Below are positions 1-64,000 of a DNA stretch of 64,000 bases, one piece after another. This DNA comes from Tubulanus polymorphus. Lineage: Eukaryota; Nemertea; Palaeonemertea; Tubulaniformes; Tubulanidae. Positions within the stretch are counted from its first letter, which is position 1. Each line of letters begins with the position of its first letter. The notes under the pieces were generated by a model that had not been told where the DNA came from, did not search any database, and saw nothing but the letters and a program-made list of their open reading frames with translations. The position numbers and the translations under genes are program-made. The stretch covers positions 8,404,231-8,468,230 of the forward strand of contig NC_134033.1 of NCBI RefSeq assembly GCF_964204645.1, written 5' to 3'.

Positions 1-928
1 TCTAAATTATCTTTTAAATTATTAATTTCTTTTTCTAAACGTAATTCTTTTTGCCTATATTCCATTTCAACAATTACTTGACTATCAAGATCAGACTTTA
101 GTTGTTCTATTTCTTTATTTTTATCAGTTAATTCTTTTTCTAAAGTTCTAATTTTAATATCTCTTATACTTTTATTATGTGCAATTTTATCAGCTTCATT
201 TCTTATACTAATAATTTCTCTAATTGCTTCATCAGAAAATATATTTAAATCTTCCAATTCTTGATTTGTTGCATCAAGTAACCCATTTTGTAAAAGTTTT
301 TCAGTTTGAACTTCGGTTGATTTAGGTTTACTAGTTTTGGAAGTTTTATTCTGTTCAGAAGTTGTTTCTGGTTCTAAATTTTCATTAATTATCTTCAAAA
401 AATCATCATTTCTTCGTTTAAATTCTATTTTATTTAGAGTTATCTCTTGTTCTGTAACATCAGTTATAACATCATTAATTTTTAATTTTTTTTCTTAATT
501 CTAGATTGTTCTAATTTAATTAAAGTTGATGTTGTTATTATTTTATCGAGACTTTTATTAGAAGAAATCTTAAAATAATAGTCGCCTTTCAATTTCCAAT
601 AATAATCACCATTAAAATATTTCAAATCTTTTACTAAATAATTCATACCTTTATTTGTTATATTGAAACCAGATCTTTTTAACATTGGTTTAAATTCATG
701 AATAATTTCATTATATTTGTATTCTTTTTCTGTTATTTCTGGTACTTCATTTTCAATACTTATCTTTGAACGTGTTTTATCAATATATGCAGGTGTATTT
801 AAATTAGAAATACGTCCTGGCTCATTACCGTCATTAAAACTTGTTTCACCAAAATCAGGTGGTTGTTCATCACTTATACCAGGTTCATCTAAAGGATCCA
901 ACTGAATATCTACTCCACCTTCTGCCAT
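1..928 (-). pseudogene. coiled-coil/membrane protein of Mav1, 3' end beyond window, frameshifted
   Basis: It is the counterpart of 28218-29647 in Mav2 and 48986-50411 in Mav3. The start at 928 follows the TATAAATGG context shared by the family. The first 148 codons are acidic (DEPGISDEQ, then KDLKYFNGDYYWKLKGDYY). The frame breaks near 482 in a T/A run, and homologous sequence continues to position 1 in another frame as a lysine- and glutamate-rich predicted coiled coil. The hydrophobic C-terminal third seen in Mav2 lies outside the window. Function unknown; a virion or membrane-associated role is only an inference from its place upstream of the capsid gene. Confidence 0.7.
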
Positions 929-944
929 TTATATAATTAAAAAA

Positions 945-2269
945 TTAAAATTTAAAATATAATATTCCTCCGATTACAATTCCTATAAAAGTTAAAGCTA
1001 ATTTAGCATTTTCATGGGATTTATTATCATCATTTAGTTTAATTATTTCATGTTGAATATTATCAGTTTTTATATTTTCTGATGTATTGTAATCTTTTAT
1101 TTTAGAATCATTATTTGATTTAATATTCTTAGTTTTAGTTTCTGTTGATTGAATATGTTTTTTATTTTTTTCACCTTCCATTAATTTTGGAGCAGTGATA
1201 ATCTTTTTATTTATATCATTTAATCCAAATGAATTATTTATTGTTGCAGTTTTAATTAGATTATTGTAACCAATTATGTTTCCCATCTTTAATACTAAAT
1301 CATAAGAAATAATTAATAGATTAGGGCCTATACAATAATTTATTCTAATATGTGATTTATCTAAACAATTTTGATATCTTACAATGTTTTCTGGAATCGA
1401 TCTATTTTTATCATTATGAATGGAATTTTCAAATAATACTTTGAATTGTTTCTGCGCATCGAATGAAGTGTTATCATTTCCAATTATTGGGGATCTTGTT
1501 TCAACTTGCGCACCTAAAATACAAATTAAATAAGTTCGAATAGATTGATTTATTCTTTGCATACCAGCTTTAGTAAAACCTTCACTATTTTCTAAAATGA
1601 AATTAACCGAACCATTATTATTTTGTTGTTGTATATTATTATAATATTTTGGTAATTCATTCCAATTTAGTGTTCTTATATCTGAATTTGTCATTATTTT
1701 TCCAAATTCTTTAGTATATAATATTCCTAATCCACCCATTGTACCAATTTTTACTCTAAAATCTTTATTTGAATTAATATTAAATTCATTACATATTTTA
1801 TAAAACTTAGAAAAATTAATATTATCATTCAATTCTTTAAAATATTTTGAACCTGGTAAAGGACATTCTAATTCATCTAATATTAATTTATTTGAAAATA
1901 AGTATGAAATCTAAAAAGTGATAACATCAATGGTAAACTTGGTTTGTTTAAATGATCATTCCAACTAATTCCACATCCTGTTGTTGCACAATAAACAGCA
2001 AAATTTAATTGGTTCTGCCAATACTTCATATTAGATTTTAATAACCATTGTTTTGCCTCATTTAAATTTTTAAAATTAATTGTATAGACATGAAATATAT
2101 TTTCCATCTTTACATGAAAATTATTACTTTCAGTAACATAAATATATAAATCAATTGATGAATTTCAAACTTCATTTCTATATGAAATATCTTTATTAAA
2201 ATCTATTGCTGGAATATTATATTTAATTGATTTATTATATTGGAAAGCTTTTGGAAAACTATCTGCCAT
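945..2269 (-). pseudogene. conserved 461-residue Maverick protein, Mav1 copy, broken
   Basis: The start is ATG at 2269 after TATATAA. Compared with the intact Mav2 copy (26816-28201) this copy has a frameshift before residue 60 and rearranged sequence near 1880-1930, where a stretch of the Mav2 protein is missing. The piece 945-1832 stays open for 295 codons. It carries INQSIRTYLICILGAQ, IGPNLLIIS and the C-terminal membrane segment ending GGILYFKF. The piece 1883-2107 carries NQLNFAVYCATTGCGISWND. Function not recognised; conservation across three copies shows it is a core gene of the family. Confidence 0.75.
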
Positions 2270-2285
2270 TTATATAATTAAAAAA

Positions 2286-2711
2286 TTAATAATTTACTAA
2301 TTCTTTTAATAATTTATCTTGTTCTTCAACTGTTATATGACCATTTAAACTTATAATATAATCTAGTGTATTCTTCAATTTATTAATTTCTTTTATATTA
2401 GTTTTAATTTTTTCTTTATTACTTTTTATATTTAATTTTGAACTTATTCCGGTTAAAACACTTGAACTTAATCCTAATACACCAATTGATATAGCTAAAG
2501 GTGTTAATGGGCTGAATATTGCTAGAAATGTTATTACAGAACTAATTGTAACCGAACCACTTATAATCAAATAATATATAATTTTACTTTTTAAATATTT
2601 TTTCTTTTTTATCTTTAAGTCACTTTCAAATTCTAATATTTGTTTTTCTAAATATATTTTTAATTTAGTTTTATTTATATCACGAGGAATAATATCAATA
2701 TTATCATCCAT
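2286..2711 (-). CDS. small two-helix membrane protein, Mav1 copy (141 aa)
   Basis: This is an intact ORF with counterparts at 26365-26799 (144 aa) and 46444-46878 (144 aa). A lysine-rich amphipathic N-terminal half (about residues 15-45) is followed by two hydrophobic segments at about 47-68 and 72-93 (IIYYLIISGSVTISSVITFL, then SPLTPLAISIGVLGLSSSVL). A charged C-terminal helix (about 100-141) follows. No catalytic motif is visible. The three copies are nearly identical, so the protein seems to have been under selection until recently. It is probably a membrane or virion-envelope component; I do not recognise the family. Confidence 0.7.
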   Translation of the reverse strand: MDDNIDIIPRDINKTKLKIYLEKQILEFESDLKIKKKKYLKSKIIYYLIISGSVTISSVITFLAIFSPLTPLAISIGVLGLSSSVLTGISSKLNIKSNKEKIKTNIKEINKLKNTLDYIISLNGHITVEEQDKLLKELVNY

Positions 2712-2730
2712 TTATTTAGCAAATAAATTA

Positions 2731-2867
2731 CTAATTAGTAAACTTATACGCAACAAATATAACAATAACAGTTCCGCCTAAAATCCATATTATTTCATAT
2801 TTCTTCTGTTCATTACTTGGGGTATAATAATCTGATATTGTAGGTTTATGTAGATGTAATTTTTCTT
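2731..2867 (-). pseudogene. C-terminal half of a membrane protein gene split by the BEL insertion
   Basis: It encodes KEKLHLHKPTISDYYTP followed by a hydrophobic tail ending VIFVAYKFTN. The N-terminal half is at 11107-11387 on the same strand. In Mav2 (25928-26345) and Mav3 (46001-46423) these halves are contiguous, with AVTN running directly into KEKLHLYKP. The break falls exactly at the TATTG target duplication of the BEL element. The C-terminal hydrophobic stretch (about 20 residues) looks like a single membrane anchor. Confidence 0.85.
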
Positions 2868-2872
2868 TATTG
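2868..2872. repeat. target site duplication of BEL element, left copy (TATTG)
   Basis: TATTG lies immediately left of the LTR that begins TGTAGTGAC and recurs at 11102-11106 right of the other LTR. Mav2 and Mav3 have a single uninterrupted copy at the matching place. Five base pairs is usual for BEL/Pao. Confidence 0.93.
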
Positions 2873-3173
2873 TGTAGTGACTGTGAACTACAAGGACGAA
2901 CAGCGAACAACGAACAGCGACGAGACATACGACCCAATCCGAATCCAACGAATACGTACAGCGAACGAAAGCAGCGACGAACTCAAAAGACAACAAGGCA
3001 GTGTCTACAGTTACAAGGTTTGGTACAGTCTAACATTTATTGTGTTCAAAGATTACAGGAAAACGATCGGAATAATGCATTTCTATGATTGGTCGAGAGA
3101 CGTCAGTACTTCATGGTTCATGGCGAGTACACTTCAATGACTTTGTATTCCAGATAATCTGCTCGTCGTGACA
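2873..3173 (-). repeat. BEL/Pao 3' LTR
   Basis: It matches 10801-11101 over its full length with about nine substitutions. It carries the terminal TG/CA dinucleotides on the element strand. A short purine-rich stretch (GGCCGGAG on the minus strand) abuts it at 3174-3181 and could be the polypurine tract. Confidence 0.93.
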
Positions 3174-3248
3174 CTCCGGCCAGGAAAATAGGTTCTATAA
3201 TTAAACTAACTACAACATTCAGAAAAGACAATATGATACAATAATACA

Positions 3249-5203
3249 CTAATTTTTGAACAATTCATCAATTTTGTCCTTTGCCTCTAACGCGGCTTTA
3301 CGTGTAGATGGAATTCGATCAGGAATTTCCTTTGTAGTAACAACAGAAGGTTTCAATACATTGCTTTCAATTTCCAGAGGAAATAATTTCGAAATCGGTC
3401 TATTTGTAACACCGTTCGCGGTTTTAACTGTTGCCGATCTTACGAGACCATCAGTGCTCTTATGTAAGTGTTCAATGATACCTAGTTTCCATTTAAGTCT
3501 CGGTACATTATCATCATGTATAATTACAACTGAACCCGGTTTGGCTATTTCTCTGTTATCTCCTGTTACTCTATGAAACTCCCGGAGATTTACCAAGTAC
3601 TCCTTTTGCCAACGTAGCCAAAAGGAATAAATGAGTTTATTAATATAAGAATAACGTTTTGCTAAAGTATCTGAACCGGGAGAAAACGTTGTATCACCTT
3701 CGAGATTATCAATAGGACACAGTTTAGAATGAGCGGTTATACGCCTCCCCAGCATCAAATGAGATGGCGTTAGAGTCTCGTTTTCTTCTGGTTCAAAAGA
3801 AACATAAAGCAACGGACGGTCGTTCAGACACGACTCAATTTCACACGCTACAGTGTATAATTCAGTATCTGATACTAACGACCTACCTAAGACTTTCTTC
3901 AAACAGGATTTCATGAGACCTATCATACGCTCCCAGAAGCCCCCGTGCCAAGGGGCCCGTTTCGTGATGAATTTCCAGTCGACGTTCCGTTGTGAAAAAT
4001 GTCTGTGGATCTTCGAATCTTCGAAAATTTGCTTTAACTCCGAGTTAGCACCAATGAACGTAGAAGCGTTATCTGAAACGAGCATCCTTGGCACGGAGCG
4101 TCGGGCAACAAATCTCCTAAAAGCATAGAGAAAGTCTTCAGTAGTATTACTATTTACAATTTCTATATGTACACCGCGCGAAACAGCGCACGTAAACAAA
4201 CATATGTAGCGTTTCATACCGCCTCTACAACTAGAGGACCACAATAGTCCACCCCAACGTAACTAAATGCAGGTAATTCGTCAACTCTATACGATGGCAA
4301 CGTTGGTGGATCAGGTTTTTTGAATGGCTTTGCTTGTAGTCGACGACAAGGTACGCAACGTCGTACTTGCGATTTCACAAATTGTCGAATTTGTGGGATC
4401 CAAAATTTCCCTCTAATTTTGGCAACCGTCGTAGAAATACCAAAATGAAACACATCAAAATGAGCGTTGCGCACAATTAAATCGGCCAATCGAGAGTTCT
4501 TTGGAATCAAAATAGGAAACTTTGTTTCGTCGGGCAGGGACGTATTTTGTAACCGAACTTTACAGCGGATGACGCCGTCACTGTCGAGAAACAACTGTAG
4601 TTGGTCAATCAATGGAATTCGGTTCCCCGATCTACCTGACAAAAAATCTAATACAACAGAATAATGACTACTTTGAAAATGTTTTACCCATATAAGCTGA
4701 GCGTCTGTAATCTCGGAAGCACTAAGTGGACCTTTAGTACGCTCAGTACTTGAAGATTTCATGTTACTTACAAATCGACGCACTAACGCTGTAATTCTCA
4801 GTAATCTATACAAAAGAGCAAATGAATCAATGTTAATAACTTCAAAAACTGAAAACGTATTGTTTCCGAGTATATTATCACAATTATTTATCTCAACATT
4901 ACCGACAATCACAGTGGATTTCTCAACGAGAAGTTCAACTGGTCTACGAGACGCATTTACTAACCAATCAGGCCCGTGTAACCACAAATCACATTTCAAA
5001 ACTTCTGACATATTGCCTCTCGTTAGCAAATCTGCTGGATTTGATGCTGATTGACAATAATGCCAATTTTCAACGGGTAACGTATTTCTTATTTCTTCGA
5101 CTCGATTCGAAACAAATGTGGATAATTTCTTGGCCGTGTTTAGCCAACCAAGCACTATTTGACTGTCGCACCAGGCAAATATTTTCATTGGGCGATCAGG
5201 CAT
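3249..5203 (-). pseudogene. BEL/Pao pol: RNase H end, H2C2 zinc finger, integrase, DUF5641-type tail
   Basis: Two ORFs (4214-5203 and 3249-4244) overlap by 31 bp in different frames; one frameshift separates them. The first begins in RNase H (FAWCDSQIVLGWLNTA) and runs to the integrase zinc finger (HFDVFHFG, then RRCVPCRRLQ) and the first catalytic region (YVGVDYCGPL). The second carries the rest of the integrase core: SDNASTFIG with the second Asp, and RAPWHGGFWERMIGLMKSC with the Glu. It ends with the BEL-specific tail (DDNVPRLKWKLGIIEHL). The upstream reverse transcriptase is cut off by the insertion at 5204. Function when intact: cDNA integration. It now looks inactive. Confidence 0.92.
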
Positions 5204-7363
5204 CAGACCACAATTAGGTTAGTAGCTCGAAGATGCGTAGGGCCGGACCCCAAAAATAGTACCTAGAGTGAAGAAGAGGTCCCCCATAAATGTTGCCATA
5301 ATTTCTGCAAATGGGATAGGTAACGAATTTCGGTTATATGTATGAAATCCATTGATCCTGAGAGACAGATTGATGATGAAATAAGGGATTCCCTGGACTT
5401 TTTTTGCTTGGAGTAAGGGTACCAAACACGGTGGGGGATTCCCTCTTAGATATTTGGCTCGGATGTACTGGCATACCTGTACTGGGATACCCCTCCTTTC
5501 TAAAGGTTTGATTATTTCAAAAGTTGGGTTGGGTATGTGGGGCGAAAACCACTTCAATGCGTAGCTAAGATGCTGGCCTATGAGCCATAAGCAGGATTTC
5601 CCCTGAATTTACGCGCTTATATATGAACTAAACTCTCGAATTTCTTTTTTTTACTATAGGATTTAGAAGATTGTCTTGAAGTCGTCTTGAGGCATTCATT
5701 GAGACCTAATTCGCTGATTTTAATCAGTTTCATGGTAGGATTTGGTAATATTTTTGCTTGTAGAAGGCTAGAATAGCAGATTTCGGTCAATTTTTAAGGC
5801 ATGAACCGTAAGATATTTTCTCGTAGGAGGCTCGGTCTAGGCTCATAAATTTATTTCATAAAGGCCATCCTTGCCCATGCAGAATAATCACATTAATTCA
5901 GCTTTCTTTGATTAAGTTATCTAGTTTGGCTGACTTTTTGGTGCCAGATACTGTCAGGAATTTAAGGGGTAGGGGAAATGCATATTTTCGTTGAAACCAT
6001 GGCAACCGAAAGGACATTGTCAGAGGCCAGTTGTGATATTTTTCCTAACTAGTACTGGTGACAACTACGCTTGGTATATAAAATTCGTCCCGGCCGAATG
6101 CCTGTGGACGCAGTAGGGTTCATTGGAATTAGGCCTTCAGCGCAAGAAAACGCCAAATCTAAAGGTTTCAGCCAATTCGATGATGAAAATGGCATTTTTT
6201 CAAAAAATGCTTAAAGATTGTGTTTCTGATTTTTATCCATAGCCATATATTTATATCCATCAGTGAAAAAAATCTATCAAGTATTCAGAAAATGTTGTAT
6301 AATTGTTTTATTCATATTTTGAAATGAATGTTTGACTTAGATGATATTGATAGAAAACTTGGATTTTGTCGCATACGCGCGATTTGTGCATTAGCATGTA
6401 TTTCCATGTGTAATTGGCCGAGAGCTATTGTATTGCGTTGTATAACTAGCTAGTCTCCACTCTTTCTAAAACTGTACAAAAACTAATGCTATTCTTAAGT
6501 TTGGGTACTAGTCAGGCATCAGACCACAATTAGGTTAGTAGCTCGAAGATGCGTAGGGCCGGACCCAAAAATAGTACCTAGAGTGAAGAAGAGGTCCCCC
6601 ATAAATGTTGCCATAATTTCTGCAAATGGGATAGGTAACGAATTTCGGTTATATGTATGAAATCCATTGATCCTGAGAGACAGATTGATGATGAAATAAG
6701 GGATTCCCTGGACTTTTTTTGCTTGGAGTAAGGGTACCAAACACGGTGGGGGTGTCACAAACCGTTTGATCAAATCTGTCAACTAAGGGTTTAGCTCGTA
6801 GCTCTATTGTTGTCATAGTGTACTGTGCTGTAATCCCCTTTTTACGCTACGAATTTCCTGCTATAAACTCGTTCGCATACCTTGTTCTCGTCGCAATACG
6901 CCACCAGCCTACTTGACGGACGGATCTCGATGCATAGTTCGCAAACGAAGTTGTAAGTAATGTAATACATAGATTAATATTTGAATAATTAGACGTCATC
7001 TGTCTGATATGTAATTTGCATTTTCAGTTAACGGAAGTTCAATAAAGTATTCCTGTTAAAACCGTTTCGCAGTTACTTCTATGTTATCGCGAGGGCTCTG
7101 TCCCTGACAGGGGGATTCCCTTAGATATTTGGCTCGGATGTACTGGCATACCTGTACTGGGATACCCCTCCTTTCTAAAGGTTTGATTATTTCAAAAGTT
7201 AGGTTGGGTATGTGGGGCGAAAACCACTTCAATGCATAGCTATGATGCTGGCCTATGAGCCATAAGCAGGATTTCCCCTGAATTTACGCGCTTATATATG
7301 AACTAAACTCTCGAATTTCTTGTTTTTACTATAGGATATAGAAGATTTTGGAATAGTGGTCTG
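5204..7363. mobile_element. TIR-type DNA insertion in BEL pol, with internal duplication
   Basis: The insert starts CAGACCAC (5204-5211) and ends GTGGTCTG (7356-7363), and it splits the BEL reading frame exactly between RVIDEL and MPDRPMK. The first about 470 bp (5204-5672) recur as 6520-6752 plus 7110-7348. The 8-mer TCAGGCAT precedes both copies (5196-5203 and 6512-6519), as if 5204-6511 were a separate insertion with an 8-bp target duplication into an older one. I saw no transposase ORF. The middle (5673-6511) has no recognisable coding content. It is probably a non-autonomous hAT-like element or a pair of them; the classification is tentative. Confidence 0.65.
6753..7109 (+). repeat. solo LTR (357 bp) with GGGGG target duplication
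   Basis: It begins TGTCACAAACC and ends CCCTGACA. It is flanked by GGGGG at 6748-6752 and 7110-7114, where the parallel copy at 5430 has only one GGGGG before ATTCCC. An AATAAAG polyadenylation-like signal lies near 7037. No internal retroelement sequence is present, so it is the product of LTR-LTR recombination. Its parent family is not in this window. Confidence 0.88.
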
Positions 7364-8616
7364 AGCTCATCAATAACCCTAGACATAGAGTTCAATACAT
7401 GAGTAACCAATCGTGCGCCAATCAATGCACCCATTAGTTCGAGTTTAGGAACAGTGATTTCTTTGACTGGTGCCACCCTAGCTTTGGCTATTACTATAGA
7501 CGATTCGTCTTTACAAACTAGGTAAACCACTGCGCCATAGGCTAAAGTACTACTATCGCAGAATACGTGTAACTCTATCGGGTAATCTGTGATATACGAA
7601 TTCATAATCCGAGAGAATTTAGTATTCAAACATTCGTGTATGTCATTTACGATACAATGCCATGTTTTACATAGTTCTTGAGACGATGGATCATCCCAGT
7701 CATAATTTTGTTTCCAGATTGACTGCAAAAGGATTCTAGATCGAATGGTGACTGGTAAAAGTAAACCAAGTGGATCGTGGATAGAAGCAGCCTTTTGTAG
7801 GATGATATGTTTTGTCAATTGGGAATCACTAGACATGTCTTCGGTAACAAATGACATGAAATCACCCTCAACATGCCAGTACAGCCCGAAAACTTTAACT
7901 ACGGACGATTTCTCCAAAATTTCTTGTTTTGCAGCAGACTTCTGGAGCTCTGAGGAATTAGACGACCAACATCGTAAGTTAAAGTTAACTTCGGAGAAAC
8001 AATTACGTGAATCATGGAGAAATTTGACGGCTTCAAATTCAGAACGAACGCTAGTGACCACATTGTCTACATAAATGTCTCTCAGAAGCTGCTGTGACAA
8101 AGGAGAATCAATATTCCGTAGATGGAAAATAATGAAACTATTCAACAAAAATGGAGAGCACGTAGCTCCAAACAAGATGCGCTTGAATCTTAACACGATA
8201 AACTCACTCTCGGGATCATCGGGATTAACCAACCAAAAAAATCTAGTAGCATCGCGACACGACGGTTTAATAGATAACTGCAGGAAAGCCTTTTCAATGT
8301 CTGCAGTAATACCGAACTTTAAAATCCTAAAACGTATCATAATTGAGCAAAGATCATTCAATAACGGAGGTCCACTCTCTAAGCAATCGTTTAAAGAAAC
8401 TGATGACTTCGATTCTCGACAACTACAATCGAAAACTATCCGAATAGGCGTGGTTGATGATTGTCTGAAAATTGGATGGTGCGGTATATAGTGCTCGTGA
8501 CTATCTACAATGGAAGGATCAGTTACAATCTCAATGAAATCTTGTGCTAATTGATCTCGGATGATTTGGCTATAACTGTCTAATAAACCTGGCGTCTTAG
8601 CTAAACGTCTAACCAT
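7364..8616 (-). pseudogene. BEL/Pao reverse transcriptase, truncated by insertion
   Basis: The ORF is continuous from 8616 to the insertion border (the last native residues are RVIDEL). It shows the BEL/Pao reverse transcriptase core: PIRIVFDCSCRES, NDCLESGPPLL, ITADIEKAFLQL with the first catalytic Asp, RFKRILFGATCSPFLLN, and RDIYVDNVVTS at the active-site turn. The usual YVDD reads YVDN here, which would remove a catalytic Asp. The connection/RNase H lead-in (HVFCDSSTLAYGAVVYL) follows. The last residues of the open frame (beyond 7363) come from the inserted DNA. Confidence 0.9.
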
Positions 8617-9270
8617 GGAACGAGTCGTGCTTTTGCGAGGTTATAATTAGTTGGCAAAGTGTCGTGAATTCTTTTCCACGGCAAATCAACCATATATCGA
8701 CCATCAACTAATTGAATGGATGAATTACAAAACTCATCTAGAAACGAAGTATCACGGCTTGTTGGAGACTCAATACCAATAGTTTCTAATGACCAAAAAC
8801 GCTTAAGATCTGCGATATCAGGCTCAACTATAATAGAAAGAGTATGAACATTACAATTTGCCGTGTTACGATCGTTAAACTGACCGCCGATGAGATACCC
8901 TAATTTAGATGGAACAGCAACCGGACCACTTTCAGATTTAACAAATTCATTATCAACAACCTACGAGTAACGATATGTCAAACAAATCCACTAAATAACT
9001 AGGTGGGTGAGCGAGTTTAAGGGTTTTGAATTCAGCTAAACAAGAAACAGAATCAGTAGAAATTCGTAGTGGTCTGGTTATCTCCGGTACAACGATAACA
9101 TCTAACGAAACAATTGAGTCATCATACTCGCAAACGACATCTACGCGAACAACATTGACTCTTCTGAAACCGGTACTTCTACCCCCAAAACCGCTTAAGT
9201 CTATAGACTCAGTTCTATGAGTATCTACCCCTAGCTCGTCGGCTAATTTTGAGGTAATAAAACTACGGTG
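8617..9270 (-). pseudogene. BEL/Pao aspartic protease and linker region, broken frames
   Basis: No long ORF remains, but minus-strand translation in pieces gives BEL-like sequence. Just inside 9270 there is FITSKLADELG after the protease site LLLDDG of the upstream ORF; near 8800 there is FWSLETIGI; near 8640 there is LPTNYNLAKAR. These match the layout of A17-type protease plus linker before reverse transcriptase in BEL/Pao. Several stops and shifts make it non-functional. The start of the downstream ORF at 8616 is only the first Met after the last break. Confidence 0.65.
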
Positions 9271-9990
9271 CTACCCGTCGTCTAACAACAAATGACCACT
9301 GACCCGATTTCCGTTGGCCTGTACAGGTGCTATAGCAGTTTTCAGATAAACCGTTGATGGATAAGAAACTATATGATCATCAATAACTGAATGTTGACAA
9401 ATCTCTGATCCCGAATGATTATCAACGATGTGATTTGATTCTAAATTTGAATCAGAAACTGCATTTGTCCCAGAAACTGTACAAGATACGTGCTGCGTAA
9501 CGGCGTCCGTAAGAGACCTATCTACGATAGAATTAATATTCAAACGACTTGGAAAATTAGCCCCGTGTAAGCTGGTATGATGGCGCTTACGACAAGATCT
9601 ACAGGTTGACCTTGAAGGACATGTATACATGGTATGCTGACCCATACAATTGAAACATAATTTGTTCTTCAATACGTAATCTAAACGTGACTGTGCTGTG
9701 GTGAGAACGTCGCACTCAACCGGAAAATGCCTATCTGAACTACAATAACGACATTTGAATTTACGAACAGTGGTGGAATTTCCATTCGCATGGTGACCAG
9801 CATTTTTCCGGTTTTGATGTACATGGAGTGTTGTCATTGTACCAAATGATGACGATCCCGGTGACGTGTCGCAAACTTCTAATATGTTTATCTCAGTCAA
9901 TATAGCGGAACGGAGATCTTCCAGATTCAACTCAAAGTTACCGCGCGCTCGTGCAATGTTCCGTTTTATATCTGCCGGCAATTTATTCAA
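9271..9990 (-). pseudogene. BEL/Pao gag C-terminal part with CCHC knuckles and protease start
   Basis: The 239-codon ORF begins NKLPADIKRNIAR, a BEL gag segment. It carries cysteine-rich knuckles: FKCRYCSSDRHFPVEC, then KLCFNCMGQHTMYTC and STCRSCRKRHHTSLH. These would bind element RNA. It ends at a protease-like LLLDDG, where a stop codon cuts the catalytic motif. A break at about 9990-10036 separates it from the N-terminal gag. Confidence 0.88.
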
Positions 9991-10035
9991 TAGAATTGGT
10001 ACCAGAAGCGTGCCATATGAATCGGTTGATGTTTT

Positions 10036-10734
10036 TTAAGAGTCTAAACTGCGAATATGCATTTCAATCTTATCATAGAATTGGCGCAAAGATTTCAAAT
10101 TGTAATTCGGAGAATTCAATTCAATTAGTTGATCCAAATTCGCTTCCGTTATTTTATGCGCCTGTCCGAAACGGTTTTCAAGCAGTTCTTTCGCCTTTTC
10201 ATAGTTAATACTGGTCAATGGCAAACCTTCAATAGTTTGTTTCGCCTCATTTACCAGGTGACATTTCAAGTGACTGAATTTTTCTACGGGAGTTAAGTTT
10301 CTTTGCTCGTCAACCGTGGACTTAAATAGATCCCAAAAAGAACACCACTCGAGCAAATCTCCTGCAAATTTCGGTAACTGTAATTTCGGCAAAGATACAC
10401 GCTTACTGTTCGTTACTGAATTTTTGTCCGCAACGTTGGCAGACAACTGATTAAAAGCTAGTTCCAGAATGTTAATTTCAGTAAGACGCTCACACAGATA
10501 TTCATCTCCCGTGACGATAAATTCACTCAAATCTTTTCCTCTTAATTCGCACGCGATTATCAAGTCTTTTTCTATTTCTTCTAATTTCGAAAATTTATGT
10601 CTTAGAGTGAAAACGGTAGACATACCTTGAGCCGCGTCTTTTCCTTTCAAATGGTCATCACATTTGTTTTTCCATCGCGTGAATTGACCACGTTGCACCT
10701 TCCGTAGCTCCTTCAATCCTTCAAAGTCTGACAT
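10036..10734 (-). pseudogene. BEL/Pao gag N-terminal part (DUF1759-type)
   Basis: The 232-codon ORF starts 67 nt inside the 5' LTR. The core LPKLQLPKFAGDLLEW, WDLFKSTVDEQ and FSHLKCHL, with LLENRFGQ further on, is the hallmark of the DUF1759 capsid-like region of BEL/Pao gag. The frame ends at IRSLDS, where related elements continue toward NKLPADI, so a nonsense or frameshift mutation lies at about 10036. Confidence 0.88.
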
Positions 10735-10771
10735 ATCGTGAAATTCTGGTTCCTTCCCTCTTCAAATTCTG

Positions 10772-10800
10772 ACAAATGGATCCGGCTCGAGGGACCAAAA
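10772..10800 (-). other. candidate primer binding site of the BEL element
   Basis: Immediately inside the 5' LTR (right LTR, minus strand) the sequence reads TTTTGGTCCCTCGAGCCGG. A TGGTCC start after a few bases is typical for complementarity to a tRNA 3' end. The specific tRNA was not determined. Confidence 0.5.
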
Positions 10801-11101
10801 TGTAGTGACTGTGAACTACAAGGACGAACAGCGAACAGCGAACAGCGACGAGACATACGACCCAATCCGAATCCAACGAATACGTACAGCGAACGAAAAC
10901 AGAGAAGAACTCAAGAGACAACAAGGCAGTGTCTACAGTTACAAGGTTTGGTACGGTCTAACATTTATTGTGTTCAAAGGTTAGAGGAAAACGATCGGAA
11001 TAATGCATTTCTATGATTGGTCGAGAGACGTCAGTACTTCATGGTTCATGGCGAGAACACTTCAATGACTTTGTATTCCAGATAATCTGCTCGTCGTGAC
11101 A
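10801..11101 (-). repeat. BEL/Pao 5' LTR
   Basis: It is the partner of 2873-3173. It is followed by the TATTG duplication at 11102-11106, then by the Mav1 gene interrupted by the insertion. Confidence 0.93.
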
Positions 11102-11106
11102 TATTG

Positions 11107-11387
11107 GTTACCGCGTTATATAAACTCATTGCATCGCCAACTGATTGAAAATCTCTATGTGAAATCTTCTGATCATATAATTCTTTGTTAATATAATCCA
11201 CATAGTTTTGTCTCTTTTCTCTATATTCTTCTGCTGCTTTATTGTATTTTTCTAATGCTAAGTTATGTCTTTTTTGTTCGGTTAATGATCCATTTTTATC
11301 AATATGCTTAGATAAATAACCGCCACCAGTAAATGCTAAAGCGTTAACAATTGCCGATCCTATAATAGTTATAACTGCAAAAGCCAT
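11107..11387 (-). pseudogene. N-terminal half of the split small membrane protein gene (Mav1)
   Basis: It starts ATG at 11387 (MAFAVITIIGSAIVNALAF), a hydrophobic N-terminal segment of about 20 residues. A KRHNLALEKYNKAAEEY helix and DYINKELYDQKISHRDFQ follow. The protein stops at AVTN, where the BEL element enters; the remainder is at 2731-2867. The same gene occurs in Mav2 and Mav3 with different damage. The layout (N-terminal hydrophobic segment, charged helix, C-terminal membrane anchor) suggests a small virion membrane protein, but no function is known to me. Confidence 0.82.
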
Positions 11388-11411
11388 GTATTTAGCAAAA
11401 TAGTTATGTAT

Positions 11412-11631
11412 TTATATGGGAGGAATATATTTTTGTTTTTCTAAATAATCAATAGTTAAATTAGATAAAGTTACTGCTGATTAATTTTAAAATATCATTT
11501 ATATCAAATCTATCAACATTAACACTTCCCATTTTGAATACTTTTTTTAATACCATTGAATAACCAACAGTTCCAACTGATAGTAATGCTCCATTATATA
11601 ATCCAGTTATTATCCACTTATTATCACTCAT
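11412..11631 (-). pseudogene. small membrane protein (about 73 aa), Mav1 copy, frameshifted
   Basis: It is the counterpart of the intact 45751-45972 ORF in Mav3. The start ATG (11631) directly follows the stop of the upstream gene, forming TAAATG. The N-terminus matches WIITGLYNGALLSVGTVGYS, a hydrophobic segment, and the C-terminus ends YIPPI. A shift near 11475-11510 breaks the frame. Function unknown. Confidence 0.65.
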
Positions 11632-12017
11632 TTATTTATCAAAAAAATTACTATCTTCAAAATATTTAGTTAACTTAGTTATAATTATTTCAACATTTAT
11701 TTCATTACTAGTTTCATTTGTATATATTTCAATTATTATTTTTTAATATCATCGATGATAAAATCTAACTATTTCATCTAATTTTTTCTAAGGTCTTCAT
11801 CTAATTCATAAAATCTTAAAGATTCTCTAATTAAATTAGTAATCTTTTCTACATTTAAAGTTTCTTTATCTATTGTTGTTTCATACTCAAATGTTGTTTC
11901 ATTAGAAAATGCAATATTTTTAATATGTGTAATTACATCATTAATGTTAAATTTCATTTCTTTCTCACGTTTAAAATCAAACCCAAAACATATACTCGGT
12001 CCAACAGTTATATTCAT
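11632..12017 (-). pseudogene. small conserved protein (about 128 aa), Mav1 copy, frameshifted
   Basis: It starts MNITVGPSICFGFDFKRE at 12017 after TATATAA. The first frame ends at 11778, but homologous sequence continues to a stop at 11632-11634, which abuts the next start. It is predicted soluble and mostly alpha-helical, rich in Asn, Ile and Lys. No known domain is recognised. Counterparts: 25327-25682 and 45424-45744. Confidence 0.65.
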
Positions 12018-12033
12018 TTATATAATGAAAAAA

Positions 12034-12789
12034 TTACTCTCTACATTTTATAACTAATTCATATATCACAGGAAAGTTATTTAAATCAATTAAATAACCA
12101 TTATGATTTCTTATTTCTAATTTGAAATTATTGAAATGTGGAATGAAAGGTTTAAAATCACATTCTGTTAAATTATAATTTATTTGAGTTCGAAATTGTT
12201 TGACATTTTTTAATGGTAAAATATTTAATAAACCAGAATTACAAATTGTATCTTTAGTTGCTTCGAATGTTTTTGTAGGATCAATTAGATTACAATAAAT
12301 ATAGAAGTGCGTAAAAGGTATTATATTTGGTGTAGTATCAACATTTGAATAAACTTTATTTGGATTAACTCCTAGCATTTTAGCTAATGGTTTTCTTACT
12401 ATGAATTTATATTGTTCATTAGTTAACTTTTTTCTTATTTTATTAGTACTATCAATTTTATTAAATTTAATGTTAAACCCAACAGATTCACCCACTTTTA
12501 ACCAAGCTCTTTTATTAATTTCTTGAGATAATGTTACTAAATTATATAATCCTGGTCTTAGAAATAGATGATACCATTTATCCATATTTCTATCATGAAT
12601 CATAAACAATCTATGATCAAAACTTTTATCCGATTTATTGTAAAAAGAATTACATAAACTTATATTAACTAATTTTAAATCAACACAATTCTTGAATTCT
12701 CTATCTAATTGAACTAATAAATTATGTGATTTATGATTTGTAAGTTTTCTAGAATCAACAAATATTCTATATTCTTTTAATTCTACCAT
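12034..12789 (-). CDS. predicted jelly-roll minor virion protein (251 aa), Mav1 copy
   Basis: This is the only intact copy of the three (others at 24556-25310 and 44621-45407). It starts MVELKEYRIFVDSRKL. The sequence alternates short hydrophobic strands: HNLLVQLDREF, LYNLVTLSQEINKRA, FIVRKPLAKMLGV, FTHFYIYCNLIDPT, and the end FPVIYELVIKCRE. The combination of a G-x-Y strand before a helix, an LAKMLG helix and a final strand reminds me of the minor capsid (penton-like) proteins of animal Mavericks. That assignment is from memory of the family and was not tested. It is the first gene of the structural block and lies divergent to the zinc-ribbon gene. Confidence 0.6.
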   Translation of the reverse strand: MVELKEYRIFVDSRKLTNHKSHNLLVQLDREFKNCVDLKLVNISLCNSFYNKSDKSFDHRLFMIHDRNMDKWYHLFLRPGLYNLVTLSQEINKRAWLKVGESVGFNIKFNKIDSTNKIRKKLTNEQYKFIVRKPLAKMLGVNPNKVYSNVDTTPNIIPFTHFYIYCNLIDPTKTFEATKDTICNSGLLNILPLKNVKQFRTQINYNLTECDFKPFIPHFNNFKLEIRNHNGYLIDLNNFPVIYELVIKCRE

Positions 12790-12857
12790 TATTTATAACA
12801 TAAGAAAATTAACGCTCGTCACTAAAAATAAATTTTTATAAAATTTTTCCTAAATAA

Positions 12858-14170
12858 ATGGATGAGAAGATACCATGCGAAATTTGTGGTGAACTTCTAA
12901 GAAAAAGTAATATGGCTCAAAATATGAAAAAACATGATGAAAATTATAAACCCCCTAAAATAAACTGCCGAAAATGTAATAAATTATTCTCAAGGAGTTA
13001 TGTTAAAAAACATTTAGAGAAGTGTAAAATTAATGGCGCAACGGTTAATGTTGATAGTAACGAAAGTAATAGTAATTCTGTTGAAGTTGAACCTGAAATT
13101 ATTTGGAAAAGACCTTTCTTATTCTATGATAAGGATATTATGAAAGTTCATTTCTGCGAGCCTTGTCGAATGAAATTTAGTCCTGAAAATATAGAAGCTT
13201 GGGAGAATCATCAATTTCGTAAAATACATATAGATAAAATTTCTAATAAATTTGAAGCAGAATTCAATGGAAGAAAAAATAATATATTTGAAAAAATGAA
13301 ATATGAGAAAATGTTACCAGATAATAAAGAAACAGTTGAAAAGTTAAAACAATATAATGAATTAACAAGAAAAACATTGTAAATATTGTAAATTGATTAT
13401 TACAACAAGTAATTCAAATCTACATAATAGAACAATAAAACATAAAGAAAACGTAAGAAAATACCAAGAGCTTTAATGAAGATCTATTACCAATAAATTA
13501 TAAACAAAAATGCCCACAATGTAGTTATGCGACCTTAAGACAAGAAGGTACTGTGTTATTTTGTAATGAATGTGGATGGCAAAGAAATTTATGGGGTGAA
13601 GAAAAAACTAGAGATTTTCTCATAGAACCAAAATTAAATTATCTAGATGAAATTTTTAAAATATTTTCTATAGAAGATCGTACACCAGAATATATGCAAT
13701 GGCTTGAAAAAATGAAAATAATAGAAAATAAAAATGGCGAAATAACTAAAAAAGATATTATAAAAACAATTATTCCATCAACATTTAACACAAAACGAAA
13801 GAAAATGTATTTATATTTATTATTTAACGATTATTATGAAAAACCTAAATTAACAGAAGATGATATGAAAAAAACATTCAAACAAATATTAATGTATTAT
13901 TTGGAAAATAGAATAACAGATTCAATTAATTATGGATTCTTTTTAAATAAGATTGTAAATTATTTAAACATCGATATTATAATTCCATTTGACGAATTAA
14001 CAAACAAAAAGAAACAAAGAGAGCGAGATGAAATGTGGCACAATATAACACGTTATTTAAATGAGAAAAATGAAATGGAAGAACCTAAACAAATTATACA
14101 AGAACAATTAAATGAAAAAGAAGAAACCAATAGTGATTTCGAGTTTGATGATATTGATTTTATAATTTAA
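12858..14170 (+). pseudogene. zinc-finger plus zinc-ribbon protein, Mav1 copy, frameshifted
   Basis: The first ORF (12858-13382) has paired C2H2-like fingers (IPCEICGELL ending in H-x3-H, then INCRKCNKLFSRSYVKKH) and a third CEPCRMKF site. After a break (13383-13552) the sequence continues as 13553-14170. A zinc ribbon spans the break (CPQC at about 13510, then CNECGWQ at 13562). An acidic C-terminus (DFEFDDIDFII) closes the protein. The 3' end overlaps the PolB 3' end by 4 bp, tail to tail. A DNA-binding or transcription role is inferred; see the finding on the promoter motif. Confidence 0.72.
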
Positions 14171-14622
14171 TAACCATAAGGTAATGTTTTTATACCATCA
14201 TCTAAAATATGCCTTTTATCATCAAATGGATTCAAACTAGTTTTTTCAACTTCATTAATGTACATCTCGTGATCTTGTGATCTTAAACAATTCATTTTGT
14301 GTTTCATTACAATTGAGTTATATAAACACTTTATATAATCTTGAAATTCTATATGTTTATCAACCACATGTTTTGTTATTCCTTTTAACTTTTTAGCTTC
14401 ATGATCTTTTGTTCTATAACTATACAATTTACTTCTTATCCCGACAAATTCAATCATTTCATCACCCCCTAATTCATCTTTAAATTTACCAGGAATCTTT
14501 TCATTATCATTGCTAAATAGTTCATGATCTTTAGGATAATTGCTAAAATCGAAATGATGTTTTAATGTTTTTAAGTCTTTTGTTATGTCATTTGTCTTGA
14601 TTTTTAGTATGTAGGCGTCAGT

Positions 14623-15687
14623 ATTTTTGGCTATTAATGGAAATCCACAGTTAAATGTACCATGTTCAGTTGATAAATCATAAACATAATCTGTTGGGTT
14701 ATATATTTCAAATAAATCTTTAACTTCTTCTGTTAACTCATTTTCTACATGGCTTAAATTAAAACAATTTGGTTTAGATTTAATCAATCCAATATTCATA
14801 TTAAAACCTAATGAATTGCATAATATATTTAATCCTGATATAGCAACTTTTCCTTTTTGAGCTAAAGATATAGTTTTGCGGTTTTTGAAACTTTTAGTAC
14901 CATCTGCTGCGTAGAATCCAATGAAGAACCATTTTCTTAAATTATTTTTTGCATTTAATACATAATCTGGAACTATCTTTTCTTTAGTTGAAGTATTACT
15001 TTTCACTATTGCATGAATATAGAATTCGTCATTATATTTTATAGCAAAATCTTTAGGATTATTCACATGTATTCTATAACATTGCGATGATTTCATAACA
15101 TCTATGATTTTAAATGTTTTATGTGAATAAACTTCTTCACAGAATTTCTTTATTCTTTCTAATAATTTCAAATCTTGATTGCATAAATACCAACAATATT
15201 GAGTGTGATAAAGATAATTATACACACCTGCTGAACCATCACCCATGAAAAATCCTTTGATAAAATATTCTTTTTCTTCTAATGTTTCGGGTTCTATATT
15301 ATAAATATTATCAATAATTTCATCGAATGACATATGATTCATTCTTTGGAAAAATCTTTTATGTAATAATTCATCTCCAATTTTTATATCAGTTGGTTTT
15401 ATTTCATCGCCATTTCGTTTAATTAAACTATGATCTTCTGTAACATCTACAAACCCTAATTTAGTTCTAACTCTATAGATTTTCTTATTTGTTTTATGCC
15501 TAATAATATTCTTTAATTTTTTCCATCCATTTCTTGTCCAAACATCCATTAAGCCATTTATTTGTATTAATTCTTTTTCACCATATGAAATATAACATTC
15601 ATTTTGTTTTGGAATTATTTCTGAAATTCTTCTTATCAATATTTTATCATTACATTTTAATAATATTGGGGTGTCAGCTGTTACAGA
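14623..15687 (-). other. intein with LAGLIDADG endonuclease in Mav1 PolB (355 aa), intact frame
   Basis: The intein begins Ser (TCT at 15685-15687) after YFD and ends Asn (14623-14625) before TDAY, so excision restores the YFDTD motif C. Splicing block A is SVTADTPILLKC. Block B is VDVTEDHSL with the conserved Thr and His. Block F is YVYDLSTEHGTF, and block G is PLIAKN followed by Thr. Between them are two LAGLIDADG-type motifs, IKGFFMGDGSAG and FFIGFYAADGT, both with their Asp. The penultimate residue is Lys where His is usual. This matches the PolB motif-C site used by archaeal and giant-virus inteins. The reading frame is unbroken. Confidence 0.93.
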
Positions 15688-18031
15688 ATCAAAATATAAT
15701 ATTTCAATATGCTTTTCCCCAAAAAGTGGTTGTAAAACATTATAATAAAAATCATACATTAATAATTTTGATACTTCTAAAACAGTTGAACCAATGAATA
15801 TAGGTTTATTAAATTTCATTGACGTTCTTTTTAATTTAACTGCTGTTAAATAATCTTCAAATCTTTTATTTCCCAAATGTCTAGGACTTGATTGTAAATG
15901 TCTTAATCTTTCAGAATTATTTACTAATTCAATATCATTTCTATTTCTAATATTTTCACATGTTTTACCATAAAAACTATTATTCATTAATTTAAAGAAA
16001 TCTTTTTCAAAATCTGTTTTTGATATGGTTCTCTGTTGAGTATTAAAATCTATATATTTTTCTAACCACTTCGATTGATTAAATTCAATATATCTATGTA
16101 CTTTCTTTAATTTCATTCCTTGTTTTAGATAAAATTTTAACATTCTATAATGAACAATGTAATTGTATTTATTATTTTGAGTAAGTATTAATTTTTCTGT
16201 AAAATTATGATCTTTCGGTTTTATTTTCTTCTTTCTTCTGGTATTCACTTAAATAACTATCATCTACGACTAAATGTTCTGGGCAATAAGGTAAGTTTCT
16301 TGTTTTAAACTTTATATTTTCAGGATATTCTAAATCAACTACAAAGAAATAACCAATTGGTGCTTCATCTTTTAAACTCGCAATTGCGCTTTCCCAATCA
16401 GTTTTATCACCATTTTCAACTTCTGTTAATATAAAATTTTTATATGGTTGAGGTTGCATCATTGCCCAGCCATATAAATTATTGGCGTCAATATATAATA
16501 ATTTATATTCATCATTTGCTTTAAAATATCTATCTCCCATAACACCACTAATTCCACCTCTAATTGATTTTTCAAATTATAAAACAATATCTATATTTGT
16601 TAACAAATCCATTTTTGTATCTGTAAATTTTAAACCACATTGCCAGGTTAAACCAGGACTAGAGTAGCAATAGCAGGGATCAACATTAAAATGATTCAAA
16701 TTGACTTCTCTAAATTTTTCAAATATATCGGCTAATATCATAACATCTGATTTTAAGTAAAGATCAACTAATTCACCATGATTTTTAAAATTGAAATGAT
16801 TCCATATATTCAATGTTTTATGAAAAACTTCATCTTTCACGTACTCATTTTTTAATTGATCATAAAATTGTTCTTTCATTAATTTTGTTTCTTTGAAATC
16901 ATCATGCGTTTTATAAAATGAGTAAGGTATTGCGCCTTTATTTCTCAATAATTTAAAATCTTGTTCATTTGGATAATAATATCGAGTTATTATAAAATCA
17001 TTATCAACTAAACTTTTTGATAAATTATCTAATGAACTTGCTAGAAATCTATAAGAATCTAAAAATCTAATGCAACCAAATTGAAATGAAATATAATTTT
17101 CAGATGTTTTAGCTAATAGTTTAAAATCATATTTTCTTACATTTACACCATTCATAGCATTATATTCTTCTATTTCTTGATTAATTGCGCCCGATATTCC
17201 CGATAATTGTTTTATAAATAGATGGGCATCATAGCCTGATAAATCATGAAATAATATTGGAACGAAATTTACTTTTTTTAGCTTGTAAATTACAATCTTC
17301 ATGAGCAGCTCCATGATATTTTGAATTTAAATGATCATGATCTCTAACTTTTTTATCAAATGAATAAAAACGTTTTTCACAATAACAACAATGGGTTGCA
17401 TAATTAAAATCAATTTCATCTTCTTTTGTCATAACTATTCTTTTATTTTTGTTTAATAATTCTGCAAAATCACTTTCTAATTCAATTATTTTGTTACAAA
17501 AATTATTAACTACATCTTCACCTCTAAAAGAAATATATTGACTTTCATATAATTCAGGATAATTTGATTTTATGTAAATTCCATAAGCAGCAGCTCTTTG
17601 ATGAACTTTTTTAATTGTATTTATAATTGGCGGGTCTTGAATTATATCTTCATTTAGTTCATTTCCTTTATCCATTGATTTAATAATTGCTTTTTGTTGT
17701 ATATTTCTTTTCTATCTTGATTAGTTAATTCTTTATTCAACGATTCAAAATCCCCATAAATTACAAATGGAACAATATTTTTAAATTTACGATTAGTAAA
17801 TCTCAATTTATAATCTTTTTCTGTTGGCATTATTAATTTACAAAAATCTTTATTATCACATAATTCTTCATGTTTTAATAATGTATTCTCAGTCATTAAT
17901 TTAGATAAACATTTTCAACATAGATAAATTTTATTATGGTGATCGCTTTCTGTTCTAAAGAATAAATCAATTTGTTTTAACCACATATAATGTTCATTTT
18001 CATCTTTTTTTTAAATATAACAAATCTATAG

Positions 18032-18037
18032 CATTTT
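18032..18037. repeat. target duplication of Mav2, left copy (CATTTT)
   Basis: It matches CATTTC at 34674-34679 with one mismatch. Both lie in the Mav1 PolB gene, and Mav2's own PolB shows the uninterrupted sequence at that place. Six bases is the Maverick/Polinton rule. Confidence 0.85.
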
Positions 18038-18122
18038 AGTAATTAGAAGATGGCGTTTTCATACCAGAGTACTAGAGTACTAGACACCACTCATCACCAC
18101 AAGTAATTTTTTTTCCTAATAA
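18038..18122. repeat. Mav2 left terminal inverted repeat
   Basis: It starts AGTAATTAGAAGATGGCG and contains a CCAGAGTACTAGAGTACTAG repeat, then CTCATCACCACAAG before the T-run and PolB start. Its inverse lies at 34614-34673 plus 34414-34447. The same 85-bp layout with GTACGAG in place of GTACTAG ends Mav1 at 35885-35969. Confidence 0.92.
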
Positions 18123-21100
18123 ATGGGGGAGAATGAACACCAGCCAGAAAACAATAATGTTAATGAAAATCAATATCATTGTCCATATTGTAAAAAATAC
18201 ATTAATAAATCTAATAAATCTCATCATGAAAAATCTGCAAATCATATAAAAAATATAATAGATTTTAAAACTCCAGAAAATTCCAATGAAAGAAAAGAAC
18301 GATTAGAAAATATGAATGTGGATGAAATAAAATGTGAAGTTTGTAATGAATTTATAGTAAAAAGGAATTATAAAAGACATATCAAATCACAAAAACACCA
18401 TCAAAATTTGAGTAATGATATTTTAGGAATAGATTATTTCGATGATAAACCTCAACAAGTAAAAAAACCAACTTCAAAAACTAAATCCATTTCAAATAAA
18501 CCTTACATGGAAAATGTTAGAAATTATATTGATTCACTAGAAATAAAAGATACAATTGAAATTTTAGAAACATTACATTCTAAAATTGGTCCTGCGGCTA
18601 TTATATTTAGATTCTTTAAAGGAACAACAATAGAAGATTATAGTAAATTTAATGAAATAATAGAAAAAATACTAGTTTTGATAACAGATGTTGAATATCC
18701 AAAAATTAATATCTCTGGGTAAGTAAGTTTTATAAAGTCAGAAGATAAAATGGATTATAGTATTCAAACACTCTCTGAAGAAATAATTTCAAAAACGCAA
18801 ATAAAAGAGAAGTTAGAAAAAATATTTAATGAATTTAAACGTCATATTGAAGAGAGATATTTAAAGGGTTCTGGTTTAACACTGAATGGAATTATATTTT
18901 TAGATTTAAATGTTTATAATACAAAAAGGAATAAAACATCAAAAAGTAAAACAATGTTTAAAAATGACTCAAACTTTACAACAGAAAAGGATATTAAAGC
19001 ATCAAGTTATATTAAATTACCATTTACAACAAAAGCAGTAATAAATGTTCAAAATGAAGATAATAAATGTTTTCTATGGTCAATTATTAGTTGCTTACAC
19101 CCAACAGAAGATATTACGCATAGTTTTAGAATAACAAATTACCGGAAATATGAAACATTAAATAAAATTGATCAATATCCAGTAACTATAAAAATGATAC
19201 CCAAAATAGAAAAAATTAATAAGTTAAGAATAAATGTATTCGAATTAATGCAATTACCAAAGACAAAAGGTGAAAATATTAAAGATTATACATTGGAAGC
19301 TTTATATTTAACAGAATATTATGATGATGAAAATGCTATAGATTTGTTATATTACAAAAAAGATGAATATGAACATTATATGTGGTTAAAACAAATTGAT
19401 TTATTCTTTAGAACAGAAAGTGATTTTAACAGTCATAAAATCTATCTATGTAGAAAATGTTTATCTAAATTTAGAACTGAGAATGCGTTACTAAAACATA
19501 AAGAATTATGTGATAATAAAGATTTTTGCAAATTAATAATGCCAACAGAAAAAGATTATAAATTGAAATTTACTACTCATAAATTTAAAAATATTGTTCC
19601 ATTTGTAATTTATGGGGATTTTGAATCGTTGAATAAAGAATTAACTGATCAAGATAGAAAAGAAATATATAACAAAAAGCAATTATTAAAATCAATGGAT
19701 AAAGGAAATGAATTAAATGAAGACACAACACAAGACCCGCCAATTATAAATACAATTAAAAAAGTTCATCAAAGAGCTGCTGCATATGGAATTTATATAA
19801 AATCAAATTATCCCGAATTATATGAAAGTCAATATATTTCTTTTAGAGGTGAAGATGTAGTTAATGATTTTTGTAACAAAATGATTGAATTAGAAAGTGA
19901 TTTTGCAAAATTATTAAACAAAAATAAAAGAATATTTATGACAAAAGAAGATGAAATTGATTTTAAGTATGCAACTCATTGTTGTTATTGTGAAAAACGT
20001 TTTTATTCATTTGATAAAAAAGTTAGAGATCATGATCATTTAAATTAAAAAATATCGTGGAGCTGCTCATGAAGATTGTAATTTACATGCTAAAAAAGTA
20101 AATTTCGTACCAATATTATTTCATAATTTATCAGGTTATGATACCCATCTATTTATAAAACAATTATCAAGGAAATTGGGCACAATTAATCAAGAAATAG
20201 AAGAATATAATGCTATGAATGGTGTAAATGTAAGAAAATATGATTTTAAACTATTAGCTAAAACATCTGAGAATTATATTTCATTTCAATTTGGTTGCAT
20301 TAGATTTTTAGATTCTTATAGATTTCTAGCAAGTTCATTAGATAATTTATCAAAAAGTTTAGTTGATAATGATTTTATAATAACTCGATATTATTATCCA
20401 AATGACCAAGATTTTAAATTATTGAGATATAAAGGTGCAATTCCTTATTCATTTTATAAAACACACAATGATTTTAATGTAACAGAATTATTAAAAGATC
20501 AATTTTATGATCAATTAAAAGAGGAGTATGTGAAAGACGAAGTGTTTAATAGAACATTAAATATTTAGAACCATTTTAAGATGAAAAATCATGGGGAATT
20601 AGTTGATTTATATTTAAAATCAGATGTTATGATATTGGCTGACATATTTGAAAAATTTAGAGAAGTTAATTTGAATCATTTTAATGTTGATCCTTGTTAT
20701 TGCTACTCTAGTCCTGGTTTAACCTGGCAATGTGGTTTAAAATATACAAATGTAGAATTAGATTTATTAAAAGAACCAGATATGGTTTTATTATTTGAAA
20801 AATCATTTAGAGGTGGAATTAGTGGTGTTATGGGAGATAGATATTTTAAAGCAAATGATGAATATAAATTATTATATATTGACGCCAATAATTTATATGG
20901 TTGGGCAATGATGCAACCTCAACCATATAAAAATTTTATATTAACAGAAGTTGAAAATGATGATAAAACTAATTGGGAAAGCGCAATTATGAGTTTAGAA
21001 GATGAAGCGCCAATTGGTTATTTCTTTGTAGTTGATTTAGAATATCCCGAAAATATAAAGTTTAAAACAAGAAACTTACCTTATTGCCCAGAACATTTAA

Positions 21101-23191
21101 CCGTAGATGATAGTTATTTAAGTGAATACCAGAAGAAAATAAAACCGAAAGATCATGTTTTTACAGAAAAATTAATACTTACTCAAAATAATAAATACAA
21201 TTACATTGTTCATTATAGAATGTTAAAATTTTATCTAAAACAAGGAATGAAATTAAAGAAAGTACATAGATATATTGAATTTAATCAATCGAAGTGGTTA
21301 GAAAAATATATAGATTTTAATACTCAACAGAGAACCATATCAAAAACAGATTTTGAAAAAGATTTCTTCAAATTAATGAACAATAGTTTTTATGGTAAAA
21401 CATGTGAAAATATTAGAAATAGAAATGATATTGAATTAGTAAATAATTCTGAAAGATTAAGACATTTACAATCAAGTCCTAGACATTTAGGAAATAAAAG
21501 ATTTGAAGATTATTTAACAGCAGTTAAATTAAAAAGAACGTCAATGAAATTTGATAAACCTATATTCATTGGTTCAACTGTTTTAGAAGTATCAAAATTA
21601 TTAATGTATGATTTTTATTATAATGTTTTACAACCACTTTTTGGGGAAAAGCATATTGAAATATTATATTTTGATTCTGTAACAGCTGACACCCCAATAT
21701 TATTAAAATGTAATGATAAAATATTGATAAGAAGAATTTCAGAAATAATTCCAAAACAAAATGAATGTTATATTTCATATGGTGAAAAAGAATTAATACA
21801 AATAAATGGCTTAATGGATGTTTGGACAAGAAATGGATGGAAAAAATTAAAGAATATTATTAGGCATAAAACAAATAAGAAAATCTATAGAGTTAGAACT
21901 AAATTAGGGTTTGTAGATGTTACAGAAGACCATAGTTTAATTAAACGAAATGGTGATGAAATAAAACCACCTGATATAAAAATTGGAGATGAATTATTAC
22001 ATAAAAGATTTTTCCAAAGAATGAATCATATGTCATTTGATGAAATAATTGATAATATTTATAACATAGAACCCGAAACATTAGAAGAAAAAGAATATTT
22101 TATCAAAGGATTTTTCATGGGTGATGGTTCAGCAGGCGTGTATAATTATGTTTGGGGTAATAAATATTGTTGGTATTCATGCAATCAAGACTTAAAATTA
22201 TTAGAAAGAATTAAGAAATTCTGTGAAGAAGTTTATTCACATAAAACATTCAAAATCATAGATGTTATGAAATCATCGCAATGTTATAGAATACATGTGA
22301 ATAATCCTAAAGATTTTGCTATAAAATATAATGATGAATTCTATATTCATGCAATAGTGAAAAGTAATACTTCAACAAAAGAAAAGATAGTACCAGATTA
22401 TGTATTAAATGCAAAAAATAATTTAAGAAAGTGGTTCTTCATTGGATTCTATGCCGCAGATGGCACTAAAAAATTTACAAAGGATAAAAAGATAACATTT
22501 GCACAGAAAGGAAAAGTATCAGGATTAAATATATTATGCAGTTCATTAGGATTTAATATGAATATAGAATTAATTAAATCTAAACCAATTTGTTTTAATA
22601 TAAGGCATGTAGAAAAAGAATTAACAGAAGAAGTTAAAGATTTATTTGAAATATATAACCCAACAGATTATGTTTATGATTTATCAACAGATGATGGAAC
22701 ATTCAATTCTGGGTTCCCATCAATCCAAAAAAAATACCGACAGTTACATACTAAAAATCAAGACAAATGACATAACAAAAGACTTAAAAACATTAAAACA
22801 TCATTTTGATTTTAGCAATTATCCCAAAGATCATGAACTATTTAGCAATGATAATAAAAAGATTCCTGGTAAGTTTAAAGATGAATTAGGGGGTGATGAA
22901 ATGATTGAATTTGTTGGGATAAGAAGTAAAATGTATAGTTACAGAACAAAAGATCATGAAGCTAAAAAGTTAAAAGGAATAACAAAATATGTGGTTGATA
23001 AACATATAGAATTTCAAGATTATATAAAGTGTTTATATAACTCAATTGTAATGAAACATAAAATGAATTGTTTAAGATCAGAAGATCACGAGATGTACAT
23101 TAATGAAGTTGAAAAAACTAGTTTGAATCCATTTGATGATAAAAGACATATTTCAGATGATGGTATAAAAACATTACCTTATGGCCATTAA
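18123..23191 (+). pseudogene. polB: Mav2 DNA polymerase B with N-terminal zinc fingers and decayed intein
   Basis: It starts MGENEHQPEN at 18123 in the TAATAAATG context. Two C2H2-like fingers (HCPYCKKYINKSNKSHH; IKCEVCNEFIVKRNYKRH) come first. An in-frame TAA at 18721 replaces the AAA of the other copies. A 432-codon piece follows (CLHP region, C2H2 finger LCRKCLSKF, Exo I YGDFESLN, HNH-like motif). A frameshift sits at about 20045 and a nonsense TAG at 20566, then 729 open codons with Exo III, motifs A and B, and the intein. A shift at the intein end (about 22720) breaks the polymerase before TDSYI-like sequence. Original length would be near 1,690 residues including the intein. Confidence 0.92.
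21676..22735 (+). other. intein in Mav2 PolB, C-terminal splice junction destroyed
   Basis: The N-terminal half is the same as in Mav1: Ser1 after YFD, SVTADTPILL, VTEDHSL, FFMGDGSAG and FIGFYAADGT. Near the end the block F Cys-Gly context reads FNSGFPSIQ. An expanded A-run at about 22727-22734 shifts the frame, so the terminal Asn and the following Thr-Asp are lost from the frame. Splicing of this copy is not possible as read. Confidence 0.9.
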
Positions 23192-24497
23192 AACATAAAA
23201 TCAATATCATCATACTCGAAATCACTATTGGCTTCTTCATTTTCATTTAATTGTTCTTGTATAATTTGTTTAGGTTCTTCTTCCATTTCATTTTTCTCAT
23301 TTAAATAAAGTTTTATCTTGTTCCACATTTCATCTCGCTCTCTTTGTTTCTTTTTGTTTGTTAATTCGTCAAATGGAATTATAATATCTATGTTTGAATA
23401 ATTTACAATCTGATTTAAAAAGAATTCATAATTAATTGAATCTGTTATTCTATTTTCCAAATGATACATTAATATTTGTTTGAATATTTTTTTTATATTT
23501 TCCATATCTTCTTCTGTTAATTTAGGTTTTTCATAATAATCGTTAAATAATAAATATAAATACATTTTCTTTTGTTTTGTGTTAAATTTTGACGGAATAA
23601 TTGTTTTTATAATATCTTTTTTAGTTATTTCACCATTTTTTTCTATTATTTTCATTTTTTCAAGCCATTGCATATATTCTGGTGTATGATCTTCTATAGA
23701 AAATATTTTAAAAATTTCATCTAGATAATTTAATTTTGGATCTATGAGAAAATTTCTAGTTTTTTCTTCACCCCATAAATTCTTTTGCCATCCACAATCA
23801 ACACAAAATAACACAGTACCTTCTTGTCTTAAGGTCGCGTAATTACATTGTGGACATTTTCGTTTATAATCTATTGGTAATAGATCTTTTCTTACGCCTT
23901 CTTTATGTTTTATTGTTCTATTATGTAGATTTGAATTACTTGTTGTAATAATCAATTTACAATATTTACAATAATATGTTTTTCTTGTTAATTCATTATA
24001 TTTTTTTTTCTAACTTTTCAACTGTTTCTTTATCTGGTAACGTTTTCTCATATTTTATTTTTTCTAATAAACTATTTTTTCTTTCATTGAATTCAGTTTC
24101 AAATTTATTAGAAATTTTATCTATATGTAATTTACGAAATTGATGATTCTCCCAATCTTCTATATTTTCAGGGCTATATTTTACTCGACAAGGCTCGCAG
24201 AAATGATCTTTTATATTATCCTTATCATAGAATAAGAAAGGTCTTTTCCAAATACCTTCAGGTTCAACTTCAGCAGAATTACTATTACTTTCATTACTAT
24301 CAACATTAGCCGTTGCACCATTAATTTTACACTTCTCTGAATGTTTTTTAACATAATTTCTTGAGAATAATTTATTACATTTTGGACAGTTTAGTTTAGG
24401 GGGTTTATAATTTTCATCATGTTTTTTTCATATGTCGAGCCATATTACTTTTTCTTAGAAGTTCACCACAAATTTCACATGCTATCGTCTCATCCAT
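23188..24497 (-). pseudogene. zinc-finger plus zinc-ribbon protein, Mav2 copy
   Basis: It starts ATG at 24497 with a T-run just upstream on its strand. An early frameshift near 24425 and another near 24000 separate the finger region from a 255-codon open piece (23188-23955). That piece carries the zinc ribbon KRKCPQCNYATLRQEG, then VLFCVDCGWQ. Helical sequence follows (TPEYMQWLEKMKII; KKMYLYLLFNDYYEKP), and an acidic tail DFEYDDIDFMF. The C-x2-C...C-x2-C-G ribbon with a helical domain is reminiscent of viral late transcription factors (VLTF3) and TFIIB/TFIIS ribbons; I cannot distinguish these by eye. It overlaps PolB tail-to-tail by 4 bp. Confidence 0.72.
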
Positions 24498-24555
24498 TTA
24501 TTAGGGAAAAAAATTACTTGTGGTGATGAGTGGTAATTTTTTTATGTTATAAATA

Positions 24556-25310
24556 ATGGTAGAATTAAAAGAATACAGAAAATTTGTTGATTCTAGAAAA
24601 CTTACAAATTATAAATCACATAATTTACTAGTTCAATTAGATAGAGAATTTAAGAATTGTGAAGATTTAAAATTAGTTAATATAAGTTTATGTAACTCAT
24701 TTTACAATATATCGGATAAAAGTTTTGATCATAGATTGTTTATGATTCATGATAAAAATATGGATAAATGGTATAATCTATTTCTAAGAACAGGATTATA
24801 TAATTTAGAAACATTATCTCAAGAAATTAATAGAAGAGCTCGGCTAAAAGTGGGTGAATTTGTTGGGTTTAACATTAAATTTAATAAAATTGAAAGTACT
24901 AATAAAATAAGAATAAAGTTAACTAATGAACAATATAAATTCATAGTAAGAAAACCATTAGCTAAAATGCTAGGAGTTAATCCAAATAAAGTTTATTCAA
25001 ATGTTGATACTACACCAAATATAATACCTTTTACGCACTTCTATATTTATTGTAATTTAATTGATCCTACAAAAACATTCGAAGCAACTAAAGATACAAT
25101 TTGTAATTCTGGTTTATTAAATATTTTACTATTAAAAATGTCAAACAATTTGGAACTGAAATAAATTATAATTTAACTGAATGTGATTTCAAACCATGTA
25201 TTCCACATTTTAATAATTTTAGATTAGAAATAAGAAATCATAATGGTTATTTAATTGATTTGAATAACTTTCCTGTGATATATGAATTAGTTATAAGATG
25301 TAGAGAGTAA
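24556..25310 (+). pseudogene. predicted jelly-roll minor virion protein, Mav2 copy, frameshifted near the 3' end
   Basis: It is 202 open codons followed by a frameshift near 25135 in the KNVKQF region. The remaining sequence to the stop at 25308-25310 still matches the Mav1 protein end (YELVIRCRE). It is otherwise close to the intact Mav1 copy at 12034-12789. It lies divergent to the zinc-ribbon gene with 58 bp between starts, a likely bidirectional promoter region. Confidence 0.7.
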
Positions 25311-25329
25311 TTTTTTCATTATATAAATG
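25311..25329 (+). promoter_or_regulatory. T-run plus TATAAATG start motif
   Basis: A T-run directly follows the stop codon of the upstream gene, and ATATAAATG overlaps the next start, with 10 nt between run and ATG. The same arrangement recurs before most genes of the three elements. Confidence 0.6.
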
Positions 25330-25682
25330 AATATAACTGTTGGACCGAGTATATGTTTTGGGTTTGATTTTAAACGTGAGAAAGAAATGAAATTTAACAT
25401 TAATGATGTAATTACACATATCAAAAATATTGCATTTTCTAATAAAACAACATTTAAGTATGAAAAAACAATAGATAAAGAAACTTTTAACGTAGAAAAG
25501 ATTACTAATTTAATTAGAGAATCTTTAAGATTTTATGAATTAGATGAAGATTTTATCATCGATGATATCAAAAAATAATAATTGAAATATATACAAATGA
25601 AACTAGTAATGAAATAAATGTTGAATTAATCATCACTAAGATAACTAAATATTTTGAAGATAGTAATTTTTTTGATAAATAA
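25327..25682 (+). pseudogene. small conserved protein (about 118 aa), Mav2 copy, frameshifted
   Basis: It starts MNITVGPSICFGFDFKRE. The first frame closes at 25578 after DIKK; homologous sequence in another frame (NEINVELIITKITKYFEDSN) continues to the TAA at 25680-25682. That TAA is contiguous with the next ATG, forming TAAATG. No known domain. Confidence 0.65.
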
Positions 25683-25903
25683 ATGAGTGATAATAAGTGG
25701 ATAATAACTGGATTATATAATGGAGCATTACTATCAGTTGGAACTGTTGGTTATTCAATGGTATTAAAAAAGTATTCAAACTGGGAAGTGTTAATGATGA
25801 TAGATTTGATATCAATGATATTTTAAAATTAACATTAGCATTTACTTTATCTAATTTAACTATTGATTATTTAGAAAAACAAAAATATATTCCTCCCATA
25901 TAA
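25683..25903 (+). pseudogene. small membrane protein (about 73 aa), Mav2 copy, frameshifted
   Basis: It begins MSDNKWIITGLYNGALLS with a hydrophobic N-terminal half. The frame breaks near 25770 (a deletion in an A-run after SMVLKK). The end still reads YIPPI. The intact version is 45751-45972. Confidence 0.62.
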
Positions 25904-25927
25904 ATGCGTAATTATTTTACTAAATAA

Positions 25928-26345
25928 ATGGCTTGTGCAATTATAACTATTATAGGATCGGCAATTGTTAACGCTTTAGCATTTACTGGTGGCGGTTATT
26001 TATTTAAGCATATTGATAAAAATAGTTCATTAGGAAAACAAAGAAGACATAATTTAGCATTAGAGAAATAAAGCAGCAGAAGAATACAGAGAAAAACGAC
26101 AAAACTATATGGATTATATTAACAAGGAATTATATGATCAGAAGATTTCACATAGAGATTTTCAATCAGTTGATGATGCAATGAGTTTATATAACGCAGT
26201 AACCAATAAAGAAAAATTACATCTATACAAACCAAAATTATCAGATTATTATACCCCAAGTAAAGAACAACAGAAATATGAAATAATTTGGATTTTAGGT
26301 GGAACAGTTATTGTTATATTTGTAGCATATAAATTTACTAATTAG
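25928..26345 (+). pseudogene. small membrane protein with two hydrophobic ends, Mav2 copy, one small deletion
   Basis: MACAIITIIGSAIVNALAF is followed by GGGYLFKHIDKN, and a deletion near 26066 shifts the frame. The C-terminal 78 codons (26109-26345) are open and contain KEKLHLYKPKLSDYYTP, then the final anchor VIVIFVAYKFTN. This copy shows the join that the BEL element splits in Mav1. Confidence 0.75.
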
Positions 26346-26348
26346 TAA

Positions 26349-26367
26349 TTTTTTTTCTAAATAAATG
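26349..26367 (+). promoter_or_regulatory. T-run plus AATAAATG start motif
   Basis: Eight T residues, an 8-nt spacer, then AATAAATGG at the start of the two-helix membrane protein gene. Confidence 0.6.
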
Positions 26368-26799
26368 GAAGATAAAGTTGATAGTATTGATATTATTCCT
26401 CATGATTTAAATAAAACTAAATTGAAAATATATTTAGAAAAACAAATATTAGAATTTGAAAGTGACTTAAAGATAAAAAAGAAAAAATATTTAAAAAGTA
26501 AAATTATATATTATTTGATTATAAGTGGTTCGGTTACAATTAGTTCTGTAATAACATTTCTAGCAATATTCAGTCCATTAACACCTTTAGCTATTTCAAT
26601 TGGTGTATTAGGATTAAGTTCAAGTGTTTTAACTGGTATAAGTTCAAAATTAAATATAAAAAGTAATAAAGAGAAAATTAAAACTAATATAAAAGAAATT
26701 AATAAATTAAAGAATACACTAGATTATATAATAAGTTTAAATGGTCATATAACAGTTGAAGAACAAGATAAATTATTAAAAGAATTAATAAATTATTAA
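26365..26799 (+). CDS. small two-helix membrane protein, Mav2 copy (144 aa)
   Basis: This is an intact ORF, the counterpart of 2286-2711. It has a lysine-rich amphipathic N-terminus, hydrophobic segments around residues 50-71 and 75-96, and a charged C-terminal helix ending EEQDKLLKELINY. The polar face and paired hydrophobic helices would suit a small membrane protein of a virion or replication complex, but that is inference only. Confidence 0.72.
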   Translation: MEDKVDSIDIIPHDLNKTKLKIYLEKQILEFESDLKIKKKKYLKSKIIYYLIISGSVTISSVITFLAIFSPLTPLAISIGVLGLSSSVLTGISSKLNIKSNKEKIKTNIKEINKLKNTLDYIISLNGHITVEEQDKLLKELINY

Positions 26800-26815
26800 T
26801 TTTTTAATTATATAA

Positions 26816-28201
26816 ATGGTAGATAGTTTTCCAAAAGCTTTCCAATATAATAAATCAATTAAATATAATATTCCAGCAATAGATTTTAATAAAGATATTA
26901 CATATAGAAATGAAGTTTTAGATTCATTAACTAATTTAGAAATTTATGTTACTGAAACTAATAATTTTAATGCAAAGATGGAAAATATATTTCATGTATA
27001 TTTAATTAATTTTAAAAAATTGAAAGATGAAAAACAATGGTTATTAAAATCTAATATGAAGTATTGGCAGAACCAATTAAATTTTGCTGTTTATTGTGCA
27101 ACAACAGGATGTGGAATTAGTTGGAATGATCATTTGAATAATTCTGAATATAAATTAATTCAAAGTTTATTTAGATTTCATACATACTTTCAAATCAGAA
27201 TAATATTAAATGAATTAGAGTGCGCTTTACCAGGATCTAGGTATTTTAAAGAATTAGATAATAATATTGATTTATCAAAGTTTTATAAAATTTGTAATGA
27301 ATTTAATATAGATATAAATAATTCTGATTTTAGAACAAAAATTGGAACAATAAGATCACTTCCTTGCCCTAAAAAGATTGCAGAATATTGTGCACTTCCC
27401 ATACCATCTAATAGTTTGTATAATATCTATAGTAATAAATTAGGTTATGGTAAAATACAAACTAAGGATTTAGAATCATTAAATTTCAATAAATTACCGA
27501 CATTTTATGATAATTTAAAACAAGAAAACAATAATGGTTGGGTTTATTTCATTTTAGAAAATAATGAAGGTTTTACAAAATCAGGTATACAAAGAATAAA
27601 TCAATCTATTAGAACTTATTTGATATGTATTTTAGGTGCGCAAGTTGAAACAAGATCCCCAATAATTGGAAATTTAAATACATCATTTGATACACAAAAA
27701 TTCAAAGTATTATTTGAAGATTCTATTCATAATGATAAAAATAGATCGATTCCAGAAAACATTGTAAGATATCAAAATCATTTAGATAAATCTCATGTAA
27801 GACTAAATTATTGTATGGGCCCTAATCTATTAATTATTTCTAATGATTTAGTACTAAAGATGGGAAACATAATTGGTTACAATAATCTAATTAAAACTGC
27901 AACAATAAATAATTCATTTGGATTAAATGATATAAATAAAAAGATTATTACCGCTCCAAAATTAATGGAAGGTGAAAAAAATAAAAAACACATGCAATCA
28001 ACAGAAACTAAAACTAAAAATATTAAATTGCATAATGATTCTAAAATAAAAGATTACAATACATCAGAAAATATAAAAACTGATAATATTCAACATGATA
28101 TAATTAAAACTAATAATGATAATAAATTCCATGAAAATACTAAATTAGCTTTAACTTGTACAGGAATTGTTATAGGAGGAATATTATATTTTAAATTTTA
28201 A
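26816..28201 (+). CDS. conserved 461-residue Maverick protein, intact
   Basis: This is the only intact copy. Domains by eye: an N-terminal leader (MVDSFPKAFQYNKSIKYN); an alpha/beta region with QNQLNFAVYCATTGCG and a short-spaced Cys pair; LFRFHTYFQIRIILNELEC; a central helical core with GFTKSGIQRINQSIR, TYLICILGAQVETRSP and RYQNHLDKSHVRLNY; a Lys/Asn-rich linker from about 380; and a single C-terminal membrane segment (TCTGIVIGGILYFKF). The CATTGCG and RINQSIR segments remind me of proteins found beside capsid genes in cnidarian and mollusc Mavericks. Function is not established; a virion structural protein anchored in a membrane is possible. Confidence 0.75.
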   Translation: MVDSFPKAFQYNKSIKYNIPAIDFNKDITYRNEVLDSLTNLEIYVTETNNFNAKMENIFHVYLINFKKLKDEKQWLLKSNMKYWQNQLNFAVYCATTGCGISWNDHLNNSEYKLIQSLFRFHTYFQIRIILNELECALPGSRYFKELDNNIDLSKFYKICNEFNIDINNSDFRTKIGTIRSLPCPKKIAEYCALPIPSNSLYNIYSNKLGYGKIQTKDLESLNFNKLPTFYDNLKQENNNGWVYFILENNEGFTKSGIQRINQSIRTYLICILGAQVETRSPIIGNLNTSFDTQKFKVLFEDSIHNDKNRSIPENIVRYQNHLDKSHVRLNYCMGPNLLIISNDLVLKMGNIIGYNNLIKTATINNSFGLNDINKKIITAPKLMEGEKNKKHMQSTETKTKNIKLHNDSKIKDYNTSENIKTDNIQHDIIKTNNDNKFHENTKLALTCTGIVIGGILYFKF

Positions 28202-28220
28202 TTTTTTTATTATATAAATG
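28202..28220 (+). promoter_or_regulatory. T-run plus TATAAATG start motif
   Basis: Seven T residues directly after the upstream stop, a 9-nt spacer, then TATAAATGG. Confidence 0.62.
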
Positions 28221-29647
28221 GATGTAGAAGGTGGAGAAGATATTGGAATGGACCCTTTAGATGAACCTGGTATAACTGATGAACAACAACCTGATTTTAG
28301 TGAAACAAGTTTTAATGTCGGTAATGAGTCAGGATATAATAATAATTTGAATATGCCTGATTATATTGAAAATGCAGAATCACAATTAAATCCTGAAAAT
28401 TTAGACCCAGATTTAGTAAAACAAGATTTAGATAATTTAAACAAAATACCTAAATTAGAAGATTTAATTGAAAAATCTAAACTTAACATAAATGATGAAG
28501 ACGTTGGACTTTTAGCAGATCAATTAAAATTTTTAGATAATGGTAAATGTTATTATCGTTTGAAAGGTGATTATTATATTGATATCACTTATAAAAATAA
28601 TGAAAATAAAATATTATCAGAATCAACTTTAGAAAAATTAAAACCAGATAGAATTAAAAGAATAAGTAATAGTAATGAAATAACTGATGTTACACAAAAT
28701 GAAAGAGATGATAATATAGACGTATTTAAACAAAAAATTAATGAATTATTTGAAATAATCAAAAAGAAATCAGAGACAGAAACAACTTCTGAACAGAATA
28801 TAACTTCCAAAACTAGTAAACTTAAATCAAATAAAGTTTCAATTGAAAAACTTTTACCGAATGGATTAATTGATGCAACAGATCAAGAATTAGAAGATTT
28901 AGATATATTTTCTGATAAAGCAATTAGAGAGATTATTAGTATAAGAAATGAAGCTGATAAAATTGCGCATGATAAAAGTATAAGAGATTTAAAAATTAGA
29001 ACTTTAGAAAAAGAATTAACTGATAAAAATAAAAAAATAGAACAATCAAAATTAGATAGAGATAATAAAGTTATTGAAGAAATCGAATTTAAAAAAAGAA
29101 ATGCGTGTTTAGAAAAAGAAAAGATGATTTAGAATATAACATAGAATTACAAAAAGAAGAAATTAAATTATTATTAAAATCATATGATTATAATATTAAT
29201 AGATTAAAAGTTATTTTTAAAGATTTATTGATAAAACCAAATTCTGAAATATCATTGAAAGATAGAATAAAGTTATTATTTAAATTAGAAGGAATAACAA
29301 TTCTTTCAATTCTAACAGCTGTAACTATGTTATTTACAACAATTGGTTTAGCTATATCAAATTCATTAAAATCTACTCCTACTCCAAATAAACCAGATAA
29401 ACGCCAAGATAATAATTCTATACAAGATAAAGTTAAGGATGGTTTAAAGAAATTAGCAAAATATTTATGGGAACTATCTAAAAAATCTGCCGCAGCTTTA
29501 CCAGGAATTATTGCATCAATTGTTGGTTTTATATTGAAATCTGCTGGGAATATTCTTAACTTTGCTGCTGAACATATTATTTTATTTTTAATAACAGTTG
29601 TAAGTGCTATTATTTTTGGGTTAGTGAATATGATTGAAAATAAATAA
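28218..29647 (+). pseudogene. coiled-coil/membrane protein, Mav2 copy, one frameshift
   Basis: Two ORFs (28218-29132 and 29105-29647) overlap in different frames; the shift is near 29110. The acidic N-terminus (DPLDEPGITDEQ) leads to a folded segment (YYRLKGDYYIDI). A long coiled coil follows (EIISIRNEADKIAHD onward), then a hydrophobic segment (ILSILTAVTMLFTTIGLAIS). The end has strikingly hydrophobic repeats, KKSAAALPGIIASIVGFILK and a final membrane helix. The LPGIIASIVGFIL stretch looks membrane-active. It may be a virion scaffold or membrane protein; not recognised with certainty. Confidence 0.7.
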
Positions 29648-29651
29648 TTAA

Positions 29652-29670
29652 TTTTTTTGTTAAATAAATG
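29652..29670 (+). promoter_or_regulatory. T-run plus AATAAATG start motif before capsid-like gene
   Basis: Seven T residues, a 9-nt spacer, then AATAAATGAG. Confidence 0.6.
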
Positions 29671-30889
29671 AGTGGGAGTTATATAAGTCCTTCTAAGATT
29701 TCTAGAATATCTAATGCTATTAAAGCAGAAAGATCACATCATATAATTACTCATAATCCTTCAAATATTAATCCCGATGAAACTTTATATGATAGAATTC
29801 CTAGATTGACACAAAATACTTTTTATGTTCCAAATAGTATTTATTTATCAGCTGATATAAAAGTAATTGGTCATGATAATAATTATGTTGTTGATAATGT
29901 TGGGAGATATTTGATTAAAAAATTAACTCTAAAGATTGGTCCAGAAACAGTTTTCTCATTAGATGATTATAATTTATTTATGCATTATAAAGATTTATGG
30001 TTAACTAAAGAAAATAGAAATAATATGATATCTCAGGGTATTCAATCGGAAAACCATAATAAATTAAGATCAGGAGCTAATGACGCAATAGTAACTCGTG
30101 CCACAGGTAATTTGATTAAAAAGATTTATGGAAGCAAATATAAAATTCCATTAGACTTTATATAAATATGTAATTCAAGAAGATATTATATTTGAGATAA
30201 CATTTGCTCCTGTAAATGAAATTGTATTATCTAGCGTTGTTAAAGATATGGGTTATAAATTATCAAATATATGTTTAGAATATGACACAGTAACTAATGA
30301 AAATATTGCTAGCACAATTCAAACTCGATACAATCAAGGATTTTCATTATTATATGATTATATTGATAAATTTAAAACTGTAACTATTAATGCAAATGAT
30401 GAAATAATTAATGAGAATATTAACTTCCCAAGAAGATCTATTAAAGGTATATTAATATTTTTTACCATTGCAACATATTCTAATGGCGCAATAACGGTTG
30501 ATAATTATTATAATCCTGAAATAACAAAAGTAGAAATAACTATCGAAGGAATAGCAAATAAAATATTTTGTCAAGGAATGAGAATGATAGATCAGTGGCC
30601 AGAAATTAGAGAACATTTTATGAATGAAAAAGTAAAATCATTTGAAAATTGTAATATTAATCAAATTGATTATTATACCGGCAATAAATATGCATTATGG
30701 TTAGATTTTAGAACAACAGAGGATAATTCATAACATGGTTCTGGAAAAAAACTACAGAACACAAAAGATGGAATACAATTATTCATGACAAAGAATAAAG
30801 GAATCAAAAATTTCAAAATGCACATTTATATTATATCTGACGCGCAATTAAATATTGTAAATTCACAATTAGATAGTATTCAATATTAG
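29668..30889 (+). pseudogene. predicted major capsid protein, Mav2 copy, frameshift and nonsense
   Basis: Pieces 29668-30165 and 30248-30733 and a tail to TAG at 30887-30889 form one gene of about 406 residues. Strand-rich segments include NTFYVPNSIYLSADI, RYLIKKLTLKIGPETVFSL, NFPRRSIKGILIFF and MHIYIISDAQLNIVNSQL. The layout fits the double jelly-roll capsid class of Mavericks, by my memory of related animal elements. Damage: a deletion/frameshift at about 30165 (the Mav3 copy shows the missing LINNNAPLYKYAIQED) and an in-frame TAA at 30731. The assignment rests on family resemblance, not on a catalytic motif. Confidence 0.62.
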
Positions 30890-30919
30890 AAATATAAAGT
30901 TAAAATCAACGATATATAA

Positions 30920-32047
30920 ATGGGTGGTAAAAAAACTCCTAATACTAAAGAACAATATTTAAGAAATTTATATTGCAACCCTGAGAGTTCGGTTGCTTAT
31001 TCTTCTACTAAAAATATATGGCGTCAAGTAAAACAAGATAAATTAGATAAGATAATCACACAAAATTTAGTTAAATATAAAGATATAAATGAATTTATGT
31101 TAGAACAACCAACATACACAACACATAAAAAAATTTTTAGAAAATATAAAACTCGTAAAACTATGGTAAGTTATGGAGATCAACAGTGGCAAGGAGATTT
31201 AATTGATATGAAAAATGTTAAGAAAGATAATGATGATTATTGGTGGTTATTGAATATAATTGATATTTTTAGTCGTTATGTATGGAGTTTCCCACTTTAT
31301 ATAAAAGATGCTGTACAAACATCAAATGTTTTAAGAAAATTTCTTTCGGATGATAAACTAAAACCAGAAAAAATACAATTTGATGATGGAAAAGAATTTG
31401 ATAATTCACTTGTCCATGAACTCTTAGATAATCATAATATTAAATATTTTTCAACAAAATCGGATAAAAAAGCAGCAGTTATTGAACGATTTAATAGAAC
31501 ATTAAGAACAAGAATGTGGAAATATTTTACAGCAAATAATACTTTTAAATGGATTGATGTTTTACCGAAATTGATAGAAGGATATAATAATTCTTATCAT
31601 TCTTCTATTGGAATGAAACCTATTGATGCTAGAAAACCTGAAAATGCTGAAATTGTTTGGAATAATTTATATGGAGCATTTCTTGTAGATGATTTTGGTG
31701 AACCTAAATTTAAAGTTGGTCAAAATGTTAGAATTTCTAAGTATAAAAAGATATTTGACAAGGGATACGATCGAAATTTTACTAGAGAAATATATAAAAT
31801 AAAAAAGGTTATAACAACAAAACCATATGTCTATAAATTAGAAGATTTAGATGGTGAAGAAGTTGATGGCTACTTCTACGAAGAAGAATTAAGTTTAACT
31901 ACAGAAAATCTAGAACAAGAATATAAAATTGAAAAAGTATTAAAAACAAAAACTATTAAAAGAAAAAAATATTCTTTAGTAAAATGGGTTGGATGGCCGG
32001 ATAAATTCAATGAATGGATATTATCAAGTAAAATTAAAAATATATAA
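30920..32047 (+). CDS. chromodomain integrase (rve family), intact, 375 aa
   Basis: This is a retroviral-type DDE integrase of Maverick type. The catalytic residues are visible: Asp in QWQGDLIDM (about residue 95), Asp in IQFDDGKEFDNS (about 155), and Glu in KKAAVIERFNRTLR (about 190). A basic N-terminal region precedes the core, and an SH3-like C-terminal segment (KFKVGQNVRISKYKK) follows. The last 55 residues are a chromodomain: EYKIEKVLKTKTIKRKKYS, then LVKWVGWPDKFNEWI, with the aromatic cage residues Tyr, Trp, Trp. It inserts the linear element and duplicates 6 bp; the chromodomain probably steers it to methylated histone H3. It starts at ATATAAATGG without a T-run. Confidence 0.95.
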   Translation: MGGKKTPNTKEQYLRNLYCNPESSVAYSSTKNIWRQVKQDKLDKIITQNLVKYKDINEFMLEQPTYTTHKKIFRKYKTRKTMVSYGDQQWQGDLIDMKNVKKDNDDYWWLLNIIDIFSRYVWSFPLYIKDAVQTSNVLRKFLSDDKLKPEKIQFDDGKEFDNSLVHELLDNHNIKYFSTKSDKKAAVIERFNRTLRTRMWKYFTANNTFKWIDVLPKLIEGYNNSYHSSIGMKPIDARKPENAEIVWNNLYGAFLVDDFGEPKFKVGQNVRISKYKKIFDKGYDRNFTREIYKIKKVITTKPYVYKLEDLDGEEVDGYFYEEELSLTTENLEQEYKIEKVLKTKTIKRKKYSLVKWVGWPDKFNEWILSSKIKNI

Positions 32048-32654
32048 ATGAATAAGGAATTATTCATATTTGAGCCTCATAGTATGTTAATTTCTGGTGT
32101 AACAAATTGTGGAAACTTATTTTATATTAAATTTATTAGAAACTGTTTATAAAAACTATTTTGATAATATAGTATTATTTTGTCCAACGTATGAATTTAA
32201 TCAAACTTATGATAGAAATATTACTAGAAATAATAAATTTATTATATTAGATCCTAAAACAGTTAAAGAAAATTTAGATAATTGTATTAAAATAGCAATT
32301 GATATTTATAAAGGATCAAATACATTATTCATTATAGATGATTGTGCTAATATACATGATTCAAAAGTTAGAGAGAGTGAGTTATGCTACTTAGCTTTTT
32401 CTGGCAGACATTTTGGGATAACAACTTTGGTTTTAAATCAAAAATATAATTCAATTGTTAAAGACTTTAGAGAAAACATTAGATTTCTAGTTTTATTCTA
32501 CAATAAAGATAGAAAATCGATGAAAAATGCACTTGAGGAAAATGATATTATTCCACATGATTTACATAATGAATATATGGATAAGTTGAAAAATATTAAA
32601 AGATCAAAATTACTATTTAGATTACAACACCCATTTAAATATGAATTTATTTAA
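32048..32654 (+). pseudogene. FtsK/HerA-type packaging ATPase, Mav2 copy, broken at Walker A
   Basis: The gene starts directly after the integrase stop (TATATAAATGAATAAGG). A two-base loss near 32112 in the A-run of the P-loop shifts the frame (Mav3 keeps SGVTNCGKTYF). The rest is open from 32109: FDNIVLFCPTYEFNQ, Walker B LFIIDDCANIHDS, the sensor-like AFSGRHFGITTLVLNQKYN, and a C-terminal SKLLFRLQHPFKYEF. This is the A32-like DNA-packaging ATPase of Mavericks, which would pump the genome into particles. Confidence 0.88.
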
Positions 32655-33010
32655 ATTCAACTGGCTTGTTAATCTAGTTGAATTCTAGTTATTGGTAGTT
32701 GTAACAAAAATCAACTAGATTTAACAATATTTTAACTAGCTTGTTAATCTAGTTGAATTCTAGTTACATTCTAGTTGAATTCTAGTTGTTAGTAGTTGGA
32801 ACAAAAATCAACTAGATTTAACAATATTTTAACTAGCTTGTTAATCTAGTTTAATTCTAGTTACATTCTAGTTGAATTCTAGTTGTTAGTAGTTGGAACA
32901 AAAATCAACTAGATTTAACAAGAAATAAACACAAACAACAATATTTCAACTAGCTTGTTAATCTAGTTGAATTCTAGTTACATTCTAGTTGAATTCTAGT
33001 TGCAACATCA
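32655..33010. repeat. CTAGTT repeat array between ATPase and next gene, Mav2
   Basis: About four imperfect tandem units of 78-117 bp start near 32656, 32733, 32830 and 32946. Each has a core of CTAGTT spaced by 11 bp (CTAGTTGAATT, CTAGTTACATT) and inverse motifs (CAACTAG) about 40 bp downstream. It is the longest non-coding gap in the element and is conserved in Mav3 with three units. It could be a replication origin, packaging signal or enhancer; no function can be proved here. Confidence 0.85.
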
Positions 33011-33017
33011 CAACTAA

Positions 33018-33036
33018 TTTTTTTGTTATATAAATG
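33018..33036 (+). promoter_or_regulatory. T-run plus TATAAATG start motif after repeat array
   Basis: Seven T residues, a 9-nt spacer, then TATAAATGG. Confidence 0.6.
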
Positions 33037-33639
33037 GTAGGTGAAAAGAAAATAAAATCTAAAAATGGTGATGTTCCAATTGAAAAAACTTTAGATGATT
33101 TAGGAATAACAGAAACAAAATAAACTCCAGATGATGGTGTTATAAATAATGTTACAACAAATAATAATTATGAATATTATCTTTATTGTAAACATCAATT
33201 AGAAATATTAATAGCATCTGGAAAATGTAAAAATTTTGTCGGTAAAAATTTAATTTATAATGAATTAGATACAATGAAATCAGATGAAATTATTAGATTA
33301 TTTAAGATTTATGAAGCCGCGAGAACAGCTAGAATTAATGATGCGATATCAGAAAATGTAGTAAAAGGTTATAGTAAATTATGTAATTATATACTACCAA
33401 TTGAAGATGAAAATAGATTATATTCCGATTTAAAAAATGATTATTTAGTTATGACTGAATTAAATAAATGGATTGGATATTTATCATTTCAATTAGGTGG
33501 ATTTATGACATTATTATCAACTGGAGTTATAACATTATCAAATATTGAAAGTAAAAATATTTCTATAATAAATGAACAAGGCGGAAGAAGTGAAGGAATT
33601 AACTGTGAACAAAAAACCGAGATCACAGAAACAAATTGA
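33034..33639 (+). pseudogene. membrane-associated conserved protein (about 200 aa), Mav2 copy, one nonsense codon
   Basis: It starts MVGEKKIKSKNGD; a TAA at 33121 replaces the TTA of the intact Mav3 copy (52947-53522). After it: YEYYLYCKHQLEILIASGK, a helical region LFKIYEAARTARINDAIS, and a hydrophobic segment (GYLSFQLGGFMTLLSTGVIT). The C-terminal region resembles, from memory, a conserved protein of cnidarian Mavericks of unknown role. Confidence 0.72.
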
Positions 33640-33937
33640 ATGGTCTCGGCAATTAGGAATTAAATCACAAGAATATAAAAAAGCTGTAAAAGAAAAGATA
33701 AGTGATAAAAATGTTAATAGAAATAGTGAAAATATTGTTATTTCTACTCCTTCTTATGATAGAATATTTGATAAATGTCTATATTTTACAGTTGGATTTG
33801 TAATTGTATTCATTTTGATTGGGTGTAATTGGTATAAGAAATCAAATAAAATTCATGATATTAATAATTCTGAAACAACTGCTATCAAAAATGAAAATAA
33901 TTCTGAAATTCCAAAATTGACGATAAAAATGGATTAA
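33572..33937 (+). CDS. overlapping basic/membrane protein (121 aa), Mav2 copy
   Basis: This ORF begins inside the 3' end of the upstream gene, in another frame (ATG at 33572). It encodes a basic N-terminus (NKKPRSQKQIEWSRQLGIKS) and a single membrane segment (CLYFTVGFVIVFILIGC). The same overlap and start occur in Mav3 (53471), where the ORF is broken. Conserved overlap supports a real gene, probably translated by leaky scanning or reinitiation, since no T-run/TAAATG lies in front. Confidence 0.65.
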   Translation: MNKAEEVKELTVNKKPRSQKQIEWSRQLGIKSQEYKKAVKEKISDKNVNRNSENIVISTPSYDRIFDKCLYFTVGFVIVFILIGCNWYKKSNKIHDINNSETTAIKNENNSEIPKLTIKMD

Positions 33938-34086
33938 TATTTTAGAAAAAAAGCAAAATAAAATATTTTTTTTTAATTAATTGAATATCTCACTACTTTT
34001 GTCTATCTATGCGGAGCAATTAAATTGTCCAGATAAGTCATTTCGGATTCTAGATATTCATTATTTTTATTAATTTATTTTTTTAA

Positions 34087-34413
34087 ATTTAATCAACAAT
34101 TTCTAAATCATGATGGCCATCTTCATTTTTTCCATGATAGATTATTTTAAATCCTTCTAAATCTTTTAATTCCTCTGTACTCAATGAAGCCCATTTATCA
34201 GGTAAAAATACTTTGAATTCTCGCGATGTACTAACATTACAGTAGCTTAAATTAGCTGATACTTTCTCTCCATATTTAGTTTTTATCTTTTCTAATTTCA
34301 ATATTTTATGTTAAATTTCTTTTGTAACATCAACTAACTTTTTTATTTCAAATTGTTTTTTGCTGGTTTAATTCTGTTATTTATTGTTGCTAAGAATGCT
34401 TTTCTATCTCCCA
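34087..34413 (-). pseudogene. small terminal protein, possible nucleic-acid-binding fold, Mav2, frameshifted
   Basis: On the minus strand a start ATG at 34413 follows TTATAAATGGG, the family start motif, and lies next to the right terminal repeat. MGDRKAFLATINN runs to a break near 34345. The rest continues as the 70-codon ORF 34089-34301: LEKIKTKYGEKVSANLSY, then REFKVFLPDKWASLS. This KTKYG...FLPxKW pattern resembles small proteins I associate with Maverick ends, possibly OB-like. Mav3 lacks the gene. Role unproven. Confidence 0.55.
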
Positions 34414-34447
34414 TTTATAAGGAAAACAAATTACTTGTGGTGATGAG

Positions 34448-34613
34448 TGGGGATTACTTCCCCCCTGTATATAACGAACACACTATTAACCGTTCTCATC
34501 CAGTTCTCAGTAGAGACTCACCGTATCGATCTATCCACGCGCAGATGTTGTTACGCGCACTCACTGTATACGTGTATCACAGAGCAATCGTCCGTTCTCA
34601 CTAGAGCCTAGCT
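34448..34613 (-). promoter_or_regulatory. GC-richer block with TATA box inside the right terminal repeat of Mav2
   Basis: It is flanked by GTGATGAG on both sides (34440-34447 and 34614-34621). On the minus strand it ends GTTATATACAGGGGG, about 50 bp before the start at 34413. It is homologous to 37946-38189 in Mav3 but one internal unit shorter. The other Mav1/Mav2 ends lack it. Its base composition differs sharply from the AT-rich element. It looks like a Pol II promoter with upstream repeats, or a small insertion with an 8-bp duplication. Confidence 0.62.
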
Positions 34614-34673
34614 GTGATGAGTGGTGTCTAGTACTCTAGTACTCTGGTATGAAAACGCCATCTTCTAATTACT
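34614..34673. repeat. Mav2 right terminal inverted repeat, outer part
   Basis: It ends CCATCTTCTAATTACT, the exact inverse of the left end. The inner part of the repeat resumes at 34414-34447 beyond the extra block. Target duplication CATTTC follows at 34674-34679. Confidence 0.92.
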
Positions 34674-34679
34674 CATTTC

Positions 34680-35884
34680 CATCATCATAATATTCTGTTA
34701 AATATAAAGCTTCCAATGTATAATCTTTAATATTTTCACCTTTTGTCTTTGGTAATTGCATTAATTCGAATACATTTATTTTTAAATTATTAACTTTTTC
34801 TATTTTAGGAATCATTTTTATAGTTACTGGATATTGATCAATTTTATATAATGTTTCATATTTCCGGTAATATGTTATTCTAAAACTATGTGTAATATCT
34901 TCTGTTGGATGTAAGCAACTAATAATTGCCCACAGAAAACATTTATTATCTTCATTTTGAAGATTTATTACTGCTTTTGTTGTAAATGGTAATTTAATAT
35001 AAGATGATGCTTTAATATCCTTTTCTGTTGTAAAATTTGAATCATTTTTAAACATTTCATTACTTTTTGATGTTTTATTTCTTTATGTATTAAAAACATT
35101 GAAATCTAAATATATAATTTCATTCAATGTTAAGCCAGAACCCTCAAAATATCTTTCTTCAATATGACGTTTAATTTCATTAAATATTTTTTCTAATTTC
35201 TCTTTTATTTGTGTTTTTGAAATTATTTCTTCAGAGTGTATTTGAATATTATAATCCATTTTTTCTTCTGACTTTATAAAACTTACTTTCCCAGAGATAC
35301 TAATTTTTGGATATTCAACATCTGTTATCAAATCTAGTATTTTTTCTATTATTTCATTAAATTTACTATAATCTTCTATTGTTGTTCCTTTAAAAAATCT
35401 TAATATAATAGCCGCAGTACCAATTTTACTATGTAATGTTTCTAAAATTTCAATTGTATCTTTTATTTCTAGTGAATCAATATAATTTCTAACATTTTCC
35501 ATGTAAGGTTTATTTGAAATGGATTTAGTTTTTGAAGTTGTTTTTTTTTACTTTTTGAGGTTTATCATCGAAATAATCTTTTCCTAAAACATTATTACTC
35601 AAATTTTGGTGGTGTATTTGTGATTCGAGATGTCTATTATAATTCCTTTTTACTATAAATTCATTACAAACTTCACATTTTATTTCATCCACATTCATAT
35701 CATCTAATCGTTCTTTTCTTTCATTGGAATTTTCTGGAGTTTCAAAATCTATAACATTTTTTATATGATTTGAAGATTTTTCATGTTTAGATTTATTAGA
35801 TTTATCGATGTATTTTTTACAATATGGACAATAATATTGATTTTTATTAACATTATTGTTTTCTGGCTGGTGTTCATTCTCCAT
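34680..35884 (-). pseudogene. polB: Mav1 DNA polymerase B, N-terminal part
   Basis: It starts MENEHQPENNN at 35884 after TTATAAATGG. The two zinc fingers (YYCPYCKKYIDKSNKSKH; IKCEVCNEFIVKRNYNRH) are on 35525-35884. A shift in a T-run near 35550 leads to 35083-35502, and another shift near 35085 leads to 34669-35055 (FLWAIISCLHPTEDI). The gene continues at 18031 on the other side of Mav2. The in-frame Lys codon here shows that the TAA at 18721 in Mav2 is a point mutation. Confidence 0.9.
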
Positions 35885-35969
35885 TTATAAGGAAAAATAA
35901 TTACTTGTGGTGATGAGTGGTGTCTCGTACTCTCGTACTCTGGTATGAAAGCCTACTTTTCCTATTACT
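35885..35969. repeat. Mav1 right terminal repeat
   Basis: It is 85 bp, with the same layout as the Mav2 left end: CTTGTGGTGATGAG, two GTACTC repeats, then GGTATGAAAGCC and the terminus CCTATTACT. Confidence 0.88.
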
Positions 35970-37142
35970 TACTTGTTTACTCTCCATTTATTATACAAAT
36001 TTTTATTAAAATTGATTTCAGAAATATCAAATTTCATAAATATAATATTCATGAATATACAATTTATAAATATTAGAGTAAGTGTATATATGTTGTTTCA
36101 GATTGAAGTTTGAAAGGTTGTGTGCGTAAAAAATAAAAATAAATTCGAACTTGCGAGAATTTATTTTTATTTTTTATGAGCGTAACGATTCTTCCATTCT
36201 TTTATCACACACAGCAAACTCCGGGGCACACAACCTTCCAGCCAACGCAGAGTAAGCAAACAGGACACAGTCCTACGAGGCACAAAGCCTCTAGTCCACA
36301 CACAGTAGACTCCGGGGCACACAGCCCCTCCAGCCCCCACACAGCAGGCAAAAAACACATTAGACCTCCACGCACAGTGGAATACCCCAGACGACAGACT
36401 ACAAACTGCACAAAGGAAGGACACACAGTTCACATAAGTACACGCTCACAGAACAAAGCCAAGATGTGAACAACCACAACCGTAAAAGTACGTCCGAGAG
36501 CGAGGATAACCAAAGCCAAACTGACTTCTCACAGATAGAGGTTCACAGATAGAGTTCTGGGGGCTTCCGCCTGTCCGCAGCGCCACGTAGTGAGAATAAG
36601 AACGCGAGTGCGTCCCATATGTTGGAGGAAGTGGTCCACCCGGGCAGCAAGCAGCAAATATAAAAATGTGTAAACATGTAATTTCAATATTCAGATGTTT
36701 TAGGAATATGTTCGATATTAGGGGTATGCAGGTTTCATGAGATTAGCAACTTATAAAAGCATAGCTGTCATATACGGCTCCGCGTCCTCTGATGGCATGT
36801 TTACTAGGTGGCAATTCAATTCTTTATTGATCCTTATTACATATAAAATTTCCAAATTCAATAAAGTAACAAATTTTGAAAATAAGAAAATACAACATAC
36901 AAGACACATGCGTTATTCATACAGAATAACATAAACAAGTTATTGTAAATGACATTGTCTACTCAACTCAGACTCAAGAAGATATCGAGTGACAGCCAAA
37001 CTGGGCGCTGGCTAGGCCACACGATATGCTCCAAAGTCATGGACCAAAGTCATCGATGCAATGAAGTGTAAAAGCAGACATCAGAGCTCTTTCCTCAACC
37101 ATGGAGGCAATGAAGTGTAAAATTGATTTCAATTTGATTTAT
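35970..37142. other. unassigned DNA between Mav1 and the gypsy element
   Basis: No convincing gene. It contains an AT-rich stretch, a perfect hairpin (36127-36176), and a GC-richer part (about 36180-36620). The GC-richer part has a degenerate tandem repeat of about 91 bp (CTCCGGGGCACAC at 36219 and 36310). Short ORFs here (for example 36176-36469) have repeat-like composition. Near 37060 and 37110 a short segment ending ATGAAGTGTAAAA is repeated. It may be older, unrecognised repeats or host intergenic DNA. Confidence 0.6.
36127..36176. repeat. perfect 20-bp inverted repeat (hairpin)
   Basis: The arms 36127-36146 and 36157-36176 are exact complements with a 10-nt spacer (GAACTTGCGA). It is AT-rich, and its role is unknown. 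Confidence 0.85.
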
Positions 37143-37372
37143 TGTAACGGTGCGACTGCGACGTTATTACATTGTAATATAGTATATTTGTATTTGTAAT
37201 AATAAATGTTGACGATAGGTGGCATATCTATCACTCTCTTGAAAAGAGTCCATTGTCCTGGTGAGTTATGTGTGCTTCTATTGTCTCGGTTCAAGACTCT
37301 GATTGTCCCCTATATCAGCGGCGATTAACCCCGATGTATCCATAAGAATACCCCAAGACGACAATTGTTACA
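37143..37372 (+). repeat. gypsy 5' LTR
   Basis: It begins TGTAACGG and ends TTGTTACA. It shares the TAATAATAAATGTT and CCCCAAGACGACAATTG blocks with 58035-58265. It is followed by CTTGTGGCAGCGAAGTGGGA, a possible primer binding site (TGGCAGCG...). Confidence 0.88.
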
Positions 37373-37513
37373 CTTGTGGCAGCGAAGTGGGATTTTATTT
37401 CGATTGTCGTGTATTTTATGGTCTTTTTAATTAAGCGGCCCCACGTTGGGAACCTACTAGTCTGAGCGAAGCACGTTTACCGTTATTGATTAGAAAACCC
37501 TTGACAGATTTAT

Positions 37514-37519
37514 AACAGA
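37514..37519. repeat. target duplication of Mav3, left copy (AACAGA)
   Basis: It is identical to 54324-54329 at the other end. Six bases, as expected for Maverick/Polinton integrases. Confidence 0.95.
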
Positions 37520-37945
37520 AGTAATAGGAAAAGTGGGCTTTCAGATATGGAGGTCGGAGGTCGAGCTCACTCAACCTCTCTCCCTCTAGAATGAAAGCCT
37601 CAATTCCTTATTACTCTTAATAATTTCATATAAATGAACATTATTTACATGAATTTCATTTATTTTAAAATCATTTATATGTTAATTACAAAAGTAGTGT
37701 GAATAAAGTGTGAGAAATAATTCATATTTTAACAGATTTCGAATAAAAATATAAGTAAAATAATTAGATTTTTAAACATAAAAGTGTGAGTAAAGTGTGA
37801 GTGAAATAACTCATATTTTAGAAAAGTGACAAGTTATTAACGAGTTGATTAAAATTAGATTTTTAAACATAAAAGTGTGAGTAAAGTGTGAGTGAAATAA
37901 CTCATTTCATACCAGAGTACGAGAGTACGAGACACCTCTCATCAC
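37520..37945. repeat. Mav3 left terminal inverted repeat
   Basis: It starts AGTAATAGGAAAAGTGGGC. The first about 105 bp form an imperfect palindrome (closing at TTCCTTATTACT, 37599-37610). Then come two copies of a GTGTGAGTAAAGTGTGAG-containing unit (about 37785 and 37875) and the CCAGAGTACGAGAGTACGAG motif shared with Mav1/Mav2. The inverse is at 53880-54323. Confidence 0.93.
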
Positions 37946-38189
37946 AGCGAGGCGCTAGTGAGAACGGTCGATTGCTCTGTGATACACATATACAGTGAGT
38001 GCGCGTAACAACAGCTGCGCGTGGATAGATCGATACATCGAGGTGCTACCGAGAACGGTTATTAACGCATGTACTATTACTGTAGTACAGTGATTGCGTG
38101 TCAGCTGTGCTCGGATAAATAGATGCTGTGAGGCTTGGATGACAACGGTTAATAGCGCGCTTGTTATATATAAGGGGAAGTAATCCCCA
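37946..38189 (+). promoter_or_regulatory. GC-richer repeated block with TATA box upstream of PolB, Mav3
   Basis: It is flanked by CTCATCAC (37938-37945 and 38190-38197). It contains about two and a half imperfect units, each led by GAGAACGGT or ACAACGGTTA, and a TATATATAA box at 38165-38173 followed by GGGG, 49 bp before the PolB ATG. This fits a host-type Pol II promoter for the replication gene. Confidence 0.62.
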
Positions 38190-38221
38190 CTCATCACCAC
38201 AAGTAATTTTTTTCCTTATAA

Positions 38222-41200
38222 ATGGGGGAGAATAAGACAGGATAAATTGATGTTAATGAAAATCAATATTATTGTACATATTGTAAAAAATACATTGATA
38301 AATCTCAAAAATCGCGTCATGAAAAATCTACAAATCATCTGAAAAATGTAATAGATTTTGAAACTCCAGAAAATTCCAATGAAAGAAAAGAACGATTAGA
38401 TGATATGAAAAAAGATGAAATTAGATGTATTGTTTGTAATGAATTTATAGTAAAAAGGAATTATAAAAGACATCTCGAATCACAAAAACACTATCAAAAT
38501 TTAAATAAAAATGTTTTAGGATCAGAACATTTTGATGATAAACCTCAACAAGTAAAAAAATCAACTTCAAAAACTAAATCCATTTTAAATAAACCTTACA
38601 TGGAAAATGTTAGAAATTATATCGATTCACTAGAAATAAAAGATACAATTGAAATATTAGGAACATTACGTAGTAAAATTGGTCCTGCAGCTATTATATT
38701 TAGATTTTTTAAAGGTACAAAAATAGAAGATTATAGTAAATTTATTGAATTCATGGAAAAATACTAGATTTGATAACAGATGTTGAATATCCAAAAATTA
38801 GTATTTCTGGGAAAGTAAGTTTTTTAAAGTCAGAAGATAAAATGGATTATGATATTCAAACACTCTCTGAAGAAAAAATTTTAAAACGCAAATAAAAGAG
38901 AAGTTAGAAAAAATATTTAATGAATTTAAACGACATATTGAAGAAAGATATTTTGAGGGTTCTGGTTTAACATTGAATGAAATTATATTTTTAGATTTAA
39001 ATGTTTATAATACAAAAATGATTAAAACATCAAAAAGTAAAACAATGTTTAAAAATAACTCAAACTTTACAACAGAAAAGGATATTAAAGCATCATCTTA
39101 TATTAAAATACCATTTACAACAAAAGCAGTAATAAATATTCAAAATGAAGATAATAAATGTTTTCTATGGTCAATTATTAGTCGCTAACACCCAACTCAG
39201 GAAAATGTTTGTAGTACAACAAATTACCAGAAATATGAAACAAGATATAAAATTGATCAATATCCAGTAACTATAAAAATGATTCCTAAAATAGAAAAAG
39301 ATTATGATTTAAAAATAAATCGAATTAATGCAATTACCAAAGACAAAAGGTGAAAATATTAAAGATTATATATTAGAAGCTTTATATTTAACAGAATATT
39401 ATGATGATGAAAAAGTTATAGTTACAAAAAAGTTATATTACCAAAAAGATGAAAATGAACATTATATGTGGTTAAAACAAATTGATTTATTCTTTAGAAC
39501 AGAAAGTGATCATCATCATAAAATTTATCTATGTAGGAAATGTTTATCTAAATTTATGACTGAGAATACATTATTAAAACATAAAGAATTATGTGATAAT
39601 AAAGATTTTTGCAAATTAATAATGCCAACAGAAAAAGATTGTAAGTTGAAATTTACTAATCATAAATTTAAAAACATTGTTCCATTTGTAATTTATGGGG
39701 ATTTTGAATCGTTGAATAAAGAATTAACTAATCAAGATAGAAAAGAAATATATAATAAAAAGCAAATTTAAAAATCAATGGATAAAGGAAATGAATTAAA
39801 TGAAGATATAATTCAAGATCCACCAATAATAAACACAAATGAAAAAGTTCATCAAAGAGCTGCTGCTTATGGAATTTACATAAAATCAAATTATCCTGAA
39901 TTATATCAAAGTCAATATATTCCTTTTAGAGGTGAAGATGTAGTTAATAATTTTTGTAACAAAATAATTGAATTAGAAAGTGATTTTGCAAAATCATTAA
40001 ACAAAAACAAAAGAATAGTTATGACAAAAGAAGATGAAATTGATTTTAATTATGCAACTCATTGTTGTTATTGTGAAAAACGTTTTTATTCATTTGATAA
40101 AAAAGTTAGAGATCATGATCATTTAAATTCGAAATATCGTGGAGATGCTCATGAAGATTGTAATTTACAAGCTAAGAAAGCTAATTTCGTACAAATATTA
40201 TTTCATAATTTATCGGGCTATGATACCCATCTATTTATAAAAACAATTATCAGGAAAATTGGGTGCAATTAATCAAGAAATAGAAGAATATAATGCTATG
40301 AATGGTACAAATGTAAGAAAATATGATTTTAAACTATTAGCTAGACATCCGAAAATTATATTTCATTTCAATTTGGTTGCATTAGATTTTTAGATTCTTA
40401 TAGATTTCTAGCAAGTTCATTAGATAATTTAGCAAAAAGTTTAGTTGATATTGATTTTGTAATAACTCGACATTATTACCCAAATGACAAGATTTTAAAT
40501 TATTGAGATATAAAGGAGCAATTCCTTATTCATTTTATAAAACACATGATGATTTTAATGTAACAGAATTATTAAAAGAACAATTTTATGATCAATTAAA
40601 AGAGGAGTATGTGAAAGATGAAGTGTTTAATAGAACATTAAATATTTGGAATCACTTTAAGATAAAAAATCATGTTGAATTAGTAGATTTATATTTAAAA
40701 TCAGATGTTATGATATTGGCTGATATATTTGAAAAATTTAGAGAAGTTAATTCGAATCATTTTAATGTTGATCCTTGTTATTGTTATTCAAGTCCTGGTT
40801 TAACCTGGCAATGTGGTTTAAAATATACAAATGTAGAATTCGATTTATTAAAAGAACCAGACATGGTTTTATTATTTGAAAAATCAATTAGAGGTGGAAT
40901 TAGTGGTGTTATGGGAGATAGACATTTTAAAGCAAATGATGAATATAAATTATTATATATTGACGCCAATAATTTATATGGTTGGGCAATGATGCAACCT
41001 CAACCATACAAAAATCTTATATTAACAGAAGTTGAAAGTGATGATAAAACTGATTGGGAAAGCGCAATTATTAGTTTAAAAGATGAAGCACCAATTGGTT
41101 ATTTCTTTGTAGTTGATTTAGAATATCCTGATAACATAAAATTTAAAACAAGAAACTTACCATATTGCCCAGAACATTTAGCCGTAGATGATAGTTATTT

Positions 41201-43256
41201 AAGTGAATACCAGAAGAAAATAAAACCGAAAGATCATGTTTTTACAGAAAAATTAATACTTACTCAAAACAATAAATACAATTATATTGTTTATTATAGA
41301 ATGCTAAAATTTTATCTAAAACAAGGAATGAAAGTAAAGAAAGTACATAGATATATTGAATTTAATCAATCGAAGTGGTTAGAAAAATATATACAACAGA
41401 GAACCATATCAAAAACAGATTTTGAAAAAGATTTCTTCAAATTAATGAACAATAGTTTTTATGGTAAAACATGTGAAAATATTAGAAATAGAAATGAAAT
41501 ATTGTTAGTAAATAATTCTGAACGATTGAGACATTTACAATCAAGTCCTAGACATTTAGGAAATAAAAGATTTGAAGATTATTTAACCGCAGTTAAATTA
41601 AAAAGAACGTCAATGAAATTTAATAAACCTATATTCATTGGTTCAACTATTTTAGAAGTATCAAAATTATTAATGTATGATTTTTATTTTAATGTTTTAC
41701 AACCACTTTTTGGGGAAAAGTATTGAAATATTATATTTTGATTCTGTATCAGCTGACACCCCAATATTATTAAAATGTAAAAATAAAATATTAATTAGAA
41801 GAATTTCAGAAATAATTCCAAAACAAAATGAATGTTATATTTCGTATGGTGAAAAATTAATACAAATAAATGAATTAATGGATGTTCGGACAAGAAATGG
41901 ATGGAAAAAATTAAAGAATATAATCAGGCATAAAACAAATAAGAAAATCTATAGAGTTAGAACTAAATTAGCGTTTGTAGATGTTACAGAAGATCATAGT
42001 TTAATTAAACGAAATGGTGATGAAACGAAACCAACTGATATAAAAATTGGAGATGAATTATTACATAAAAGATTTTTCCAAAGAATGAATCATATGTCAT
42101 TTGATGAAATAATTGATAATATTTATAATATAGAACCCGAAACATTAGAAGAAAAAGAATATTTTATCAAAGGATTTTTTATGGGAGATGGTTCAGCAGG
42201 TGTGTATAATTATGCTAGTGGAACTCAATATTGTTGGTATTTATGTAATCAAGACTTGAAATTATTAGAAAGAATTAAGAAATTCTGTGAAGAAGTTTAC
42301 TCATATAAAACATTTAGAATCGTGGATCATATGAAATCATCGGCAGTTTATAGAATACTCGTTAATAACCCTGAAGATTTTGCAATTAAATATAATGATG
42401 AATTCTATATTCATGCAATAGTGAAAAGTAATACTTCAACCAAAGAAATGATAGTTCCAGATTATGTATTAAATGCAAAATATAATTTAAGAAAATGATT
42501 CTTCATTGGATTCTATGCTGCAGATGGTTCAAAAAGTTTCAAAAACCACAAAACAATATCTTTAGCTCAAAAATGAAAAGTTGCTATATCAGGATTGAAT
42601 ATATTATGCAATTCATTAGGTTTTAATTTTGAATATTGGATTGATTAAATTTAAACCAAATTGCTTTAATTTAAACCATGTAGAAAATGAGTTAACTGAA
42701 GAAGTTAAAGATTATTGGAAATATATAACCCGTCAGAATATGTTTATGATTTATCAACTGAAGATGGTACATTTAACTGTGGATTTCCATTAATAGCCAA
42801 AAATACGGACGCCTACATACTAAAAATCAAGACAAATGACATAACAAAAGACTTAAAAACATTAAAACATCATTTTGATTTTAGCAATTATCCCAAAGAT
42901 CATGAACTATTTAGTAATGATAATAAAAAGATTCCTGCTAAGTTTAAAGATGAATTAGGGGGTGATGAAATGATTGAATTTGTTGGGATAAGAAGTAAAA
43001 TGTACAGTTATAGAACAAAAGATCATGAAGCTAAAAAGTTAAAAGGAATAACAAAACATGTGGTTGATAAACATATAGAATTTCAAGATTATATCAAGTG
43101 TTTATACAACTCATTTGTTATGAAACATAAAGTGAATTGTTTAAGATCAGAAGATCACGAGATGTACATAAATGAAGTTGAAAAAACTAGTTTGAATCCA
43201 TTTGATGATAGAAGGCATATTTCAGATGATGGTATAAAAACATTACCTTATGGTTA
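38222..43256 (+). pseudogene. polB: Mav3 DNA polymerase B with intein, many lesions
   Basis: A stop follows the eighth codon. Zinc finger IRCIVCNEFIVKRNYKRH, then frameshifts at about 38770, 38880, 39190, 39300 and 39770. Exo I YGDFESLN is in 39328-39771, and the HNH-like RDHDHLN and Exo II-like NLSGYDTHLF in 39778-40272. Exo III, motif A DANNLYGWAM and motif B are in 40503-41726. The polymerase resumes after the intein at TDAYILKI and keeps the KxY-type site. The natural stop is lost (TAA to CAA), so the frame runs into the neighbouring gene. Confidence 0.9.
41744..42804 (+). other. intein in Mav3 PolB, both splice ends kept, middle broken
   Basis: Ser1 follows YFD (SVSADTPILLKC), block B VDVTEDHSL is kept, and the first LAGLIDADG motif FFMGDGSAG is kept. 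A TGA at 42496 replaces the Trp codon before the second motif, and further stops and shifts lie at 42570-42715. The end is normal: YVYDLSTEDGTFNCGF, PLIAKN, then TDAY. Confidence 0.92.
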
Positions 43257-44552
43257 TCAAAATGGATCAATATCATCAAACTCGAAATCACTACTTGTTT
43301 CTTCTTTTTCATTTAATTGTTTTTGTATAATTTGTTTAGGTTCTCTTATCTTGTACCTCATTTCATCTCGCTCTCTTTGTTTCTTTTTGTTCGTTAATTC
43401 ATCAAATGAATTTATAATATCAATGTTTAAAAAATTAACAATCTTATTTAAAAAGAATTTATAATTAATTGAATCTGTTATTCTATTATCCACATAATAT
43501 TTTAATATTTGTTTGAATGTTTCTTTTATATTTTCCATATCTTCTTCTGTTAATTTAGGTTTTTTATAATAATCGTTAAATAATAAATATAAATACATTT
43601 TCTTTTCTTGTGTGTTAAATGTTGATGGAATAATTGTTTTTATTATATCTTTTTTTAGTCATTTCACCATTTTCATTTTCTATTATTTTCATTTTTTCAA
43701 GCCATTGCTTATATTCTGGTGTATGATCTTCCATAGAAAATATATCAAATATTTCATCTATATATTTTAATTTTTGTTCTATAAGAATATCTCTAGTTTC
43801 TTCATCACCCCATAAATTCTTTTACCATCCACATTCATTACAAAATATCACAGGACCTTCTTGTCTTAAGTACTCATAAATACATTGTGGGCATTTCTTT
43901 CTATCATAGCTTGGTAATAGATCTTCATTAAGCTCTTGGTATTTCCTTACGTTTTCTTTATGTTTTATTGTTCTATTATGTAGATTTAAATTACTTGTTG
44001 TAATAATAAATTTACAATATTTACAATAATATTTTTTTCTTACTAATTCATTATATTGTTTATCTAACTTTTTAAGTGTTTCTTTATTATCTGGTAACGT
44101 TTTCCATATTTTATTTTTTCTAATATATTATTTTTTCTTTCATTGAATTCTGTTTCAAATTTATAAGAAATTTTATCTATATGTACTTTACGAAATTGAT
44201 GATTCTCCCAATCTTCTATATTTTCAGGGCTATATTTTATTCGACAATGCTCACAGAAATGATCTTTTATATTATTCTTATCATAGAATAAGAAAGGTCT
44301 TTTCCAAATAACTTCAGGTTCACATTCAACAGAATTACTATTACTTTCGTTACAATCAACATTAACCGTTGTGTCATTAATTTTACACTTCTCTGAATGT
44401 TTTTTAACATAATTTCTTGAGAATAATTTATTACAATTTGGGCAGTTTATTTTAGGGGGTTTATAATTTTCATCATGTTTTTTCATATGTCGAGCCATAT
44501 TACTTTTTCTTAGAAGTTCACCACACATTTCACATGGTATCTTCGCATCCAT
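43257..44552 (-). pseudogene. zinc-finger plus zinc-ribbon protein, Mav3 copy
   Basis: The 162-codon N-terminal piece (44064-44552) keeps the fingers IPCEMCGELLRKSNMARH and INCPNCNKLFSRNYVKKH and a CEHCRIKY site. The ribbon region (about 43810-43900) is shifted and stopped. The C-terminal 113 codons (43257-43598) keep MYLYLLFNDYY and the acidic end. It is tail-to-tail with PolB. Confidence 0.7.
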
Positions 44553-44620
44553 TTATTTAGGAAAAATTTTATTAAAATTAATTTTTAGTGATGGGCGGTA
44601 ATTTTTTATGTTATAAATGA

Positions 44621-45407
44621 ATGGTAGAATTAAAAGAATACAGAATATTTGTTGATTCTAGAAGACATTCAAATTATAAATCACATAATTTATTAGTACA
44701 ATTAGATAGAGAATTTAAGAATTGTGTTGATTTAAAATTAGTAAATATAAGTTTATTTAACTCATTTTACAATATATCGAATAAAACTATTGAACACAGA
44801 GCCTTTTTAATTTTTGATAAAGGTAAAAATGAATGGTCCTATATATATTATATATATTATATTATATTATTTTTATATATATATTAAATCAGGGTTATAT
44901 AATTAGATACATTAGCACAAGAAATTAATAGAAAAGCCTGGCACAAGTTAGGTAGTAATTCCGGGTTTAGTATTAGATTTTTAAAAAGTGATAGTTCTGA
45001 TAGAATAAAGATAAGGTTGTCTCATATTTAAAAACATAAATTTATGGTAAAGAAACCTATAGCTAAACTGTAAGGAATTCCTCCAGATAGATCTTTTACA
45101 AATATTGATGCTGCTACACCAAACTTAATACCTTACACGCATTTTTATATTTTAATCGATCCTACAAAACCATTTGAAGCAACTAAAGATATAACTTGTA
45201 ATTCTGGTTTATTAAACATTTTACCATTGAAGAATGTTAAAGAATTTGGATTGCAAATAAATTATAATTAAACAGAATGTGATTTGAAACCATGCATTCC
45301 TCGTTTTAATAATTTTAGATTAGAAATTAGAAATCATAATGGATATTCAAATTGATTTGAATATCTTTCCTGTGATATATGAATTAGTTATAAGATGTAG
45401 AGAGTAA
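44621..45407 (+). pseudogene. predicted jelly-roll minor virion protein, Mav3 copy, degenerate
   Basis: The first 72 codons match the family (MVELKEYRIFVDSRR). A TA microsatellite-like stretch (44840-44887) then disrupts the gene. Later fragments (TPNLIPYTHFYI near 45120, and the YELVIRCRE end before 45407) show the rest is present but full of stops. Confidence 0.68.
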
Positions 45408-45423
45408 TTTTTTTGATATATAA

Positions 45424-45744
45424 ATGAATATAACAGTAGGGCCGAGTATACGTTTTGGGTTTGATTTTAAACATGGTTAAGAAATGAGAATTAAACTAAA
45501 TGATGTAATTACTGATATTAAACGTAAATCATTTAACAATGCATCAATGATTAATAAAGAAAATAATATTGATTTAATTAAAACACCTTTAGAGTATAAT
45601 GAATTAAATGAAGATGGAATAATTGATGATATTAAAAACATATTAACTAAAATATATGATAATCATAAAAGTAGAAATGAAATAAATGTTGAAATAATCA
45701 TCACTAAGATAACTAAATATTTTTAAGATAGTAATTTTTTTGAT
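45424..45744 (+). pseudogene. small conserved protein, Mav3 copy, nonsense near both ends
   Basis: It starts at 45424 with the N-terminus of the MNITVGPSICFG family, and a TAA interrupts at about 45478. Then 80 open codons (45484-45726) run to TKYF, where GAA has become TAA. No known domain. Confidence 0.65.
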
Positions 45745-45750
45745 TAATAA

Positions 45751-45972
45751 ATGAGTGATAATAAGTGGATAATAACTGGATTATATAATGGAGCATTACT
45801 ATCAGTTGGAACTGTTGGTTATTCAATGGTATTAAAAAAAGTATTAAAAATGGGAAGTGTTAATGTTGATAGATTTTATATAAATGATATTTTAAAATTA
45901 ACATTAGCAGTTACTTTATCTAATTTAACTATTGATTATTTGGAAAAACAAATATATATCCCTCCCATATAA
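45751..45972 (+). CDS. small membrane protein (73 aa), intact in Mav3
   Basis: MSDNKWIITGLYNGALLS is followed by VGTVGYSMVLKKVLKMG. A second hydrophobic stretch (ILKLTLAVTLSNLTI) and the end LEKQIYIPPI follow. Two membrane-spanning stretches are likely. The start is in a TTAATAAATGAG context after a T-run. Function unknown. Confidence 0.68.
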   Translation: MSDNKWIITGLYNGALLSVGTVGYSMVLKKVLKMGSVNVDRFYINDILKLTLAVTLSNLTIDYLEKQIYIPPI

Positions 45973-46000
45973 GAAGTGTATAATTTTTTTTGTTAAATAA

Positions 46001-46423
46001 ATGGCTTCTGCAATTATAACTATTATAGGATCGGCAGTTGTTAACGCTTTAGCATTTACAGGTGGTGGTTATTTATTTAAGCATATTGATAAAAATGGTT
46101 CATTATCAGAACAAAAAAGACATAACTTAGCATTAGAGAAATATAATTAAGCTGCAGAAGAATATAGAGAAAAAAGACAAAACTATATGGATTACATCAA
46201 TAAAGAATTATATGATCAGAAGATTTCACATAGAGATTTTCAATCAGTCGATGATGCAATGAGTTTATATAACGCGGTAACCAATAAAGAAAAATTACAT
46301 CTATACAAACCTAAATTATCAGATTATTATACCCCAAGTAAAGAACAACAGAAATATGAAATAATTTGGATTTTAGGTGGAACTGTTATTATTATATTTG
46401 TAGCATATAAATTTACTAATTAG
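46001..46423 (+). pseudogene. small membrane protein with two hydrophobic ends, Mav3 copy, one nonsense codon
   Basis: MASAIITIIGSAVVNALAF is open to a TAA at about 46147 (AAG in the other copies' context). The 78 codons from 46187 to the end are open and match Mav2. It shows the uninterrupted AATAAAG site used by the BEL element in Mav1. Confidence 0.75.
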
Positions 46424-46443
46424 TAATTATTTTTGCTAAATAA

Positions 46444-46878
46444 ATGGATGATAAATTTGATAATATTGATATTATTCCTCATGATATAAATAAAACTAAT
46501 TTAAAAATATATTTAGAAAAACAAATATTAGAATTTGAAAGTGACTTAAAGATAAAAAAGAAAGAATATTTAAAAAGTAAAATTATATATTATTTTATTA
46601 TCAGTGGTTCAGTTACAATTAGTTCTGTAATAACATTTCTAGCAATATTCAGTCCATTAACACCTTTAGCTATATCAATTGGTGTGTTAGGATTATCATC
46701 AAGTGTTTTAACTGGTATAAGTTCAAAATTAAATATAAAAAGTAATAAAGATAAAATTACAACTAATATAAAAGAAATTAATAAATTGAAAAATACACTA
46801 GATTATATAATAAGTTTAAATGGTCATATTAGAGTTGAAGAACAAGATAAATTATTAAAAGAATTAATAGATTATTAA
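46444..46878 (+). CDS. small two-helix membrane protein, Mav3 copy (144 aa)
   Basis: This is an intact ORF, nearly the same as 26365-26799, with the two hydrophobic segments ISGSVTISSVITFLAIF and LAISIGVLGLSSSVLTG. It is intact in all three elements, the best-preserved gene of the family here. Confidence 0.72.
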   Translation: MDDKFDNIDIIPHDINKTNLKIYLEKQILEFESDLKIKKKEYLKSKIIYYFIISGSVTISSVITFLAIFSPLTPLAISIGVLGLSSSVLTGISSKLNIKSNKDKITTNIKEINKLKNTLDYIISLNGHIRVEEQDKLLKELIDY

Positions 46879-46894
46879 TTTTTTTATTATATAA

Positions 46895-48966
46895 ATGGGG
46901 TTTCCAAAAGCTTTCCAATATAATAAATAAATTAAATATAATATTCCTGCAATAGATTTTAATAAAGGTATTTCATATAAAAATTTTGTTTTAAATTCAT
47001 TAACTAATTTAGAAATTTATGTTACTGAATCACAGTTTTTTTATTTCTAAAATGGAAAATATATTTAATGCGTATGAAATTACTTTTACTGGAGATGAAT
47101 ATCATATATATAAAGTAAAATCTAATATGAAATATTGGCAGAATCAATTAAATTTTGCTGTTTATTGTGCAACAACTGGTTGTGGTATAAGTTGGAATGA
47201 TCATTTAAATAACTTAGATAAAAATTTGAATTATTCTGATTTAAAGTTAATTCACACAATATTTAGATTTCACGCATATTTTCAAATCAGAATAATATTA
47301 AATGAATTAGAATGTCCTTTGATCTAAATATTTTAAAGAATTGGACAATAATATTAATCTATCTAAGTTTTATAAAATATGTAATGAATTTAATATAAAT
47401 ATTAATGCCGATTTTAGAGCGCATGGTAAATTACAAGGTATTGGTGAACAGTATGAAATAAAAAGAATTGATTATATGCATAAAATTCGAGCTTATCATA
47501 ATTATAAAATTGATAATAATAATGGTTGGATTAATTTCATTTTAGAAGATAGTGAAGGTTTTACTAAAGCTGGAATACAAAGGATAAATCAATCAATTAG
47601 AACTTATTTAATTTGTATTTTAGGTGCGCAAGTTGAAACAAGATCACCAATAGTTGGAAATGATAACACATCATTTGATACACAGAAACAATCTAAAGTA
47701 TTATTTGAAGATTCAATTCATAATGATAAAAAAGATCGATTCCAGAAAACATTGTAAGATATCAAAATTATTTAGATAAATCACATATTAGATTAAATTA
47801 TTATATAGGCCCTAATCTATTAATTATTTCTAATGATTACTGAATCACAGTTTTTTTATTTCTAAAATGGAAAATATATTTAATGCGTATGAAGTTACTT
47901 TTACTGGAGATGAATATCATATATATAAAGTAAAATCTAATATGAAATATTGGCAGAATCAATTAAATTTTGCTGTTTATTGTGCAACAACTGGTTGTGG
48001 TATAAGTTGGAATGATCATTTAAATAACTTAGATAAAAATTTGAATTATTCTGATTTAAAGTTAATTCACACAATATTTAGATTTCACGCATATTTTCAA
48101 ATCAGAATAATATTAAATGAATTAGAATGTCCTTTGATCTAAATATTTTAAAGAATTGGACAATAATATTAATCTATCTAAGTTTTATAAAATATGTAAT
48201 GAATTTAATATAAATATTAATGCCGATTTTAGAGCGCATGGTAAATTACAAGGTATTGGTGAACAGTATGAAATAAAAAGAATTGATTATATGCATAAAA
48301 TTCGAGCTTATCATAATTATAAAATTTATGATAATAATGGTTGGATTAATTTCATTTTAGAAGATAGTGAAGGTTTTACTAAAGCTGGAATACAAAGGAT
48401 AAATCAATCAATTAGAACTTATTTAATTTGTATTTTAGGTGCGCAAATTGAAACAAGATCACCAATAGTTGGAAATGATAACACATCATTTGATACACAG
48501 AAACAATCTAAAGTATTATTTGAAGATTCAATTCATAATGATAAAAAAGATCGATTCCAGAAAACATTGTAAGATATCAAAATTATTTAGATAAATCACA
48601 TATTAGATTAAATTATTATATAGGCCCTAATCTATTAATTATTTCTAATGATTTAGTATTAAAGATGGGAAACATAATTGGTTATAATAATCTAATTAAA
48701 ACTGCAACAATAAATAATTCATTTGGATTAAATGATATAAATAAAAAGATTATTACTGCTCCAAAATTAATTGAAGGTGAAAAAAATAAAAAACATATTC
48801 AAACAACTGAAACTAAACTGATATTAAAACTGATAATGGTGCCGTACGGCACGATATTCAACATGACATAATTAAACTAAATGATGATAATAAATCCCAT
48901 GAAAATGCTAAATTAGCTATAACTTGTATAGGAATTGTTATAGGAGGAATATTATATTTTAAATTT
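46895..48966 (+). pseudogene. conserved 461-residue protein, Mav3 copy, with 815-bp tandem duplication
   Basis: Stop after MGFPKAFQYNK. The middle of the gene is present twice: 47024-47838 and 47839-48653, each with MENIFNAYE, NQLNFAVYCATTGCG and RINQSIRTYLICILGAQ. The tail (48654-48966) with the GGILYFKF anchor follows the second unit. Each unit also has a frameshift after the ELECPLI segment. Confidence 0.82.
47024..48653. repeat. tandem duplication, two 815-bp units
   Basis: Units 47024-47838 and 47839-48653 differ at only a few positions (for example GAAATTAC versus GAAGTTAC). The junction is at ...AATGATT/ACTGAATC. It is a recent duplication. Confidence 0.93.
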
Positions 48967-48985
48967 TAATTTTTTTATTATATAA

Positions 48986-50411
48986 ATGACAGAAAATATT
49001 CCATTAGATGATGTGGATACTTTAGATGACCCCGTGGATACTTTAGATGACCCCTCTGATATAAGCGATGATTCACAACCTAAAATTAGTGAAACAAGTT
49101 TTAATGATCCAGAATATAATTCTAATTTAGCAAGACCTGATACTAATGAATATGTTAATAAAGCACGTTCAACATTGGATATTGAAAATGAAAATCCAGG
49201 TTTATTAAAAATGGAATTAGAATATGAAGAATTAACTGAAAAATTTAAACCAATATTAAAAAATTCTGGTTTCAATATAACTAATAAAGGTATGAATTAT
49301 TTAGTAAAAGATTTGAAATATTTAAATGGTGATTATTATTGGCATTTGAAAGATGACTATTATTTTAAGATATCTTCTAATAAAAGTCTCGATAAAATAA
49401 TAACAAAACCAACTTTAATTAAATTAGAACAATCTAGAATTAAGAAAATCAATAATGATGTTATAACTGATGTTACAGAAGAAGAGATAACTCTTAATAG
49501 AATAGAATTTAAACGAAGAAATGATGATTTTTTGAAGATAATAAATGAAAATTTAGAACCAGAAACAATTCCTAAAGAAGTTATTAATTCTAAAACTAGT
49601 AAACTTAAATCAACCGAAGTTCAAACTGAAAAACTTTTACAAAATGGGTTACTTGATGCAACAGATCAAGAATTAGAAGATTTAAATATATTTTCTGATG
49701 AAGCAATTAGAGAAATTATTAGTATAAGAAATGAAGCTGATAAAATTGCACATAATAAAAGTATAAGAGATATTAAAATTATATTTTAGAAAAAGAATTG
49801 ACTAATGCAAATGAAGAAATAGAACAATTAAAGTCTGATTTAGAACGACAAGTAATTGATAAAATAGAATATAGGCAAAAGAATTACGTTTAGAAAAAGA
49901 AATTGATAATTTAAAAGATAATTTAGAAGTACAGAAAGGTGAAAGAGATATATTATTAAAAGAATTTAGAAATAATTTTAAAAGGTTAAAAGATGTTTTC
50001 AAAAGATATCTAATAAAACCAAATTCTAAAATATCATTGAAAGATAGAATAAGATTATTATTTAAATTAGACGGTATAACAATTCTTTCAATTCTAACAG
50101 CTGTAACTATGGTATTTACAACAATAGGTTTAGCTATATCAAATTCATTGAAATGTACTCCTACTCCAAATAAACCGGATAAACCCCCAAATGATAATAA
50201 TTCTATACAAGATAAAGTTAAGGATGGTTTGAAAAAATTAGCAAAATATTTATGGGAACTATCTAAAAAATCTGCTGCAGCTTTACCCGGAGTTATTGCA
50301 TCAATTGTTGGTTTTGTTTTTAAATCTGCAGGGAATATTCTTAACTTTGCTGCTGAACATATTATTTTATTTTTAATTACAGTTGTAAGTGAAATTATTT
50401 TTGTTAAATAA
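48986..50411 (+). pseudogene. coiled-coil/membrane protein, Mav3 copy, two frameshifts
   Basis: Open from 48986 to 49789 (acidic repeats TLDDP, then DYYWHLKDDYYFKI and a coiled coil); broken to 50037; then 124 codons with ILSILTAVTMVFTTIGLAIS and KKSAAALPGVIASIVGFVFK. A GTGGATACTTTAGATGACCC unit is tandemly repeated near the start (49015-49050), giving VDTLDDP twice. Confidence 0.7.
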
Positions 50412-51152
50412 ATGAGTGGGAGTTATATAAGTCCTTCTAAGAATTCTAGAATATCTAATGCTATTAAAGCAGAAAGATCACATCATATAATTACTCATAA
50501 TCCTTCAAATATTAATCCCGATGAAACTTTATATGTTAGAATCCCTAGATTAACACAAAATACTTTTTATGTTCCAAATAGTATTTATTTATCAGCTGAT
50601 ATAAAAGTAACCGGGTAATAATAATAATTATGTTGTTGATAATGTTGGAAGATATTTGATTAAAAAATTAACTATAAAGATTGGTCCAGAAACAGTTTTC
50701 TCATTAGATGATTATAATTTATTTATGCATTATAAAGATTTATGGTTAACTAAAGAAAATAGAAATAATATGATATTTCAAGGCATCCAATCAGAAAACC
50801 AAAATAAATTAAGATCTGAAGCTAATAATGCAGTAGTAGCCAATGACGTAGATAGTTTGATTAAAAAGATTTATGGAAGCAAATATAAAATTCCATTAGA
50901 CTTTGAATTGATAAATAATAATGCACCTTTATATAAATACGCAATTCAAGAAGATGTCATATTCGAAATAACATTTGCTCCTGTAAATTGTATTGTCTAG
51001 CGTTGTTAAATATATGGGTTATAAATTATCGAATATATGTTTAGAATATGATACAGTAACTGATGAAAATATTGCTAACTCAATTCAAACTCAATGCAAT
51101 CAAGTATTTTCATTATTATATGATTATATTGATAAATTTAAAACTGTAACTG
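50412..51152 (+). pseudogene. predicted major capsid protein, Mav3 copy, C-terminal half deleted
   Basis: It starts MSGSYISPSKNSRIS. Pieces 50412-50618 and 50656-51000 carry NTFYVPNSIYLSADI and KKLTIKIGPETVFSL, plus the LINNNAPLYKYAIQED segment missing from Mav2. The gene stops at KFKTVT near 51152, where it is fused to integrase sequence. Confidence 0.65.
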
Positions 51153-52044
51153 TAAAACTATGGTAAGTTATGTAGATCAACAGTGGCAAGGAGATTTAAT
51201 TGATATTAAAAATGTTAAGAAAGATAATGATGATTATTGGTGGATCTTAAACATAATTGATATTTTTTGTCGTTATGTATGGAGCTTCCCACTTTATAGA
51301 AAAGATGCTGCACAAACATCACATGTTTTAAGAAAATTTCTTTCAGGTGGTAAACTAAAGCCAGAAAAAATTCAATTTGATGATGGAAAAGAATTTGATA
51401 ATTCATCTGTTCATGGACTCTTAAATGTTCATAATATTAAATATTTTTCAACAAAATCAGTTAAAAAAGCAGCAATTGTTGAACGATTTAATAGAACATT
51501 GAGAACAAGAATATCAAAATATTTCACAGCAAATAATACTTATAAATGGATTGATATTTTACCGAAATGGATAAATGGTTATAATAATTCTTATCATTCT
51601 TCAATTGGAATGAAACCTATTGATGCTAGAAAACCTGAAAATGCTGAAATTGTTTGGAATAATTTATATGGGGCATTTCTTGTAGATGATTTTGGTGAAC
51701 CTAAATTCAAAGTTGGTCATAATGTTAGAATTTCTAAATATAAAAAGATATTTGATAAAGGTTACGATCGAAATTTTACTAGGGAAATATATAAAATAAA
51801 AAAGGTAATAACAACAAAACCATATGTCTATAAATTAGAAGATTTAAGTGGTGAAGAAGTTGACGGATATTTTTATGAAGAAGAATTAAGTTTAAGTACT
51901 GAAAATCTGGAACAAGAATATAAAATTGAAAAAGTATTAAAAACAAAAACTATTAAAAGAAAAAAATATTCTTTAGTAAAATGGGTTGGATGGCCAGATA
52001 AATTTAATGAATGGATATTATCAAGTAAAATTAAAAATATATAA
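51153..52044 (+). pseudogene. chromodomain integrase, Mav3 copy, N-terminus deleted
   Basis: 294 open codons start within the catalytic domain (MVSYVDQQWQGDLIDIKN). All three acidic residues (Asp, Asp in FDDGKEFDNS, Glu in AAIVERFNRTLR) and the chromodomain (LVKWVGWPDKFNEWI) are kept. The N-terminal about 80 residues and the promoter are lost in the deletion. Confidence 0.92.
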
Positions 52045-52656
52045 ATGAATAAGGAATTATTTATATTTGAACCTCATAATATGTTAATTTCTGGTGTAAC
52101 AAATTGTGGAAAAACTTATTTTATACTAAATTTATTAGAAACTATTTATAAAAACTTTTTTGATAATATAGTATTATTTTGTCCAACATATGAATTTAAT
52201 CAAACTTATGATAGAAATATTACTATAAATAACAAATTTATTATATTAGATCCTTAAACAGTTAAAGACAATTTAGATAATTGTATTAAAATAACAATTG
52301 ATATATATAAAGGATCTAATACATTATTTATCATAGATGATTGTGCAAATTTACATGATTCAAAAATTAGAGAGAGTGAGTTATGCTATTTAGCTTTCTC
52401 TGGGAGACATTTTGGGATAACAACTTGGGTTTTAAATCAAAAATATAATTCAATTGTAAAAGACTTTAGGGAGAATATAAGATTTCTAGTTTTATTCTAC
52501 AATAAAGATAGGAAATCGATGAAAAATGCGCTTGAGGAAAATGATATTATTCCACATGATTTACATAATGAATATATGGATAAATTGAAAAATAATAAAC
52601 GATCAAAATTACTATTTCGATTACAACACCCATTTAAATATGAATTTATTCAAACT
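52045..52656 (+). pseudogene. FtsK/HerA-type packaging ATPase, Mav3 copy, one nonsense codon
   Basis: The Walker A motif is intact (SGVTNCGKTYFILNLLE). A TAA at 52255 (AAA in Mav2) ends the first piece. Beyond it Walker B LFIIDDCANLHDS and the SGRHFGITTWVLNQKYN sensor region remain in frame. The natural stop is altered (TTTAAA to ATTCAA), so the end is uncertain. Confidence 0.88.
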
Positions 52657-52930
52657 CAACTAGCTTGTTAGTCTAGTTGAATTCTAGTTTTTGGTAGTTG
52701 GAAAAAAATCAAATAAAAACAACAATATTTCAACTAGCTTGTTAATCTAGTTGAATTCTAGTTACATTCTAGTTGAAATCTAGTTGTTAGTAGTTGAAAC
52801 AAAAATCAAATCTAATTCAACAAGAAATAAATAAAAACAACAATATTTCAACTAGCTTGTTAATCTAGTTGAATTCTAGTTACATTCTAGTTGAAATCTA
52901 GTTGAATTCTAGTTGCAACAACACAACTAA
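52657..52930. repeat. CTAGTT repeat array, Mav3
   Basis: Three units of about 80-117 bp correspond to the four of Mav2, with the same 11-bp CTAGTT spacing and the flanking ACAACAATATTT. Confidence 0.85.
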
Positions 52931-52946
52931 TTTGTTTGTTATGTAA

Positions 52947-53522
52947 ATGGGAGGTGAAAAGAAAATAAAATCTAAAAATGGTGATGTTCCCATTGAAAAA
53001 ACTTTAGATGATTTAGGAATAACAGAAACAAAATTAACTCCAGATGATGGTGCTTTAAATAATGTTACAACAAATAATAATTATGAATATTATCTTTATT
53101 GCAAACATCAATTAGAAATATTAATAGCATCTGGGAAATGTAAAAATTTGACTTATAATGAATTAGATACAATGAAATCAGATGGAATTATTAGATTATT
53201 TAAGATTTATGAAACCGCGAGAACAGCTAGAATTAATGATGCGATATCAGAAAATGTAGTAAAAGGTTATAGTAAATTATGTAATTATATGCTGCCAATT
53301 CAAGATGAAAATAGATTATATGCCGATTTGAAAAATTATTATTTAGTTATGACTGAATTGAATAAATGGATTGGATATTTATCATTTCAATTAGGTGGAT
53401 TTATGACATTATTATCAACTGGAGTTATAACATTTTCAAATATTGAAAGTAAAAATATTTCTATAATAAATGAGCAAGGTGGAAGATGTGAAGAAAAAAC
53501 CGAGAAGTCCGAAACAAATTGA
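52947..53522 (+). CDS. membrane-associated conserved protein (191 aa), intact in Mav3
   Basis: MGGEKKIKSKNGDVPIEK is followed by a helical middle (LFKIYETARTARINDAIS; ENRLYADLKNYYLVMTELNK) and a hydrophobic segment near residues 152-172 (YLSFQLGGFMTLLSTGVITF). It starts in the GTAAATGGG context after ACACAACTAATTTGTTTG. It overlaps the next gene. Function not known. Confidence 0.72.
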   Translation: MGGEKKIKSKNGDVPIEKTLDDLGITETKLTPDDGALNNVTTNNNYEYYLYCKHQLEILIASGKCKNLTYNELDTMKSDGIIRLFKIYETARTARINDAISENVVKGYSKLCNYMLPIQDENRLYADLKNYYLVMTELNKWIGYLSFQLGGFMTLLSTGVITFSNIESKNISIINEQGGRCEEKTEKSETN

Positions 53523-53820
53523 ATGGTCTCGGCAATTAGAAATTAAATCACAAGAATATAAAAAGCTGTAAAAGAAAAAATAAGTAATAAAAATGGTGAA
53601 AATATTGTTATTTCTACTCCTTCTAATAATAGAATATTTGATAAATATCTATATTTATAGCTGGATTTGTAATTGTATTCATTTTGATTGGGTGTAGTTG
53701 GTATAAGAAATCAAATAAAATTCATTATATTAATAATTCTGAAACAACTGCTATTAAAAATGAAAATACTTCTGAAATTCCAAAATTGACAATAAAAAAA
53801 AATGGATTAATATTTTAGAA
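53471..53820 (+). pseudogene. overlapping basic/membrane protein, Mav3 copy, frameshifted
   Basis: It begins ATGAGCAAGG inside the previous gene, in another frame, giving KKKPRSPKQIEWSRQLEIKS. It stops near 53570 through a lost base; the membrane segment (FVIVFILIGCSWYKK) follows in another frame. Confidence 0.6.
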
Positions 53821-53879
53821 AAAAGCAAAAAAAATAATTTTTTTTAAATTTATTGAATATCACCATGTGGGAAATGAAA

Positions 53880-54323
53880 GTGATGAGGGGTGTCTCGTAC
53901 TCTCGTACTCTGGTATGAAATGAGTTATTTCACTCACACTTTACTCACACTTTTATGTTTAAAAATCTAATTTTAATCAACTCGTTAATTACTCGTCACT
54001 TTTCTAAAATATGAGTTATTTCACTCACACTTTACTCACATTTTTATGTTTAAAAATCTAATTATTTTACTTATATTTTTATTCGAAATCTGTTAAAATA
54101 TGAATTATTTCTCACACTTTACTCACACTTTTGTAATTAACGTATAAATGATTTTATATGTTTTATAAATGATTTTAAAATAAATGAAATTCATGCAAAT
54201 AATGTTCATTTATATGAAATTATTAAGAGTAATAGGGAATTGAGGCTTTCATTCTAGAGGGAGAGAGGTTGAGTGAGCTCGACCTCCGACCTCCATATCT
54301 GAAAGCCCACTTTTCCTATTACT
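53880..54323. repeat. Mav3 right terminal inverted repeat
   Basis: Inverse of 37520-37945, with about 19 extra bp near 54150 (a duplicated TTTATAAATGATTTTA). It ends CCACTTTTCCTATTACT, followed by AACAGA. The stretch before it (53821-53879) is short non-coding DNA; the small terminal gene seen in Mav2 is missing. Confidence 0.93.
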
Positions 54324-54524
54324 AACAGACACTCATAGCAGTTGAAACCGTTAACTAGTCATATTCTCTATTTGATCGGAATTGGAACAAGAGAAAAATT
54401 AGAAAAGAAATTTATTATTATAGGCATTGCTTGCTGGGGAGACTGGTATACGAATAACTTAACTTTGGGTATATTTTTTTATATAATATTGTGACTGACT
54501 TGAATTAACTGACTTGTACTTATA

Positions 54525-55236
54525 ATGTCAATGCCGGGGGAAAATTCCGAACATGATGCTAGTCACCTCGATGGGAATAAGGTCCTCACATCTGTTACAC
54601 CAATGTGGAACATGAAATTGAAAATACGAGGTCCGAATCACCCTCTGAGCCGGCCAAACCTAGTGACCCCATCTAGGTCAAAGTACCTGCGCCTAAAACT
54701 TTCAGCGCTGGCCACAATTTTAAGGTATGCTCGAGAGATTTGACAGCTATTGTGAGCTCATGGGGATAACTGATCCATCCGTGTAGAAGAATCATCTTTT
54801 GATGTATATGGACCATGAGTCATATCTGGCGATTAAAAACCTTTACTTGGACAAACCGACTTACGATGAATTCTCGGAAGCGATTAAAGACCGTATGTCC
54901 TTGATAAAATCGCCTGGCGATTATAAGCTCATGATTAAGGCACGCGAGCAAAAACAGCCAGAGAACCTGGCCGACGCGCTAATGGAGCTTGCCCAAAACG
55001 CCTATCCAGACGCTGGACATACACTACAAGACGAGCTGGCTCGTGATCAGTTTCTGACCGGGATTAATCTACCATTAACAGCTAGGGAACCGTTGTACGT
55101 TTCCCAGCCGAAGACCTTGTCAGAGGCTCTGCCCCTGGCTAGGGGTTTTGAGTCAGCTCGCCGGTTAGCTGAAAAACAAGAGTCGAGGGGGAAACGGGCG
55201 ATGGTAAACGAGGCCCAGCCAAAACCCGTCGAGTGA
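54525..55236 (+). pseudogene. gypsy gag remnant
   Basis: Two ORFs: 54525-54743 (leader region) and 54799-55236. A frameshift and a stop codon lie between them. The second shows a gag capsid-like stretch: YLAIKNLYLDKPTYDEFSEA, then ARDQFLTGINLPLTARE, SEALPLARGFESARRLAE. No zinc knuckle remains. The preceding 54330-54524 is leader continuing from 37373-37513. Confidence 0.75.
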
Positions 55237-55460
55237 TCTCTAGTGGTTAACACCACGGGGAGAGCACACCTCTTAATGGTCAAAGCTCTTCTCCAGAGTG
55301 CACCCCGGAATCGGAAGCAGACCTACCAACAGACAGTGACCGAGGGCCCGCCCCATTAGTGAGAAGTGTGTAGAATGTAGATATCCATGACACTAGCCTC
55401 TATTGTTCTGCTATAGTCAATAGTGTAGGAAGAATCTCTGCGCTTCTCGACATCGCTGGT

Positions 55461-56141
55461 GTGACTATGAAGACTTCAGTCTGGGAGGCGAGTAATGTGG
55501 GTGAAGTGGGGTGCCTGAAACCAATTGATTTTGAATTGGTTACGGCTCCCGGCAAGGACGTTAAGGTTAGGGGTTCATACATTATTGTTGTCCAGGACGC
55601 TTTTAGTAAGTGCGTGGAGGCATGGCCAGTACGGAATGAGAAGGCTCCCACTGTAGCTAGAAAAGTCGTGGACGAATGGGTGACGACGTATGGCTGCCCA
55701 GAAAGCATTCACTCGGACCGGGGAAACAACTTTGAGTACAAGGTTTTTGCAGAAGTTTGTCGACTGTTGGGTATCAGGTATAAGACACGTACCACCTCGT
55801 ATCACCCAATGGAAAATAGTCAGGTGGAAAACTTAAATAAATCAATCAAGGCCATACTGACCATATCCGTGAATGAAACCAGCAATGACTGGGATACGAA
55901 GCTGTCATCTTGCCTGATGGCATTCCGTTCTAGTTTTCAGGAGTCCACTGGCGAAACCCCTTTTTACCTGACCTTTTGTTCAGAGATGGTCTTGACTCTG
56001 GATATCATGTTTGGACCACCCGAAGAACCAGTGTACACTACTAAGTATAGCCGTGATGTACACGAAAACCTTCAGGAGGCGCACCATACGGTTAGGGAGA
56101 GACTGGAGGGGGGTCTCCCAAAGCAAAGACGGTCAACTTAA
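55461..56141 (+). pseudogene. gypsy integrase, N-terminally deleted
   Basis: The rve core is present: YIIVVQDAFSKCVEAWPV, SIHSDRGNNFEY (second Asp), and SYHPMENSQVENLNKSIKAI (Glu). FRSSFQESTGETPFYLTF follows. The zinc finger and the first Asp region are missing, and the pieces between gag and here (protease, reverse transcriptase, RNase H) are deleted. The tail to about 56520 is frameshifted; read in another frame near 56420-56480 it gives RRPLKQPAGFGDFV, like the end of gypsy pol. Confidence 0.88.
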
Positions 56142-56659
56142 ATGATATGAAGCCAGCGTTTGGCCAGCCCCCTACCAACGTTAAGAGGGGTTTCCCTGCC
56201 AGAACGGATGAAAGAACAGTAGAGCCCCAACCAGCCCACTGAGAGTGAAAGTTCAGCTTTTCAGGGAGCGATGATGAGGAGATTGTCTGGAGGCGCCCAA
56301 ACGACCGGAGTGTGGCAGTACCGACAGATAACGCTGCACCAATCGAAGCAGAGGCTGAATTCGATCCCCAGCGGGTCAGCCTGTGGAAAATGCCCAGCCG
56401 CATCCACCGGTCGACAACGGAGATCAATTTGGTCGTCTGCGCCCGAGGAGACCATTGAAACAGCCAGCCGGATTTGGGGACTTTGTTCGTCATTGCTCGA
56501 TACCGGTAGCAAGTACAGCTGTTGATGGTGACTGTACCACCTGCTGTCAGCGATGATCCAGAATCCGGAAGAAGAATGACCTGTGGCTGAAGACAGCGGG
56601 AAAATTGCTGCGAGACAGAAAACACCTCACTGGTTAAACTCTCTGCTCTCCAGCCAACT

Positions 56660-56702
56660 TAACGTTTTTCTCTGTTTTCTTCTGTTTTTAGCTACCAAAA
56701 TG
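56660..56702 (+). promoter_or_regulatory. splice-acceptor-like pyrimidine tract before third ORF
   Basis: A run of T/C (56665-56689) ends TTTTTAG at 56691, nine bases before ATG at 56700. This is a textbook 3' splice site placed where env-like ORFs are spliced in retroelements. Confidence 0.55.
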
Positions 56703-57548
56703 TCTGACGTGCTCCAGTTGGATACGTTGAACGAAGAAACCCGAGATCTGAAGAAAGCTGCTGTGCATGATGTGCGGAGATACGTACAAAGCTACACAAA
56801 GAGGACTGAGCCTGAATGGACTCCGGACTTCAGCGCTCTGGTAAGTTCTTGTGAGCGCCACTTGTACCAGCCAGGGGACATGGTTGCGGGTTCGATAGTC
56901 GATGGCATCAAGGCTTTTCTGGCATCAGCTAAGCGCTCACGGCCATATACGTCGTTGGGACGGTTTAATCGGCTGGGTACAGAACTCAGCTGTTTGATAT
57001 CCCAGCATGGGGGTACGAGTTTACGCCTCGAAGATAAGCTGGAGAAGCTTAAACGGCAGCTTCGAGTTGGAGATCTGCAGCGTCCGATTCTCCTGTTGAG
57101 CGACTCGATATTCAAATGAGTCAAGATCAGCGATGACTTGTATGTAATCGCTCACTCAGGAGAGCGAGTTGAAGACGTAAGTCAGTTGATGAGACTGATG
57201 AGCGCCAGTTTCTCTGCTGTCGTCGTTAACCACGGGGTAAATAACGTGCGGGAATTCGGGGACACAGTCAAGGAGATATACTCCTTAGCAAACATGATAC
57301 GGCGGAAGTATCCACTCGTCCCGATCTTCCACCTTCGCGTTCCAAAGGCCCCATGTATGAGAGGCAAGCGTGAGACGGTCATCCCGATTGACCGTATCAA
57401 TCTACACTTCATGAAAGCTGGGTTCAGCACCATCGAACATCCAGATCTCGCAGACCATGACTACAGAGGGATCCATTATCGACTGAAGGCAGTCAACGAA
57501 GTAGTTCATCATGTTATTGCCTCCGTCAAGAGTCATCTAGAGTCCTAA
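56700..57548 (+). pseudogene. env-position ORF with SGNH-hydrolase-like domain, one in-frame TGA
   Basis: The ORF lies downstream of integrase, with ATG at 56700 (MSDVLQLDTLNEETRD). An N-terminal helical region (about residues 1-120) precedes an SGNH-type core: RPILLLSDSIFK (catalytic Ser block, with Ser for the usual Gly), FSAVVVNHGVNNVREF (the G-x-N-D-like block) and HDYRGIHYRLKAVNEVVHHV (the terminal Asp/His block). A TGA at 57117-57119 splits it in frame; the two halves are otherwise continuous. If active it would be an esterase-like enzyme. The motif match is by eye and imperfect. Confidence 0.6.
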
Positions 57549-58034
57549 ATTTTGGACACCTCACTACGGTCAATACCCACTCTACGAAACCTGGCCTTTT
57601 GACTCATGCATCCCTGCCTCAGTCCTGGTTCTGTGTATTAGAACTTTTTCTGCTGGCCTCTTACTATTACTTTTTCAGCGCTACTGGAATCATCATACAT
57701 CATAGACCATCACTTGTATATAGACCGCAAGTACTGACACGTGAGTAGGTGTGGGGATGGCGGTGCCAACACCAGATATCGGTAAATGGCCAGCCATCAA
57801 CCCTGCGGCGGTGAACCCTTGTCTACCTCTTGCTGCATATTCAGTGGAAGTGTAAATAATCATCTAAAACTCATGTGGGCACTGTGCTATAGCATCGTGT
57901 GTTATCTCTTGTAAACTTTTTGCGATGGAAACCCTGCGCGTTGGAATTTAATGTTATCGTGTTGGACTTATAGTATTGCGAAAGTTATCTTTGGTACTGA
58001 ACCGTGTTTCAGCACGCATTTTTATGGGGAGTGG
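57549..58034 (+). other. gypsy 3' untranslated region
   Basis: No ORF or known domain is seen. It leads directly into the 3' LTR. A GTATATAGACCGC and other short motifs have no clear meaning. Confidence 0.5.
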
Positions 58035-58265
58035 TGTAACGATTTGACTGCGACGTTATTATATTTTAGTACAGTGTATTCGTATTTGTAATAATAAATG
58101 TTAACGATAGGTGGCGTATCTATCGCTCTCTTGAAAAGAAACCATTGTCTTGGTGAGTTGTGTGTGCTTCTATTTGTCCCGGTTCAAGATTCTGATTGTC
58201 CCCTATTACAGCGTCGATTTACCCCGATATATCCATAAGAATACCCCAAGACGACAATTGTTACA
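58035..58265 (+). repeat. gypsy 3' LTR
   Basis: It begins TGTAACGATT and ends TTGTTACA; it is homologous over its full length to 37143-37372 with scattered differences. Confidence 0.88.
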
Positions 58266-58755
58266 TATTGTTTTCTTACGCTTCCGTGTCCTCTTCTCTT
58301 CCTTTGCCTTTCCTTCTTTTTATGTTACGTAACCGTACTTAAATCCTTAGGCGTGGGGTGGTAAATTCACATTTGAAGTGGTTTATCTACCTTTATTTCA
58401 GTCGCGTGGCTTCTGTCATTTGTTTCTAATGCGTAATTCTCGCATTTTTGTAGTAATTAATCATGCGGGTTCGAGTCCCGTGTTTTCATAATTTATGTGC
58501 AGCAACGAGCCTCGCTGTGGTCTTTTACCAATCACAGCCTTTGTTGTTGTGTGCGACGTTGCTGCACGTGTTTCGTTAGCCAATCGCGGAGTAGCTGGAG
58601 GTGAGAATGTGTTTTGATTTGCGTCTGAGGGAATAACAATGTGGACTAGAGGCTGTGTGCAGTTACTCCAGGTTATCTGGCCAGAATAACCACCAGTTCC
58701 AGTTCCCAGTGACACACGGCCGTATCAACGAGATTAGTCTTTTAGTGTCTGCAAG
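58266..58755. other. leader/LTR candidate region of the second gypsy element
   Basis: No gene. A tRNA-like T-arm (GCGGGTTCGAGTCCCGT at 58465-58481) and palindromic stretches such as GGTTATCTGGCCAGAATAACC-like sequence near 58670 are present. The boundary of the second gypsy LTR could not be placed because its partner LTR is outside the window. Confidence 0.4.
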
Positions 58756-59186
58756 ATGAAGCCCGAGTTGTACTCTGGCAAAATTCCCTGGCAAGACTAC
58801 AGTCGAGTCTTCGAAACAGTGTCACGAATCAATGGCTCTAGATGAAAGCCGATTACTTGTTTGCATTGCTACGTGGTCCTGCTCGAGACAGTTGGCGTGT
58901 GCAGTCCCGGCACGTGATCGTTCCAATTTTCACGAACTGAATAGAATACTTGACAGTAGATTCGGTTACGGAAATCAGGCAGATTTTTTCATGGCTGAAA
59001 TTAGAAATAGAAAACGAAGACGAAATGAGACGTTACGTGAGTTTGCTAAGCTCCGACGACATTATCGGCTAGAAGGTATCCAGACCTTGATTCCCGCCAG
59101 CGTGATCGAATAATTAGAACACATTTTGTCGACGCATTAGGTGACTACTATTTGCGAATGCGGCTGTATAGAAGTCGATGCGAGAC
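58756..59186 (+). pseudogene. gypsy-2 gag N-terminal part
   Basis: It starts ATGAAGCCCGAGTTG (MKPELYSGKIPWQDYSRVFE), then continues in the 58832-59113 frame with FHELNRILDSRFGYGNQADF and RRRNETLREFAKLRRHY. This is gypsy gag. It is frameshifted and then split by the TIR element at 59187. Confidence 0.78.
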
Positions 59187-59188
59187 TA

Positions 59189-59904
59189 TAGTCTATCCCA
59201 GTGGTTATGATCGCGGCATTTCCACTCTCAAAGAGCCAGTATCAACAACAATTTAATTGATACTGACAGCTGTAAGTGGTCAAACTCACCATGAGCATCC
59301 CTGACTCCCTGGACCCCAGCTGCTTGTTACTATAGTAACAGGCAAGAGTGAATAAAGAGCAAAACTTTTCGAAGCTTACACTAAGAAAATGAAGAAATTA
59401 GCAAGGAAAAATTAGTTTTGTAGTCTTGTTGCATTCAAGAGTGAATATTTTCCGAGGATACCAAAGTCAATGTTTACATTAGAAAGTGTCAGAACTAATT
59501 TTCAAGTTGAAACATTATATTTGGACGGTGTTTAAGCAAAATAGCAACACAGTACGTACGAATCATGAGATAATAATCAAATCCACAAATAGTCATTTGT
59601 TAACATATTTGCGCATGTCTAGCTTTGTAAAGCGCACAAAATAAGAAATTAATCCACGAAATTCCATGCTTAAATACATTTTAAGTAATTCTCTTTGAGA
59701 ATATACAAGAAAAAACCAAATCTAGAGGAATAAAGAGAAGTGAATGACCAGGATGGGAAAACTTTAGTATTATTCACTCTTGAATATAGTAGTTGCCTGA
59801 CCTCAGTTACTTGTAGGGTTTAGCACATAGAAACCACAGGGTTCCAGATCTGCGATGATATGAACTGTTTGATGCACCGCGATCATAACCACTGGGGTAG
59901 ACTA
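59189..59904. mobile_element. TIR element (716 bp) with TA target, MITE-like
   Basis: It begins TAGTCTATCCCAGTGGTTAT and ends with the inverse (ATAACCACTGGGGTAGACTA). TA lies on each side (59187-59188, 59905-59906). Inverted repeats of about 30 bp extend through GATCGCGG. No transposase ORF. Consistent with a non-autonomous Tc1/mariner-type element; hAT-like CAGTGG also occurs inside the repeat, so the class is tentative. Confidence 0.8.
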
Positions 59905-59906
59905 TA

Positions 59907-60340
59907 GTTAGTTCGTTTTGCAGTTGAACTGGGAGGTTTTACCAAGCTCGAAGAGTACCGTGGGCGAGGAAGTCTGGGTCATGTTAACACGGTTAAGCTT
60001 GATGATCGAAGAGAAATGCGACAGTTAAGACAACAAGTATCCGGAACTCAGCAACATGATGAAGACCGTAATGATGAACGAAAATGGTCCCCGAGATCAG
60101 TTTATGCGCAGAGAACAGAAGAAAAATGTCAAATGCTATAACTGTGGTGAAATGGGACACATTGCTCGATTTTGTAGAGTCCCAAATTCAAAGCACCAGG
60201 GAAACGAGAGATGGCTGGTCCGAGGAGAGCCGTATCAGCCCAGGCAGCAGAGCTCTCGTCGAAGTCGCTTGAACCTGAAACAAATAAACCAATAGTTAGA
60301 TTAAGTATTTCAGATAAACGATTCAATAAAGCAGATTAAA
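59907..60340 (+). pseudogene. gypsy-2 gag C-terminal part with CCHC knuckle
   Basis: Gag resumes after the TIR element. The ORF 60056-60295 has the classic CCHC knuckle VKCYNCGEMGHIARFCRV. Upstream, at 59907-60055, GGFTKLEEYRGRG-like sequence continues the gag in broken frames. Confidence 0.82.
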
Positions 60341-60360
60341 CATAATCATCAATGGAAATA

Positions 60361-60430
60361 TCAATAATAGACAGGTCGATAGTTTAATTGACACCGGAGC
60401 TTGCATTTCTGCCTTAAGTCACGTATGTTT
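60361..60430 (+). pseudogene. gypsy-2 aspartic protease remnant
   Basis: Translation gives SLIDTGACISALS, the LIDTG active-site motif, then the sequence jumps to the region before reverse transcriptase. Most of the protease is deleted. Confidence 0.75.
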
Positions 60431-61620
60431 TTGCTCGACAGAAAGCTCGACGACTAGCACAAGCTAGACAGGTCTTAGCAGACGAATTAGTGAAAGACAT
60501 GCTTCCGCGAGAGGTGATTGAACCTTCTACTTCGCCATGGGCAAGCCCTATCGTTTTTGTTAGTAAGAAAGATGGCAGTACTAGATCTTGCGTCGACTAT
60601 CGAAGATTAAATGAACTTACTGTTAAAGATGCTTATCCTTTGTCCAGATTTGATGATTCTATCCGTTCGTTATCGGGTGCGAAGTATTTTTGTACCATGG
60701 ACTTAGCTTCTGGCTATTGGCAGGTGGAACTATCTGAAAAATCGATAAAATCAGCATTTGTAGTGAGAAATGGACTCTATCAATTCAACAAAATGCCGTT
60801 TGGTCTATGTAATGCTGGAGCTACTTTTGAACGATTGATGGAGCAACTTTTGGGTGGTTTGCAAAATGAAATCTGCTTAATGTACTTAGATGACATCATA
60901 GTTTTTGAAAAGAATTTTGATTCAACTTTACAGTGCGACTTTTTCAAACCTTCAGCATTATTCTTGGGACAAATCGTGTCGGAGTCTGGAGTTTCCTGCG
61001 GCCCGAGCAAAGTGGAGTCCGTAGCCAATTGGCCAGTTCCAAAGTACCAGACTGACGTTAGATCATTTCTTGAATTAGCTTCCTACTACAGACAATTCCG
61101 CGAAAAAATGCTATTATCGCAAAACCGTTACATAGACTTACTGAGAAAGGCCATCTATTCGGTTGGACTGATGAATGCCAAACGTCATTATCTACATTGA
61201 AGAGTATGCTTTCTTCAGCTCCGGTCGTAGCTTATTTCACTCCAGGGTTGCCGATTATTCTAGATACAGACGCTTCCGGAGTGGGCTTATGAGGAGTTTT
61301 ATCTCAAACTCATGATGGTATAGAGAGAGTTGTCGCCTATGGTAGCCATACCCTATCTAAACAAGAAAGAAATTATTGCGTGGCAAGAAGATAATTATAA
61401 GCAGTAGTCACCATTATAAAGCATTTTCGACATTACCTTTGAGGATCGAAAATTCTACTTAGAACAGACCACGGATCTTTGAGATGGCTCATGTCATTCA
61501 AAGATCCGGAGGGTCAGGCCGCACGCTGGCTCACTGTTTTGGCGGAATATCATTTTGGTAAACAACGCCGTCCACGTAGAAATCACTTGAACGCGGATGC
61601 TCTATCCAGAAGGGAATGTG
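60431..61620 (+). pseudogene. gypsy-2 reverse transcriptase and RNase H
   Basis: The ORF 60490-61200 has IEPSTSPWASPIVFVSKKDG, DYRRLNELTVKDAYPL, FCTMDLASGYWQVEL, FNKMPFGLCNAGATFERLM and the active site CLMYLDDIIVF. A deletion just after the YLDD site removes part of the thumb before CDFFKPSALFLGQIVSE. RNase H pieces (LILDTDASGVGL near 61256; LRTDHGSLRWLMS near 61460; LNADALSRRE at 61590) are in broken frames. Confidence 0.88.
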
Positions 61621-61899
61621 CAGACGGTCTTTCTGCTTCGAAGAGCGGATACTCGGCCGTATCTCCGTGTAACGTAGCATCTAGTAGTCCAGCCAACAGT
61701 GTTGGGATTTCTACTGCTCTGTCTAGCACAGGCCCAGTCACTATTTCTTGTCTCAATTTTGACGAATCCTTTCCTTGTAAGAGCCTAAGAACAAGAAAAG
61801 GACACCGATTTCATGGTTAGATAGCGGCGCCGATGAAGGGTGGAAATCCATCGTGGCAGGATGTATCACATAGTGATGATAAAAGTAAATTTTACTGGT

Positions 61900-63159
61900 C
61901 TAGGTGGCAGAATTTAGAAGTTTCCTACAGCGTTTAATATATCATTAAGGAAAGAGACGGTTTACCCGAATCAAAGTTAATCTTCTTACCTGAGATTTTC
62001 AGACGCGATGTGTTTTTCAGTCTTCACTCCGCCCGCACTGCAGCTCATTTTGGTTTCCCTAAAACTCTAACTGCTGTTCATTCTAGATATTTTTGGTATA
62101 GTATTCGGTTGGACGTTAAGTCATGGCGTAGTATTTGCCGGACGTGTGGTGCCAGGAAGACGTCTCCAAGGAAAATGAGAGCAGCTCCATTAAACGACTA
62201 CAGAGTAGAACTACCCTTGGAACGCATCGCTCTATATATTCTCGGCCCACTTCCCATCACTGACAGGGGTTATGCTGTGATTTTGGTCATTAGTGACTAT
62301 TTCACTCGCTGGGTGGAAGCTTATCCCTTGCCAAATCAAGAAGCTGAGACTGTGGCTCGTACTCTGGTTACGGAGTATATTTGTCGTTTCGGCATACCTC
62401 GGATGTTACACAGTGATCAAGGAACAAATTTTTAGTCCAGATTAATGTCGGAATTATACCAGGTTCTCGATATGAAGAAGACCAGGAGCACAGCCTACCA
62501 TCCTTGTTCTGGTGGTTTGGTCGAAAGATATAATTGAACCTTATTAGATGGTCTGGCTATGACAGTGAATAAGAACCAATCTAATTGGGATAGACAGATT
62601 CATTTTATCACCATGGCTTATCGTTCGTCCGTCCAAGACAGTACCGGGTTTAGTCCAAACTATCTGATGTTTGGCAGAGAAGTAAACCTGCCTGTTGATA
62701 TAGTCTCTGGTGGTCCTATTACGAATGTTTCTGTGCCTATCATAATTTATAGCCTGGAGCTACAGGACAGGTTAAGGTCGGCATTTCATCACAATCGCAA
62801 ACACCTGGCTCTCAGAGCGAAGCGTAACAAGAAAAACTAGGATATGAAGGCCTATGGTCAGAGATATAAAGTTGGAGATCTGGTCTGGGTACACAAACCA
62901 GCAGTCAAGTCAGGCCGATCGTCAACATTGTCGTGCCACTGGCATGGACCGTGTTGTTAAGAGTTTGTTTAACGATTTCGTCTATGAAATATCTGAACTC
63001 GAAGCTGACAGATCGATCAAGGTCTACTATGACCGGCTTAAACCATATATTTCTGAGCCGCCCGTCGATGATGATGTCGAAGCTCAGACTCATCATGTTG
63101 TGACGTCTTCAGGCCGACAGACGAAACGTCCTGACCGCTTCGGCGAATGGCTTTTATAA
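61900..63159 (+). pseudogene. gypsy-2 integrase
   Basis: The H2C2 zinc finger (HSARTAAHFGFPKTL, then CRTCGARKT) and the first core region are in 62010-62435; the first catalytic position reads ALYILGPLP where Asp is usual. MLHSDQGTNF has the second Asp, followed by a stop. STAYHPCSGGLVERYN has the Glu. Pieces 62559-62840 and 62854-63159 complete the tail, ending in a TKRPDRFGEWLL motif. Confidence 0.86.
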
Positions 63160-63359
63160 GCCCTATCGATCCAGTCTGCTAGTATCATAATACGAAGTGA
63201 CTACTGGAACGAACCCGTACGCTTACTTCCGCAAATTAATGGTACGTACACCGTACCACAGCGCCACCTAGGCTATACACAGCGCCACCTACACAGGAAG
63301 TTGTTTGACACCAGACTGAAGAAGGGTTGACGGTATATCCAGGACTGAAAAGTCACCTC

Positions 63360-63775
63360 AGTAATAGGGGTAATGGGCTTTCAGGCCAAAGGTCGAAGGG
63401 TCGAGCTCATTAAAAAACAAAACATTAAAAGTAATTTAAAACTATAATATATTTTCATAACCGTGTGTATTTTATATTATAACTAAATATTTATTCTAAG
63501 ATATCAATAATTTAAATTTAAAAAGCATATTGTATTAAATCAATTGGTCGCTCCACTTCGCTACAGCTCCGCTCCGCGACCAATTGATTTATTTACAATA
63601 CACAAATTCATATAATCAAATATATTTTAATAATAATAATAATTATTATTCTATTATTCAACTGAAATACACACGGTTATGAAAATATATTATAGTTTTA
63701 AATTACTTTTAATATTTTTTTTTAATGAACTCGACCATTCAACCTTTAACCTGAAAGCCCATTACCCCTATTACT
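63360..63775. repeat. 416-bp terminal palindrome of Mav4
   Basis: Outer arms of over 110 bp match inversely (AGTAATAGGGGTAATGGGC against GCCCATTACCCCTATTACT). The centre holds a second inverted repeat (AATCAATTGGTCGC, 63537-63550, against GCGACCAATTGATT) around a GC-rich loop. Confidence 0.88.
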
Positions 63776-64000
63776 CTTAAAATAATCATATACATGAATA
63801 CATTTAAATTGACAGATTATTCAATATAAAAGTATATATTTACAACATTATTTCAATATTCATATTTGTGTGAGTAAGATTTTTAAACATTAAAAGTGTT
63901 AGTAAAGTGTGATTGAAATAATGCATAGCTGTTTATACTAGAACATGATTCTATTTGAGCCTATATACATTTCATGTAATGAACGATTGAATAAATCTAT
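63360..64000 (+). mobile_element. left end of a fourth Maverick (Mav4), continues beyond window
   Basis: It starts AGTAATAGGGGTAATGGGC, like the Mav3 terminus. The first 416 bp (63360-63775) form one large palindrome. After it, sequence similar to the Mav3 terminal repeat (CTTAAAATAATC..., then GTGTGAGTAAGATTTTTAAAC near 63870) continues to the window end. The preceding 63160-63359 is the gypsy-2 tail. The target duplication cannot be checked (the left flank is CACCTC). Confidence 0.75.

Follow-up and report, generated by a model that had tools for sequence, protein, structure and literature searches.

The polymerase gene of a Maverick/Polinton element in the window, i.e. the whole stretch of 64,000 nucleotides analysed here, is split within its motif C by an intein of 355 codons that contains a LAGLIDADG endonuclease region. 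The original prediction had placed such an intein at this position; its presence is confirmed, and the coordinates proved exact, with the element lying on the minus strand (Table 1). We consider it very probable that the protein-primed PolB (pPolB) of a Maverick/Polinton carries here, at its pol-c site, a bifunctional class 1 intein that was anciently captured and persists by homing between element copies. The mechanism is of a known kind and its location is new as far as the literature was searched.

Anatomy of the intein

The intein begins at the Ser that follows ...LYFD and terminates at the Asn that precedes TDAYILK. The split of motif C into YFD and TDAY in a Maverick polymerase, as had been claimed, is thereby borne out, and the interrupted gene gives a PF03175 match characteristic of protein-primed PolB. 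Translation of the plus strand across the same interval encounters many stops in frame.

Ser1, the class 1 nucleophile, is invariant in all seven Maverick intein rows, as are T83 and H86 of the TxxH motif (T83-E-D-H86) in what we take to be block B, which follows the presumed block A. At the opposite end, the terminal Asn355 is followed by Thr, in line with the class 1 pattern of Asn before Ser, Thr or Cys. The penultimate residue is Lys354 instead of His; since a penultimate His is usual in class 1 inteins without being universal, this substitution leaves class 1 membership intact. Among 11 Maverick inteins, the penultimate position is occupied by His (8), Lys (2) or Ser (1), and the +1 residue is Thr in 10, the exception being P0001 with Ala, so that not every Maverick intein copy looks able to splice. 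The acidic residues D150 and D262 of the two-motif LAGLIDADG endonuclease are invariant in 32 of 32 rows. The boundary between the Hint half and the endonuclease region was set by eye on the predicted structure.

The Hint domain would excise itself from the polymerase precursor via an N-to-O acyl shift at Ser1, transesterification to Thr+1 and cyclisation of Asn355. Excision would rejoin YFD to TDAY and restore motif C, which is required for polymerase function. The LAGLIDADG domain would in turn cleave Maverick polymerase genes that lack the intein, at the codons of motif C, and the intein would be pasted into the cut site when the break is repaired from a filled copy (homing).

Table 1. Position of the intein copies and associated features in the window.
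Feature	Position	Strand	Remarks
Maverick element A	1-18037	minus	split by a retrotransposon; truncated at the window edge and close to element B
BEL/Pao LTR retrotransposon	2873-11101	minus	nested in element A
C-extein, copy A	14167-14622	minus	TDAYILK... to pPolB end, stop codon included
Open frame enclosing copy A intein	14170-16248	minus	
Intein copy A	14623-15687	minus	355 codons, stop-free, Ser1 to Asn355, +1 residue Thr
C-terminal splicing half	14623-14736	minus	residues 318-355; block F YVYDLSTEHGTFNCGF, block G PLIAKN, then Thr
LAGLIDADG endonuclease region	14737-15351	minus	residues 113-317; acidic D150 and D262; Pfam LAGLIDADG_3 and I-DmoI structural matches
Second LAGLIDADG motif	14896-14919	minus	GFYAADGT
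First LAGLIDADG motif	15226-15255	minus	GFFMGDGSAG
N-terminal splicing (Hint) half	15352-15687	minus	residues 1-112; block A SVTADTPI, block B VDVTEDHSLI (T83/H86); TIGR01445 match
N-extein part sharing the intein reading frame	15688-16248	minus	ends ...EILYFD (start of PolB motif C)
Upstream copy A pPolB pieces, other frames	16208-17914	minus	16208-16576, 16580-17326 (PF03175, 9.2e-10), 17247-17711, 17657-17914
Maverick element B	18057-35950	plus	about 17.9 kb; terminal inverted repeats of about 1.28 kb (94%)
Intein copy B	21676-22735	plus	5' border as in copy A; 1060 nt long (no multiple of 3), with the frame broken near the C-terminal end
Element B integrase	30920-32047	plus	rve core 3.6e-9, above cut-off; Chromo 8.2e-4, under its cut-off
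Element B packaging ATPase	32109-32654	plus	Pox_A32, 8.4e-8
Maverick element C	38187-53861	plus	
Intein copy C	41743-42804	plus	same borders; 1062 nt, internal frame breaks

Profile and structural evidence

The profile search for intein splicing and LAGLIDADG domains that had been proposed as a check yielded TIGR01445 (intein_Nterm) at 29.4 bits (E 1.2e-6; cut-off 24.5) and Pfam LAGLIDADG_3 at 26.6 bits (cut-off 22.5) in copy A, the latter in agreement with the postulated endonuclease, both motifs of which are present. Pfam Intein_splicing matched with an E-value of 1.4e-6 and 28.6 bits, short of its curated cut-off (35.8). In addition, a relative shares 47% identity across all 355 residues (E 1.1e-90). 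The predicted structure of the copy A intein (pLDDT 92.1) resembles solved intein-endonucleases, with I-DmoI and PI-SceI among its matches, and mini-inteins (structural ranks 6-13) align to it at an rmsd of 2.1-2.5 over 145-149 residues, in support of a Hint fold. The best named matches among predicted viral protein structures are those of the phycodnavirus protein C1IWE3, Pandoravirus hades, Marseillevirus LCMAC103 and Megavirus courdo11. Profile matches, full-length relative and structural model agree, and the copy A segment is more than chance.

An ordinary, non-splicing pPolB insertion or a chance ORF would be in keeping with the low Intein_splicing score and with the other nuclease insertions known in polinton pPolBs according to an extract of PMC11071308. 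However, the TIGR01445 match exceeds its cut-off, the structural match spans the whole intein, the splicing residues are invariant and empty sites are exact at the border (see below), so that both variants of this explanation were rejected as exceedingly improbable.

Maverick elements in the window

Besides copy A on the minus strand, the window contains two further intein-bearing Maverick copies, B and C, both on the plus strand, which the original prediction had not reported. Element B displays the long terminal inverted repeats and the length of 15-20 kb that characterise Maverick/Polinton elements, a retroviral-type integrase with a weakly matching chromodomain, and the packaging ATPase of Mavericks, while its capsid signal is a weak Capsid_N match (9.4e-4) under the respective cut-off. 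The target-site duplication of Maverick/Polinton elements measures 6 bp; a search for such a duplication at element B found none. For element C, no right terminal repeat was seen in the window.

In all three copies the intein is inserted after the GAT codon of motif C. Likewise, the polymerase reading frame is broken in copies A, B and C, another feature beyond the original prediction, and only the copy A intein is open. On account of these frame breaks the copies look like relics, unless the breaks represent sequencing errors, and as they stand they would not yield a working polymerase. Full-length open intein-bearing pPolBs occur elsewhere, namely P0214 (1537 aa), whose cluster comprises 136 member sequences, P0215 (1693 aa) and P0232 (1504 aa).

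Several additional features were recorded. A weak Endonuclease VII-like signature is located in the Maverick pPolB upstream of the exonuclease region (39772-40269 on the plus and 17247-17711 on the minus strand; 0.046 and 0.61, respectively) and is clearer in the relatives P0232 (3.3e-8) and P0107 (3e-7); hence, in addition to its own exonuclease, the polymerase may contain two nuclease domains. Element C is bordered by an inverted repeat (93%) located at its ends or immediately beyond them (37520-37945 and 53880-54323), and a tandem duplication of about 815 bp with 99.5% identity at 47022-48653 of this element is either a recent duplication or an assembly artefact. A minisatellite of 97-bp units is found in element B at 32673-32921, with counterparts in element C near 52704, and the right flank harbours an imperfect palindrome of about 416 bases (77.6%) at 63360-63775.

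Empty sites and distribution of the intein

Relatives were collected by an intein search and an N-extein search (best 120 of 7476 N-extein matches), which together retrieved 212 proteins. Motif C is uninterrupted in 110 of these, and in every one of the 110 the flanks join without a gap at the predicted border; this comparison of borders had been set beforehand as a possible refutation. The residue after the border is Thr in 65 and Cys in 45 empty sites, as befits the insertion site which we take to be the one named pol-c (after the first Asp of motif C and before T/C-D). Six proteins have 331-348 residues between the flanks, and those with a weak N flank (81) or a weak C flank (15) were set aside, 9 of the latter showing DSVT, the start of the intein, after the Asp. 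Among the matches listed, the closest relative of the window polymerase is P0094, which is 86% identical and empty.

The N-extein tree comprises 126 rows, 16 filled and 110 empty, a sample that is not random because one of the searches sought inteins on purpose. Filled proteins whose N-extein is short (P0001, P0004, P0008 and P0213) were left out; several filled rows represent cut or broken inteins, such as P0113 and P0119 with alignments of just 58 and 66 residues. On this tree the filled state needs 14 changes, of which starred branches (SH-aLRT only) force at least 9. With shuffled labels the mean is 15.3 changes, and 73-88 of 500 trials reach 14, so that the filled label is hardly clustered. 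An AU test, carried out once the tree was known, rejects a single clade of filled rows (p = 1.45e-5).

The filled P0214, P0003, P0213 and window polymerases have empty relatives at 86-95% identity, and for 4 of 10 filled rows (P0004, P0006, P0008 and P0232) the best empty relative in the sample reaches 50-56%. Filled and empty elements are intermixed, as expected if the intein copies itself from element to element. At the same time, intein and extein identities are correlated (Mantel r 0.915 for 7 rows, p 0.0028; r 0.928 for 10 rows, p 0.0002), and this concordance at depth speaks in favour of long co-descent rather than frequent transfer among distant Mavericks. Hence, the pattern is read as long residence in Maverick lineages combined with repeated local spread and absence, as in a homing cycle, rather than as free exchange among distant Mavericks.

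Selection on the endonuclease

For the endonuclease region, unfiltered dN/dS is 0.17 between copies A and B (bootstrap 0.09-0.30) and 0.23 between A and C (0.11-0.43), and the corresponding values of the splicing part are 0.18 (0.05-0.50) and 0.31 (0.11-0.76). The exteins, filtered for local identity, range from 0.18 to 0.20. These ratios are derived from three copies and blend the time before and after decay. Being well under 1, they indicate that purifying selection kept the endonuclease for much of the time since the lineages split, though each copy has decayed since.

Two alternatives to persistence by homing are affected by these results. Vertical descent would involve one entry into a Maverick ancestor, many precise losses and little or no homing since, and would account for the single clade of Maverick inteins (see below), the strong intein-extein concordance and the 4 of 10 filled rows that lack a close empty relative in the sample. 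Yet at least 9 changes are forced on the extein tree, other filled copies do have close empty relatives (90-95% identity), none of the 110 empty sites exhibits a gap or leftover, an outcome rarely given by repeated DNA deletion, and dN/dS of the endonuclease region is low; this course of events is thus considered unlikely. A domesticated or regulatory splicing element, in which the endonuclease is dead and the intein merely delays activation of the polymerase, finds no specific point in its favour at this locus. It is opposed by the invariance of both acidic LAGLIDADG residues, by the purifying selection on the endonuclease region and by close empty relatives that manage without an intein, and was consequently rejected as very improbable. 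Homing between element copies hence remains the preferred explanation.

Phylogeny and possible donor of the intein

The intein set consisted of 145 proteins and the window intein, from which the first tree was built (32 of 146, near-identical inteins removed). In the second tree, 4 of 51 rows of the wider set (P0060, P0065, P0251 and P0267) were left out, and 12 of 63 other rows served as outgroup. Both trees unite the 11 Maverick inteins in one clade (support 100 in the first and 100/100 in the second). Under the chosen 12-row outgroup, 22 inteins form its sister set (95/91), and two tested PolBs among them, P0253 and P0306, are Pol-delta-like. The same sister set includes the phage-like polymerases P0009-P0011: P0011 matches phrog_262 at 1.9e-163, and the phage-like nature of P0009 and P0010 is suggested by their 62% and 72% identity to it. 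A further set of 14 inteins falls outside the Maverick and sister grouping, and its member P0223 is also Pol-delta-like. Judging from the Pol-delta likeness of these three tested proteins, the Pol-delta-like rows would belong to giant viruses.

Acquisition from a large DNA virus, put forward as a possibility in the original prediction, is consistent with the trees, and a single ancient capture of the intein from a PolB of such a virus is the likeliest reading, though not the only one. The assignment of the donor is tentative, because the sister group also holds the phage-like P0009-P0011. A profile scan with the Maverick intein alignment yielded 5 loci in genome contigs, all from bacterial or archaeal records, and 41 loci in viral contigs. 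When the Maverick exteins were compared with 49 contig loci (3 + 5 + 41) at E-values up to 1e-3, no match was obtained, and contig scans with the window N-extein and with P0306 gave no relative. The phage collection contributed 2 weak records at 27-28% identity. As a separate observation, a Lokiarchaeota MAG contig (L004) encodes at 10001-10984 a PolB intein that matches the one described here at 35% over residues 1-348.

The host genome

The BEL/Pao retrotransposon nested in element A possesses LTRs that are 97% alike and thus entered after the Maverick. BEL/Pao elements are, to our knowledge, exclusive to animals, and from this nested element the host would be an animal, so that the claim of an animal genome depends on its presence. 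The abstract of PMC3118150 terms BEL/Pao a metazoan subclass. P0006 is filed under a MAG of Candidatus Thiodiazotropha (ex Ctena), a clam symbiont, and probably represents DNA of the clam; P0006 and the empty P0099 are the only relatives whose record names hint at their origin. A protist host or a contaminating contig would be compatible with the occurrence of polintons in protists, as stated in an extract of PMC11071308, but a BEL/Pao element with Peptidase_A17, DUF1759 and DUF5641 sits inside element A, and a non-animal host is accordingly regarded as unlikely.

Comparison with known inteins and significance

The intein is comparable to the pol-c inteins of large-virus PolBs. Inteins of Pol-delta-like PolBs, which would be those of giant viruses, have the same motif-C border and Ser1...Asn/Thr form and are its sister in the tree. 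Whereas the viral inteins reside in Pol-delta-like PolBs, the Maverick intein is found in the protein-primed PolB of an integrated element and forms a clade of its own (100/100). PI-PkoII (2cw7), an intein-endonuclease of an archaeal host, comprises 537 residues as opposed to 355 here and is 22% identical over the aligned part. Fungal nuclear inteins (VMA1/PI-SceI and Prp8) are also eukaryotic and nuclear, and PI-SceI is structurally similar; however, they ride in host genes and the Maverick intein rides in a mobile element.

The homing endonuclease domains of Jeong et al. 2023, cited in PMC11071308, are likewise nuclease domains inserted in polinton pPolBs. Jeong et al. reportedly described HNH and VSR-type insertions, whereas here a complete Hint and LAGLIDADG intein splits motif C and empty sites are at hand. 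The earlier statement that inteins are essentially unreported in animals agrees with the Green 2018 survey, which describes inteins as absent from metazoan genomes. It is qualified by a 2024 preprint (Krupovic et al.; PMC11071308, citing Jeong 2023), an extract of which already mentions diverse homing endonuclease domains in polinton pPolBs, suggestive of intein invasions. The literature searched (open-licence, most papers at listing level) yielded no description of a Hint-LAGLIDADG intein at motif C of a metazoan Polinton polymerase.

The most far-reaching version of this explanation is a live homing cycle in animal genomes, in which Polintons would have captured one ancient large-virus PolB intein that homed repeatedly between copies, its splicing in animal cells would be required for replication, and Polintons would bridge giant viruses and animals; we put the chances of this scenario at about even. 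Inteins in animal Polintons would qualify the statement of their absence in Green 2018. If so, they would constitute a three-level nest of selfish elements, with an intein in a virus-like element in an animal chromosome, and homing would become testable in a multi-copy setting in which filled and empty targets are closely related.
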